In this document: one piece after another, positions 1 through 64,000 of the stretch
Layout of the letters: every line of letters begins with the position of its first letter
Numbering within the stretch: position 1 is the stretch's first letter
Assembly: GCA_963971425.1 (NCBI GenBank)
Contig: OZ020525.1
Coordinates: 2,666,001 to 2,730,000 of the forward strand
Direction of reading: 5' to 3'
Length of the DNA stretch: 64,000 bases
Source: Bryoerythrophyllum caledonicum
Lineage: Eukaryota; Streptophyta; Bryopsida; Pottiales; Pottiaceae
Notes under the pieces: model-generated
The model's input: only the letters and a program-made list of their open reading frames with translations
What the model was told of the DNA's origin: nothing
Database searches by the model: none
Position numbers and translations under genes: made by a program

Positions 1-59
1 TAAGAAGGAAGTAAGGACTTAGTTTAAAACATAATTGTGTTTAGAGGACACATGATTCC

Positions 60-285
60 TAGTTTATACAATAGAATTGGATTGATTTCCATGACCATGT
101 CTGTGTGATCAAGCTTATCTACATTTTCAGAAGATTTCTCTCTTTTGCTTTGATACCTTCATTTTACACTTTCACTTAAAAACACTTGCCGCGTTGGATA
201 CAACAGGGGTTTTCATAGTATATAAAATGAAAGTGAATAATGAAATTAAATAATGAATAATAAATGATGAAAATATGATGTTGAA
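60..285. repeat. Dispersed repeat R1, copy 1
   Basis: This AT-rich segment is closely repeated at 37,313-37,508 (same strand) and in part at 39,850-39,935. Shared features are AAGCTTATCTACATTTTC-like sequence, a run of short T-rich blocks, a TATATAAAA-like box and a tail of ATGAATAATAAATGATG. A related TTGGCC-GTTAC-GGGG-TATAAA arrangement occurs near 25,355 and 26,205. It may be a terminal or promoter part of a transposable element, but the family is not recognised. Just after it, 287-395 holds two imperfect copies of a unit of about 55 bp. Confidence 0.6.
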
Positions 286-639
286 GGCGTCATTTGTTGC
301 TTGTCGGAGAGCTAAGTGTGGTGCGGGAAACCGCAATGAAGACGTGATTTGTTGCTTGTAGAAGAATTGAGCTTGGCGCGGGGAACCGCGGTGGTGCTTT
401 TCATGAACCTGCAACAATTGACGATGGTTGGTAAGTATGTCTACGTATTTTGAAAGCATTTGGAGCCTTTTCTAGGTTTAGGATTTTTGAATTTTAATTA
501 TGTTTGGATCCAAAGCATTTTAACAAGTAAAGACATGTTATAATAAGAAAATTAGTGGTGATCAAACAGACAAGGAGAGGACGCACAATCACCAACACTG
601 TGCAACCCATCATGCTGTAGCATTCGACAATAAAAGAAA

Positions 640-800
640 TGCGCATTGTATTGCATAAGCTTCTTGCCATGATGCGCCTTCCCTTGAACGGCGTGAACAA
701 CAAAGAAAATATATGATATTGTGGTAGCTTCCCGCCATGATGCGCTTCCCCGAAACGGTGTGGACAGCAAAGGGAAGCGATTGTATTGCGGTAGATTTTT
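640..800. repeat. Short imperfect tandem repeat
   Basis: Two units of about 75 bp, each with AGCTTC-TGCCATGATGCGC followed by CGGTGTGGACAGCAAAG-like sequence, lie just upstream of the Helitron remnant. No gene is visible in 286-959. The ORFs on both strands there are short and uncharacteristic. Confidence 0.45.
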
Positions 801-959
801 GTTGTAATACACTTCCTCCGGAACAGCTTGAAGAAATTAAGCAAGTTAATCAAGCAAGACATGCTAAACATAAACAATGATAACATGAGAATATTGTTGC
901 TGCAAACAATCTGATTTCCATTGCTTGCCGTAATTTTGACGGAAGCCAACGAGGGTTTG

Positions 960-1697
960 TGCATGCCTTAATTCCATGATCGTAGCATGCGCACACTGCA
1001 AAGCTCTTCATTTTAGCAAAGAGCGAGCAAGTGGATCTTCACGTACAGGACCTACATTTATTTTCTGCTATGCGCAAGAGAAAGTTACTCTTCCACCATT
1101 GGCAACACCGCCATAGCCTCTAAATCGGCTTTTGGCAAGTAATAAAGCGGACGGAAAGGAGTTTCGCAAGCATATCCATGCCTACAATAGTGCATTTGCT
1201 TTAACATCTATTGGTGCAAACGTTGATGCATCCTTTTTGCAAGCAAGGAATTACACCTACCAAATGTGTGGCGAGCTTTACGATAAAATAGGAAGTGTCC
1301 TTCCAGTTGACGGAAAAATGCCAAAGTTTGCACAACTCTATATCAACAATCCACAAGTTGAGCTTCCTTGGTGCATGACAAATTCTAGGGGGTTGGACGG
1401 AGATACAATGCAGTCATTGCAAACAATGTTGCATTGACACAACCTGTGTGCTTGCTTTTTCAAACGTCATACCAACATATACAACATGAGGGAACAATGG
1501 AACTAAGCATTTGTCTTATCAACAATCGTTATGTTGACTTCCGCCGCTATAATGCGCCGACCTCTGATGAAATTGGTGCAATCATGGTTGGAGGAAATGA
1601 TGATGAAGCTGATGGGCATGATGTTGTTGTAAAATCTAATGATGACCGCCTTCAACGCATTTCTCCTTTGTATCCTTCATCTAATATTGTTCAATGA
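960..1697 (+). mobile_element. Helitron remnant: N-terminal helicase-like region
   Basis: Translated pieces match the N-terminal domain of plant Helitron Rep/helicase proteins. The first is a Cys/His segment with the ALHFSKER signature at about 1,000-1,110. Next comes the block FRKHIHAYNSAFALTSIGA leading into GSVLPVDGKMPKFAQLYI (1,150-1,360). The third block is RRYNAPTSDEIGAIMVG to LQRISPLYP (1,530-1,690). Order and spacing agree with the family. The region is split over several frames and ends before the HUH endonuclease and helicase motifs, so it is a 5' relic. Neither a TC start nor a CTRR end could be placed. Dead host-gene pieces follow it, which fits the known gene-capture habit of Helitrons but does not prove it. 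Confidence 0.85.
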
Positions 1698-1824
1698 CTT
1701 CAACTAGTGGTGTTCAATAAGAATAAAATGCTTGCAACTAGTAATGTTTTGAGTTGCATATGGATTTGGGCAAATTTAACCACGGGAGGTTTATGGGATT
1801 TCCTACTAAAGGTGTTGAGTGGCT

Positions 1825-2947
1825 CTACAAGGTGCACACGAGGTTCCAACTCTCGAATGAGAGATTCCACTTTGCTTCTTCCTCCTCTGGTTCATCCAGT
1901 TCATTGGAAAGTGGGGCTTCAGGGTCTTTTTTCTCAATCAAAGTCTCCATCAGCATGGGAATGAGGTTATTAGAAAACCAACTTGATGAACTGAGTGCGT
2001 GGCTCATCCAAATAACCCTCCGAATCCTCCAAATCAAAACGACCAAATGGAAGGTATTTTGCATCTTCCTACGACTCCGACTTCATTAACCAACGGACAA
2101 TCACCTCTTTCTTATAAAAGTGGCTCTAGAATTTGATTGCCTGAAGAGCAACTACCTTTTATTCTTCTTTCATTGCCTTCGAGATGATACTTAAAATCTC
2201 TTTCAACATATGGCGCAAGAGTTTTATGATTTGACAACACTAGGCATTCAAAGGCAGCCAATCGTACCCCCATATATGGTTAGAGCACGGCTGCGTGTAC
2301 ACTAATCATAATGCTTTGTTTGTCTACCACAAAATAAGGTTGAGCAAAGTGTACGGCATGTTTCAAAGCCTGCGTCACAACAAAGCAATCATCGTTGCTC
2401 CTCATTGACAAGTCGATATCCTAGAGGATAGAAGTGAATATAGAGTTCACTTGCTCTAGCGCCAAGATATCAAAGAACACCTCCTTATTAACATATCTCA
2501 ACGCCTTCAGCGTTGTCTACTTGAGATGTTTGTCTTCCGGGATGCGCATGTTGGCCACCAGGAAATGCTAAAAGTTTGGGCCAATTGTCCTCCGCTTGTT
2601 CCATGGTCATGATCTTTGCAATGGCTTGCCGAGCCATGAGGCACACGTCTACAATAATCGTGGACAACGTAAGCAACAAAGTTGTCTCCATAATTCCCTT
2701 CGCATTCGGATCCAAATACACTCATCGCGCCAAGGCTCCTCTTCCGTGCGTTGTCAATTGAATTTTTCAGGATGAATCCTCTAAGCCTCCCGCTTTTGGG
2801 GGGCTTGTGATTGTCAGGCAACAATGATGTTAAAAATGTCAACAAATCATGTTCCTCAAATTGCTTCAATTTATCCTCTGCAATCTTTCGCGTGTTGCCA
2901 TCCCATGACAGCGCGTGCAGAAGTACCAGGGTCAACTCTAACGCCAT
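1825..2947 (-). pseudogene. Importin subunit beta-1 (karyopherin beta) pseudogene
   Basis: On the minus strand, ATG at 2,945-2,947 opens MALELTLVLLHALSWDGN, then EDKLKQFEEHDLLTFLTSL and RLRGFILKNSIDNARK. This matches the importin-beta N-terminal (IBN_N) repeat. Further pieces in other frames continue in order: ARQAIAKIMTMEQAEDNWPK (about 2,560-2,650), SNDDCFVVTQALKHAVHFAQ (about 2,320-2,410), VALQAIEFWSHFYKKEV-like (about 2,110-2,160) and NNLIPMLMETLIEKKD with an acidic stretch (1,860-1,980). It covers roughly the first 400 residues of a protein of about 870. Several frameshifts and stops make it non-functional. The parent gene imports nuclear proteins through the pore. A CAG acceptor-like site precedes the ATG, but no clear intron is seen inside. 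Confidence 0.85.
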
Positions 2948-2949
2948 AT

Positions 2950-4400
2950 TGCCTTGCTCTTCTGCCCCTGCCTTAACCTGCCAAACCACAACAAAAGACC
3001 TATTAATTAAGAAAAAACCACACATATTTCAAACCAATATCCCTGAGTCCTCCCAAATCAAGAGAACCTCTAACTACCATTGTTTATCAAACAAAAAACC
3101 CTCTACCGACTTCTAGCAATATTGATCATAAGCTGATGGCTACGTAATTGCCAGTAATGGCGAGTGCTTGAAGCAAAGTTCCCTGTTGTTTGGAAAACCG
3201 TAAAACATCCTAGCCTCGGCAGCAATGGGGCAATGGACAAGAAATGTTGGAAATTCAATCAAAACCCAAATGCAGCAAGAAGATTTCAAAGAGACGGATG
3301 CAGAGATGGTCAGTCTGCCATTATTGCTCTAGGAGAGCTAAAAATATTAGGAAAGGATTGTGCAAACAATGCTGGTGTTGAAGATGGCAACAACTCAGCA
3401 ATGCAAAGGTTCCTAGATCAATGGAGGCGCAACAATTGAAAGGCAAGACAAAGTAGAGAAAGAAAATGCAATTGGCCGTGAGAGACGCCAACCGAGCTCC
3501 AAATGCACCATGACCTCTTCTAGAGTTCAAATGTTGGCCCCACCATTCGGGCTTTGCATTGTGGCACCCGACCGACTTTTGAGGTTGGTGGTATAGGGTG
3601 AGGCCTTGGTTGTGAGGTGCTCAATGGGGATGGCAAGGGCGGCTACCCGGCTCCACGTGGAGGGAATCTCATGGCCCATGAAGCCCAACGATCGGGACCT
3701 CACCCGGCGTAACGCACATCAGGGTAGCGTGATTTTTTTTAAGCTATCGAGGTTTTTTGCAGTGAGGTTTTGTAACGCCCAGTTCTTGCACACATTTTGC
3801 GCTCTAAGCTGCGCCAAAATGATTGGGAGAATAACCCGATTGGGCGTTACGGTGTGGTCGTACGTACTCTAGTATTGAAGACGAAGAACCCATTGAAGAA
3901 CATGCCCCTCAACTCACTAACTACCATCTCGACTACTCTTCTGGTGCCCTCCTTCTTGCTTTAGCCAACTGTAAATTAATTCGTGCCAATATTTGTTCAA
4001 TCCACGGTGGTGCCATGCAAGGGTCCATGACTCCATTTACAATGTCATCCACTTTACATCTTTGTGTTATCTTCTCCATGTGAATTCCAGCTGCAAGAGG
4101 ATCATGTTTATAACTATATAAAGATTCCTATACAACATTTATAGCAGTTTACACTTGGTGAGTTAGTAAGTCATGGTGGTGGAAGATCCCATTAGTAGCT
4201 ATGATACGTGAGAATCTTGGAGCTTGAGAACACACATGGTAGACATGATGAAAATTCTATGGAGTGTCGTTACCTCAACCACCACACCTAGGTTGACCAT
4301 TCCAAAGCTAGGAAATGATAATCTTCTGTGAACCAACAAATAACATCTAAGGTGAATTTTAAAGTGCAAGAAACAAAGAGACATTACTCCTTACTCTACT
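2950..4400. other. Intergenic stretch, no gene recognised
   Basis: Short ORFs here, such as 3,164-3,439 plus, have no family signature and no supporting splice pattern. The one structural feature is a perfect 10-bp inverted repeat, GTAACGCCCA at 3,772-3,781 and TGGGCGTTAC at 3,841-3,850, enclosing about 60 bp. Sequence near 3,560-3,740 is GC-richer and LTR- or MITE-like in texture, but no partner copy is visible in the window. Confidence 0.5.
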
Positions 4401-4439
4401 GATCCTAACCACATCTAAACCCTACAAAATCAAGAAACC

Positions 4440-5440
4440 ATGTATCCACCATCAAACATGAGCAAAATTTGTTGTCCATTGGCATCCCACTTGGTGCTTG
4501 ACTTATTATCCAAGATAAGAAGGCTTCACCAAGCACCTCGTTTTGAAAGTTTTTTACCTTGGCATGTAGAAATCCAAAGTCGTAACCACCCTCATAACCT
4601 TGCTTGGGGTCTTCTTTGCCGGAGACAAAAACGTTGGGCGGGGGATCAAGGGAGTAGCCAATGCTTTTGCAATCGCGGTTGCCTTCTTGGCGTGTCTAGG
4701 ATGTCAATTCCAAGCAATAGTCCAAGTCCCGCAATGATCTTTGTTGGTGCCACCGTGCACAATCATAGCCCTTGTACCGCCATGAACGTTGGAACCAGTG
4801 GAGAACACCACAAATTGATTATCCTTCTAATGATTGACAAACAACACGTCAAGCAGAGGGGTTGAGGACTTACATCAATGCGGATACCACAACCTCGCAG
4901 AAGGACGACGTTGGCAATGGCCTTGCCCTCTTTCAGGCCCTTTGCATTCAAAAGATGTGATCGCATGATCCCTTGAATTGCATCCAAAAGCTCGTTCACG
5001 ATGTTGGCCATGTGGGTTGCCTCCCTAGTGTCGTCCAACGGCTTCACTTTGAGCAGCAACTGGTGGTCCTTCAATCCGTTCAATCCTGAGATGTTGCCGC
5101 TCAACCCTAGTTAACTCACCACCACTCCACAAATGTGCTCCGTTGCATACTTGCCCATATTCCACACCAAAACGTGAGCATCATTGTCAACCAGATATCA
5201 CATTGCAAAAGTACATCCTCCAAAATACCTTGATACTACATTAGAATCAAGATCACTAATGAAGGATTTCAAGACCAACACCTCACAGAAACTTTGTACT
5301 CAAGATAAGACGGCAACTTGAGGCCGTTGAGCGCAACACAAAAAATCGGACCAGGCTCCTCAAAATGCCAATCCATGTGCCGGCCCGTCAGTACCTCCGA
5401 TTCCTCATCAATCGTTGCAAAGTTACTCTACGTCCATCAC
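4440..5440 (-). pseudogene. Plant 2,3-bisphosphoglycerate-independent phosphoglycerate mutase (archaeal-type) pseudogene
   Basis: Minus-strand pieces follow the order of the plant homologues of archaeal ApgM. GPIFCVALNGLKLPSYLEYK and YATEHICGVVV come first (about 5,390-5,120). Then come the open segment GNISGLNGLKDHQLLLKVKP-LDDTREATHMANIVNE and EGKAIANVVLLRGCGIRIDV (5,100-4,860). PRQGYEGGYDFGFLH-like sequence follows near 4,570-4,620. The reading is split over several frames with in-frame stops, so it is dead. The parent enzyme interconverts 3- and 2-phosphoglycerate in glycolysis. Metal-binding N-terminal residues lie outside the preserved part. It sits near dead importin-beta and FTSH4 pieces, suggesting one process scattered host-gene fragments here. 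Confidence 0.8.
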
Positions 5441-8400
5441 ATGATCCACCTATTTAGTCACGCTCACAAAACCCCAAGTTGAATTGAGATGGCAACTGGT
5501 TCATTCTTCTTGTGTTGGATCACTGCCACGTCCCTAGGGAGCGTGCGCTTCAGCGAGCATCCTTTCCCTCATTCTCTCACAATTGTCAACTACTTCACAT
5601 CCACGGTTATTGGAACATACACGGTTATGGGACATGAATAGGAAGCGTACAATCGTGCCATATTTACATCAGGGATAAAGTATTCCATGAAGCACCGCTG
5701 TCATAACGGGCGGATCAGGGTCATTGGATGGGACGAGCGGACAGGCGAATAGGACCAAACGGCTTTTCTCAAATAGGCCTTGTAATTTGTCCAAGGTTAG
5801 AACATTTGGCTATAAATAACACGTCACTTTGTGACGTGTCGTTCTACGCTAGAACTAAGGCGCGAACCTAGAGGCTTGGCGGAAACGGAAGGTTTTGGCG
5901 CAGACGTCGAGCGCGGACAGATGGACGGGCCTGGTTTAAAAGTTTCCATTTCACATTTTATTTTTGTCAAATTGATGTGTATTAGATGATAATCCAAATT
6001 GTTTTAAAAAAGATTTTACCACGTATTTTTATTAATAAAATAAAAAGTAAAAAGTATGAAGATCTATGTGTTTTATGTCGAAAAGATGTTCTTTTTCCCC
6101 CTTGCCCAAAATGTGTGAATTTTTTTACTTAGATTAGAACGTTTCTTAACACTATAGACATGAAGTATTTTTTTACAGCTTCAGAGAAGATAATATTCTC
6201 TACATGTACTAAAAATGTAAATGCCAATAGAAACTTTTAGCTATATAAAACACAATTATTAACTTCTTTCTTCATTTTATTTCTATATTGAATAACGAGA
6301 GAGCTTTATATGGTTTGTATTTAATTATTTTTCTAAATAATAATAATTTTGAACGTGTTTTGTACTATTCATATATTTTGTACATATAAAAATGGGAAAG
6401 TTCATTTCTTTACGTTTAATTGGAAACTTTTACATTTCCCTTTTTTTGGATCTTCGTATATGTAGTCTATTTGAAATATAGAAAAGTCATTTTTACCCTC
6501 ATGATAAAATGGTTTCCATTTTATTCTTGGTTCTCTAACACGTACAATACTTTTTATACTTCTTGAACCTTTTCATTTCTCTTCCTATTTCCCTTGTTAA
6601 CATTGGATTCATTTTTAATGACTTACATGGGCCTCCAAAAATATGGAGAGATTGTAGAGATGCTTTTTTAAAGAGCTTACGGTTAGAAGTCCAAGGATCT
6701 CAATTTTGAGGTTGCACAATGCCATGAGCCATTATAGGAGGAGGGTGGAGTAAAATCTAGCCCCTATTTTATTTTTGGATGGAGGAACTACTACTAGCCA
6801 AAAAAGGAGTCATTTTTAATTATAGGCCCCAAATTTGCCAAATAAACTTCGAAAAAAAGCCTCTAGATCCCCTAAAATGAAAAGGTGCCATTAAGACAAG
6901 GGCCCACTTCCCCAAAATACCTCGTGCAACCTCAATATTGAGATCCAAGGTCCAAAGTTATACTTAAAATATAGATTTCCTTCCCACTTCTTGGCAAAGA
7001 CAGAATCGGTGTGTTTTTTGTGGTATGTCAAGATCTTGTCTGAACAAAACATAAGAGCTATCTACATTTAATGGTTTCTCCGGTCCATGGAAAGGAGGAA
7101 TGCCATGGCCAAGGTCCAAGTGCATTTCAAAGGCCCACCCAGCCTTGCTTGCCCCCTTCGGTGCGTGAGTTAAGTCTGCGCCCCAACAGAATGTCTACAC
7201 TAGGGCCATCCGTAAGCGCCTTGGCCTTGTGCCCGCACCTAATGTCCGAGCCTTCTCCATCCGTCTGTGCTATGCCCTTCCGTCCGTGCCTCGTCTATTT
7301 GTCTTGGTCAAAACATAGGAGAATCAAATTATCACGAAAACGCGATAACATCCTGCCTCCATTACAAGATATAATCTTTGTTGGCATAGGAGTTCAAACC
7401 AAGGCTGGACACTTTTGTTGTGGGATATCATCATTGAGGCTCTTAGTGCGCTTGCTAGAGTTTCGTCCCCCGTTGCATTTGCAAGTGCTGCAGGCTCAAA
7501 TCTAAGGTTTGAGTTTACACAACAGTGAATGCACTTTGCAATGTAGTCCTGGCCACGGATTTGGTTGTCGTTGCACGGAGGATGGCGGAGATGAACCCAT
7601 GTGAGGAGCAAGTGATGGACGTGTGACAAAGTAGCTTGTTGCCTGCAGAAGATGAGTGAGTTGAAGGTAAAAGACGGATTGCTACGCCTCAACAAGGTTG
7701 TTTCAATATTTATTGGAGTTATTTTTTTATTATTAATTGATTGCGTGTATTTTTTGTGTACAACTATGAGAGGTAAAGGTTTCAGTAAGATCGTCAACAT
7801 CAAAATGATTCTCAACGGGAGTGAACAAGTTTCAAACCAATGGATCATTTTCACTGAAAGCTTTTAAAGGAAAACTTATTGCATGGAGTTTGTAGATCAC
7901 ATGATATTAACTATATATTTGAAATAGCTCTCCTTTTTTGTTCTTTTATATCCATTGTTGAGTTTTTGTAGCTTTGAATATAGGCTAATGATTTGTTGAG
8001 ATATGGAATTTTTAGATGTAGTGTTTGCTGATCGAGGTTTTTTTTCCACAGATTACAAGGCTGCAGTGTAATAGTCTAAGCGTTTCTTGCATAGGGATGT
8101 GGTTCCTGCACATGGATCGTTTGATAGAGTGCAATGCGCAATTGGAATTTGCTGTGTGTATGATGCAACATGGAAAGTGAAGAATTTAGGAACTCAAAAT
8201 ACTAATCACGTTTTGATCTTTAGATCGAGTACACTATATTTTATGAAGATCATCAATCTATTATTAGCTCTCAATTTCTAGAGGCTAAATGAGGTAAGGC
8301 ATGTTGAAATGAATTGATATTTGTAAGGACAAATCTGTTTTGTAAAAATCCTCAGTCTCAAATTGCAAGTGTGGTTTCTGCCCAGGTTTGCAACCTTGAT

Positions 8401-8760
8401 ATTGACAACACCTGAGACTATATTGGCAACTTGGACTACTACCTAGTACCACTTCTATGCCATGATCTCATGATCCCATGCTAGGGCCTAAGGTAGATGT
8501 GCAAATTGTTGTTCAATGGTATGCACCGAGTTCTTTTTGAAGGTATACTAGTAGATGGACAACATAACCCCTACACAGACACGTTATTTACGATTTCTTT
8601 TATTTTTATTTTACTTTAAACTACAGAGAGAGTAGACCACCCCTCTTCTTGAAGGTCTTAGAAGTTGCAAACTACGCTCCTCTAAACCAATATTGTCTTC
8701 TTATAGATTCATTGTATCCTTCTTTGGTATATTGCAAAATATCTTCATTTTTTTTGTCTA
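5441..8760. other. AT-rich intergenic region without a recognised gene
   Basis: Nothing here gives a family match. ORFs at 7,071-7,505 plus and 7,324-7,854 minus overlap, have low-complexity composition and no splice support. At 5,811-5,840 a TATAAATA box is followed by the palindrome ACACGTCAC-TTT-GTGACGTGT. Together with TGTCATAACGGGCGG at about 5,699 it looks like a promoter or a solo LTR of about 240 bp, but no second copy is present to prove it. 6,000-7,000 is very AT-rich. Confidence 0.5.
5811..5840. promoter_or_regulatory. TATA box plus ACGT palindrome, promoter-like
   Basis: TATAAATA is followed within about 2 bp by a 9-bp inverted repeat, ACACGTCAC and GTGACGTGT, around TTT. The ACGT cores resemble bZIP sites. 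No gene starts downstream, so this could be the promoter of a lost transposable element. Confidence 0.3.
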
Positions 8761-8812
8761 TCTGGTTTATTAGGATTTGTTTCCATATCTACTAAAGAGT
8801 AGCAGCCTTAAC

Positions 8813-9693
8813 ATGGCATCAACAGCAGCAACTCCCATCCTCGGAGATGCAAGTGTGATGACGAAAGAGAGACTGTTGGGTACTCCACAAGCTCCGATCC
8901 ACATGAAGTATGTGGAAGGAGGAATAAAAGTGCAAGAGCTGTGTCTTAGTTTCTTCCTCACCTTAGCCATTGGTTTCTTGTTACTATACAGTGCTAGAGT
9001 TTTGACTCAAGATCTCGGAATTAGTAAAGGTAACGAGGAAGTACAACCGAGCTTGGAGCCGAACACGAAATTTAGTGAGGTCAAAGGCGTGGATAAAGCG
9101 AAGGCTGAACTTGAAGAGATTGTTCGTTACTTACGTGATCCTAAGAGATTTACAAGGTTAGGTGGTAAATTGCCGAAGGGAGTGTGGCTGGTAGGACCAT
9201 CTGGTATAGGGAAGACCATGCTCGCGAGGGCCATAGCCGAGGAAGTTGGAGTTCCCATTTTATTATCATAGTGGAAGTGAGTTTGAGGAGATGTTTGTTG
9301 GTGTTGGTGCACGACGAGTGCGGAACTAGTTTGCTGCGGCCAAGAAACGGGCACCTTGCATCATTTACATGGATGAGATCGATGCGATTGACGCGAGCAG
9401 AAACTCCAAAGACTAACAATACACAAAGATGACTTTGAATCAACTGCTTGTGGAGTTGAATCATGGTTTTAAGCAGAATGAAGGTATTATAGTTGGTGCT
9501 GCGACGAATTTTCCTGAGTTCCTTGACAGAGCGTTAGTACAACCTGGCCGGTTTGATCGGCATGTTGTGGTCCAGAACCCCGATGTTGAAGGTCATCGTC
9601 AAATACTGGAAGCGCATATGAGCAAGGTGCCAAAGTCCGGAGATGTCGATCTGTCCATCATAGCTCGTGGAGCTCCAAGATTATCAGGCGCAA
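8813..9693 (+). pseudogene. FTSH4-like mitochondrial i-AAA protease pseudogene
   Basis: The open stretch from 8,813 has [17 protein letters not shown], a transmembrane segment ([19 protein letters not shown]), [20 protein letters not shown], then [18 protein letters not shown] and a Walker A GPSGIGKT where the family has GPPGTGKT. After 9,270 the frame shifts. [17 protein letters not shown], Walker [38 protein letters not shown] and [11 protein letters not shown] follow, with TAG and TAA stops between. The sequence is FTSH4-type rather than FTSH11. It stops abruptly at about 9,693 inside the second region of homology, before the Zn-protease domain. No introns are detectable, which fits a retro-copy or a captured fragment. 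The parent is an inner-membrane AAA protease of mitochondria. Confidence 0.88.
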
Positions 9694-10440
9694 CCTTATC
9701 AATGCAAGGTCACTTATCTGAGTTTATAAGGAGCTCTGATGTATTGGAAGGACTTGTATAGTTTGCTCTAGGTTTCGTGGTGTGGAATCTCCATGGCTTT
9801 GCAAGGAAGTGGTCCCTTGTTGATCCTGTTTGCATGTGGCAGACTCCCAATACCAGTAATCAGCGTGGAAAATTTGACGTAGGGTAGGAGCGAGTAGACC
9901 CCAATGGTGGACTACTTGGCTCGCCACTACCTCGCAGCTCACGTATCCCCACTTATCCTCTCACGGGTACCAGCCCTGCACCTTGAGGAGAACTCTACTC
10001 AGCCTGTGTCGTTTCTAGTCTGCCCTAAGTTGACAGCCTGTAGGATTACAGAGGACGCGATGAAGTGCGTCTCCTTCAAAAGCACCTGCATGGCACTCCT
10101 ACGAGATTCGGTGGTGGTTCAAACTGCACGAAGGTAGCACTGTCCATTTTGCAACAACACGGTGGAGCTAGAAGCAATGCATGGGATCGCTCTGAGGAAA
10201 TCGGTGTCGCCATTCTTGACGAGGGACTGCAGGTCAGTTATCTTGAACTTGGAAAGAGATGCCACATGTTTCACGTGTAGATATGATTCTTAAATAGAAA
10301 CTACATGGATTCTTCTATCAGTATGATACATGTAGATTGAAGTACTTTGGACTCGTATTCTCCCAAGTGCTAGTCTTGTATCAAACATTTTGTGTTGAAG
10401 TTTCGCGTGCTTCAGTTGGGCGACGCACATGATTCAGAAT
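9694..10440 (+). pseudogene. lpxK: Third LpxK fragment (intron 1 end, exons 2-3, part of intron 3)
   Basis: From about 9,700 the sequence switches from FTSH4 to LpxK gene sequence, matching 16,914-17,600 of the left LpxK copy almost throughout. The exon 2 equivalent is 9,843-9,966 (124 bp, same length as in the other copies) and the exon 3 equivalent is 10,044-10,232 (189 bp). Exon 2 has stop codons around the P-loop region, and the acceptor before exon 3 reads TAG instead of CAG. Introns are retained, so this is a DNA-level duplication rather than a retro-copy. Exons 1 and 4-8 are absent. Confidence 0.85.
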
Positions 10441-10512
10441 TTGGTTCAGAATTTGGATCATTCCGTACTTACATGACGGTACGGTCAGCATGTCAGGGAC
10501 GAATTTCTAGAA

Positions 10513-10630
10513 AGTGCTCCAAAAAGCAGGGGTCAGGTCCCTGAAACCTGCTTTCTGAGCGCATGTGCGGGGACCTCGTCTCAAGATGAAAGTACATTTC
10601 AGAGACCTGATCCCTGCCTTTTGGAGCACT
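10513..10630. repeat. Inverted repeat, 34-bp arms
   Basis: Arms at 10,513-10,546 and 10,597-10,630 are inverted copies matching at 31 of 34 positions (arm start AGTGCTCCAAAAAGCAG), with a loop of about 50 bp. It could form a cruciform or RNA hairpin. It sits exactly between the LpxK fragment and the gypsy fossil, so it may mark a rearrangement point. Confidence 0.8.
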
Positions 10631-10724
10631 TTACCGAGTTGGCGTAAAGAAAGATCGATAACCACAACTGCTTTTCGGAGCACTTTACCGAGTTGTCGTG
10701 TAAAGAAAGATCGATAACCACAAC
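10623..10724. repeat. Tandem duplication, whose second unit has an inverted partner beside the LTR at 12.15 kb
   Basis: Units 10,623-10,668 and 10,677-10,724 both read GGAGCACTTTACCGAGTTG then AAAGAAAGATCGATAACC. The last 29 bp of the second unit (10,696-10,724) is a perfect inverted copy of 12,143-12,171, which abuts the start of the LTR-like segment at 12,176. The gypsy 3' part therefore lies between 29-bp perfect inverted repeats. Confidence 0.8.
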
Positions 10725-10779
10725 ATACTTTCATCTTAAGACCAAGAATATCTAGCATTATAAATGCTAAAATACCAAG

Positions 10780-12540
10780 CATTTATTGAGTCAGCGGCCA
10801 TGGCGTTTCTCGACCGGGTGTTGGCATGTTTTGAAGCCCCAGTTGAGGATTTGATAGACCACGGGCGTGAGTTCCTTGGAGCTTTCGAAGCTTTATGTAC
10901 CGAGGCTTTGATTGACCACCGTACGGGATCATCCAAATGCGGATAGTTTGACGGAGCGTGTGATTCAGATCGTGAAGCGGGGCCTACAAAAATATGGATT
11001 ATTCAAAGAGGCCATTGTGATTGGGATCTGATGATACCATGGATCGCCATGGGGTACCGATTTAGTCGGTAGGCTTTACTGGTTGCTTTCAGTCCTTATC
11101 AGTTGTTATACAAGAGGAAGCGAATTTTGCCAAATTCCGTTCGGAAAAAGTTGGCTCCGGTTGTGGATTTAGATGATCCCTAGGTGTAGGCCTAGTGTCT
11201 ATGGGATCGACCGAAGTTCTTTAAACGGTCCTTACTTATAGCCATGGAAAACTTATCATTGCTCAGTATTTTGACATTTTACGGTACGCTCATATTCGTA
11301 GCGATGCCTACTGACCTCAGCTGCAACGTTTTACCACAGCGGATTACGTTTATCTGGAGTGCAAGGTGTCCACAATGTTGGACGTTAAGGCTAGGCGCAC
11401 CATTCCATGCGTGAAGGATGTGTTGCGAAGTGACATCTTGTTTCTCGAAGGCAAGGTTGTCAATAGTGTTGGAAGCACTCTAAGAATTGTGCTATTTGCC
11501 ATTTACCCATTGATGGCTACGTTCATCCAGAGTTGGCCGCGTTCATACGGAGTTGGCCGTAGTACCAGTCAGTCTTCCATGTTTTGTGTGTGGTGAGAAG
11601 AACGGCGCGTTATCATGTTGTTTTGTGACCATTGCCAGCGTGGTTGGCATATGGCTTGCTTGACGCCGTCTCTTTCTACTCTACCGTCCGGGGATTGAAT
11701 TTGCCTTCGTTGTTGGAGGTCTTTGAGCCATGTTTCACCCAATGAAACAACTTGAACTCCTCGTGGACTTCTCACTTGTTGGTGCGTTGTTATCCAGTTG
11801 GAGTTCATGGTTTGCATTCAGGGATAGGCAACATAAAGATTGACCAAAGGATTGGCAACAGAGTTGCCCAAGGCAATTAAAGATGGGGCTTACATTGCAA
11901 CCGGCTTATCCTCTCTTTGTTACTTCTTCATATGCTTATTGATTGGACGATGGGTGACATCTTCGACTGGATGCCTACGGTTGTTGTAGCGACATCACCG
12001 TGCATTTAGTCTTGTTAGTGTTGTTTGATCCTAGTTGGATAGAGGGTCTCTTTATGTGCTAGGCGGAGCACTTGAGGGTGTACTACATATACTTGTTTTA
12101 GTATTTTTTTGTTTAGTTGATGTAGGTTAGGACTCTCGATCTGTTGTGGTTATCGATCTTTCTTTACACGATAGCTGTTACAAGACGTGGCGTTGGGCCT
12201 CTTTGCATCGTAGTGTTTTAGTGTAGATTAATTTGTTACTACTCTACAATTTTGGGGGACGTACGGCGGTGCACCGCATTCATCCATGGATGATTTTCAT
12301 CCACTTGGGATTGTGTGTGTGTGCGTATAGTGTGACACACGTCTAAAGAGAGTGATTATTCTTGTGATTTACTAGTCAATTGATTACTCTTGTGATTAAC
12401 TAGTCATTTGATTTTTCTTGTGATTTACTAGTCAATTGATTACTCTTGTGATTTACAAGTCAATTTACAACAGTGATTTAGAATATCATTTGGCAAATTC
12501 CAAGTCAATTTCTACTTCTTGAGGGTCTTACTTTTATAAA
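10780..12540 (+). mobile_element. Ty3/gypsy fossil A: 3' part (integrase end, PHD-finger-like segment, LTR)
   Basis: Broken LTR retrotransposon, 3' part only. Pieces resembling the later integrase core and the integrase C-terminal region lie at about 10,790-11,450. A short segment with Cys/His pairs in the C4HC3 spacing of a PHD finger lies at 11,569-11,720. An LTR-like segment begins with TG at 12,176. Its first 170 bp is shared with the 5' ends of fossils B (31,541) and C (53,322), so all three are one family. The copy is old and heavily interrupted (of the order of ten breaks). The outer end of its LTR is not clear, and later short tandem repeats lie within it at 12,353-12,475. It points towards the left arm of the inverted duplication. 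Confidence 0.75.
12353..12475. repeat. Tandem repeat of about 27 bp inside the LTR
   Basis: Four to five units of ACTCTTGTGATTTACTAGTC followed by AATTGATT stand in tandem. The single-copy equivalent is present in fossils B (about 31,870) and C (about 52,970, minus), so the unit was amplified in fossil A only. Confidence 0.75.
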
Positions 12541-12734
12541 AATTTCCTCTCTTCCATTATCTAGCCATGGAGTCTAGAAGAGATCACATTTTCGGTAAAA
12601 AAAAATCAAGAAAATGGTCAAAATGCTCATTACACAAAAAAATTCCTACATAAGTACTGGCATAGAAAAATTAAGGTGAAAACATTTAGGTGAAAATTCG
12701 ATTAAAATTTTCAGGTAAAATATCCAGATAAGAA

Positions 12735-12812
12735 GATTGAGTAAAAAAGTTGGATAAAACGTCTGAGTAAAAAAGTTGGATAAAACGTCTGAGTAAAGTA
12801 TTTGGATAAAAT
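12735..12812. repeat. 26-bp tandem repeat, three units
   Basis: GAGTAAAAAAGTTGGATAAA followed by ACGTCT is repeated twice exactly and once with changes, in the AT-rich stretch between the LTR and the inverted-duplication arm. No gene is seen in 12,541-13,089. Confidence 0.7.
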
Positions 12813-12904
12813 ATGTAAGGGTAAATTAAGTAATTGTTTCAATCTAACGGTTGAGATCTTGTCAAATCTTAATATTTTAGTGGAAAAAATGTAAGGCACT
12901 TCGA

Positions 12905-13050
12905 CAAGAGTTTGGTCCGAACGAGAAAGAAAACTCAAACTTCTCTCGAGGGACCGAGCCCTTGGCGTCAAAACCTCCAAAAAGTGTTGCCTTGTAGGCA
13001 TTTTAGGCCCCTTGGCTGCTTTCGACTCTTGGTCCGTGTGTGAAACCCCC
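12905..13050 (-). mobile_element. Terminal part of a TIR element (GGGGGTTTCACAC end)
   Basis: Read on the minus strand from 13,050, the sequence GGGGGTTTCACACACGGACC is the same end as at 47,774 in the right arm, whose other end is at 53,471. Only one end is seen on the left. The element interrupts RING3. Confidence 0.6.
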
Positions 13051-13089
13051 TCACTCAAAATGTAGGCATCTCTTTTCGGTGTGTACATA

Positions 13090-13406
13090 CAAGTTCCCTC
13101 AAATTCTGAATATATTAGGAAGGAGATACTTTACAAATTCGGTTGTGGAAACATTCTCAAAGTGTACCATAACCATGTTATCTTCAATATCTTGCGTGCA
13201 ATGTGGGCATGATATGTTTGGTAATTTTTTGGCATATTGAGTTTCTCCCTATTTCAAAATGCACGCCTCACAAAGGCCATGTCCACATCACAATTTGAAT
13301 TGCGCATGTGGCACTTCATCTTCCAAACATATACTACAAAAAAAATTTGTTGCACATAATTCCGTTTTCCTAGATTTAAAGCCATAAAAGAAACAAATGT
13401 TGTCAT
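13090..13406 (-). pseudogene. Small RING protein pseudogene (RING3, left copy)
   Basis: Minus-strand homologue of RING1, with ATG at 13,404-13,406. The CSICLEDEVPHAQFKL-type segment and the later CPHCTQDIEDNM segment are visible, but frameshifts and stop codons interrupt it. The right-arm counterpart is 47,169-47,459. Its 3' end runs into the end of a TIR element at 13,050. Confidence 0.75.
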
Positions 13407-13781
13407 AAATTATGGAAGAAATGAATATATTATTTTTTAAAGAATTATATAAAATAACATAGAGGGTCTTACATTACAACCACTTTCCGATTTGCTGTAA
13501 ACATGGATGATATTGACGTCTTTGAGTTGGCAAGTGAAAGTAGCTATAGTTCTTCATTCATATAAATGTATACATGGATGATATAATCGTCATCATGTTT
13601 TCCCCTAAATGATCATACTAAATATAGAAACATCCACTTCAAAATTCAACTTCTAATTACTAAAATGCTTGAATCACTTCTACATAAAGAATGGATGAAA
13701 AGAATGTCAGTAGACGAAAATATTATTCATAGTCCAATATATGGATGTTGGGATTAAGTGGGCCCTACTCGCTAACTTGAT

Positions 13782-14219
13782 CTACAAAATTATTATTCTG
13801 GTTTCTTCCCATTGAGGTATACCGAAGGATTCAAGTCCTGAAACTTCAACTTTTGTACTTACACGAAATGTGGGCATCATTTTTGGGCAATTTGTAGAGA
13901 TAAGTCTTCTGAAAGTTTGACCATATGTAGGAGGAGCTATGTCATGAAAGTCGGTTGTGGGAACGGTATTAAATATTACCAAAACCATGTTATCTTCAAT
14001 ATCTTGCCTACAAAGTGGGCATGATATGTTTGATGATCTTTTATCTTTTTGAGCTTGTCCCCATTTCAAAATGCACTCCTCACAAAAGCAATGTCCACGT
14101 TGCAATTTGAATTGTGCATGTGGCACTTCTTCTTCCAAACAAATACCACAAAAGACATTTGTTGCACATAATTCCGTTTTTCCTAGATCTACAGCCCAAG
14201 CAGAGATTGATACTACCAT
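13782..14219 (-). CDS. Small RING-type protein (RING1, left copy), zinc ligand 3 lost
   Basis: An uninterrupted single exon encodes 145 aa starting MVVSISAWAVDLG. The RING pattern is Cys24-x2-Cys27, then His43, Cys46, Cys49 and a final CPLC (residues 67-70). The usual third ligand, a Cys before Gly-His, is Arg41 here (CGT). The right-arm copy still has TGT, so this protein probably cannot bind its first zinc normally. RING domains usually act as E3 ubiquitin ligases. The C-terminal 70 residues have no known domain. The start is set by the ATG shared with all paralogues (TTCCATGG context) and a TATA box about 90 bp upstream. It may be a recent pseudogene although the frame is open. Confidence 0.65.
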   Translation of the reverse strand: MVVSISAWAVDLGKTELCATNVFCGICLEEEVPHAQFKLQRGHCFCEECILKWGQAQKDKRSSNISCPLCRQDIEDNMVLVIFNTVPTTDFHDIAPPTYGQTFRRLISTNCPKMMPTFRVSTKVEVSGLESFGIPQWEETRIIIL

Positions 14220-14308
14220 GGAATATGGAAGAAATATATTTATTTATTTTTGTAAGAATCATATATTATAATATTAGATAATATGAATCCTTTGTATCCA
14301 TAAAGGTC

Positions 14309-14316
14309 TTATATAC
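14309..14316 (-). promoter_or_regulatory. TATA box of RING1 (left)
   Basis: TATATAA on the minus strand lies about 90 bp before the ATG at 14,219. It is embedded in AGTATATAAGACCT, which recurs at 15,817 (RING2 left), 44,219 and 45,789. Upstream are T/C-rich ACTTTT repeats. Confidence 0.6.
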
Positions 14317-14454
14317 TTCTTCTTTTGTTTTCTTACTTTTACTTCTTTTACTTCTTTTACTTTTAAAACTCTTTTTAAAGTATATTGTAATCTTGAACAT
14401 AAATTTGTGGTCCATGGTTTATACTTTTTTTTCTTCTTCTACTTTAGCATTAGT

Positions 14455-14935
14455 AAGTTGAGTATGTTTGAATGAAGTGGAGTTGATTAGAGAGCTAATG
14501 GTGTTTGGATAGAATTGGTTCTTGGCAATAGCAAATGTAAACAATCATAATTGAAATTTGATGGTGCTCAAAGTAGAGTTATTTGTATACTCACCTAGTT
14601 TTTTAAACCCAATATGCCACTTGCCATCTTACTTTCTTCGCATTTGGAGCTCAAACTCAATTGTTATGGGTTGTTTCGCCCGTTTGATTGGAACACATGT
14701 TTAACGCAAGGATCTTACATCACTTACCTACTATAGGATGAGTTTACATAGAGCATAAATGTTTGCAATTGGAGCACATAATCGATTCTTTAGGATTTAG
14801 AATTTACAATTGTTTTCTACATTTGATTAAAGTGCATGTTTCAATGCAAAGTCACTCATCTGAGTTACTAAACATAAATTTGATGTATTGGAAGGAGTCG
14901 TATGGTTTGTCCTAAGTTTCCTGGTCTCAAGATGA
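14455..14935 (+). pseudogene. Relic of LpxK intron 1 between RING1 and RING2
   Basis: This stretch aligns with LpxK intron 1 at 16,547-16,990 (landmarks GAGAGCTAATGGTGTTTGGA, CTTGGCAATAGCAAATRTAA, GTCACTCATCT), but exon 2 is missing at its end. A matching relic lies in the right arm at 45,110-45,600, so it predates the inverted duplication. It implies an older tandem duplication of the RING-LpxK unit with loss of one LpxK. Confidence 0.75.
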
Positions 14936-15298
14936 AAGTAGCTAGATATTTCATCCAAGTTGTTGTGGATATGGATGATATTAGTACCTTTTGTGAAGCA
15001 TTAATAATGTTAGTAGCTACAATTATCCATCGGTATAAATGTAAACATGGTGGTAATTGTTGTCTTCCTATAACCCCCTAAATGCTCATACTAAGTATGA
15101 AAACATCCACTTCAAAAATCAATACCTATCTAAAAAAAAGCTTAAATATTTCAACCACTTCTTCAGACAAATTACAATAAGATAAATAATTCTTAAAGAA
15201 TGGATGGATGAAAACAATGTTGGTCGACAATAAATAAAATATGAAAGAATTTATTCCAATACATGAAGACTGGGGTGGCTAGGGTTTAGTTGGCCTTG

Positions 15299-15739
15299 TT
15301 AAATACACTTGCCAATTTCATTTAAAAAATTGAATATGTGGGTTCTCTTCCTCTTAGGTATGTCTAAAACATTGAATCTTATACTCAGACCCTGTGAGGG
15401 CCCTATTCCTAGGTGTGTGTTGATCCGCTCATTCAACTTTAGCAAATATTGGCTAGGAGTCATCTTATAAAAGTCCGCTATCGAAAGAGGGAAGATTACA
15501 GAAGTCATCTCATCTTCAATATTTTGCCTACAAAGTGGGCATGATATGCTTAATGATCTTTCCAATTTTTGAGTTTGTCCCCATGTCACAATGCACTTTT
15601 CACAAAAGCAATGTCCACATCGCAATTTGCAATGTGCATATGGGGTTTCATCTTTCAAACAAATGCCACAAAAGACTTTAGTTCCACACAATTCTGCTTT
15701 CTGAAGATTTAAAGCCAAAACAAAAGCTGATATCTCCAT
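15299..15739 (-). CDS. Small RING-HC protein (RING2, left copy), intact
   Basis: A single open exon of 146 aa starts MEISAFVLALNLQKAELCG. A full C3HC4 RING is visible: Cys24, Cys27, Cys41, His43, Cys46, Cys49, Cys67, Cys70. A likely E3 ubiquitin ligase, substrate unknown. The tail (PSQYLLKLNERINTHLG) has no recognised domain. It is divergent to the left LpxK copy (ATG to ATG 464 bp) and has a TATA box at 15,817-15,824 on the minus strand. Its right-arm twin at 44,305 carries a stop codon at codon 40, so this is the only arm copy with both an open frame and a complete RING. No intron is needed. Expression is not shown by sequence. Confidence 0.72.
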   Translation of the reverse strand: MEISAFVLALNLQKAELCGTKVFCGICLKDETPYAHCKLRCGHCFCEKCIVTWGQTQKLERSLSISCPLCRQNIEDEMTSVIFPLSIADFYKMTPSQYLLKLNERINTHLGIGPSQGLSIRFNVLDIPKRKRTHIFNFLNEIGKCI

Positions 15740-16017
15740 GGATTATGGAAGAAATATATTTAATTCTGTAAGAATCATTTATCAAAATAACATAAATCCT
15801 TTGCTTCCGTAGAGGTCTTATATACTTATTCTTTTGCCTTTCTAAGAAGAGATTTTACTTTCTTACTTTTACTTTTTAACTTTCTACAAAATAAAATTAT
15901 TTTCTAAATTTTACTTTAGTACTGACCAAAGTGGACGAGGGTGCAAAACACCATCCAGATAGCCCTAAGCTCAATCAGGAAAAACTCTCGAATAGAAGGC
16001 TGAGCCTCTGTAGGTCC

Positions 16018-16203
16018 AGGGTTTAGGGTTTATGGTTTTAGAGGTTCAGGGGCTATGAGTCCCAATCCAACCAAATCTAGGTTCAGGGTTTTTAGGATTT
16101 TCGAGGTTTAGGGTTTTCAGGGTTTTAGAGGTTTAGGGTTTATGAGTCCCAGTCCAACCATGTCTGGGTCCAGGGTTTTTAGGGTTTTAGAGGTTTAGGG
16201 TTT
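16018..16203 (+). repeat. Telobox-rich tandem leader upstream of LpxK (left)
   Basis: About 2.5 units of about 70-85 bp alternate TTTAGGGTTT tracts with TATGAGTCCCAATCCAACC-like segments. The last unit supplies the LpxK start codon. The same leader precedes the right copy at 43,835-44,020. TTTAGGG motifs of this kind are known as teloboxes in plant promoters. Earlier units bring upstream ATGs. Confidence 0.65.
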
Positions 16204-18508
16204 ATGAGTTCCAATGCAACCATGTCTGGATGGGGAGAGAGGCTACGGAAAGCAGTGGTGCGCATCGCAGCCACCCACGACGCCGATCTCAGGCTCCTTC
16301 CAAAGCTGGAGAGGTCGCTTGTGCCTGTGCTCTCGGTCGCCAGCACCCTCTACACATTCGCCGCTCTCATGCGACGCCTGATGTACCACCTCCGCATCCT
16401 CACTCCCACGAGGTACCATGTTTCATCATTCATCTCCACGTTCTTTGCATGATGATCATGGGTTTTCATTCTTTCAGTGCCTGGAATGGTGGTCATAAGA
16501 GAGCAGCTCTCTTGTATGCACATTGATGCTGAATCCTAGCAGTAGTGAGTTGAGTATAATAGAATTGATTGGAGAGCTAATGGTGTTTGGACAGAAACGG
16601 TCCTTGGCAATAGCAAATATAAACCAGGGTTGAAATTTGGTGGTGGTGAAAGTAGAGTTATTTGTGTATTCACCTGGTTTTTTGACCCTGTGTGTCAGTT
16701 GCCATCGCAATTGGAGCACGACCTTGATTGTTTAGGGTTGTTTCACCTGTTCGATTGTAACACATGTTTCACGCAAGAATCTCTTACATCACTTACCTAC
16801 TATTGGATGGGTTTTCAAATAGCTCCGATGTTTGCAATTGGAGCACATACTTGATTGTTTAGGGTTTAGAATTTAGAATTGTTTCACACATTTGAGTAAA
16901 GCGCATGTTTCAATGCAATGTCACTCATCTAGTTTATAACCTGGTGTACTGGAAGGACTCGTATTGTTTGCTCTAGGTTTCGTGGTCTGGAATCTCCATG
17001 GCTTTGCAAGAAAGTGGTCTGTTGCTGATCCTGTGTGCGTGTGGCAGACTCCCAGTAGCAGTGATCAGCGTGGAAAATTTGACATGGGGTGGGAGCGGGA
17101 AGACCCCAATGGTGGACTACTTGGCTCGCCACTACCTCGCAGCTCATGTATCCCCACTTATCCTCTCGCGGGTACCAGCTCTGCACCTTGAGGAGAACTC
17201 TACTCAGCCTGTGTCGTTTCTAGACTGCCCTAAGTTGACAGCCTGCAGGGTTACAGAGGACGCGATGAAGTGCGTCTCCTTCAAAAGCACCTGCAAGGCA
17301 CTCCTACGAGGTTCGGTGTCGGTTCAAACCGCGCAAAGGTAGCACTGTCCATTCTGCAACAACACGGTGGAGCGAGAAGCAATGCATGGGATCGCTCTGA
17401 GGAAATCGGTGTCGCCATTCTTGACGACGGAATGCAGGTCAGTTATCTCGAACTTGGAAAGAGATGCCACATGTTTTACGTGTAAATATGATTAGGTATA
17501 GAAAAGTACATGGATTCTTACATCAATATGTGAAAAACTGAGGACTCGTATTCTCCTAAGTGCTGGTCTTGTGTTTGTCGTTTCGTTGAGCATTCTGCCT
17601 TGGAATTTGGCGTGCTTACTGTGACCTTGAATTGAGCAGCACTGGGCATTGGAGCGTGACCTGGAGATTGTGATGATCAATGTGGTGTCGTTGTGGGGCA
17701 ATGGGAAGCTTGTACCCCGGGGACCAATGCGGGAGCCACTGGGAGCGCTCCAGCGGGCACATGTGGTGGTTCTCCATCATTCTAAATTGGTATGAACGAG
17801 CTCTTGTCCATCTTCTGTTTCTGTTCGCATCTCCTTTGTTGATAGAACATGAGGTGATGTGCAGGTGGCAGACGACAAGGTGAAGTCAATAAGACAGACA
17901 CTGGAGTCAAAATGCCTGTTTAAAATGAAGTTCTACTCTACATGAGAAGAAGATTTTCTGTTGTGTGGAATGCAGGACTGTATAAGGGACCCAGATGTGG
18001 TGGATACGCTTGCAAACGTGGGAGATGGCCAGGGCTTTTTTTTTTCATTTCACGGTTCTAGCCAGAGTGGCGACACAAATTTTTTGGAGACCACACATGT
18101 GGCGACACAAAGTTTCTCCTGAAACCATACGAAACCAAATTTTCTACATAAATATCCTTTTTGGAGAATCTATCTCCATAAACTTAGATTTGTACATCCT
18201 TTTCGGTGACACGATGGAGTCCTTGCTGTTCACTAGTAGCAATATGGCAATATGGAAACGGCCATCAATGCAATTTTGGCATTGTAAAATCATAATTTTC
18301 CCACTTTTGGGAAATATTCTTTTTTGGGATTTTTTTTGGCCAATTGGTTTCAAATCGCCCAAAAAAACCAAAAAAAAAACCTGGAGATGGCGTTTCTGTT
18401 CTCCAGTGATCTGCGTTGGAGATTGTGGACTGCCTCGGGAACAATGAAGCTTTAAGGGAGCCCCTGAGTTCCGTTTGCCATGTGGAGAGGACAAGACTAT
18501 CTTTTTAA
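16204..18508 (+). pseudogene. lpxK: LpxK (tetraacyldisaccharide 4'-kinase) left copy, decayed
   Basis: Exons 1-4 align without breaks with the intact right copy: 16,204-16,412, 17,048-17,171, 17,249-17,437 and 17,640-17,789. The P-loop GGSGKT and the DDGMQ-H motif are kept, though the Gly before NLTWGG is Glu. Exon 5 starts at 17,865 but breaks at 17,906. There, 694 bp present in the right copy (41,438-42,131) are missing, removing most of exon 5 and exons 6 and 7. The last exon (about 17,976-18,508) is interrupted by a 354-bp hAT-like insertion. It cannot make full LpxK. A truncated N-terminal product is conceivable. Confidence 0.9.
18030..18383. mobile_element. hAT-like non-autonomous DNA transposon (354 bp) in LpxK exon 8
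   Basis: The element starts CAGGGCTTTTTTTTTT and ends with the inverted equivalent (AAAAAAAAAACCTG), flanked by the 8-bp direct repeat GAGATGGC at 18,022-18,029 and 18,384-18,391. The right-arm LpxK has the uninterrupted site GGAGATGG in its last exon, so the insertion is a clean, post-duplication event. No transposase is encoded. The 8-bp duplication and CAGG termini are hAT hallmarks. Confidence 0.85.
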
Positions 18509-18796
18509 TCTCCATGGAATATTAGATAGTACTTGAGAGTTGGACATTGTTCTTGTGCTCTCAACTGTCCTTAAAGGACCTTGATATACCTATGTAAGAG
18601 ATTCATGTGAACTTCAGCTTTCAAGTGTGACTAGAAGTTGGCACCTTGTAGAGGACATGAGACCATGTAATTACACCATGTTAACAGATCTGGGCATTAG
18701 TGGCATACAAACATCGATTCCTTCACGGAGTATTGGACTTGGATTGATTTGAGTCAGGGAAACTTTACCCGTGTGTAACGTGGTTGCTTTCCACAG

Positions 18797-19001
18797 CTAC
18801 ACTAAACACTAAATATAGTGTAGAGGGATTATTGATGTAGATCACTCACACTAATTTCCATCAAAGCATGTGCATGCCAAGTTCTGATTGGGTATTTGTT
18901 CTCAAGCAAGTGTGTGTCAGTCAACAATTGCATGTAAATTTTCAATTAGTGTAGGAAATTTCAAATAGTCTAGTCTACACTATATTCACGGAACGGTGTA
19001 G
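18797..19001. mobile_element. MITE family M1, copy 1 (205 bp)
   Basis: Ends CTACACTAAACACTAAATA and its inverted equivalent at 18,974-19,001 form TIRs of about 28 bp. A reverse-oriented relative lies at 27,080-27,281 and is similar through the interior. No coding capacity. The target duplication could not be resolved. Confidence 0.75.
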
Positions 19002-19006
19002 TAGTT

Positions 19007-19080
19007 TTGTGAGAGAGTAGTAGTAAGAACTCCGGCCTTCAATAGAAGGTTGGCGTGAATAGAGTGTCTGTTCATTCCCT
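19007..19080 (-). repeat. Fragment of the tRNA-headed SINE (tail part)
   Basis: AGAACTCCGGCC followed by GGCGTGAATAGAGTGTCTGT matches the 3' part of the SINE copy at 23,420-24,207. Only this tail portion is present. Confidence 0.55.
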
Positions 19081-19194
19081 TCATGATAGTTGTGAGAGAC
19101 TGTATAGTGTTGACTACTATAGAAAATCGATTTTCTACTGACTCCATGGTGAAATTGACTATTGTGATTTTCATGGTGATTCTTGAACCCATTA

Positions 19195-19539
19195 CTACAC
19201 TAAAAATTATATTTAGTGATGGATGACAATTGGTGTATTTACCACCAACATGCCCCAACACTATTAGTCAACTTGTGGACAATTAGTGTATTGGGGCCAC
19301 CATTTCTTAATGGCAGCCTCCCTTTTAGCTGCCAAAGTTGCAAGTTGCATAATTAATGTATATTTCAAAATCTAACACTAAATGTCAACTTCTTCATTTT
19401 TCAATTCTTTAAATCTTACTATTGTTCACAATTGGTGTTGGAATTGACAATTAGAGTTGCTACAATTCTACCCTTGTTGACAATTGGTGTTGTTGTTCGT
19501 GTTTAGTGTTGCCAACACTAAATATAATTTTTAGTGTAG
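19195..19539. mobile_element. MITE family M2 (345 bp)
   Basis: CTACACTAAAAATTATATTT at 19,195 is mirrored by AAATATAATTTTTAGTGTAG ending at 19,539, TIRs of about 28 bp with two mismatches. The outermost CTACACTA is shared with family M1, so the two may be related. No coding capacity. Confidence 0.75.
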
Positions 19540-20005
19540 CAAGTAGACAGGCTTCTCATGGTAGAAAATTAGCCATATTTACATTGAAGCATCCAACAGT
19601 CTCTCATGTCAAGGATTTCTTTCCAGGAAGAAAAAGGAAGTGGGTTCATTTCCATTGTTAGGGATTCACAAGAAATAAGCAAATCCTTCAACCCCACAAC
19701 TTCTCAAAATGCCTCCGAACTACTCCGGTGACCAAAAAATTCAACCCCATGGGATATGCCCCTTGAGTCAACAGATCCTACAAAGTTGAGCTCTTGTGTC
19801 ACTGTTAGATGTGATGTTTCTTTGGTGTATTCGAATCATTCATAGGTTGAAGATCCATTCAAACCACCTCATTACACGATGTGTACATGGGTACCATAGA
19901 TGTGGACTTTTGTCCCTGTTGGTTGGTACAACTCCCCTGATTTCTCACTTGAGAAAGTGTACAATTATGTTACTCATCATCATCCTCTTAATAAGTGTTG
20001 TAGCC

Positions 20006-20101
20006 TTGTGTACAATCTTGGACACATGGAGGGACTCTTGTGTACAATCTTGGACACATGGAGGGACTCTTGTGTACAATCTTGGACACATGGAGGGACT
20101 T
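20006..20101. repeat. 32-bp minisatellite, three exact units
   Basis: TGTACAATCTTGGACACATG followed by GAGGGACTCTTG is repeated three times head to tail. The array creates an artificial open frame, which is not a gene. The rest of 19,540-20,400 shows no recognisable gene. Confidence 0.9.
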
Positions 20102-20401
20102 AACTGAGAGATATTGGGTGGTGTTTCGGAGGAGGAGAATGGGGACTTAACTAGGGACTGCCTATGCCCTGTTGGAGACAACCCAGAGTCCACTAGTAAA
20201 GAATTAGTAGTGGTTGAAGACCTAATTTTGTTCCTCTTTGTGATTGTTTGAAGTGAAACACCAGGCAACGAACTCTTCATGCCAAGCCCTAGCTTATCAC
20301 AGACACCAATTAGTCATTAATCAGCAAATCGCGAATCCTTAACCACGAATCACTAATCATGGATTACTACAGTACTCACTAATCAGATAGTCTCGCATCA
20401 G

Positions 20402-20622
20402 CTACGAGTCTCTCATCTCCTTGTCAACTTCGCATCAAGCACATCACCTTGAGAGCATTCACCGTGGAAGCATATTCCGCTTTAGCGCCAAACCCTAACG
20501 TGGTCCGATCGACTTACTCTTGTATAGAATTGTGAGCGAACTCGAAGAATTGAGAGTAAAAGCACAGGGTTTGAAAGATTGTGAGTTATTTGTGAGGGAG
20601 CTTGAGAGGATTGGGGAGCGAA
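20402..20622. repeat. F-box promoter/leader segment, inverted copy at 25.6-25.85 kb
   Basis: The 220 bp upstream of the F-box gene (landmarks CTCATCTCCTTGTCAACTT, GAGAGCATTCACCGTGG, AGAGGATTGGGGAG) recurs as a reverse complement at 25,600-25,845. The second copy has no F-box coding sequence next to it. Confidence 0.8.
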
Positions 20623-20706
20623 CTGTGAGTGAGCTTGAAGGATTGTGAGGGAGGACAACGGGATGAGATCATGTGCGGCGATGCTGTAGGAGTGTGATTA
20701 GCAGCG

Positions 20707-21945
20707 ATGGCGGGTGGGGAGTTATGGAGCCGGCTGCCGAGCGGCATAACCGAGCTGGTGATCGGGTTTCTGCCGCTGCCTGCGCTCTGCCGCCTCCGAT
20801 GCGTGTGCCGAGCGTGGAACCGTCTCTCCCGCCAGCCGTGGTTTCTCGCGCTCCGGCAGCGGAACGAAGCGACCAAACCCTACCTGTTCGTGACGCGCTA
20901 CCTGAGCCCCGTGGCCTACGGTGACGTGTGGAGCGCCGTGGACGAGACGCACAGGCGGACGTGCTTCCTCGATTTGGAGGACTTGCGGTGGTACGCGATC
21001 CCGGCATCGCCGTCGCTGCCGAACGAGGAGGTTCTGCGCCTACTGGCGGTCGACGACGGGCTATGCGTGGAGCTTTCGTCCTTGGCGGAGGCCTACAAGC
21101 TCGCCGTGCGCGATCCCGTTGCGATGACGAAGCGGGAGGTGCCTACACAGGGCGTAGTGTGCCCGGTCGGCGAGACGGATCCGGAGGTCGACGCGCTTCC
21201 TGTCATTGTGACGGTTGTTGACGGCGAGTCCAGCAGCTTCAAGGTTTTTTGCATGAACCGCGATTCCACGGGGCTGCACTCTGGTTTTTTCGTGTTTGAG
21301 TCGTTAACCGGCTCGTGGCGCAGCCTGCGAACGCCGCCGGAGCGCCTCGGGCTCGCCGGGGAGCAGTTTCGGTCGGATAGAGTCCTGGAGGAGTCGGCCG
21401 TGTTTTTCCGGGGGAATTTGTACGCGGTTTTCTGGTACAACGACAGCAACACGAACGTCGTGGTGAGCTACAACTTGGAGGCGGATTCCTGGCGCGAGGT
21501 GCTCGTCCTGGACGCCGAGAATCCGAAATGTCCGCAGCTCATGGTGTTCCACGAAAAATTATTCATTGCGCTCTGGAACATTCCGTTTCTGCAGTCTCCC
21601 ACTCCCAGAGTGTTTGAGATCCGTGAGGTTCTGGTCGATCGGAAGGCGAGCCGGCTGGTGGCGCAGATTCCGAGTGAGCAGCTCGAGAAGGTTTGTGGTG
21701 AGAAACAATTCGACTTCTCCTACGGTTTCCCTCTCAATTCCCATGCTGTTGTGTTAATTTCGCGGCGCACTGGAAGAGTGTTGCGATACGACCTGAGGAG
21801 TGGGGCTGTTGCTTCCTTGCCTGTGCATCCGTTGGAAATGTCGCAGGAGTTCGCCTTAAAACTTCGGGAGCATTCACTCTTCCCTCATTATCGTGCTAGG
21901 ATCTCTACTCTGAGCATGAGGAACGTCTTGTCATCAGCTAGGTGA
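20707..21945 (+). CDS. F-box protein with kelch/beta-propeller-like C-terminal region
   Basis: An open single exon of 412 aa has codon use much richer in G+C than its surroundings, as in the other real exons here. An N-terminal F-box lies at residues 5-45 (LWSRLPSGITELVIGFLPLP, then LRCVCRAWNRL). The rest resembles plant F-box proteins of the kelch/FBA type: segments such as FFVFESLTGSWRSLRTPP, LYAVFWYN, VVSYNLEADSWREV and GRVLRYDLRSGAV are blade-like. Such proteins are substrate receptors of SCF E3 ubiquitin ligases. The target is unknown. The start at 20,707 places the F-box close to the N terminus as usual. It ends at TGA 21,943-21,945. The 220-bp leader is duplicated at 25.6 kb. Confidence 0.9.
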   Translation: MAGGELWSRLPSGITELVIGFLPLPALCRLRCVCRAWNRLSRQPWFLALRQRNEATKPYLFVTRYLSPVAYGDVWSAVDETHRRTCFLDLEDLRWYAIPASPSLPNEEVLRLLAVDDGLCVELSSLAEAYKLAVRDPVAMTKREVPTQGVVCPVGETDPEVDALPVIVTVVDGESSSFKVFCMNRDSTGLHSGFFVFESLTGSWRSLRTPPERLGLAGEQFRSDRVLEESAVFFRGNLYAVFWYNDSNTNVVVSYNLEADSWREVLVLDAENPKCPQLMVFHEKLFIALWNIPFLQSPTPRVFEIREVLVDRKASRLVAQIPSEQLEKVCGEKQFDFSYGFPLNSHAVVLISRRTGRVLRYDLRSGAVASLPVHPLEMSQEFALKLREHSLFPHYRARISTLSMRNVLSSAR

Positions 21946-22567
21946 TCATGACTCTCTTGCAGCCTTCTTATTAATTCTGAATTCTTTCTCGGCCTAAGCA
22001 TGATATAGCATTTTTGTAGATAGAATAAGGCCGCTCAAGGGCTGAAGTACTCATCTATTTGTGTATGTATATAATTTGTTAGGATTTGACATTACATTTG
22101 GCCATGCAACATGATTTGGGGATTTTGAACACTCTAATGGAATTTTGGAAGTCGTCAGCCTACGTTTTGTTTTGGTCCCTAGACTATACATGTTTTTCTT
22201 AAAGGAATCTTCCAGTGTTTTATGCTGAATCGTATTGGATGACAGTACTTCCAAGTACTGTAACTAGTGAGCAAATACCAAATATACATCTGGATCGACT
22301 AAGCTTAACCCTTACGAGCCCAAGTGTAAGTGGGGCGTACGTTTTGGATTTTGGGTAGGTTCCTCAAATTCGAAAAAATCTTTTTTAAAGAAAACTTTCA
22401 CATTGCATTTGTCCTGGTAAGAGCTCCATGGAGGTATTTTTATTATTATTTTGGATTCATGGTTTGAAAGTTAGTACCGCTCAAAGTTAGAAATGGGGAC
22501 TTCGGGTAGCTCCAAAATTTTGCTAGAAGTCTCTAGTGACATTGAGATTTTCCGTACACGAGAGAAT

Positions 22568-22905
22568 ATAACGGATATTTAACAAAATATGGACAAATGA
22601 AAGTCCAGAAATAGTGGTTGGCTGCCAGCCGAGAGCTGCCACAGCGTCATATGAATAATCTTCTAAAGTGCCTAACTCACTCATTTTCTATCCAAATGGA
22701 GCATATGAGATGTTTTTTGGCATCTACATTTTCCGTAGATGTCAAAAAAACACCTCATAAGCTTGATTTGGACAAAATTTGAGTAAGTTATGACCGTTTG
22801 AAATTTTCATACGAAGAGAAGCATCGGCTGTCAGCCGACAAGAATTCAAAGTCTATTCGGTCCACAAATGGTGATTTTGTCCAGATTTTTTTAAATATCC
22901 GTTAT
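22568..22905. mobile_element. MITE family M3 (338 bp) inside repeat X
   Basis: ATAACGGATATTTAACAAAA at the left end and its inverted equivalent ending CCGTTAT at 22,905 form TIRs of about 30 bp. Repeat X copies at 59.4 and 62.1 kb lack this segment, giving two empty sites. An inner palindrome lies around 22,712-22,760. Confidence 0.8.
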
Positions 22906-23631
22906 ATTACATTCTTCAAAGATGTCAAAAAAATTCTTGTCTTGGTGTAAAAAAACATTTTTAACACATTTTTACACATTTTGGGCAAGCGGGAAAAAAC
23001 TTCATCTTTTTTACATAAAACCTAGAGATCTTCATATTTTTCACTTTTTATTTTTTCTACAACAATACATGGTGTAAACCTTTTTAATGATAGTTTGGAT
23101 TATCATTCTAAAACATATTAAGTACACAAAAAAAAACTCGAATTGGCAATTTTTGAACCTCCACTCCTTTGCACACTTGTATTGAATATGCTACACCCCT
23201 TCTCTACCTCTAAAAATTGTTGTATACGGAATGAACATCATGCTCAACACAATGATAAAAGACTTAGACCATGTGTAGTGCAAAAATTTAATACAAAGTG
23301 AAGTCAAAGTGTGTTGATCCACTCAACGTAGGGATGAAAATGAACCATTTTCTTGACTTCAAACACTATAATCTTTCAATCCGTGCGGTCAAAGTGTATG
23401 AAATTTTGTGAGTATGTTAAAAGAAGAAGAACTCCGGCCCCAAAGGGACCGGCGTGAATATAGTGTTTGTTCATTCTATTCACTAATCCCATGGCCACCG
23501 GACAAAGGATAGTGAATCTAGAGCTACTTCCTCCTTTCGAAGGTAAACACTTTTCTACACTAAGTGCCTTAAAGACAACCGACATGTCATCCCCCCAAGG
23601 GCTTTTTGGGTACCCATACAACGAGGTCTCA

Positions 23632-24082
23632 GGGCCTCTTTACACTAGAGGCGAGAGGCCGTGAGGAGAGAAATTTTAGCCAATGGGAGGCGTAGAAATC
23701 GAGAAGACCAAAGAATGTCACTTTACACCCGATTTTTTCAGTCCAAGGGACGAAAGAGGAGAAAATGACATGGACAACACTTTTGTCCTCCGTGGCAACG
23801 AAAGTGCATAATAATGAGGGCCCCCGGAATTATAGTTAGGCCTACCTCAAGAGGTGGGCCTAACTATAAATCCGGGGGGCCATTGGCCAAAAAACTCACA
23901 ACCAATCATTTAATATATTTAAAGATGAATTTTGAAAAAGCTCAACATTGGAGCTTTTGGCCTTCTCTCACTTTACACCGCACCCAAAGGCCATGGCTTC
24001 TCAAGGATTGGCCTCTCAAGAATGTGCCATGGCCCAAGTGGAGTTTGGCCGGAGGCTTCTCGTTTCTAATGTAAAGAGGCCC
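23632..24082. mobile_element. MITE family M4 (451 bp) nested in the SINE
   Basis: GGGCCTCTTTACACTAG at the left end is mirrored by TTAGAAACG-type sequence and GTAAAGAGGCCC at the right. TCA is present on both sides, a 3-bp duplication of the kind made by PIF/Harbinger-like elements. The SINE copy at 59.8 kb lacks it. An internal near-perfect hairpin lies at 23,819-23,881. Confidence 0.75.
23819..23881. repeat. Strong hairpin, arms of about 28 bp, 6-bp loop
   Basis: GGCCCCCGGAATTATAGTTA and its continuation pair with the inverted half starting GGTGGGCCTAACTATAAATC. Only a few mismatches occur. It lies inside MITE M4 and could be a second, palindromic insertion. Confidence 0.75.
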
Positions 24083-24381
24083 TCAAGACCCCTAACCATA
24101 GTTGGGTGGACTATGGTGGTGGGCACCATGCCGGCATGGGGATTTGAACTCACAACCACCTCACCGGTGTGCCATGACTCAAACCACTACACCAAGGCCG
24201 TGGTGCCTGTGAGTATGTTACTTAGTAAGTCTTTATTGAAATCCTACGATAAAAAGGATAAATATAAGGGTTTGTTTCCTTCTTTACTCATTGCACTAGA
24301 ATCAACAATTTTGAAGTGTTTTTGGTGTGAAATTGTCACGGGCTTTTAGGGGTTAAAGTGAAAATACCAAATATATTTCTG

Positions 24382-24431
24382 ATGCTTCTCCGCAATGATG
24401 TATTTAGTGAAAATATTGTGGAGAAGCATCA
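24382..24431. repeat. Hairpin with 16-bp arms
   Basis: GATGCTTCTCCGCAAT at 24,382-24,397 is inverted at 24,416-24,431 with one mismatch, and recurs once more at 25,107-25,122. The surrounding ATTTAGTGAAAATA motif is also repeated. Confidence 0.7.
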
Positions 24432-24464
24432 TGAGTATTTAGTGAAAATACCAAATATACATCT

Positions 24465-27079
24465 CAAGTACTTTTTCATAATTCTTGTTACAAGCCAAGC
24501 AATATATTTGATTTCATCAAAGCTTTGAGATTATTCCTTTGAGAATTCTTTTTCTTTTGTAATTTAAGATTGTAGAATTATTATTGAAATCTTATCAAAA
24601 TTCTAACTTGAACTCACAACACAAATTTCAAGCATTGATATAAATTCTTAAGGCATAAATAACAAAGAAAATTTCTATTTATTTAAATCTTACGTTTTGA
24701 TGAATTTTGTAAAATCAATATTTGTGAAATCTCTATACCTGATAGGAAACAATTTGTCATGTGTATGTGCGGTAGAGCCGCTGGTTCCGCAACAAACAAC
24801 TTTCATCCGCCAGTTCTTGGCACATTTTTGGACGACAAAGCCTTTTGGAGGAATCACGTTCTTTGGATGTGTCCTTTGGAAGAATCCTTTGAGTGTGCCC
24901 TCTCATTAGAAGTTGGATATGCTAAAAATTTATTAAGTTTAAAAATACTATTATGCACCAAAATGTAAAAAAAAGTGCTTCACATACAATTCAAAATTAA
25001 TGATTTCTACTTATTGGATTTATTTGGATGAAACTACGGGGTATATGAAGTAAATATGGGATATCTAAAGTAAAAAATGGATATATAGTAGATAATAAAT
25101 ACTCATGATGCTTCTCCGCAATCTGTATGCATCAAATGGATTATTTAATGGCACCATATTAATTGTATTGGTGCTCGGCACGAGTGATTTAGGCGGAAAT
25201 CTTTACAGGCGATTGTGTGGGGTACATTGCATTGATACCACGGATTCCTTTGATTACGGAGAGCGTTGGACTTCTTTTCTCGCTACACTGCAAGAAGTTC
25301 CCAATCCGAAATTTTAATTTTTCATCTATGTACATTTGTTTAACTCGATATTGCCTTGGCCTGTCGGTTACAATGGGGGTTCGACTATTCTCTATATATA
25401 AAAGAAAACAATTTTGTCATGTTTGTTTCTTGAACATCTGCCGGCTCCGCAACCAACAATTATCATCCAACAATTTCGGTACGAATGAAAATTTGGCTCC
25501 GGATAAAATTTGTCTCAAACCCTAAAACATTTGGGGACGGGGGCAACATTGGAGCTCAAACGGCAGACAAAAGGAAGGAGATCTCTCACCTCACGACTTA
25601 GAGCCCTCCCCAATCCTCTAAGTTCGCTCACAATTCTTTAAGTTTACTCAAAATCTTTCAAAATCCTTTACAACTCTTTGTGTTAACTCTCCATTCTTCA
25701 AATTGCTTATAGTTCTATACAAGATTAAGTGGATTGGAGCATGTTGGGGTTTGGCATTGAAGCAGAATATGCTTTGAGGCAGCCACGGTGAATGCTCTCA
25801 AGGCAATGTGCTTGATGCAAAGTTGACAAGGAGATGAGAGAGTGGTCTACACAACTTGTGAGCGGATCAGAAGGCTAAATTTAATCTATTTAGTGAGTAG
25901 TGATTCATGATACAAAGTGTAGATACTTGAGTCGAATGTGTTTGAGAACATTTGAGTTGATTGGAACAATGAAGAACACAAACAATAGCAATTTCAGGAA
26001 TTCAAAAGGTTTGTTGACTTTGAATATTGGCCGCAAAGCGAGGTTGGTAGTTTCTCATATAATCCTTATCAAGTGTCGAAAAGCTTGGTGAGCTTAGTGA
26101 CCTTTAACTTCAAATTGAAATAGTTTTAGTCACCTTTGAAAATGAATTTGAGGTCACATTGTACCATGATTCTTAGCCATCTTTTGCCCCAATTTATTGC
26201 CCTTGGCCTATCGGTTACGGCGGGGATCCACTAGTGTGGATATAAAAGAAATCATTTGAGTAATAAATATTAATGTAGATATAAATCATATTGTAATCCT
26301 AAAAACCAATAATGTTCAATAAAATATTTTTGAAAATATGATGAAATAAATTATGTGAAACTAATCTACATCTTCAATTCTAAACTCGTTTGACTCAAAC
26401 CATGATCATGAAATCTAGTTGTTTTATAAAGAATAAAATAAAATCATAGTCGATAGGTGAAATGATATTTCGCCCTTAAATGTCAGTAGGGAACCATATA
26501 TACATGCACCTATTTCATTTAGTTTAGCAAGACTTACACTTTTGGGTTGTAAATTCTTCAACTAACATCTTTCGTTTGGAGGTCATTTCTATATCTAAAT
26601 CTTATTATGTTCAAATAAAACACCATACATGTAAAATATTATGGCCACGAGTGGGCCGTCCTAATGTACACATAAGGGTTATTAAATATTAAATATATAA
26701 AATTGACCAAGACGATCAAAAGTACAACTTTAATTTGGATACACTTAGAGCCCCCTTCGGTAAGCCATAATGTTTTAGCTACATTCTTAAACAACATGAA
26801 AAAATAAAATAAAAATAAAAATTTCAATAACATGGGAAAAGAAATAATAACAAGACAATTGAATCAATATAAATTATTTACTTTTTCCTGATCAAATCAT
26901 CAAAGATAGAAGAAAATTATTGCAACTGATGACAAAAATACACAATAACTTTATTTACTACACAAAATATCTTTTTGTGTTTCATGTGTACTTTATGATT
27001 ATTATATTTACAAAAGCTAGTTGAGATTTTGAATTTTCAAATGTACCACCTATTTAGATGTGATCTGTTAGATCAAAGG
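24465..27079. other. Intergenic region, repeats only
   Basis: No gene is recognised. Two TATA-like segments share GGCCTATCGGTTACGG and a TATAAAAGAAA tail (25,353-25,405 and 26,201-26,255), resembling repeat R1. 25,600-25,845 is the inverted copy of the F-box leader. 26,530-26,660 is repeated at 59,060-59,185 (ACACCATACATGTA landmark). The remainder is AT-rich. Confidence 0.5.
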
Positions 27080-27281
27080 CTACACCAAACACTGAATGTA
27101 GTGGGGACTAGAGTAGTTCAAGTTTCTACACTAATTGGAAATTTACATCCAATTGGCGACTGACACATACTTGCTTGAAAATGAATAGCCAATCAAATTT
27201 TGACATGCACGTGCTTGATGAAAATGAGTGTGGGTGATCCACATCAATTATGAATCCACACTATTTCAGTGTTTGGTGTAG
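27080..27281. mobile_element. MITE family M1, copy 2 (202 bp)
   Basis: Ends CTACACCAAACACTGAA and its inverted equivalent TTCAGTGTTTGGTGTAG make nearly perfect TIRs. The interior is the reverse complement of copy 1 at 18,797. It lies 250 bp before the PORR gene. Confidence 0.8.
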
Positions 27282-27534
27282 TAAAAGAATTCTAGGACTC
27301 TAGAACTGTAGTTGTTTTTGAAAATCATCTACGTAACAAATACGTATATGTATACGTTACGGAGGCGGGGCTTAAACCCTAAACCCTAGAACTCCAGAAT
27401 TCCACAACAAAAATCTCAGTAAACCCACGCGGAAACGATCCACACATCCGCAGAAACGCATCAACGACTCACTCCTTGTCACAAAATTCGCCGTTCCTGA
27501 TGAGAAACCCTCCGCGATAGCTCCCGGAGATGAT

Positions 27535-29778
27535 GTGCAGGGTAAAATGGCGAGGAGACGGGCGCCTATCTGTGCTCGAAATCTCATCAAGCACGAGTTC
27601 TCGTTGCAATTAGCCAGTGTCGAGGATATCTGGAGCCTCTTCACCAAGGCACGAAGAGGATTCACTTGTAGTCCTTCTCATGCGGAAAGAGATTGTAGGT
27701 ATGTTGCGAGACTCTCACAATGTTTCAATTTGAGGTCATTTCGCGAGTTGGAAGAAGAGCCTGAAGATTTCCCCGACTCGCGAAGAGGATTTGCGTCTGT
27801 GAACGTTCGTAGTCTTGTAAAGAGTGATTTCGTTGCCAGATGTAGACCAAATTCCCGAGAGAGAGAGTCAGAAGAGGAATCGAGGAAGCCATTAGCGAGC
27901 CGGCGCCGAGGCGCAACCGTCGTGCAGCTCAAAGAGCGCGGGTTCGACGACATTATCGAGCGAGAGAAGAAGCTCTCCATCCTCCTCCGCATTAAGGACC
28001 TGATTGCGGCCGATCCCGCCCGATCCATGACCCTGCTCGACCTGGGAACGCGCAAGGACGACATTGGTCTGGATGGCAGCCACCGCCCGATCGCGTTTCT
28101 GAAGCGATTCCCGGGTGTTTTCAGGATCCACGAAACCCCCGCCGCGCCCTGGTTCCACCTCACCCCCACGGCGGAGGCGATTCTCGATGAGGAGGTTGCG
28201 ATTCGAGAGGGAATGGAGGAGGAGGTGGTTGTCAAGCTGCGCAAGCTGCTGATGATGGCGAGTGGCGGGGCGCTCCCGTTGGCGAAGATCGCGCACCTGG
28301 AGCGTTATCTGGGGTTGTTCAGGAAGGAAATTGTGTTTACTCGGCCGAGGGATTTTCGCGTTGTGGATGAGGGGGTGACGCTGGAGCTTGTGAGGTGGAA
28401 CGAGACCCTGGCGGTTACGGAAGCAGAGAGGAGGGCTCAAGAAAAACCGCTGGAATTCGAACATGGTGAGTTTCCTCCAAGCCCTAAATCCAGGTCACAG
28501 GATTGCGAAATCTCGAACTCTAAACCCTAGAATTCTTACAACGCTCTCTCACTTTATTGCAACCCCCTTGATAGGTTTTAGGGTTCAGAAACCCTCCACG
28601 TAAATCCCAAACCCTAATCTCAGGTCATATCAATCTCCACCACAAGCACACCTTACAGCACTCTCACTTAATTGCAATCTCTTTAAATCTCCATGTTCAG
28701 GGTTTAGGGTTTTAGGCTGGCTCTTGGATTAATCCTCTTCTTTGCATCTCCATGTTCAGGGTTTAGGGTTTAGGCTGGCTCCTGCATTAATCCTCTTCAC
28801 CTGATGAGCAGTTGTTTTCTCACTTTCTCACAATTTCCTTGAATCTCCAAGTTGAGGGTTTAGAATTTGCTCTGTTTTGTATAACGGCATTGGTGTTTGT
28901 TTCCTGCAGACAAACGCCATCGCCTGTCCAAGTTTGAGGAGCTGGAGTGCCCGTCGCCGTTCGAGGACGGAAGCCAGCTCCACCATCGATCCCCGCAGTT
29001 CGAGAAGCGCGCGGTTCTGGTGGTGGAGGAGCTTCTGTCGCTCACTTTGGAGAAGCGGCTCTTGGTGGACCATCTCACCCACTTCCGAAGAGAGTTCAAC
29101 TTCTCCAACAAGGTAACTCACCTCTCGCTCTCTCTTTGCTGTTAAACCCTAAACCCTGAATTCCAACAGCAAAGAGAGGGTTTGACCCTAAACCAGGTTT
29201 TAGAAAGGGTTAAACCTTAAACCCCGAACCCTAACTCCAACTTTAAGAGTTCAGGGTTTAAGGTTTCGGCCTTTCTAAAGTCGCCTAAAGAAAGGGTTTA
29301 ACCCTAAACCTGGTCTTTCTAAAGTCGCCCAAACTTTCAATAAGATAGCCCCTCTTCAGACTTCCCTTTCCTCACTCTCAACAGAGAGAGCTTGGTGGTC
29401 TCTAAGCTCAAGTCAGAATAGAGAACTTGGTGGTCTCTAAACTCAAGTCAGACCAGTTCTAACCCTAAACCCCAGTCGCATGGTGATAGCTTTTTCTTTT
29501 CATAATGTTTGCAGGTGTATGGGATGCTGATCCGCCACCCTGATTACTTTTATGTATCAAGGAAAGGCAGGCGTGACACCGTGTTCCTGAGGCGAGCGTT
29601 TGAGGAGGTTCACGCCCCTGGGAAAGCCAAGCACTACCGTCTCATCCACAAGCACCCCTTGGTGCTGGTGAAAGAGAAATTTGCCCATCTCATGGATGTG
29701 GACTACCCTCTCCAACCCAGGCCTGCTCCTCCACATGGTGTTGCAGCTCCAGCGCAGAAAACAAACACTCCTTGGTAA
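27535..29778 (+). CDS. PORR-domain organelle RNA-binding protein (3 exons)
   Basis: Exons 27,535-28,465, 28,910-29,112 and 29,515-29,778 join in frame with GT/AG introns to a 465-aa protein. The N-terminal part of about 120 residues is rich in Arg and Ser, as in organelle transit peptides. The plant organelle RNA recognition (PORR) domain runs from about residue 125 to 440: LKERGFDDIIEREKKLSILL, IAFLKRFPGVFRIHE, VVVKLRKLLMMASGG, LGLFRKEIVFTRPRDFRVVD, FEKRAVLVVEELLSLTLEKR, RRDTVFLRRAF, LIHKHPLVLVKEKF. Family members promote splicing of group II introns in chloroplasts or mitochondria. The start could also be the Met at 27,547. Both introns are full of AAACCCTAA-like motifs. It ends with TAA at 29,776. 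Confidence 0.92.
28540..28900 (+). repeat. Telomere-like motifs in PORR intron 1
   Basis: Repeated AACCCTAAA and GGGTTTAGGGTTTTAG tracts, including a near-exact duplicated block (CTCCATGTTCAGGGTTTAGG at about 28,690 and 28,749). Intron 2 (29,140-29,480) is similar. This looks like an interstitial telomere-type repeat or a telobox-rich intron. Confidence 0.65.
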
Positions 29779-31540
29779 CCCTCCCACAACCATCAAGTTA
29801 AGCAATGTGCATATATGGAGAGAACAAATATACATTCATTTTTCAGTGATATCCAATAGAAATACAATTTCAACCCAAGTGATTTCACATTTTTTGAATG
29901 AAATGTGCATTAGTTATTAGTTTTCAAAGTGTGTTGCCATGTTTAGTGGGTGGCTGCTAATAGGTACCTCCTATAAGTGCTGACCAAAAGTAAGGAGTCC
30001 TCACTAACAACACACCTCCATTTGGAGCTGAATGAGTGGTAATGGGATGGATATATTTTGATTTTATAGGTGTCGGTTATGGGTTTTGGTTGGTTACTAT
30101 GGGGTTATGTGAGTGCATTCCCTACTCATTTCCTATCAAGAGCAATGCTCCTATCATTCAGCAACTCTATCAAGCAAGTGGCATAAACCCTAAATTTGAA
30201 ATCCTAAAACCTTAAACCTGCATGTGACTTCAATTGACTTTCGTAACAAATAGAAGTGGTGCTAGGGCGGCCTTCTATTTAGAATTGTTTGAGGAGGATT
30301 CCTGAATGAGTGTAGGCCTAATGCCCGGATAGAAGTGACCAATGTATAAGTAACCTAGATGGTGTTATGTATAAGCTACCATAGTTGTAGATTTATCTAT
30401 TATTGAGTTGTCGGTTTGAAGTAAGCCCTGTAACCATTAGAATTGAACTGAAAGAGGGTAATGAAAATGAAGTGGGCATTAGAGAAAGAGAAATAAAAGT
30501 GTGTTGTTAGTGAAGGGTAATTGGTTAATATTGAATCTCACCAACGATTTGATAACTCTAAGGGCCGGTTGTTGTTCTAGCATTAGTTCTTGAATGTTAT
30601 GTTAGATTTTGATGTGATTTTATAATAAACTCAATATTTTTGTGAAAATGTCACATTTACATGTGACATTTTTAGAAATATAGTTAGCCCTGTTGATGCC
30701 TCCATTCCAAATGGGTGAGGTGAATAGTTATGTGGTGAATATTCCTCTTTGGCCACCATTATGTACATTAATAGCACTTTTAAAGTTGGCATTATAATCA
30801 TTTGTAAAAACCATCAATTATGGCATTTTCATATACCATGTGATGCTTTCACAAATATTATGATTGATGGCAAACTTTTGTATTATATCTTTATGGATGT
30901 TAGATTCCATTTCAAAATTTGGTAGATGAAAATATAAATTTTGTGTATTTGTCCAATGTTGTAGGGCACATTTTTGTCTTCCCATTTGCATGTGACATTT
31001 TCATAGATATGGTTTAACATATTAAACCTATTCATGCCTCCAACCCAAGTTGGTGATGAAAGTATTTGTACATGAATAGTACTAGAAACTCTCGTTTTGG
31101 CTAGTGTTATGCACAATGATTGTGCTTTTCAAGTTGGCATTATTATTATTTACGAATCATCATTTATGACATTTTCATAGAGCATGTGATGTTTTCACAA
31201 ATGATGTATTATTGGTTTTCTGATTTGGTTCTTTTTAAGAAATTTTCTAATGATTTATTCAAGGTCTAATGAGTTATGGACATGGACACTTTTGTTTATA
31301 GATGCTTGGGAATAAATTTATCCAATGAACACCAAAAAATAATCAAAAAATGAGTATATATCTAAAGTGATTGATTATCTAACCTTAATTGATTATCTAA
31401 CCATCAATACGTAAGGATACAACCATGATGTCATGTTTGAAAATGTACAAGTAATATTTTATTAATAGAAATAACTTGTTTTTTTCACTCTCTTAACTTG
31501 ACATGGTTATTATTCTCACGCCCATTACAAATTACCTAGT
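29779..31540. other. Intergenic region with a diverged tandem duplication
   Basis: 30,636-30,860 and 30,956-31,205 are diverged copies about 330 bp apart (landmarks ATGTGACATTTT, ATGCCTCCA, AAGTTGGCATTAT, CATGTGATG). No gene is recognised. The region lies between the PORR gene and gypsy fossil B. Confidence 0.55.
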
Positions 31541-34500
31541 TGTCACGGACGTGGCATGGAGGGCCTCTCCACATTGTAGTATTTTAGCGTAGATGAGTTT
31601 GTTACTAATCTACGGGGTTTAGGGACGTATGGTGGCGCACCGCATTCATCCGGGAATGATTTTCATCCACTTAGGCTTATTTGTGTGTGCGTATAGCGCC
31701 GCACACGTCCTTGACTTGGCGTCTTTGTCAAGTCAAGCTTTGTAAGTGAGTTTGAAAGTGTTTAGTGATTATCTTTGTTTATAAGTTATTGTTTTTTATT
31801 AGTAAAGGCTCTGGATTCTCTTGCACTGCTTGTCCTCATTGATTCTCCCTATGTGGAGTGCGAGAAGCTTGACTACTCTTGTGATTTACTAGTTATTCTC
31901 TTGACAAAGACCCTCCCACGTCCTTTCTTCAGTTTTAGAATTTCAGCTTAGGTCAGTTTGGAAATTTTTTGGATGCTTAGATTGGTGTTGTAAAGCGAGT
32001 CAGGATGGAGCCAACGCAATAAACAGCCCCCAAATCGGACAATTTTTGAGCAAGATGTGAGCATCGCAAGAATTGGAAGAAGAATAGCTACTGGACCTGA
32101 ATCGGATTCGACCTCTCTATAGGAATTTCTATCTAGTGGAAAAGAAAAAATTTAGTGGAATTTTTTTTTCTAAAACCACATTTTTGTGGTTTGTTAAAAA
32201 AAAGATTAGTGTCTAAATTTTGGAGGTATGTAACTAGGGCAATTTAACTCGGTTTTGAGTGAAAATTTTGCTTATACTTAGGGAATTTTTCCATTAATCC
32301 AATTTTGGTATTGAATTAATGTTGAACGCGTTTGTCACCCAAAGTGTGATTTTCAGTGGAAGGACTTGTGTTTGTAAACACCGCAACCGCATTAGCTCGC
32401 TACCTCCTTAGTTTAGACTTCGGGAATGACACCTTTGGATGTTTCCCTTGTGTTGTTGCAAGTTTTGCAATTAGTGACCATCCATTACAGGCATGTATGA
32501 GTGGCTTTGGTCATTTTCATTTACCGCTTTTATGTTGTTAGAGAGAGGATCCGGTTTTGATTTTTGGATTCTTGTGCGGTACCTCCTCCGTGTTGCCGGC
32601 TTGTTGCCCGTGTTTTCCGATGGCCCCATTTTGTTGTTGTCCCAAATTGTGATAGGGTACCGTGGGGGTGAAGTTGGGTTTATGGCTAGCAAGACCTTTT
32701 TATGTGGAGAGTTATGGCTGGACGTGTGCTAGTTAGAGGTAATGACCGGTGAACTATAAAATTTGGCGGTTTTATAGGTTCAGGTTGCCCGTTCGTACCT
32801 TTACCCTTTAGATAGTACCTGTAGATAGATCGCGAGGTAGTTTTGTTTATGGTGAGTACTCGGAGTCGTTATTACTGTGCCCCCCTCCCCACCACACCCC
32901 TGGAAGAGTGCTTCCACCATAGACTTTGGACCATGGTCGAATATTGATAAGACTTTTGAGCTTGTTTCAGCGTTGGATATCGACTATTGGCTTCAAGTGT
33001 GAGGCGTGGGCACGTTTGACGACATGGAGGAGGATCTCTGTCATGTCGAGCAAGATAGGTTCTCGGGACGGGTTGGGGGCATCTTTCTATCGAATTGGCA
33101 GTTCTGATTCTAGACCTAGATGAAAGAGAAGAGCGAGCGGACGTCGTGGTTCAACAATTGGTATGTGTTCAAGCTCTTGTCCTAGCATTTAGAGGTGGAG
33201 GCTCTTCAAACGTCTGGGATGCAGACCACGCAACATGTGACAGAGTTACGCCTCGTTGAAGAGTGTTGAGGCCAACGTGTGGAGTTAGTAACTGCGTTCA
33301 AAGAGAGTGCGGTTGCCCAACTCTTGACTTCCAGCGAGGAACCCAAGGTGGAAGAGGGTTATCTCTGTGAAGATTCAAAGGGCAAGGGTGTTGCCATTGT
33401 GGACAAAGTAGCTCGCATGGGGGCCATGTCCCGTTTGGCCGTAGCTACACGTGCGGCATTGATGGCGATTGGCAATCCGCTAGCCTTCAATCCTCTGGCA
33501 CAATTCATGGCGCATCTGGAGGTGTATACGGGGGATTCAGGTGTAATCAGATGCAACGCACTCAGGATTTCTACCGGGAGAAGGAAGATATCCCTCGTAT
33601 TATGTATACCCGGTTCGCACGATTGTCAGCGGAGGCTAATGATGTGTTCACTGAGCGCCATTTGGTGAAGATCTTCACTTCAAAAGTGGATAAACGGATG
33701 GTGGAGTTGATTAGTCGTCATCTTCTTTTTCAGTATCACGGGAATGTCACTTTCGCACAGGCTTTCACCGAGGTGTAGGCGTTTAATAGAGCGTTGGGCG
33801 TGAGCAAGGCCACAAATTTGGTCAAGTCGTTGTTGGAGGCTCCAAAGCCAAAGAAGCTTGCTACCGCGACCGGTAGCTCGAAGGAGGCACAACCAGAGAA
33901 GGTTGTGCATTGTTGGGCTTATGGAGAGGCAGGTCAGACTAAGGGAGACCTTATTTGCTCCAAGAAGAAGGCAACCACGGTGAAAGCTAGGCCTAAGATC
34001 GAGGTGGCCAAGCCTACAGAGAAGGTAGGGGGCAAGGAGAAGAAGGTTGTAAGATGCTCTCATTATGGCAAGTTTAGCGACAATGATGAGAAGTGTTTTT
34101 TTCTTCACCCGAAAAAGCACCCCGGGTCTTCAGCTATTGATTCAGATGTAGTGAAGACACTTCAGGCCGAGCTGACAAAGATAAAGAAGCAAATCAGTAC
34201 AATGGCCTCTTTGAAGCAAGTGGCAGACATACAGCCTCCGATGAGGGGTTAGGACTCACCTTCAACCCAAGATCACTACTTGTATGGCGCTTTGGAAGAA
34301 ATGGTGGCAGCAATTGCCACTCGTGCTCAAACTACCGCATAGTCGGTGGCACCTTCTCACTCTGTGCCAGGTAGTAGTGGTTGTCCATGCCACACGGGTT
34401 TGCCGGACCACATTGGTAAGCTACGGATACCTTATTCATTTAATATCGCGATTGCGGCTACTTCTACTGCTCCTCCCACCCGACCCTGGATTGAGCAGTT

Positions 34501-37062
34501 TCTTCCACTCCTGGAGATGCAGCACACACCTTTGCGTATAAGGTGTTGCAGTTGCCGGTATTTGCCGGTCTGAACTTTTTAACACTGGATTTTCAACCAT
34601 CTAGTGTATTCCTCTTGGCGGGTAGTATGTTGGAGGGCAAGGTGTCCATGTCGTTGTTGGAGGTGTCCATATCGTTGTTGGAGGTGTCCCAGTTGTGACG
34701 GCTCCATCCACTAAAGATGATTTGGTGGCAATGTGGGCCAAGTTGGCGAAGGAGACTATTTCCACGTTTGAGGCCAATGCCACTTCTTCACCTATGAAGT
34801 AGTCCTCCAGAGATTAGTCCTTGATCTGTGGAGTGGCTTACATGTCTGATGTTTTGGGTCAATTAGAATGGAGCAACCTAGTGTGCGTCTAAGAGCAGTA
34901 CGCTTGGTGAAAAATAACGGAGTCATGGTGGTTGGTCGCACGGACGACAACCCCACCCGAGCTACCCGCCTCCGTGTCATGTTGGACTCTGAAGTTTAGT
35001 CAATGATGATTGGCAGGCAAGTAGCCCAGGATTTGAATCTAGGCGCTTTAGACCTCGAGCCTTGCCCATTTACAATACTTATATCGGTGTAGGGCATAGA
35101 AAAGGCCATGGGATACACCCGACATCGGTTGCAATTGATGTTTGGCATGGGATTGGGTACAATATTCTCACACGTATCTCTTTAGTACGTTGTGACTGGT
35201 GCCACCAACTACGACATTCAAGTAGGTCAGCATGCGCTTTAACCAATTGGTTTGGGGTGGATAACTAGACGGAAGAGGCTTGGATTGGGCCTGGGTGGTG
35301 GTAGAAAGGAGCTCATTCCACTTGTCTTTGCAGCTAGCGCGGTGACTTCCACGACGGATGCTATGTTTGGGCGCAGTGCCTTGGCATCAAATTTGCCATG
35401 TGGTTCTACACTTTTGGAAAAGACATTTGCTTTTATGATAGGGTAGCGCAATCACATGGGCAGAGATGAGTGGAAATCCCTGCACGTCATTGCAAGGATC
35501 CACTTCCTCCATAGAGAACTCAATTGGAGCTCACTCATTGCAGTCGGGAGATTGTGGAGTCGTGGACGCTATTGATCCTCCACAGCTTTCAGTGGATTCT
35601 CCCACTCCGTTGTTGGCTGGCACTATTTAGTAGCGACTACCGAACGAGGGTATTACCCTCGTGGAGCTATTTGCTAGTATCGGTACGGGGCTCGCGACTG
35701 TGTTTGAGGCCGGGCTCCACGTACACCCGTATATTCACATGGATAGTGCCTTTGCAGCCAATCGTGCTGCTCACCATCACATTCAGCATCTTCGGGCATT
35801 GTATCCAGAGCACTTACCGTCTTTTGCTATCCGCGTGTGTTTTGGGAAGTTTCCACGCAATGTGACGTTGATCAGTGAATATGATCTGCGCCATTTAAAT
35901 CACGTGGACTTGGTGATTGCCGGATGGCCTTGCCAACGCCATTCACGGGCAGGCAATGTACGTGGCTTGGATGGTCGACGATCGGGTCTCTTTGTGGATT
36001 TTCTTAGGCTCATTCAGTGGTGAACTACCCACTAATCGACGCCACAAGGGTACATTTTTTAGAATGTACCCCCATTGGGGGATACTTAGACGAAGGTGTG
36101 TGAGGATGGAGCATACATCCATCACCTTCTTCATCCCCCTACGTTTGTAGATGTCGCAACATTGGCGTCTTACGCCCATCGACTACGTTGGATATTGGAC
36201 CAACATAGCATCATCGGCGACGCTCACCTCTGCACTTACTCAAGTGCAACGGCCCGTGCGCAGTGAGGTTGATGACAACTTGGACGACCACCGTGTTTTC
36301 ACGGAGGTCACCAAGGATGATGAGCCACCATTGATTATAGTGAACGGCGTTGGTTTCACTCAAAGGGCATTCCCACGTTGATGTGCTACTTGGGGTCTTT
36401 TGCCTTTAGAACACGCGGTCCGGGTATGGTTTAGGATTCTACTTCCGAAACTTACAAAGGGCCTTTGCCCGATGAGAAGAAATGGGTGATGGGTTTTTTG
36501 ACAGGCACCACCGTTGCACCAGACCTCTTTGAGGGCCAACGTTGTTATTTGTTGGATAAAGCCATTGACCTCAATATCCTCGTTTGGATTTGTGGCCTCT
36601 GTTTTGCCGTTCAGCGCCGTTTGAGTGACCATCCACGTGTGTCCCTCAAAGAGATTATGCGGATAGAGCCCAAGTTGTTAGCAATTTGTGGAAAGCCGGT
36701 CGAGCCTTGCACAAGCTACAACATGGGACACTTCCCCAAGCTCTTTCTATTATGGAGCATAATCGAGTTGGGCACCGAATAGCAAGGTTCCGTTGGGAGA
36801 ACGGCCTTCTATTTTGGATCTGGCCGGATGGAACTAGGCGCATAGTCCCTAGGCCAAATCAGAGGTCTTCGTTGGTACGGCAAGTACACAAAGACCTAAG
36901 ACATTTTGATGTACAATAGACTCATTTGATGTTGCGCAACCAGTACTGGTGGGTCGGCATGTATCAATTGATTGCCACGTATGTTTCTTGGTGTGAAGTA
37001 TGTGATTGGATTTGATCCAACTTCAACACCTTGTCCGATGCTTTTTCTTTGACACTTTCATG
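31541..37062 (+). mobile_element. Ty3/gypsy fossil B with a cytosine-5 DNA methyltransferase domain
   Basis: Broken LTR retrotransposon. An LTR-like 5' segment starts TGTCACGGAC at 31,541, and a leader runs to about 33,250. Gag-like pieces with a zinc-knuckle-like stretch lie at 33,279-34,250, and a retropepsin-like segment at about 34,860-35,240. A cytosine-5 methyltransferase (DNMT) domain spans about 35,640-36,640, with recognisable SAM-binding motif I, the Pro-Cys-Gln catalytic loop and the C-terminal motif IX/X region. An integrase zinc-binding (HHCC) segment lies at about 36,790-37,020, where the element ends abruptly. No reverse transcriptase or RNase H is recognisable. No 3' LTR is present. 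The copy is old, with ten or more interruptions. A short internal 21-bp tandem repeat lies at 34,630-34,690. Confidence 0.8.
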
Positions 37063-37312
37063 GATTAATTTTTTTGAAATGAACAATATATTTTCGGAAG
37101 GAAATGGGAACTTAATTCAAACAATACTATATCCGGATACACGGGATTCACTAGATATTCACTAGACACAGGATTCTCTAGATTCACTATTTTACTATAG
37201 ATATCCATTATTATATACTTTATAAACTTGGGGTAGTACCCACGAGGTATCGCCACATGTCATGATGTCATCACCGGGCTTATTCCCACTTCTTTTATTA
37301 TATGGAGACATT

Positions 37313-37508
37313 GAATTGGTTTCCATGATCGTGTGTGTGGTCAAGCTTATCTACGTTTTCGGAAGATTTCACGCTTTTGCTTTCATACCTTTATTTTATA
37401 CTTTCACTTAAAGATACTTGGCCCGTTGGGAACAACAATGGTTCCCATAGTATGAAAAATGAAAGTAAATAATGAAAATAAATAATGAATAATAAATGAT
37501 GAAAATAT
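37313..37508. repeat. Dispersed repeat R1, copy 2
   Basis: Close match to 60-285, starting near GGTTTCCATGATCGTGTGTG and ending ATGAATAATAAATGATG. It follows the truncated end of gypsy fossil B by about 250 bp. Confidence 0.6.
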
Positions 37509-37679
37509 TGAGTGCATGATAAGTACTTTTAGGTCAAATGATGAGTAGTGTGTCATCGATATGCTTATTTATTTTGTGATGTTGATCACAAATATATTCA
37601 ACCAAAATAAAATGGAGGATACAACCTGGATTACCAACCTCAAACTCTACAATAAAACTATAATTCCATGAAACACATC

Positions 37680-38960
37680 ACTGGACACTTTGACATGGCC
37701 ACAATGATATTACTTCCGCAACTAATTCAGAGCACATCATCTGTACAATCTTTAAAAAAATCCAAGGATTATAACTTTCTCCACAACTTTGAGATAGGCT
37801 TGTCCCACCATCTCCCACCTCCTGTCGGCAATATTGAAGAGAATGAACCGTTGGCTGAACTCCATCTTTACCGGCCAAAATATATCTCCACTCCCTTCGC
37901 ACGATATATAATTCAATTGAAGCTCACCGAGGCGCATCGTCGTCTGCGGCGCGGCGTCCGGATGCACTAGCACGTGCATGAGAAGGTAGCCGTTGCAGTG
38001 GGACGCTACAATTGGCACCACCGCACCGCGTTGCGTGAGGTACTCAAACAACCCCCTTGGTATCTACGGATACTCGCTCCATTGTTCGTTTGCTATGTTG
38101 TGCTTCCACACCAACAACATCTCTTACTTATTCAGAGCACGCCGACCAAGTGTGCTAGACCGCGGAACTCGTCCTCACCGGACGCATTTTGTGGAGGCAT
38201 TGTGAGAGCGCTCCAATGGTCGAAACTGAGGGAGTAGACATGGATCTCATCAAAGTCCATCCAGGGATACATCTTGCCTAGGAGCTGCATGCTGCTTTTA
38301 GGTGCGGTACTTGCGGACGGCGGCCTAACGTGCACCAAATGCGACGGCTTTAACTCCCACTTGTTGGTTCGTGAAGTGAGCACGAGCGGGTCTGCAGAGC
38401 AACTCCCGAGGATGAGCATGTACGTCATGGAGGCTTCATCAACCATCATCCCTAGCATGCTCCCAGGAGCCGCGTCCACATATAGGATGCGTCCGGGATA
38501 TATATTTATAATGGTTTCGATGGATGTTGATGAACATGGCATGTGTGGAGCTTTAGGTGGCATGATGGTAAAGTTGAGAGTTGGTGGACTTCGACATGTT
38601 TTCCTCCTGAAAGAGCACGCCTTCCACCTTAAACGACTCCCAAAGATACTATCCGATTTGAATGTATTAGGGCAACCACCCAATTGAGTAGGATGGCCGC
38701 CATATCCATTGACCAGACTCAGCGTGCAACGCGAGTGTGCCAATGTCAAAGGGGTTGCACTCGTGCTGGAGCCTTCAGTATAGCAAGAAGAAAGGCTCTC
38801 TGATACAGACCTTGTCTTGGATTGGCAACCGAAGTCACTTACTTGCCCTACAATGCCAAAGCTTGCACACTCCGGAGCTGGTAGTAGTCTTTGACCAACA
38901 ATGCATCAAAGATGTCTTGGAGATTGTCTTGCGGGAGGTTGCTCCATAGACATGAGTCCA
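37680..38960 (-). pseudogene. F-box protein pseudogene
   Basis: Minus strand: DSCLWSNLPQDNLQDIFDAL and VKDYYQLRSV (about 38,860-38,960) is an F-box. Downstream pieces include HECNPFDIG-like sequence (about 38,730), the open segment ASMTYMLILGSCSADPLVLT, NKWELKPSHLVHVRPPS and FDEIHVYSLSFDHWSALTMP (38,132-38,450), and FILFNIADRRWEMVGQAYLK (37,800-37,860). The order fits a plant F-box protein of about 400 aa with a propeller-like tail. Frameshifts and stops break it. It is not a copy of the intact F-box gene at 20.7 kb. No introns are seen. Confidence 0.75.
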
Positions 38961-39109
38961 ACTCTGGACTGAGTAATGCCTCGCATTGAGCTAGATTGTT
39001 GACGGAGAGTAATATCCTCTTTTTTATAATGTCAAAGTTAGAATGTCGGTAACAGTGAATTAACGTCAAAGCATGAAAGTAGCATCCACAACATAAATGT
39101 GGGATAATA

Positions 39110-39552
39110 GAGTTTTCGTGAAAGTCTGATTTTTAAAGAGTGGCTACCTTGTGTCAGCCAGAAAGACGCGGTGCAGCATCCTGTAAGGACCTTGTGTCTT
39201 TTTCTATTCATAAAAGCAGGGTGAGATTTAAATATGGCAATATTTGCAGGGTGAAAGTTCTCACCCTCCATATTCTATAGGCCACGCGCATGGAACATGC
39301 TAATGTAACCAAATTAGTAATTTGGCGTCACCAATGCCACCTTGCATCTTTGATTGGACGGTGACTGTGCCTAGATGATTATCCCTGTAGCATGTTGGTT
39401 GGCTGACAAAGGACCATAATTTATGGAATAAACCCCAAGTTAATCAAACCACCATGTTTCTCAAAAACAAGTGGACTTTCACGTGTACAACCAAAATCAG
39501 CGTTTTGGGGTGACAGTCAAGGTTTAAACACTGAGTACTTTCAGGAAAACTC
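39110..39552. mobile_element. MITE family M5, copy 1 (443 bp)
   Basis: GAGTTTTCGTGAAAGT at the left end and ACTTTCAGGAAAACTC at the right end are inverted, flanked by TAATA (39,105-39,109) and CAATA (39,553-39,557). The same ends and CAATA target occur in the element at 47,465-47,706. The interiors differ. Confidence 0.75.
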
Positions 39553-39849
39553 CAATAAAAGAGGAAATTGGAAAAAAGTTGTACGTACATCAAACCCTAG
39601 TCATATTGCTCAGACCTTGCAATTGAGGCTTCAACAGGGTCACCTACATTCCGACAAGATTCATGTCTCCATATAGACAGGATTTCCTTGGTTGCTCTCC
39701 TTAACAATCTCAACCGACAATTGAAAAAGTATCAACCAATAATTCAAGCTATTTGTAAATATGTTAAACTAGTAAGTATATAAAACTAGTGGAACCCTTG
39801 TCGTCGTGGACAGGCAAAGGACAAATAAATAATATATTACTAAAGTAAA

Positions 39850-40440
39850 AATTCAAAAGCTTATCTATGCTTCTGAAAGATTTTATGCTTTTGCTTCAAT
39901 ACCTATATTTGATACTTTTACTTTTAGATTCTTATCATCCGATAATCATATCTATCTATCTATACACCCTAAATCATCGTACGAAGGAGCCCTCTCACCG
40001 CAATCTTGGATCAACCGACTATCCTAAACCCATATTTGATTGAACCCACCAAGCCAATCTAACCCACGCAACCAGGACACAATTGAGTTCAACCCATAGA
40101 TTCAATGGAAAAATTTTCAAATCTCGCCACCTACCATCGAAGTAAACAAATCAATTGTCTGTCTTTCTCCAAGTAAACTAACTTAAACCCAAATGACGAT
40201 CCTATGAGTGCACAATCCGCCATCGCCATTGCGTAACGCGAGCTTCCTCGCCCTCGGCTAGATATCTGGTGCGGGTCACACATCTCCTTCAACACGTACA
40301 CCTTCTTGTTCTTAGATGCTCGCGAAAGAAAGGCCAATACCAAGGTACTTTCAATATCGCCACATGGCACATTGGATTGCGTGGGAACCAATTGGATATT
40401 GGCCCCTCCTCTTTATTATATGGAGAAGTAATGTAAATCT
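39850..40440. other. R1-like fragment and unassigned sequence
   Basis: 39,850-39,935 resembles part of repeat R1. An 86-codon open stretch at 40,131-40,391 minus has no family I recognise. CTTTATTATATGGAGA near 40,415 recurs at 37,295. Confidence 0.4.
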
Positions 40441-40474
40441 TACAAAAAATTATACATATTTTCTTCCATGATCC

Positions 40475-40690
40475 ATGGCGCTATCAGTTCCTCTTGGCGG
40501 TGTGGCTTAAATACAGAAAATTTTCAATTATGTGAAAAAAAACTCTTTTGTAGTGTTTGTTTGGAAATTGAAGTCCCACGTGCACAAATCAAATTGCATT
40601 GTCGACATTGTTTATGTCAAAACTGCATTATGAATTGGGGACGAACTCCAAAAAGTAAAAGATCACAAAGCATATCATGTCCACAGAGGG
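40475..40690 (+). pseudogene. RING gene fragment (RING4, truncated)
   Basis: The ATG at 40,475 sits in the same TTCCATGATCCATGG context as RING1-3. The first six zinc ligands are present (CSVCLEIEVPRAQIKLHC, then RHCLCQNC), but homology stops at SCPQ before the last Cys. The frame continues into unrelated sequence to 40,851. It lies inside the spacer, outside the arms, so it is a separate member of the RING family. Confidence 0.7.
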
Positions 40691-40803
40691 TATACCTTAC
40701 AGAGAGATATGCACCACATGCTTTTGCTGAGGCTTCTGGAGTTAAAATGACGACTGGATTTGTTGACCATCGAGGAAAACGGTGGAGTAGCACCTTTGCT
40801 TCT

Positions 40804-40917
40804 ATCACAAGGAGGGGGCTGCTTCAAGTATGGATTATATCCACTAAGTGAAGTCATTGTATCACAAGGAGGGGCTGCTTCAAGTATGGGTTATATCCAC
40901 TAAGTGAAGTCTTTGGT
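40804..40917. repeat. 57-bp tandem duplication
   Basis: Two near-identical units read ATCACAAGGAGGGGCTGCTT then CAAGTATGG and TATATCCACTAAGTGAAGT. They lie between the RING4 fragment and the right arm. No gene is seen in 40,918-41,129. Confidence 0.85.
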
Positions 40918-41201
40918 AAGGGATGAGGTGAAGCACTAAGCTTCAACAATCTAGTCGTCCCCCCTCTTGTTGATGTGAGTTTGTCGCCCCTCTCACCTAC
41001 AACAAAATGAGTCGACTTCCAACAGCATAACTTCGAAAACAAGTCAATAGAGTTTGGAATATTTTGGAATTCATGCTTAACAAGTGAATAACATATGTGC
41101 AAACTCTCGAGACCAAATGATACGAAAATCAAGGTCCTTTCAGGACAGTTGTGAGCATGAGAACAATGCCCACCTCTCAAGTATCTAATATTCCATGGAC
41201 G

Positions 41202-43834
41202 TTAAAAAGAGAGCCTTGTCCTATCGACATGGCAAACGGAACTCAGGCGCTCCCTCAAAGCTTCATCGTTGCCGAGGCAGTCCACAATCTCCAACGCAGA
41301 GTGAAGAACAAAAACACCATCTCCCACGTTTCCAAGCTCAGCCACCACATCTGGGTCCCTCATATAGTCCTACATTACACACAACAAAAACCTTCTTCTC
41401 ATGTAAAATGGAACTTCATTTTAAACAGGCATTTTGAAAAGTCACCCTCTTTTTGTCTACTATTTGTTCCCTCTAACTGGTTATTGGATCAACAGAAGAG
41501 CTCGGTGGTCTTTTCATCAGCAATTCTGTTAGAATCTGTGGTGTCATGTGAGCGGTTTAGTCGAAGCACCTTCTCTGTGGTAACTAGCATGACCCTCCGA
41601 CATGGAAACCTCAACTGGAGCTGCTTGAAAACCTCGCTGATTTCTTTCAGATTCTGCAAACAAACTTGTCGCACTTATGTAAACAAAGGCGCTCCACTCT
41701 AACACTACAAAAGCCTAAACCCTGGAGACACAAAGTGCATTTCACACAGACGAAGGATTCGTTTTACAGCATAACATACCTCATTCTTGAAACTGTGATG
41801 GTCACTAAAATCCAACCGCTCAACGTGAGAAGCACCTTCCTGGAAACACCCACATCATTCATGTAGCTTCAAATCTCTTACACATTCAACCCTTAACTAA
41901 TCCCTTATCCATTCACAAGGGGATACTGCAACATAAATCAAATAGTTAGGCCATGGTAAGAACCTGCACGAGGAGAAGATCAACAGACTCGGGGCATCCA
42001 ACCGCTGAAACACAAAGAACCACAGCGTCTTTGACTTTCAGTAACGGAAACTCTGAAAGAGAGTTGCTCGAGTAGAAGCAGAGTGGCCGCATGTGACCGC
42101 TCACAACAAGCGCGCCTTTCTTCAGGAACGGCTCCAGTGTCTGTCTTATTGACTTCACCTTGTCGTCTGCCACCTGCACATCACCTCATGTTCTATCAAC
42201 AAAGGAGATGCGAACAGAAACAGAAGATGGACAAGAGCTCGTTCATACCAATTTAGAATGATGGAGAACCACCACATGTGCCCGCTGGAGCGCTCCCAGT
42301 GGCTCCCGCATTGGTCCCCGGGGTACAAGCTTCCCATTGCCCCACAACGACACCACATTGATCATCACAATCTCCAGGTCACGCTCCAATGCCCAGTGCT
42401 GCTCAATTCAAGGTCGCAGTAAGCACGCCAAATTCCAAGGCAGAATGCTCAACGAAACGACAAATACAAGACCAGCACTTGGGAGAATACGAGTCCTCAG
42501 TTTTTCACATATTGATGAAAGAATCCATGTACTTTTCTATACCTAATCATATTTACACGTAAAACATGTGGCATCTCTTTCCAAGTTCGAGATAACTGAC
42601 CTGCATTCCGTCGTCAAGAATGGCGACACCGATTTCCTCAGAGCGATCCCATGCATTGCTTCTCGCTCCACCTTGTTGTTGCAGAATGGACAGTGCTACC
42701 TTTGCGCGGTTTGAACCGACACCGAACCTCGTAGGAGTGCCTTGCAGGTGCTTTTGAAGGAGACGCACTTCATCGCCTCCTCTATAACCCTGCAAGCTGT
42801 CAACTTAGGGCAGTCTAGAAACGACACAGGCTGAGTAGAGTTCTCCTCAAGGTGCAGAGCTGGTACCCGCGAGAGGATAAGTGGGGATACGTGAGCTGCG
42901 AGGTAGTGGCGAGCCAAGTAGTCCACCATTGGGGTCTTCCCGCTCCCACCCCATGTCAAATTCCCCACGCTGATCACTGCTACTGGGAGTCTGCCACATG
43001 CACACAGGATCAGCAACAGACCACTTTCTTGCAAAGCCATGGAGATTCCAGACCACGAAACCTAGAGCAAACAATACGAGTCCTTCCAGTACACCAGGTT
43101 ATAAACTAGATGAGTGACATTGCATTGAAACATGCGCTTTACTCAAATGTATGAAACAATTCTAAATCCTAAACCCTAAACAATCAAGTATGTGCTCCAA
43201 TTGCAAACATCGGAGCTATTTGAAAACCCATCCAATAGTAGGTAACTGATGTAAGAGATCCTTGCGTTAAACATGTGTTCCAATCGAACAGGTGAAAAAA
43301 CCCTAAACAATCAAGTTCGTGCTCCAATTGCGATGGCAACTGACTTGTAGGGTCAAAAAACCAGGTGAGTATACAAATAACTCTACTTTCACCACCACCA
43401 AATTTCAACCCTGGTTTATATTTGCTATTGCCAAGGACCGTTTCTGTCCAAACACCATTGGCTCTCCAATCAATTCTATTATACTCAACTCACTACTGCT
43501 AGGATTCAGCATCAAAGTGCATACAAGAGAGCTGCTCTCTTAAGACCACCATTCCAGGCACTGAAAGAATGAAAACCCATGATCATCATGCAAGGAACGT
43601 GGAGATGAATGATGAAACATGGTACCTCGTGGGAGTGAGGATGCGGAGGTGGTACAGCAGGCCTCGCATGAGAGCGGCGAATGTGTAGAGGGTGCTGGCG
43701 ACCGAGAGCACAGGCACAAGCGACCTCTCCAGCTTTGGAAGGAGCCTGAGATCGGCGTCGTGGGTGGCTGCGATGCGCACCACTGCTTTCCGTAGCCTCT
43801 CTCCCCATCCAGGCATGGTTGCATTGGAACTCAT
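41202..43834 (-). CDS. lpxK: LpxK, tetraacyldisaccharide 4'-kinase, intact (8 exons)
   Basis: Exons 43,626-43,834, 42,867-42,990, 42,601-42,789, 42,249-42,398, 41,964-42,173, 41,780-41,839, 41,570-41,653 and 41,202-41,369 join in frame at GT/AG sites. Product: 397 aa, the usual plant LpxK length. The P-loop with its hallmark GNLTWGGSGKT is at residues 79-89, DDGMQH at 170-175, LDFSDHH at 303-309 and LVTTEKD at 337-343. The enzyme phosphorylates the 4' position of the lipid A precursor. In plants the lipid A-like pathway is mitochondrial. The start at 43,834 is the first ATG in the last unit of a telobox-rich repeated leader. The Met at 43,816 is an alternative. It is divergent to RING2 (ATG to ATG 471 bp). 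This is the only complete copy of three in the window. Confidence 0.93.
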
Positions 43835-44304
43835 AAACCCTAAACCTCTAAAACCCTAAAAACGTGGACCCAGACATGGTGGGATCGGGACTCATAAACT
43901 CTAAACCCCTAAAACCCTAAAAACCCTAAACCTCTAAAACCGTGGACCCAGACATGGTTGGATTGAGACTCATAGCCCCTGAACCTTGAAAACCATAAAC
44001 CCTAAACCCTGGACCTACAGAGGCTCAGCCTTCTATTCAAGAGTTTTTCCTGATTGAGCTTGGTGCTATCTGGATGGTGTTTTGCAACCCTCTTCCACTT
44101 TGGTCAGTACTGAAGTAAAATAACGTTAAAATAAATTTAGAAAAAAAAATTATTTTTAGTAAGTTAAAAAGTAAAAGTAAAAAAGTAACATCTTTTCTTA
44201 GAAAGGAAAAAGAATAAGTATATAAGACCTCTACGGATACAAAGGTTTCATGTTATTTTGATAAATAATTCTTACAGAATTAATATATATTTCTTCCACA
44301 ATCC
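43835..44304. promoter_or_regulatory. Shared divergent promoter region of LpxK and RING2 (right)
   Basis: The 470 bp between the two start codons contains repeated AAACCCTAA teloboxes on the LpxK side and AGTATATAAGACCT with a TATA box at 44,219-44,226 on the RING side. The left arm has the same arrangement at 15,740-16,203. Confidence 0.5.
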
Positions 44305-44793
44305 ATGGCGATATCAGCTTCTGCTTTGGCTTTAAATCTTAAGAAAGCAGAATTGTGTGGAACAAGAGTCTTTTGTGGTATTTGTTTGGAAGATGAAACC
44401 CCATATGCACATTGCAAATTGTGATGTGGACATTGCTTTTGTGAAAAGTGCATTGTGACATGGGGACAAACTCAAGAATTGGAAAGATCACTAAGCATAT
44501 CATGCCCACTTTGTAGGCAAAATATTGAAGATGAGATGACTTTTGTAATCTTCCCTCTTTCCATAGCGGACTTTTATAAGATGACTCCTAGCCAATATTT
44601 GCTAAACTTGAATGAGCGGATCAACACACACCTAGGAATAGGGCCCTCACATGGTCTGAGTATAAGATTCAATGTTTTAGACTTACCTAAGAGGGAGAGA
44701 ACCCACATAATCAATTTTTTAAATGAAATTGGCAAGTCTATCCAACAGGGCCAACTAAACCCTAGCCACCCAAGTCTTCATGTATCCGAATAA
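44305..44793 (+). pseudogene. RING2, right copy: one nonsense codon
   Basis: It reads like the intact left RING2 but codon 40 (44,422-44,424) is TGA where the left copy has CGA (Arg), a change typical of methyl-CpG decay. Zinc-ligand Cys and His codons are otherwise kept. The normal stop is also lost, so the frame runs 16 codons further, to TAA at 44,791. An internal ATG at 44,455 would give a protein lacking most of the RING. Confidence 0.85.
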
Positions 44794-45109
44794 ATTCTTT
44801 CATATTTTATTTATTGTCGACCAACATTGTTTTCAGCCATCCATTCTTTACGAATTATTTATCATATTGTAATTTGTCTAAATAAATGGTTGAAATATTT
44901 TAAGCTTTTCTTAGATAGGTATTGATTTTTGAAGTGGATGTTTTCATACTTAGTATGAGCATTTAGGGGTAATAGGAAGACAACAATTACCACCATGTTT
45001 ACATTTACACGGATGGATAATTGTAGCTACTAACATTATTAATGCTTAACAGAAGACAACAATATCATCCATATCCTCAACTTGGATGAAATATCTAGCT
45101 ACTTTCATC

Positions 45110-45600
45110 TTGAGACCAAGAAACTTAGGACAAACTATACGACTCCTTCCAATACATCAAATTTATGTTTAGTAACTCAGATGAGTGACTTTGCATTGAA
45201 ACATGGACTTTTATCAAATGTAGAAAACAATTGTAATTCCTAAATCCTAAAAAATCAATTATGTGCTCCAATTGCAAACATTTAAGCTCTATGTAAACTC
45301 ATCCGATAGTAGGTAAGTGATGTACGATCCTTGCATTAAACATGTGTTCCAATGAAAGGGGCGAAACAACCCACAACAATTGAGTTTGAGCTCCAAATGC
45401 GAAGAAAGTAAGATGGCAAGTGGCATATTGGGTTAAAAAAACCAGGTGAGTATACAAACAACTCTACTTCGAGCACCATCAAATTTCAATTATGATTGTT
45501 TATATTTGCTATTGCCAAGAACCAATTCTATCCAAACACCATTAGCTCTCCAATCAACTCCACTTCATTCAAACATACTCAACTTACTCATGCTAAAAGT
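45110..45600 (-). pseudogene. Relic of LpxK intron 1 (right arm)
   Basis: Inverted counterpart of 14,455-14,935. It aligns with intron 1 of the intact LpxK (43,050-43,550), with no exon attached. Confidence 0.75.
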
Positions 45601-45689
45601 AGAAGAAGAAAAAAAAGTATAAACCATGGACCACAAATTTATGTTCAAGATTACAATATACTTTAAAAAGAGTTTTAAAAGTGAAAGAA

Positions 45690-45775
45690 GTTAAAGAAGT
45701 AAAAGAAGTAAAAGAAGTAAAAGAAGTAAAAGAAGTAAAAGAAGTAGAAGAAGTAAAAGAAGTAAAAGTAGGAAA
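45690..45775. repeat. (AGTAAAAGA)n minisatellite upstream of RING1 (right)
   Basis: About nine units of 9 bp with little variation stand directly before the TATA box at 45,789. The left arm has about three units at 14,330-14,370, so the array expanded or contracted after the duplication. Confidence 0.85.
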
Positions 45776-45883
45776 ACAAAAGAAGAAGTATATAAGACCT
45801 TTATGGATACAAAGGATTCATATTATCTAATATAATATATGATTCATAAAAATAAAATAAAAAATATATTTCTTCCATATTCC

Positions 45884-46320
45884 ATGGTAGTGTCAATCTC
45901 TGCTTGCGCTGTAGATCTAGGAAAAACGGAATTATGTGCAACAAAAGTCTTTTGTGGTATTTGTTTGGAAGAAGAAGTGCCACATGCACAATTCAAAATG
46001 CAATGTGGACATTGCTTTTGTGAGGAGTGCATTTTGAAATGGGGACAAGCTCAAAAAGATAAAAGATCATCAAACATATCATGCCCACTTTGTAGGCAAG
46101 ATATTGAAGATAACATGGTTTGGTAATATTTAATACCGTTCCCACAACCGACTTTCATGACATAGCTCCTCCTACATATGGTCAAACTTTGAGAAGACTT
46201 ATCTCTACACATTGCCCAAAAATGATGCCCACATTTCGTGTAAGTACAAAAGTTGAAGTTTCAGGACTTGAATCCTTCGGAATACCTCAATGGGAAGAAA
46301 CCAAAATAATAATTTTGTAG
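45884..46320 (+). pseudogene. RING1, right copy: frameshifted
   Basis: The ATG at 45,884 opens MVVSISACAVDLGKTELCAT with all eight RING ligands, including the Cys lost in the left copy. One T is missing near 46,119 (ATGGTTTGG against ATGGTTTTGG), shifting the frame after residue 81. The remaining tail is readable in the next frame to TAG at 46,318. The truncated product would still contain a whole RING. Confidence 0.85.
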
Positions 46321-47168
46321 ATCAAGTTAGCGAGTAGGACCACTTAATCCCAGCATCCATATATTGGATTAGTGAAATAATAAAATACAATTTCGTCTAT
46401 TGACATTCTTTTCATCCATCCTTTTTTATGTCCTGTAGAAGTGATTCAAATATTTTAGTAATTAGAAGTTGAATTTTGAAGTGGGTGTTTCTATATTTAG
46501 TATGAGCATTTAGGGGGAAACATGAAGACGATTATATCATCCATGTATACATTTACTTGAATGAAGAACTGCCAGAGCTACTTTCACTTTGCCAACTCAA
46601 AGACGATGATATCATCCATGTTTACAGTAGATCGAATGAATAATCACAGCCACTTTCATCCTTGATGCTGACTAGACTAGACTAGACGAGACTGGACGAG
46701 AATTAGGGTTAGAATTCCCAGAACCGTTAAAATTGTAGTTCATAGATCTGAGGAAACAAAATGTGCCTCCTCCGTAGATAATAATCGACTCCCATCCAAT
46801 GACGGGTTTAGGCCCTTATACATTTTGTTTGAGATTGTGAGCCTCTCTCCCCAAAATCCATGGAAATGAACCCTCCTACTTCTGGGCTCTTAAACCCTAG
46901 ACCCTGGACCCACAAATTGCGTTCAGGATCACAAGAATTTAAATTTAATTTTTTTAAAAGAACGAAAAAGTAGAAAAACAAAAGAAGAAGTATAAACCCT
47001 AGGCCCACATATTTGGGTTCAGAATCGTGATATATTACTTTTAAAAGAGTTCATAAAGTAAAAGAGTGAAAAAGTAAAAGTACAAAGAAAAAGAAAAAGA
47101 ATGTAAGACCCTCTATGTTATTTTATATAATTCTTACAAAATTTATATATTAATTTCTTCCATAATCC
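46321..47168. other. RING1 downstream region, partly repeated at 53.5-54.0 kb
   Basis: 46,340-46,830 matches 53,560-54,010 (landmarks GAGCATTTA, ATATCATCCATG, TTGATGCTGACT, GACGGGTTTAGGCCC). ACTAGACTAGACTAGACGAG at 46,673 is a short local repeat. No additional gene is seen. Confidence 0.6.
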
Positions 47169-47460
47169 ATGACAACATCAGTTTCTTTTATGGCTTTAAA
47201 TCTAGGAAAAATGGAATTATGTGCAGCAAAAATCTTTTTTAGTATTTGTTTGGAAGATGAAGTGCCACATGGGCAATTCAAATTGCAATGTGGACATGGC
47301 CTTTGTGAGGTGTGCATTTTGAAATAGGGAGAAACTCAAAATGTCAAAAAATTACCAAACATATCATGCCCACTTTCCAGGCAAGATATTGAAGATAACA
47401 TGGTTATGGTACACTTTGATAATGTTTCTGCAACGGACTTTTGTAATGTATCTCCTTCCC
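47169..47460 (+). pseudogene. RING3, right copy
   Basis: The ATG at 47,169 lies in the family context, and recognisable LEDEVPHGQFKLQCGHGLC and DIEDNMVMVHFDN follow. Stops and lost Cys residues break it. Its 3' part is displaced: a MITE sits at 47,465-47,706, a TIR element begins at 47,774, and a further RING-type tail reappears at 53,478. Confidence 0.75.
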
Positions 47461-47464
47461 AATA

Positions 47465-47706
47465 GAGTTTTCCTGAAAGTGCTTCATGAAGGGGCAAGTC
47501 AGGAGGAATATGGTGCCAAGACAATATGAGATGTGTAAACGGAAAGAAAGAGAGCATGAGAAAATTTCATATTGCATTTTTTTGCACCAATGAAATGCTT
47601 TGCAATCAATGTTCTTGGGCCGTACCCCATGCAAGCTAAAGCTTCCCCATAGTACCCTAAGTTCTCACAAGGTTGACCAATAGTTTGGCGACTTTTAGGA
47701 AAACTC
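47465..47706. mobile_element. MITE family M5, copy 2 (242 bp)
   Basis: GAGTTTTCCTGAAAGT and ACTTTTAGGAAAACTC form the ends. CAATA is duplicated exactly on both sides (47,460-47,464, 47,707-47,711). The left arm has the uninterrupted site (TAATA) near 13,112, so insertion followed the inverted duplication. Confidence 0.88.
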
Positions 47707-47773
47707 CAATATATTCAGAATTTGAGGGAACTTATCCGTACATACCAAAAAAAGATGCCCACATTTCGTGTGA

Positions 47774-50700
47774 GGGGGGTTTCACACGCGGACCAAAGGT
47801 TGAGAGGCCAAGTGCTACTTGCAATTTGATTGGTATAGAGCCTCAAAATCGGCCTTGGTCGGCCTCTCGGCTTTCACACACGGACCAAGGGTCGAGAGGC
47901 CAAGAGGTCTAAAATGCCTACAAGGCAGCACTTTTTGGAGGTTTTGACGCCAAGGGTTCGGTCCCTCGAGAGAAGTTTGAGTTTTCATTCTCGTTCGGAC
48001 CGAATTCTTGCCGAACGTTAAAGAGTTTGGTCCGCACGGGCCGTTGCACTTAAGCAAGTGCAGAGGTGAGCGTCGCCAATGATTGCCATGTTGGCTCAAA
48101 TCCAACGTGGCCGATGGGCGTAAGAGCCCAACGCCACGACATCAACAAATAAGGAGGGACCAAGAAGGTGATGGACGTATGCCCCATCCTCACGTATTGT
48201 TGTCCGTGTATCCCCTAATGGGGATAAATTCTCAAAAATGTACCTCGGTGGCGCTGATTGGTGGATAATCCATCACTGGATGAGCGTGAACAAATCTCCG
48301 AAGAGCCTTGATCGTGGATCATCCAATCCATGGCCAGTGCGCACGTAGATGTCTTTGGTAAGGCCATCCCGCAAACACCAAGTCCACCTGACGCCATTGT
48401 CGCAGATCATCCTCACTTATCAACATCACATCACGTGGCAACTTCTCAAAACACCCCTGAATGACAGAAGGTGGTAACAGCTCCGGATACAACGCTAGAA
48501 GACATTGAATGAATTGGTGAGCAACATGGTTGGCTGCAAAGCTACTATCTACGTGAATGTATCGGCATATCTTGAGCCCGACCTCTAACACAACCGCGAG
48601 CTCCGCATAGATATCGGCAAATAGCTCCACGAGGGTAATACCCTCATCCAGTGGTCGCCACTGAATAGTGCGAGCCAACAACGGAGTGGAAGAATTAAGT
48701 GAGAGATATGGAGCATCCTGGGCATCCACGATTGCCAAGCTGCGACGAGTGAGCTCCAATTGAGTCCTCCATGGAGGAGGTGGATCCTTGCAATGAAGTG
48801 CAAGGATCTCTAGTGGTCTATGCTTACGAGATTCCACTTCTCTTGACATGAAAACATATGTCTCCTCCAAAAGTGTAGAACCACGTGATAAATCGGATGC
48901 CAAGGCTCTACACCCAAATATAGCATCCGCCTTAGAAGTCAGCGCGCTAGCTGCAAAGGCAACCGGAATGAGCTCCTTTATGATGAAGTGTCTGCTCACC
49001 TACCAAGATGTCGTAGTTGGTGGCACCAGTCACAGCGCACTGAAGAGATACGTGGAAGAACAAAGGACCAAATTCCACGTCGAACAACAAGTGTAACGGA
49101 TGTTGGGTGTAGCCCATGGCCTTCTCCATGCCTTCAATCAATGTAACAATTGTAAATGAACAAGACTCGAGGTCCGAAGCACCCAAACCCAAATCTTGGG
49201 CAAGTTGCTTGCCAATCATCACTGGCTGAGCTCAAGAGTCCAACATGACATAGACGAAGGTAGCTCGGATGGGGTTGCCGTCCGTACGACCAAACAACAT
49301 AACTTATCATTGCTCACCAAGTGTACCACCCTTAGACCACATTGCGTCGCTCCTATGCCGACCGGGCCGCAAAGTCAGCCAAATAAGCCACTTCTTAGAT
49401 CAATGATTGATCCCTGGAAGACTGCTCCATAGGTGTAGAAGTGGCATTTCCAACAAACGCAGAAATAGCCTCCGCCGCCAACTTGGCCCGCATTGCCACA
49501 AAATCCTCCTTGGTGGGTGGAGCCGTTACTACTTGCAACACCTCCAACGATGGCATGGGCACCTTGCTCTTCAACATACTACCCGCATATGGAATACACT
49601 AGATGGTTGAAAATCCGGTGTTAGAAAGTCAACACTGGCAAATACCAACAACTGCAACACCTTATACGCCAAGGTGTGTGCAACATCTCCATGACTAGAA
49701 ACATCGGTGGGATTGGGGTCGGAGTAGGAGCGGCAGTAGAAGTAATTGCATCCGCGATGCAGAACGGAAGAGGTAACCAGGACTAACCAATGTGGTCCGA
49801 CAAACCTGTGTGGCGCAGACGGCCACCACTATTCGGCATAGAAGGAGAAGACGCGATTGTCTTTGCCGTAGTCTGAGCATGAGTAGCTATTGTTGCCACC
49901 ACCTCCTCTGAAACGCCATAGAAGTAGCGATCTAGGGCAAAAGGTGAGCCATGACCCCTTACCGGAGGCCGTGTATCAGCTACTTGCCTCAAAGAAGCCA
50001 TCGCGTTCATCTGCTTCTACAACTCCGTCATTTCAGCCTGGAGTGTCTTCAATACATCTGATGCAATAGCTAAAGACGGTGAACACTTCTCCAAGTGAAC
50101 AAAAAAGCAATATTGATCACTTAGCTAGTCTTGCCACAATGAGAACATATCACGGTCTCCTTTTTCTGCCCCCACTCTTGTCTGTACATTTAGCCGCCTC
50201 GATCTTGGGCTTGGCCTTCACGGTGCTTGCTTTTTTTTTCTTGGAATAGTTAGGGTCCTCCTTAGAGTGACCCACCACTTTACAAGCCCAATAATGCTCA
50301 ACATTTCTAGGTTGTCCCTCCGCCAAGCTACCAGTAGCTGTAGCAAGCTTCTTGGGCTTGGGAGCTTCCAGTAGTGACGTGACCAAATCCGTGGCCTCCC
50401 TCACGTCCAGTGCTCTATCAAGCACTTCCGCCTCGGCAAAAGCCTACACCAAAGTGGCATTACCGTGATACCAAAAAAGAAGATGAAGACTAATTAACTC
50501 CACCATCCGCTTATCCAGCTTCGATACAAAGATCTTCATCAGCCAGCGCTCCGTGAACACATCACCGGCTTCCGCTGACAATCGTGCCAACCGGGTATAC
50601 ATAGTGCGTGGGGTGCCCTCCTTCTTTTGGCGGAAATCCTGGATGCGCTACATCTGATCACACTTGAACCCCCCGTATTCCACCTCCACATGCGCCATGA

Positions 50701-53471
50701 ATTGTGCCAAGTACCGAAGACTGTTGGATTGCCAACCGCCATCAATGCTGCATGTATGGCTCCGGCCAAACGGGACATGGCTCCCATGCCAGCCCGTTCA
50801 TCCACAATGGCAACACCTTTGGCTCTACAGTCCTCACTGAGGAAACTCTCTTCCACCAAAGGCTCCTTGGTGGAAGTGGAGAGTTGGGCAACCGCACTCT
50901 TCTTAAGTGCAGTCACCAACTCCACACGCTGGCCCAGTACTCCTCAACAAGACTCACATCTCCCTCGTATTGCGCAGGCCAGCTCCCATATGTCTGAAGA
51001 GCCTTCAACTCCAAATGCTAGGGCAAGAGCTCAAACGAATATCAGCCGTTAAACCACAACGTCCGCAAGCGCTTGTCCTTCATCCAGGTCTGGAATTGGT
51101 GCTGCCAACTGGGCGGAGAGATGCCTCCAACCCATCCCGAGAACCTATCTCCCTCGACACGACGGAGATTGTCTTTCATGTTGTTAAACGTGCCCACGCT
51201 CTAGACCCGAAGCCTACGCTCGGTATCCAATACCAAAGCTGGCTCAAAAGCCTCATCGGTATCTGACCCTGACCTAAAATCTGTGGTGGTAGCACTATCC
51301 GAGTAGACAAGTGAGGGGGAGGGATAATACCGACTCTAGATACTGACCATAAACAAGCACCACCCCGGATCTTTCTAGGGGTATTATCTAAGGGGTAAGG
51401 GTATAAATAGGCAACCTGCACCAACAAAACCACCAAACTTTGTGGTTCACCGGTTATCAGCTTTGGCTAGCGGAGGTCCAACCACAAACCCCCGCATAAA
51501 AAGGTCTTGCCAGCCATGAACCCGACCTCGCCCCTACGGTACTCGTCACAATCTTGAGACAACGAGAAATAGAGCCACCCAAAAACATCGACAACTAGCC
51601 CGGAACATGGGAGAGGTACCGCAAGAATCCAGAAATCAAAACTGGATTGTCTTTCCCAACATCATAAAAGGAGAAAATGAAAATGACCAGAGCCACTAGC
51701 ACTCACTTGTAGTGGATGGTCACTAGTTGCAAAAAGTCGCAATTACATGAGGGGAACACGGAAAGTTGTCCTTCTCCAAGTCTTAAACTAAGGAAGTAGC
51801 AAACTAATGCGGTCGCGGTGTTTACAAACACAAGTCCCCTTAATGCAAATGATAAATTGGGTGACAAACACACTAGTATGCCAATTTAACACTAAAATTG
51901 GACAGATAGCGGAATGCCCTAGCTATTGGTGCAAATTTTACTCGAAACCGAGTAATAATACCCTCACAAACAACCTCTAAAGTTTAGAAACTAATCTTTT
52001 TTTCTTATTAAAAAAAACCACATAAACACGTGATTGTTTTTTGACGTTTTGAAAACTGGTAAATTTTTGTACTGATAGTCTTACGTTTTGTCCACAAACT
52101 CAAATCCGCAATCGGAATCGCAAAATAATCAATTGTGCAAAAGTTGAAAATTTGATGTTTCAACTCTAAGGATGTTCTTAAATTTGCTTCAAAACTTCAC
52201 GCTTTTAGTGTACGCGGCACGCAATTAGGTACTAGCGGACTTTCATGCTCAAGCCGTGTTTGAATGCAGCCCCTTTGCTTGCGCAAACACCATCACTCCA
52301 AGCCCGTTTGTTGATGAAACTCACAAGCAACTCATTGCCACGCTTCCTACGCCGCTACCAAGCGTCCCGAGGTCTTTGAGTCTTAAATCAGCGACTACAG
52401 GTGCACCCCCAGTGCCTCGTTCCTCGCCCTTCCTTCAATCTCGGCTGCCTAATCCTGATGACTGCTCGCCCGCGTAGACTGTGTCCCACCAATGTCCGTG
52501 CTCGCTCATGTCCAAGAGCTCTACAGCCCCCTTGCACGCAACGCCATGCCCGATCGGGCTACCCCAATCATAATCTACTCTCTGTATAGGGGTGACGCCA
52601 CGCTTGTGTCACTCTCCCTCAAATCTTGGCATCCTAAATCCCAAGTCCAGAGGCAACCCTGCCCTTACTTGTAGTCTCGATTTCCTGCGCTCGATTCTGC
52701 TGAAGAAGGATCAGCCTATGTTAAATGAAAATATGGATGTCTAACCACCGGATGAATAACTGGGAGAACCTCCCCTTTCGTAGAGACAGAAGCCTCTCAA
52801 CTCAAGATGTAGAGCCTTTAACAACTATAAATATAATTAGCACTAATTATTTACGCTTAATTTTGTAACCCATTTAGTAACTCATCATTTCCTACTCTTT
52901 TACAAACTCTCTCAATGCAAAAGCGGCAAGAAACTAGAATAATAATGGAGGTCTTTGTCAAGTGAATAACTAGTAAATCACAAGAGTAGTCAAGCGTCTT
53001 GCACTCCACGAACGGAGAATCAACGAGTGCAAGTAGTATAAGCGAGTGCAGAGCCTTTACTAATGATAAGCAATCACTTAAAAGCAAAGGTAATCATTAA
53101 ACACTCTCTAACTCACTTGCAAAGTTTGATTTTACAAAGACGTCAAGTCAAGGACGTGTGCGGCGCTATACGCACACACATACAACCCTAAGTTGATGGA
53201 AATCATCTATTGATGAATGCGGTGCACTGCCATATCTCCCTAAACCCCGTAGATTAGTAACAAACCAATCTACGGTAAAACACTACGATGCGGAGAGGCC
53301 CTCAACGCCACGTCCCGTGACAACATGAGTCTAGGTCTCTCAACTCAGTCCTTACGGCTTTCACACTACAAGGATCCAAACCCTACAAATTACACATTTT
53401 AATATTTTTTCCAACTCCAAAACTCGACCTCTTGACATAGTTTGGTCCACGGACCATGTGTGAAACCCCCC
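47774..53471. mobile_element. TIR element (GGGGGGTTTCACAC ends) split by gypsy fossil C
   Basis: GGGGGGTTTCACACGCGGAC at 47,774 faces its inverted equivalent ending at 53,471 (GTCCGTGG-type inner sequence on both sides). Only about 250 bp on the left and 150 bp on the right belong to it. The rest is the retrotransposon. It is probably a MITE of about 400 bp. The flanks TTCGTGTGA and TTTGTGCAA may be a decayed 9-bp duplication. Confidence 0.6.
48030..53322 (-). mobile_element. Ty3/gypsy fossil C with a cytosine-5 DNA methyltransferase domain
   Basis: Broken LTR retrotransposon on the minus strand, same family as A and B. An LTR-like segment starts at 53,322 and is followed at about 51,400-51,850 by a leader shared with fossil B (32,340-32,820). 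Gag-like pieces lie at 50,150-50,925, a protease-like segment at about 48,950-49,330, and the methyltransferase segment at about 48,080-48,850. The element ends there, without integrase or 3' LTR. Order and spacing repeat those of B, so protease followed directly by methyltransferase is the family arrangement. A GC-rich block at 52,250-52,730 has no counterpart in B. Old, with ten or more interruptions. Confidence 0.78.
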
Positions 53472-53477
53472 TTTGTG

Positions 53478-53870
53478 CAAAAATTGAAGTTTCAGGAGTG
53501 CGTTTCGGGGTAAAAAACCTTGCACTAATTTTAATTAAAGTGTATCTAATAGGACCCAGTTAACCATAGCATTCATATATTGGACTGTGAATGAATTCTT
53601 TCATATTTAACTTCTAGTAAACCGACATTCTTTTCATCCATCCATTTCTTGAGAATCATCTTGTATGTAGAAGTAATTGAAATATTTAAAGCTTTTTTTG
53701 TGCTTAGAAATTGAATTTTTTGAAATGGGTGTTATGAGCATTTACAACAATATCATGCATGTTTGCATTTACAATGGATGGAGAACTGTAGATGCTAAAC
53801 GGAAAGACGACGATATCATCCATACTCACAGCATCCTGGATGAATAATTACAGCTACTTTCATCCTTGAT
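53478..53870 (+). pseudogene. RING-gene tail fragment
   Basis: GCAAAAATTGAAGTTTCAGG and the following 3' flank match the end of RING1 (46,250-46,700). The front part is absent. It is best explained as the displaced 3' part of RING3, split by the TIR element and fossil C. Confidence 0.6.
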
Positions 53871-54885
53871 GCTGACTGGACCAGACTTGACGAGCACTAG
53901 GGTTAGGGCTCAACAAACGGCTCCTAGAACCGTTAATAGGTCAGAGGTCTTAGAACCTCAAATGTACCTCGGCCAAAGATTCCCATTTTATGACGGGTTT
54001 AGGCCCATATTGTTGACGGGTTTAGACCCACATACATTTTCTCTTGAGCTTGTGATAAAACCTTCGTCCACACCACTGTTGCTGCTGCACAATTTCGCAA
54101 GACACCATCTCCGGACCGTTTGCGCCTTCTTTGTGAGTTTTTTTCCCGGCTCCTCATACATCTATGCATCTCTAGAGTGTTTCCTGCAGCATTTTGGTAC
54201 ATTTTTCACGTTTTTCTGGGATTTTTTTAGTATTTCCTGGAGGTTTGTGTGTCGCCTCGTGTTGTCGTGAGGATAATTGATTACGGATCGTAGAAGAAAA
54301 TGTAGTCGTGTTCGCTACTTAAAATTCGGTTTCTGGAGTTTTTGAGGGTTTTGGACATTTTGGAGGGTTTTGGACATCTTTGTGTATCAATTCTTGTCGT
54401 GAGGATTATTCGCTGCGGATATCTGCTTTGGAGTGAAACTGCGGTTACGCGGACGGAATTCAGCTTTGGAAATCGATTTCTGGGGTTTTGAAGGGTTTTT
54501 CGACATTTTTAGGGTTCGGTTTGTGGAGTTTTGAGGATTTTGGACGTTTTAGGGTTTTAGGACGTATTTGGAGCTCTTGTTCACGGGTGATGGATCTTGC
54601 AGCAAAATGGAACCTGTATTAATCAGAGTCAGCTCTTGAATTTAACCTATCTAGGTTTTAAGAGGTCTTTGTTGCGTTCTGTCACATCGTGACGTTGGAA
54701 TGCAAGTTTAGCAAAAATGTAGCAAGAGACCAGAGTGTTTTTGTTGTGACCGAAGAAGCCATCTTGTGGACCAAAATCTTTCTCAAAAGACTCGGCATGC
54801 ATAGCTTAATCTACATTTCACTTGCTACATGTGAATTTTTATAATAATCTGTATGTTACACGTCTGTTTCAGGTTATAACTCAGT
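53871..54885. other. Upstream region and probable 5' leader of TIM8
   Basis: 53,871-54,010 still matches RING flanking DNA. From about 54,060 the sequence is unique, T/G-rich, with repeated GGTTTTGGACATTTT-like pieces. A CTGTTTCAG acceptor-like site at 54,864-54,872 just before the ATG suggests an intron in the 5' UTR. Confidence 0.45.
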
Positions 54886-55360
54886 ATGGAGTCGGCCAAC
54901 GCTGCAGAGCTGCAGCATTTTCTTGAGGTATGACATCATTCCTCTTCAACCGATTAGAGTTCTTCCCGAAGTCACTCAATAAGATAACCCTCTTCTGATT
55001 TATCATGCTACTATTTCCTCAATCCAAATAGATCACTTGATGGTCTCATCCTTCAATTCAGAGCTTACAATTAACTCTTCCATTATAGCAGTTTCAGCAA
55101 TCTTTATCATCCGTGATGAATAGTATGAGATCCCACCTCTGTTGTTGACTAATATTCTGATGTTGCAGCAAGAGAAGCAGAAAGCGGTGCTGAATGAGCT
55201 GGTGGGCAAGTTGACTGACGTGTGCTGGGACAAATGCATAACCTCCACGCCCGGGAGCAAGTTCAGCTCCAGCGAGTCGTCCTGCCTCACCAACTGCGCA
55301 CAGCGCTTCCTGGAGACCAGCAGCCTCATCCTCCGCCGCTTTCAGAGCTTGCAACAATGA
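54886..55360 (+). CDS. TIM8: TIM8, small Tim chaperone of the mitochondrial intermembrane space (2 exons)
   Basis: Exons 54,886-54,927 and 55,169-55,360 give 77 aa, the same length as I recall for Arabidopsis TIM8. Twin CX3C motifs are present: Cys33-WDK-Cys37 and Cys53-LTN-Cys57, with 15 residues between. The block CWDKCITSTPGSKFSSSESS is strongly conserved in plant TIM8. The protein forms a hexamer with Tim13 that carries hydrophobic precursors from TOM to TIM22. The start is fixed by length and by QHFLEQEKQKA spanning the intron. The intron has GT/AG ends and keeps phase 0. It is the first gene beyond the repeat block, 380 bp from the tRNA gene. Confidence 0.95.
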
Positions 55361-55740
55361 GTGAGCATAGTTTCTAGAGTATAGTGATTACATTTAGGTG
55401 TTTTATGGTACACTCCTATTTTTCTTCATCTTCTAACGCTTCCACACTTCGTGCTTAAGTGTTCATCTAATTGGGACTTTTCTCATCTGCAAAGGCTCCT
55501 GTTTGGTACCCTTGAGAGACAGCGATTGCTCCACTTTTCAAGAGCCTTCGCCATTTTCTTTGTAATTGTTACGGTATGCCGATTCTCATTACTATGCTTT
55601 AGGACCTATGTTGTAGATCAGAATCTCTCTCTCATTATCAAATACAAAAGGGCGTCTAGAGATATTAATTACGGATTCTCAGCAGCATGTTTCACGAGCG
55701 GTGAGGTGCCTTGATTATCTGGATCCCCGTGATCACCTCT

Positions 55741-55813
55741 GCGCCTGTAGCTCAGTGGATAGAGCGTCTGTTTCCTAAGCAGAAAGTCGTAGGTTCGACC
55801 CCTACCTGGCGCG
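55741..55813 (+). tRNA. trnR-CCU: tRNA-Arg (anticodon CCT)
   Basis: The 73-nt sequence folds as a complete cloverleaf: acceptor GCGCCTG/TAGGCGC-type pairing with discriminator G, D-arm GCTCAGTGGATAGAGC, anticodon arm TCTGT-TTCCTAA-GCAGA (anticodon CCT), T-arm GTAGGTTCGACCCCTAC. Box A TAGCTCAGTGG and box B GGTTCGACC are standard. No intron and no encoded CCA. Intact. Confidence 0.97.
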
Positions 55814-56447
55814 CATCGAAACTTAGGGTTTACTTTTGTGAAATTTCTTCTCTGTTATCTGTTGTATTTAAGGTGTTCGAAGGTTTTTTTAAAAAGCGAT
55901 GGAAATTCAGGAATTTTGTTCTAATAGAAACGTAACACCTCTTGTCACAGGCAGTGATACAGTGAAACAACACTATCATTACAAAAAGGATGACGCATCA
56001 TTGTTGCTGCAGAAGAGCAACAATGTCACGGCATTCAGGTTGCAGAAAGAGAGCTGTATTGGAACCGCATTGATGTTTCAGAAAGAGATAACTGGAATCA
56101 TACTCACAGGAGAGGGTTTATCGGTGGTGTTTCTTACGAGAGAACAAAGTGGCCAAACTTGATTTCAAGAACTTGCACACATGATCCAGCACCATGGCCA
56201 AAAAGAATGGAAAAAAGAGATCACAGTACTATACTCCACTATATACACATGGAAACCCCAGTAGCAGTTCCAAGCCCTTTAGCGCTCATAATTTCCCTCC
56301 CCTGCGCTACATAGTAGAACAATTTGTCGACAAATCGAACAACGAATGCACACGAGGCACCGGCACAAAAATATGTACTCGGACAAGGTGGCCTACACAT
56401 CCGCATTCATGAATCAACCGTTCATTGGATGGGACGAGGGAGTAGTC
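55814..56447. other. Region between tRNA and response regulator
   Basis: An 87-codon open stretch at 55,899-56,162 plus is repetitive (CAGAAAGAG units) and has no family match. The part next to 56,448 is likely the 3' UTR of the response regulator on the minus strand. Confidence 0.4.
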
Positions 56448-57894
56448 CTAGCAGTTGATGAGCCTGACTTGCTTGAGGCGCGTTGGCCGTCGCTCGGAGC
56501 TTGTGACTTCCGGTGTGTCGGATTTCCTTTTGCCGGACCCAGTGGAGCCGGAGCTTCCGCCAGTTTCCACGGAGGAGCTGTGGGAGAGGGAGGAGGTGGG
56601 AACTGGGCGGATCATGTGCGACTTGAGACGCTTCACGTCTGAGAGCTGCACTGGCTTGATTATGAACTCCTCCGCTCCTTCGGCGAGGCAACTGTGGTCA
56701 TAATGGTCATGTGCTTGCAGTGTGAGTATTAATCAAGAGGGCTAATCAAGAGTGCCCTGATCAAGAGTGCTAGATCAAGGCTGCTAGTCAAGAGTAATCA
56801 AGGCTGCTAGTCAAGAGTAAACAAGACTTCAACAATGCTAATCAAGAGTATACTCATCAAGAGATCAGTAGCCTTTCACAAACTTTGGTGGACAATATAA
56901 TCTCCAACCAACTGAGAGTAGAACTCGAGGATGTGAATGGTATTCTTACCTTCTAATGCGGTTGGGGTCATTTTCTGAAGACATGATGACGACAGGAATT
57001 TTCCTCAAGGCTGAAGTCTGAGCCGGAAACAACGGAGGAGTATTAGTAAACCATCACATTAATAAAACCGAAACGTTGAACCAACACACAGTGACACAGC
57101 AACTGCATTTTCTTACCTTGACTCTTTTGAGTAGGTCATAGCCAGTCATCTCTGGCATGCAGTAGTCGGTTATAATCAGGTCGATATCCACATTCTGCAG
57201 AATCAAACAAACTAATCTGATCAGGTACACATCTAAAAAATGTCTTTGGTGTCAGTGTGATTAACAAAAAAAAATTAACTCACCTTGGTAGGGCTTGGGC
57301 AGCTTTCGGAAAGTCCCAGTACCGCTAAAGCTTTCAAAGGACTGCTCACAGACGTGACTGCACAAGAAAAACAAGCAAATGTTGAAACCAAAATTGCTCC
57401 CAACAAAGCATAAAGTAACTTCGAAGTAAAACCACGAAACTGCAGAAACTACCAAAACTTTTACCGACAACGCATAAAGTAACTTCAAAAGTAAAAGCAT
57501 GCTTGCGAAGCATCGTGACTGCAGAAACGAATATGGAAGTATGCTGACCTTTATACGAGGAGATTTTGAGGAGCTTTTCCACGACTCTTCGATCGAAGCG
57601 GCTGTCATCGACCGCAAGCACATGGAACAAGTGATCGGAGACTGGCTTGATTCGTGAGGCCTGGAACCCGGATCGGAGGGGATCGATCCGCGGGCAGATC
57701 ATGTCGACGGAGAGGAGGTTGAGGGATTCCGCTGTCGTTTCGCCTGGCACCACTTTGGTCGTCGACCGCACTACTTTCTCATGAGCTGCTTCTAAGGGGG
57801 AGTGATGAATTAGAGGGAGGGGTGGAACAGAGGCCATGAATAGCGTTTCGAGGTTGCAGCTCTGCCCCATCTTCTTCGATGTGTCTAGACCCAT
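56448..57894 (-). CDS. Type-A response regulator (cytokinin signalling), 5 exons
   Basis: Exons 57,549-57,894, 57,284-57,357, 57,117-57,194, 56,950-57,017 and 56,448-56,691 join in phase to 269 aa. The receiver domain begins with [19 protein letters not shown]. The acidic pair is Asp96-Asp97, the phospho-acceptor Asp150 ([17 protein letters not shown]) and the conserved Lys201 ([13 protein letters not shown]). After a short Ser/Gly-rich tail the protein ends [10 protein letters not shown], with no Myb-type DNA-binding domain, hence type A. Such proteins take phosphate from histidine phosphotransfer proteins and dampen cytokinin responses, and are often cytokinin-induced. The start could be Met1, Met9 or Met20 (57,837). 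The N-terminal extension of about 90 residues is longer than usual. Intron 4 carries a minisatellite. Confidence 0.94.
56728..56860. repeat. Minisatellite in intron 4 of the response regulator
   Basis: About eight imperfect units of AATCAAGAGTGCTAG/GTCAAGAGT (12-17 bp) fill the middle of the intron. Confidence 0.8.
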
Positions 57895-58780
57895 GTTCTC
57901 TCACGCCTAATTCTCAGCTACTAGTGACAAGATCCGACTCCATTCATGTTGGTAAACCTGTCCTGTATTTCACCCCCCGAAACTTGAAACAACGCTTACT
58001 AAAACATGAAAGACGTGCTGTAAATACACCTGTACAAACAAAGCCAGACATCATCATCAATCACCGATCAACACCAATCTACTACTCCACTACTTCACAT
58101 AACTCTACAGAAGATTCAACCAAAGCCGTTCCCACAAACCAACCAAAACGCCAAACTTCCAAGCACCACAACGAACAATTCTCCCACCATAACCTCACTA
58201 AACACAATCATCCCACGAATTCCCTCAAAACACGTTAGGTTCAAATTACCTCAACCGTCTCCACTCTGCGACTGCCTTCACACGTTACGTACACCAACGA
58301 AGTGAGCGCCTTGTGCACAAGCAGGTCTTTGAAAGGCTCCCAACACAGACAAGATAGGACAAGCGCTGGAGCCCAGAAGCGCCACTCAAACCGCGCCACA
58401 AGAGGGCCGGGAGTCTACCCAGGGCGTGGATTCATCCCCCGGGATGTACCCCGCACGCACATTCCGCCCCGCGGGAAGGCGACAAACGCGAGCGCTAAAC
58501 GACAAATGAGAACGACAACGAGGAAGCTAATACGACAAGGGCGTTCAACGTGCTGAGGACAAGATCTGAGTGCGATACCCGGGAGTTTCTATACCCGGGA
58601 GTAAAATAGGGCGGACGGGTACTGTTGGGGTAATACGACAAAGGCGACGAGATTTAGCGGGGCCCACCGGATTTTGCCGACTCCCTCTACAGGCCCCACT
58701 TCGCCGCATGATCATCATGGGTGTTTCTAACTCTTGGGGGTTGTGAGAAGTTACCCTACTTATTTTAACATGTTCCCCTC
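57895..58780. other. Response-regulator upstream region
   Basis: A C/A-rich stretch (57,930-58,240) followed by a G+C-rich one (58,300-58,720) with the direct repeat TACCCGGGAGT at 58,577 and 58,592. This is presumably promoter and 5' leader. Open stretches such as 57,879-58,238 have no family support. Confidence 0.4.
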
Positions 58781-60500
58781 TTGTCAGGAGGGCAACCCAT
58801 CTCTGTGGGGGTTGGTTTTTTATTTCAAGATTCTTTAGCATTTTATTTGCTACTGCCCCTTGTCCTCTTTTTATGCTTTCTAAGTCCGCGTGCTAAATGT
58901 GCTTTCATATTGTTTGATTCTTCGGAGTGTTTGATTGTCCTTGGGAGGAGGAAAGCAATCTATGTGGGGTTGTTGTTTTTTCTTTTTTTTTGGGGTTTTA
59001 ATCCAGTTGGGAACCGTGTATACAGGACCGTATTCTACTGTGTAGAATAAAGAAAAGTGTATTCAAGTTTAGCACCTTTGGATTGAAGAATCTTCCGCTC
59101 ACATCTTTCATTTGGGAGTCATTTCAATATCTGAACCTTATCGTGTTCAAATACAACACCATACATGTAGAATATGGTGGCCGCTAGCGGCACCTTGTGA
59201 CGTTTATGGGTTCACCCCGAAAGGACCAAGTGTCGCTTGGAGGGGCGATATTGATTTTGGGCAGGTTCTTAAAATTTGAAAACACTATCTTTGAAACTTT
59301 TATACTAGATTATCCCTCATAAGAGCTTCGTGGAGGGTTTGGGGGGGATTCATGGTTCGAAAGTTCGTACCACTCAAAGTCAGAAATGGGGACTCGGAGC
59401 AGCTCCAAAATTTTGCTAGAAGTTTCTATTGACATTGAGATTTTTCATACTCGTAGAGTTTATTACCTTCTTTGAAATTGTCAAAAAAAACTCTTGTCTT
59501 TAGTGTAAAAAAACATTTTAACTCAAGGCAAACATTTTCACACATTTTGGGCAAGCGCGGAAAAACCCTTCATCTTTTTTACATAAAACCTAGAGATCTT
59601 CATATTTTTCACTTTTTATTTTTTCAACAACAATGTATGGTGAAAACCTTCTTAATGACCATTTGTATTATCATTCTAAAACACATTAAGTACACCCAAA
59701 AAAAAAATGTGAATTGGCAATTTTTGAACCTTCACTCCTTGCACACATGTTTTAAATATGCTACATCCCTTCTCTACCTCTAAAAAGTGGGGTATAGGGA
59801 ACTAACATCATGCTAAAGAAGAAGTGAAAAATATGTCTATGAAGGAGACCGGTGTCCGAGAGGGGGCCGGAGTGAATAAAGTGTTTGTTTGGAACATTAG
59901 CATATGGCCACGGGACATAGGCTAAGTGCTTCCCTACACTAATTGTCTTAGAGACAACTGACATGTCATCTCCCCCAAGGACTTTGTGGGTCCACATACA
60001 ACGAGGCCTTGGGACCCCTCACCATAATTGGGTGGACTATGGTGGTAGGCACCACACTAGCAATAGGACTTGAACTCACAACCACCTCACTGGTGTGCCA
60101 TGATCCAAACCATCACACCAAGGTTGTGGTGCCTTTAACATCATGCTAAAGACAATGGTAAGAGATTTAGACCTTGTGTAGTGAAAAAATTTGATACCAA
60201 GTGAAGTCAATGTTTGTTGATCCACTCAATGCAGGGAAGAAAATGAACCATTTTCTTGACTTTAAACACTTAATCTTTCAATCCATGTAGTCAAAGTTTT
60301 TAAAAAAATTGTGAATATGATACTTAGTAAGTCTTAATTGAGATCCTATGTTCAAACAAAATATATAAGATTTTATTTCCTTCCTTACTCAGTGCACTAG
60401 GATCAACAATTTTGTAGTGTTTTTGGTGTGAAATCGTCATGGGTCTTTAGGGTTAGATTTTTTAGCAAATTATTTGTCTGTACCCCTTTTCTTCATTTTA
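58780..60500. repeat. Dispersed repeat X, copy 2 (longer form)
   Basis: It contains the X core (59,200-60,480), preceded by a segment also found before copy 3 (TGCTTTCATATTGTTTGATT at 58,900 and 61,795). GAGGAAAGCAA-TATGTGGGG occurs as sub-repeats. A SINE is inserted at 59,820-60,135. No conserved reading frame. Confidence 0.7.
59820..60135 (-). mobile_element. tRNA-headed SINE, copy 2 (316 bp)
   Basis: Same element as 23,420-24,207 without the nested MITE. The minus-strand head reads GGCACCACAACC, GGTGTGATGG, GTTCAAGTCC. It is flanked by the 17-bp direct repeat TAACATCATGCTAAAGA (59,803-59,819 and 60,136-60,152). Repeat X copy 1 shows the empty site near 23,240. Confidence 0.85.
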
Positions 60501-61589
60501 TGCTTCAACCCCTAAAGGACAGGCCCTTGTGTTTCACCAAAATCACCCCAAAACAACCACTTTGAAATGAGATACTATTAGACTTTTCAAACGTCTTTGC
60601 ACTATTTTCAAGTGTTGGATGTTCAAGTTAACTACTACGAGAAGACACCCTAATTTTTTTTTGTAAGATTTGACTATACGGATCAAAAGATAAATGCAAT
60701 TGAAGAGTGCAAAATTGTTTTTTTCTATTGTGCCCGGAGTGATTCAACATACTTCAACTCAAGATAATGGCATATTTTTCCATTACACATTGCATAAACT
60801 CAATGGACGTATGTTCTACCTTGTGTTGAGTCATTGCATGCCAAAAATCACAAGCAATGGAGGTGTCTACGGTAAGAAAAATGGACCAGTAACAACTAGG
60901 GATATAGAAAGTGGCTTTTCACTTAGGAAAGCAATTTTAATTTTTTAAATAAATAAATAATTGTTGGATCTAATATATGAGGTGAATATAATTATTATAT
61001 CATAGTCTGACAATAGAAAATGGAAAAAGTAAAATCCTTAATTTCTATGCATTTAAGGTGAAAACAATGAAAATAGCCAAGAACTTTCCTTCACTACTAC
61101 CGGAATTGAGCCCTATGGCTCTTGTTGGTCCTTGACCACTGGTTATTGGTTACTGGTCACATAGTGTTTACCCTCGAGAGGGGGGAGTAGTTCCATAACA
61201 CTAAACCTATGTCTCGTGGACATGGTCTTAGTGGTGGAACGAACAGACACTTCATTCACTCCTATCTCCTACAAAGACCGGAGTTCTTCTTCACTACTAT
61301 CCACCTCAAAAAAGTGCAATTGTCAACTCCATAGTAGTACTATTCATCTCTATAGTACCCTGCCCAACTCCCAAAAGAGTCAAGTTTTTTATGCTTGAAG
61401 CATCATAATTCTTTCCATGTAAGTCCAAAAAATATTTTAAAAATCCTCGCAAAGATAACTTGTATTTCTATTAGCGGTACAAATTTCAAGATGTTATCTT
61501 CAAAAATGGATTTTTGGGGGTCTGCCCAAAATCGATTTATCCCCCGTAGAATCAAATTGTCCATTTCGGGTTTAAAAACACATGAATGT
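60501..61589. other. Intergenic; reverse-oriented SINE fragment near 61.26 kb
   Basis: 61,236-61,300 contains CCGGAGTTCTTCTTC and ACAGACACTTCATTCACTCC, the inverse of the SINE tail. Other open stretches (60,694-60,948) are unsupported. Nothing else is recognised. Confidence 0.45.
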
Positions 61590-62490
61590 GCTTTCATGTT
61601 GTTTGATTCTTCGGGTGTTTGAAAATTTAACAGGCCCCCTCCCTTCTTGTTTTAACATGTTCCACTCTCTCTCCTTACGAGGAGAAAAGCAAATTATGTG
61701 GGGTTATTTTTTGATATTTCTAGATTTTTTAGCATTTTATTTGCTTATATCCCTTTTCCTCCTTTTTTGCTTAATAAAACCATGCGCCAAATGTGCTTTC
61801 ATATTGTTTGATTCTTTGGAGTGTTTTATTTTTCTACCTCTCTGTCCTTATGAGGAGGAAAGCAAACTATGTGGGGTTGTTTTTTATTTTAACCCCAAAA
61901 GAACCAAGTGTCCCTTAGGGGGGACGATTTTGATTTTGGGCAGTTTCCTAAAATTTGGAAAAAAAACCTATTTTTAAAAATAATTATATACTAGATTGCC
62001 CCTCATAAGAGCTTTGTTGAGTTTTTTTTTTTTTTTTTGGATTCATGGTTTGAAAGTTGGTACCACTCAAAGTTAGAAATGGGGACTCCTGGTAGCTCCA
62101 AAATTTTGCTAGAAGTTTCTATTGACATTGAGATTTTTCATACATGTAGAGATTATTACTTTCAGTGAAGAAGTAAAAAAAACTCTTGTCTATGGTGTAA
62201 AAAAGCATTTTAATTCAAGTCAAACATTTTTACACAATTTGGGCAAGCACGGAAAAACACTTCATCTTTTCTACATAAAACTTAGAGATCTTAATATTCT
62301 TCACTTTTTATTTTTCAACAACAATATGTGGTGTAAACCTTCTTAATGATAGTTTGGATTATCATTCTAAAACATATTAAGTTCACAAAAAAACGTGAAT
62401 TGGCAATTTTTGAACCTCCACTCCTTGCACACTTGTGTTGAATATGCTACACCCCTTTTCTACGTCTAAAAATTTGTGTGTAGGGAATTT
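61590..62490. repeat. Dispersed repeat X, copy 3
   Basis: The third copy follows the order of copy 2 for about 900 bp, with GAGGAAAGCAAACTATGTGG sub-repeats at 61,677 and 61,852 and the X core from 61,890. It lacks both the SINE and MITE M3. Confidence 0.7.
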
Positions 62491-64000
62491 TGGGTACTAA
62501 CTCCAAATAATGATCTGATTTTTGTAGAGTGTTCACGTAATGTGTGCACAACTCTGAACTTCACATTTCACACCCTAATTGCTCATTAATTTCATGCAAA
62601 TTGAGATTAAACACCTCTGGAGTCCCCATTTCGGGTCTTGTGGGTTAAAGTGTTCTTGCGGGTTGCAATGTCATGTTATCCAGATAAGATAAGTTGATTT
62701 CTGAGAGGGGCTTTTTTATACATTATTATATTTTATAGCTTGGTCCTCACCATTGCCTTGGAGCTTTTGATCATCATTCTGCACTCAAGAACATGGAACC
62801 AAGAATTGTATTATAATATTCTACATTTCAAGGATTTATGCACCCATGATCACATTGAAAGGTTGTAGCAGTAATTGGGATGGCCCATTACATTTTATTT
62901 TCCCCCACCAAACTCTAGTGGATGCACATGGATGAAGACCGTGTGAATCACAACATCACACAACAAATTCTTAACAATTAGAGTTAATATTAAAAAAAAA
63001 CTACCACAGCAAGATTTGCACAGGAAGGTTCAGGGCCAGTTTACATTACAGTGGAGAAGTCCACCGGTCATGAATTCTAGGTGAATTCTGAAATTTGATT
63101 GGCCAAGAGTGACGCTCTTCTCCGATGGGGGTTTACACTACGGCCAAGAGTCCTCCGGTGGAGAACTTTGGGCATGGATGAAAAAATGACATGGCTGCCA
63201 ATGTGGCAACACTTTTTGGAGGGGAGGTTCTCCGGAGGTCAAGTTTCTTGGGCGAGCTCAAAGCCTCGGACAAGAAACATGGCCTCCGGAGAACTCCAAC
63301 TTGAATAAAATAATCATGCAATGCTTCTATTCTCATCCTACACTACCTACGCATGTGCTGTCCTAAACATTCCAAGGTCATTTTTGGAGGTTTAGGGCTT
63401 CTTTTTAGGCATTTTAACGTGCTCCACTACTTAGTATTGCATGGTCCCCTAATATTACGTTTAATTTGGAAAAAAAAAAAATTGGACCATTTTTTACATG
63501 GTCAGCCCACTTTGACTCTCTAAAGGATGGAATTTTTCCAGTATGGACACATTATTTCTTTAAAAATCATCAAGTAAATAATGTTAGCTACTTGTTTACC
63601 TTAATTTGGATGTCTTAAAGAGGTGGAACATTTTCAAAAAATTCATGTTATGAAAGAAGTTCCAAAACATTGCCAAATATATTTTATTTTTTAATCAATA
63701 CAATTTTTTGTAAATTTCAATACAATGGTCGTTTATTATCCGGTAAGGTTTCTACTACAGCCGGCTATGACCATTTTGTGAAGTAGTGCGATGAAGATAT
63801 CCGATACACTTCTCCTTTAGATGGTTACACTATGGCCCGTCAAGACCTCTTCATGAAGTTGTCCGGTACACTTCTCCTCTGGGTGGTTACACTACGGCCG
63901 GTCAAGACCTCTTGACACATTTTTTTATTGTCTTTTCCTCTTCTCCGGCACATCGTCCTTTGCCTCAAATAACCATGTCTTGGGCTGAAATTCTTGACCG
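62491..64000. other. Terminal intergenic region
   Basis: No gene is recognised. A 62-bp tandem duplication lies at 63,790-63,851 and 63,852-63,913 (CACTTCTCCT, GGTTACACTA, GTCAAGACCTCTT landmarks). The open stretch 63,099-63,308 has no family support. Confidence 0.5.

Follow-up and report, generated by a model that had tools for sequence, protein, structure and literature searches.

Fossil copies of a plant Ty3/gypsy retrotransposon family with a C5-cytosine methyltransferase domain

Host genes and fossil copies in the window

The window, i.e., the whole analysed stretch of 64,000 nucleotides, contains a host gene for a protein with a plant organelle RNA recognition (PORR) domain (27376..28527, plus strand; PF11955, 7e-41). 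PORR proteins are described as acting on plant organelle RNA (PMC10226603). Judged from this domain the host is a plant, with a land plant more likely than a streptophyte alga. RING-finger repeats, an F-box gene, and LpxK-matching fragments are present in the window as well. An inverted duplication of 4.5 kb with 93.5% identity (13488-17906 and 42132-46634) holds RING-finger repeats together with an LpxK-like fragment. Diverged multi-copy repeats, some of them with RING-finger matches, are clustered at 13050-15930, 40431-40685, and 44250-47464, and a minisatellite with a 9-base unit, one frame of which is open as Lys-Glu-Val repeats, is situated at 45646-45789.

Three retroelement copies, referred to as fossils A, B, and C, were delimited by comparison with contig CADCWO010000201.1 (hereafter L006), an intact relative from another genome. 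Fossil B extends on the plus strand from its 5' LTR start to the integrase zinc finger (31538..37035; blastn versus L006). The LTR start (31538..31910) begins TGTCACGG and is 76% identical to L006 7054-7426. It is followed by gag with a zinc-knuckle region at 32883..34291 (3e-71 and 9e-114 with gag pieces from L006 in tblastn), the aspartic protease and a linker at 34871..35627 (tblastn of the L006 protease-linker piece, 1.5e-71), a C5-cytosine methyltransferase (DNMT) domain at 35634..36641, and the integrase zinc-finger region at 36660..37035 (86% nucleotide identity to L006 5137-5512; tblastn 4e-54). Within the latter region, the piece 36920-37012 matches Integrase_H2C2 in Pfam (2.7e-7); the neighbouring piece 36629-36916 has no Pfam match on its own. 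The stretch 36642..36659 is the junction of an internal deletion, at which 1906 bases of L006 (3231-5136, i.e., the end of the first long frame, the stop, reverse transcriptase (RT), and RNase H) are without counterpart. The DNMT domain of fossil B adjoins the integrase because of this deletion, whereas RT and RNase H lie between the two in L006.

In the DNMT domain of fossil B, the open piece 35634-36020 is matched by Pfam DNA_methylase (PF00145) above the curated cut-off (5.8e-9), by TIGR00675 of NCBIfam below the cut-off of that model (3.7e-8), and by phrog_116 of PHROGs (1e-12, residues 3-128); the domain as a whole was recovered by tblastn of the L006 DNMT. Motifs I (35667-35690), IV (35919-35954), VI (36057-36083), VIII (36168-36204), IX (36474-36497), and X (36549-36587) are recognisable in canonical order across frameshifts and stops. 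Motif IV reads AGWPCQ and motif VI carries a stop. The domain is thus decayed but complete, and motif I, the Pro-Cys-Gln loop, and the IX/X region are present behind the protease, as a preceding reading of the sequence alone (the sequence-only reading) had proposed.

Fossil C is located on the minus strand (48033..53322; blastn versus L006), with its 5' LTR start at 53322, and is cut off inside the DNMT domain at 48033. The 5' LTR (52885..53322) is 77% identical to L006 7057-7496, and gag (49909..51368; tblastn 7e-60 and 3e-95), protease and linker (48664..49406; 3e-86), and the DNMT domain with motifs I to VIII (48036..48663) follow in the same order as in fossil B. In tblastn, the L006 DNMT aligns with 73% identity at 48663-48340 and with 67% at 48338-48036 (joint E 4e-76). 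About the first 62% of the domain is retained and it ends before motifs IX/X; motif I is damaged, the catalytic Cys of motif IV (48372-48339) is changed to Tyr, motif VI is present, and motif VIII contains a stop. The sequence-only reading had the domain of fossil C in the same place as in fossil B, which holds, and at about 48,080-48,850, which has to be shifted to 48663-48036, since 48664-48850 belongs to the linker. It had also proposed a Pfam DNA_methylase search of the separate fragments. This succeeded for fossil B only: none of the fossil C pieces submitted had a methyltransferase match in Pfam, NCBIfam, or PHROGs, and its domain was recognised through L006. Fossils B and C align colinearly for about 4.1 kb with 74.5% identity. 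Their 5' flanking DNA differs, and they therefore look like separate insertions.

Fossil A (10776-12340, plus strand), unmentioned in the sequence-only reading, represents the integrase-PHD-LTR end of the same family. It comprises the integrase core and C-terminal part at 10776..11401 (tblastn 6e-67), a PHD-finger region at the polyprotein end at 11411..11752 (tblastn 6e-22; the corresponding L006 region matches PHD with 4.3e-10), and the start of the 3' LTR at 12176..12340 (blastn versus L006). Directly upstream, a 35-base inverted copy of the sequence preceding the 3' LTR is found at 10691-10725, and beside it a 120-base palindrome at 10511-10632; both may point to a rearranged or nested copy.

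All four elements, fossils A to C and L006, share TGT(C/T)AC as the first bases of the LTR, and the LTR start at the 3' end of A points the same way as those at the 5' ends of B and C. As no copy has both ends, no target-site duplication is readable. Neither a primer binding site (PBS) nor a polypurine tract was identified; in L006, inspection by eye next to the LTR (7057-8587) gave no clear candidate, which is unusual for a gypsy element. In a first Pfam run on ten stop-to-stop pieces as they stand, DNA_methylase matched one (35634-36020). Among 108 open pieces of at least 28 amino acids from B (plus strand) and C (minus strand), Pfam yielded a single DNA_methylase match, that of B, a single Integrase_H2C2 match, and no reverse transcriptase (RVT) match. 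None of 81 larger open pieces from elsewhere in the window, chosen from 193 of at least 75 amino acids, matched a retroelement family at 0.01; these include fossil A, which is too broken for such a match. Taken together, the three fossils represent a single plant family of Ty3/gypsy LTR retrotransposons, and all of them are dead.

An intact relative and the layout of the family

An alignment combining B and C with a phage enzyme served as query against prokaryote genome contigs. Only 2 of the 29 pattern matches were relatives, namely a Streptomyces enzyme and L006, which shares 78% identity with the complete 129-residue piece of fossil B. L006 has a length of 9285 bases and is filed under an uncultured Synechococcales, i.e., cyanobacterial, metagenome-assembled genome (MAG). 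Its ends are identical over 127 bases, a pattern that circular assembly of a repeat with a single LTR would produce. At least two further contigs of the same MAG (C16 and C123) look like gypsy-type polyproteins when read by eye, and L006 is for this reason taken as eukaryotic contamination of the cyanobacterial bin; at least three contigs of the MAG (L006, L028, and L029, two of them read by eye) were noted as gypsy-type retroelements. A sample of 386 genomes from the same phylum as the MAG gave one match at a threshold of 1e-30, the MAG itself. No relative was found in IMG/VR with the open frame of C, the integrase and gag pieces of B, or the DNMT domain and zinc finger of L006. Queries with the DNMT piece of B or with either of two alignments retrieved only methyltransferases on viral contigs, with 23-30% identity to L006 in the aligned rows.

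Read as a circle, L006 has the order gag-protease-DNMT-[UAG CAA UCA]-RT-RNaseH-integrase-PHD finger, with the DNMT domain open and in frame with the protease. Except for gag, which has no Pfam match and was assigned by position and zinc knuckles, the parts are supported by Asp_protease_2 (7.8e-4, below cut-off), DNA_methylase (6.8e-12), RVT_1 (4.3e-31), RT_RNaseH (1.8e-38), Integrase_H2C2 (9.6e-18), rve (1.2e-13), and PHD (4.3e-10). The best PDB match of the RT is the Ty3 RT (2.4e-51), and protease, RT, RNase H, and integrase follow each other as in Ty3/gypsy elements, with the DNMT domain between protease and RT. The Ty3/gypsy assignment made from the sequence alone is borne out by this RT and by the integrase zinc finger of fossil B. 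Its placement of the DNMT domain after the protease holds; in L006, RT and RNase H separate this domain from the integrase. A family order protease-DNMT-integrase without RT was dropped, as L006 has RT and RNase H.

The L006 DNMT matches window positions 35634-36641 with 5.4e-132 and 407 bits, and its match to fossil C is split into two pieces of 156 and 138 bits. For comparison, 50 Markov resamples of the window gave 27.3 bits at most, and masking of both domains in the window left no match above 24.6 bits. The claim that the domain is a family trait and not one host-gene insertion stands, given the same place in B, C, and L006.

The two long frames of L006, one of 1162 codons that is open at the contig start and one of 1047 codons, are separated by an in-frame TAG CAA TCA. 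The type I read-through consensus is given as UAG_CAR_YYA, and pomovirus RNA2 as UAG-CAA-UYA (PMC3542737). The L006 stop agrees with this consensus, in a single contig. TAG followed by CARYYA occurs at 1 of 1713 TAG triplets in the window (any frame, both strands) and at 2 of 190 in L006, one of which is this stop. Two adenosines before the stop are named as a stimulator in PMC3542737, but the two bases at this position of L006 are AG. Since the region is absent from fossils A, B, and C, the read-through reading rests on one assembled contig, from whose sequence the stop is likely a programmed read-through site.

Class of the methyltransferase, selection, and decay

The set of C5 methyltransferase motifs is whole in L006, decayed in B, and reduced to I-VIII with the Cys lost in C. 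Against PDB, the L006 DNMT scored best with DNMT3A (36.8 bits), followed by HaeIII (27.8), HhaI (27.2), the plant DRM 4onj (18.5), and DRM2 (16.4). Chains named DNMT1 or CMT were absent from this search at E<=1, and no DNMT2-named chain was among the matches listed (49 in the PDB search and 47 in the profile search). The piece of fossil B alone leaves the classes unseparated (4onj 23.1 bits, HaeIII 22.4, HhaI 21.7, and DNMT3C 16.0 in PDB). A profile search that included the window fragments ranked DNMT3C/3A/3B first. The motif order is canonical as in DNMT3 and unlike the rearranged order of DRM. Motif IV, however, reads PCQ in B and L006 versus PCN in the aligned DNMT3 and DRM chains, and the domain is therefore filed as DNMT3-like and not as a DNMT3 member. 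By similarity scores and profile ranking we call it DNMT3-like.

Structure prediction lends this classification weak support. A first model was useless (mean pLDDT 30.1). The second was weak as well (mean pLDDT 39.6, pTM 0.41), and its input alignment seems to misplace motif I of the phage rows. In Foldseek, the best 50 of 722 matches to the second model (E<=10) were all DNMT3A/3B, with E values of 1e-6 to 3e-5 and a TM of about 0.3, so that the predicted fold may resemble DNMT3 structures.

For the analysis of selection, changes in which B and C agree against L006, i.e., changes that arose while at least one lineage was alive, were separated from changes private to B or C, which mostly represent decay. 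In the DNMT domain, the comparison covers L006 2217-2848, where all three copies exist. Shared changes comprise 22 synonymous and 3 nonsynonymous ones (ratio to neutral expectation 0.06, p 5e-9) and are distributed as 2, 2, and 21 over codon positions 1, 2, and 3 (p 5e-7). Private changes comprise 42 synonymous and 90 nonsynonymous ones (ratio 0.96). These ratios of 0.06 and 0.96 indicate purifying selection followed by neutral decay of the copies. For the other segments, shared synonymous to nonsynonymous changes amount to 61:34 in gag (0.23), 20:21 between gag and protease (0.48), 22:9 in the protease (0.19), and 10:11 in the linker (0.48; alone not significant, p 0.1). Of all five segments, the DNMT domain has the lowest ratio. 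Altogether, shared changes versus L006 were observed at 25 of 630 DNMT sites and at 214 of 2749 sites over gag to DNMT. A comparison of B with C alone gives no codon periodicity in the DNMT domain (21, 27, 28; p 0.57) and by itself would argue against selection; it would be explained by private neutral decay dominating that comparison, and the three-way test separates both components. By this test the DNMT domain was under purifying selection before B and C died.

From gag to DNMT, fossil B has accumulated 20 in-frame stops and 11 length changes, and fossil C 10 in-frame stops and 11 length changes, one of them its truncation; both copies are dead. Taking L006 as reference, which is not the ancestor of B and C, its CpGs are changed by transition more often than its GpCs in fossil B (66 changed and 90 kept versus 50 and 149, p 9e-4) as well as in fossil C (54 and 74 versus 49 and 133, p 0.007). 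This is suggestive of methylated fossils, as in any silenced plant transposon, and does not imply self-methylation.

Relation to known elements and possible role of the domain

The precedents that the sequence-only reading named for methyltransferase-bearing retrotransposons, in an alga and in dinoflagellates, are real (PMC5890265). In Klebsormidium nitens, DNMT3-related domains with Ka/Ks < 0.2 are reported inside a gypsy polyprotein (de Mendoza et al. 2018, PMC5890265). This KnitGypsy-Dnmt3, the closest published case, shares with the present family the LTR/gypsy type, a DNMT3-related, non-rearranged domain in the polyprotein, and purifying selection (Ka/Ks < 0.2 versus a comparable 0.06 here). 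It differs by DIRS-like repeats, according to a figure legend, versus direct LTR starts here, pieced together from different copies, and, as far as known, by its host. The terms PHD and readthrough are absent from the main text of PMC5890265, with which layouts are compared by description only. In dinoflagellates, SymbioDIRS-Dnmt3 and SymbioLINE-Dnmt are likewise retrotransposons with a C5 DNMT, the DIRS type belonging to the DNMT3 clade with de novo CG methylation, but they represent other classes (tyrosine recombinase or LINE) and independent acquisitions (PMC5890265). A further report, citing PMC5890265, places DNMT3 members inside LTR (there "Copia") and DIRS elements of streptophytes and dinoflagellates (PMC12344493).

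Plant and animal DNMT3 agree with the domain in the best PDB matches, the weakly modelled fold (best 50 of 722), and the motif order (for plants PMC6453930), and differ by PCN in place of PCQ. Plant DNMT3 in addition carries DUF3444, which is not among the Pfam matches of L006. The PHD finger of the family stands at the C-terminal end of the polyprotein. Chromoviruses, which belong to Ty3/gypsy, have a chromodomain after the integrase, i.e., a domain of the chromatin-reader type at the same end; a PHD finger replaces it here, and a DNMT domain precedes the RT.

Methylase-bearing transposons are stated to be absent from land plants in PMC6338049. No land-plant element with a DNMT was found in open-licence papers, mostly at the level of titles and abstract beginnings, and the parts available of PMC8226279, PMC10508981, and PMC9033089 contain nothing on such elements. 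The kind of element is thus already known; the further plant host, probably a land plant, the PHD finger, and the position of the DNMT domain ahead of a likely read-through stop are new, and LTRs in direct orientation are a further difference, relative to a published layout that is known by description only.

We consider it probable that the layout of the family, the selection on the DNMT domain, read-through, self-methylation of the cDNA, and PHD targeting belong to one explanation. UAG CAA UCA would serve as a programmed read-through site, with Gag-protease-DNMT as the abundant product and the RT-integrase-PHD extension as the rare one. The DNMT would ride in the particle at a Gag-like dose, and its target for de novo methylation would be the double-stranded cDNA of the element itself, no later than at integration. 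New copies would thus be born methylated, and host maintenance methylation would keep them quiet, low in harm, and tolerated. The PHD finger on the integrase may help to choose the chromatin for landing, a link suggested by the name of the domain only. According to PMC5890265, some retrotransposon DNMTs methylate CG sites de novo, and the paper puts forward the idea that such elements methylate their own cDNA; it also states that other retrotransposons manage without a DNMT and that no DNA methylation was obtained in yeast with the LINE-type DNMT that was tested. It is tempting to go further and to speculate on a land-plant Ty3/gypsy family with a self-contained epigenetic kit, in which a DNMT at Gag dose, owing to its place upstream of the read-through stop, methylates the cDNA inside the particle, the PHD finger steers to matching chromatin, and copies arrive silent, but this stronger version is tentative and we would rather doubt it.

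Two other roles of the domain appear unlikely, each to about the same degree. The DNMT might act in trans on the host genome or on rival transposons, diverting or flooding the methylation system in favour of the element. Its position before the stop means that it would be made in quantity, and effects on the host methylome are discussed for Symbiodinium (PMC5890265), but a domain inside the Gag-protease polyprotein would be expected in particles. The same tie to the particle would suit a domain that acts on RNA (genomic RNA, primer tRNA, or an RNA-DNA hybrid) or that serves the particle without catalysis, as a structural or nucleic-acid-binding part, and RNA methylation has been raised for the LINE type (PMC5890265). 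This role is opposed by the best matches, which are DNMT3 DNA methyltransferases with no DNMT2-named chain among those listed, and by the PCQ, ENV, and SAM motifs, which are kept in L006 (PCQ also in B) under strong constraint.

Doubts of another kind concern the origin of the domain and of the family. That the domain is no family trait at all, due to a chance insertion of a host DNMT gene or fragment or to chance similarity, would agree with the missing direct family-model match of C, but we give it hardly any credence in view of the shared place in B, C, and L006, the open frame joined to the protease in L006, the 407 bits versus at most 27.3 in 50 resamples, the purifying selection, and the different 5' flanks. 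A recent horizontal transfer between an alga or another soil organism and the plant has a modest chance of being correct as opposed to a resident land-plant family. The shared changes of B and C versus L006 are few (25 of 630 DNMT sites; 214 of 2749 from gag to DNMT), and Klebsormidium, a bearer of such elements, is an inhabitant of soil crusts. As its isolate name AVDCRST suggests, L006 may have been binned from desert soil crust, a habitat said in PMC7901476 to have little moss or lichen. On the other hand, the hosts of L006 and of the fossils could be close relatives.

If the host is a land plant, the statement of absence as it stands in PMC6338049 would be wrong. L006 provides a testable object, in which the DNMT domain precedes a likely read-through stop and the integrase carries a PHD finger. 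Transposons are normally the targets of DNA methylation, a relation that is reversed where an element retains a methyltransferase of its own under strong selection.
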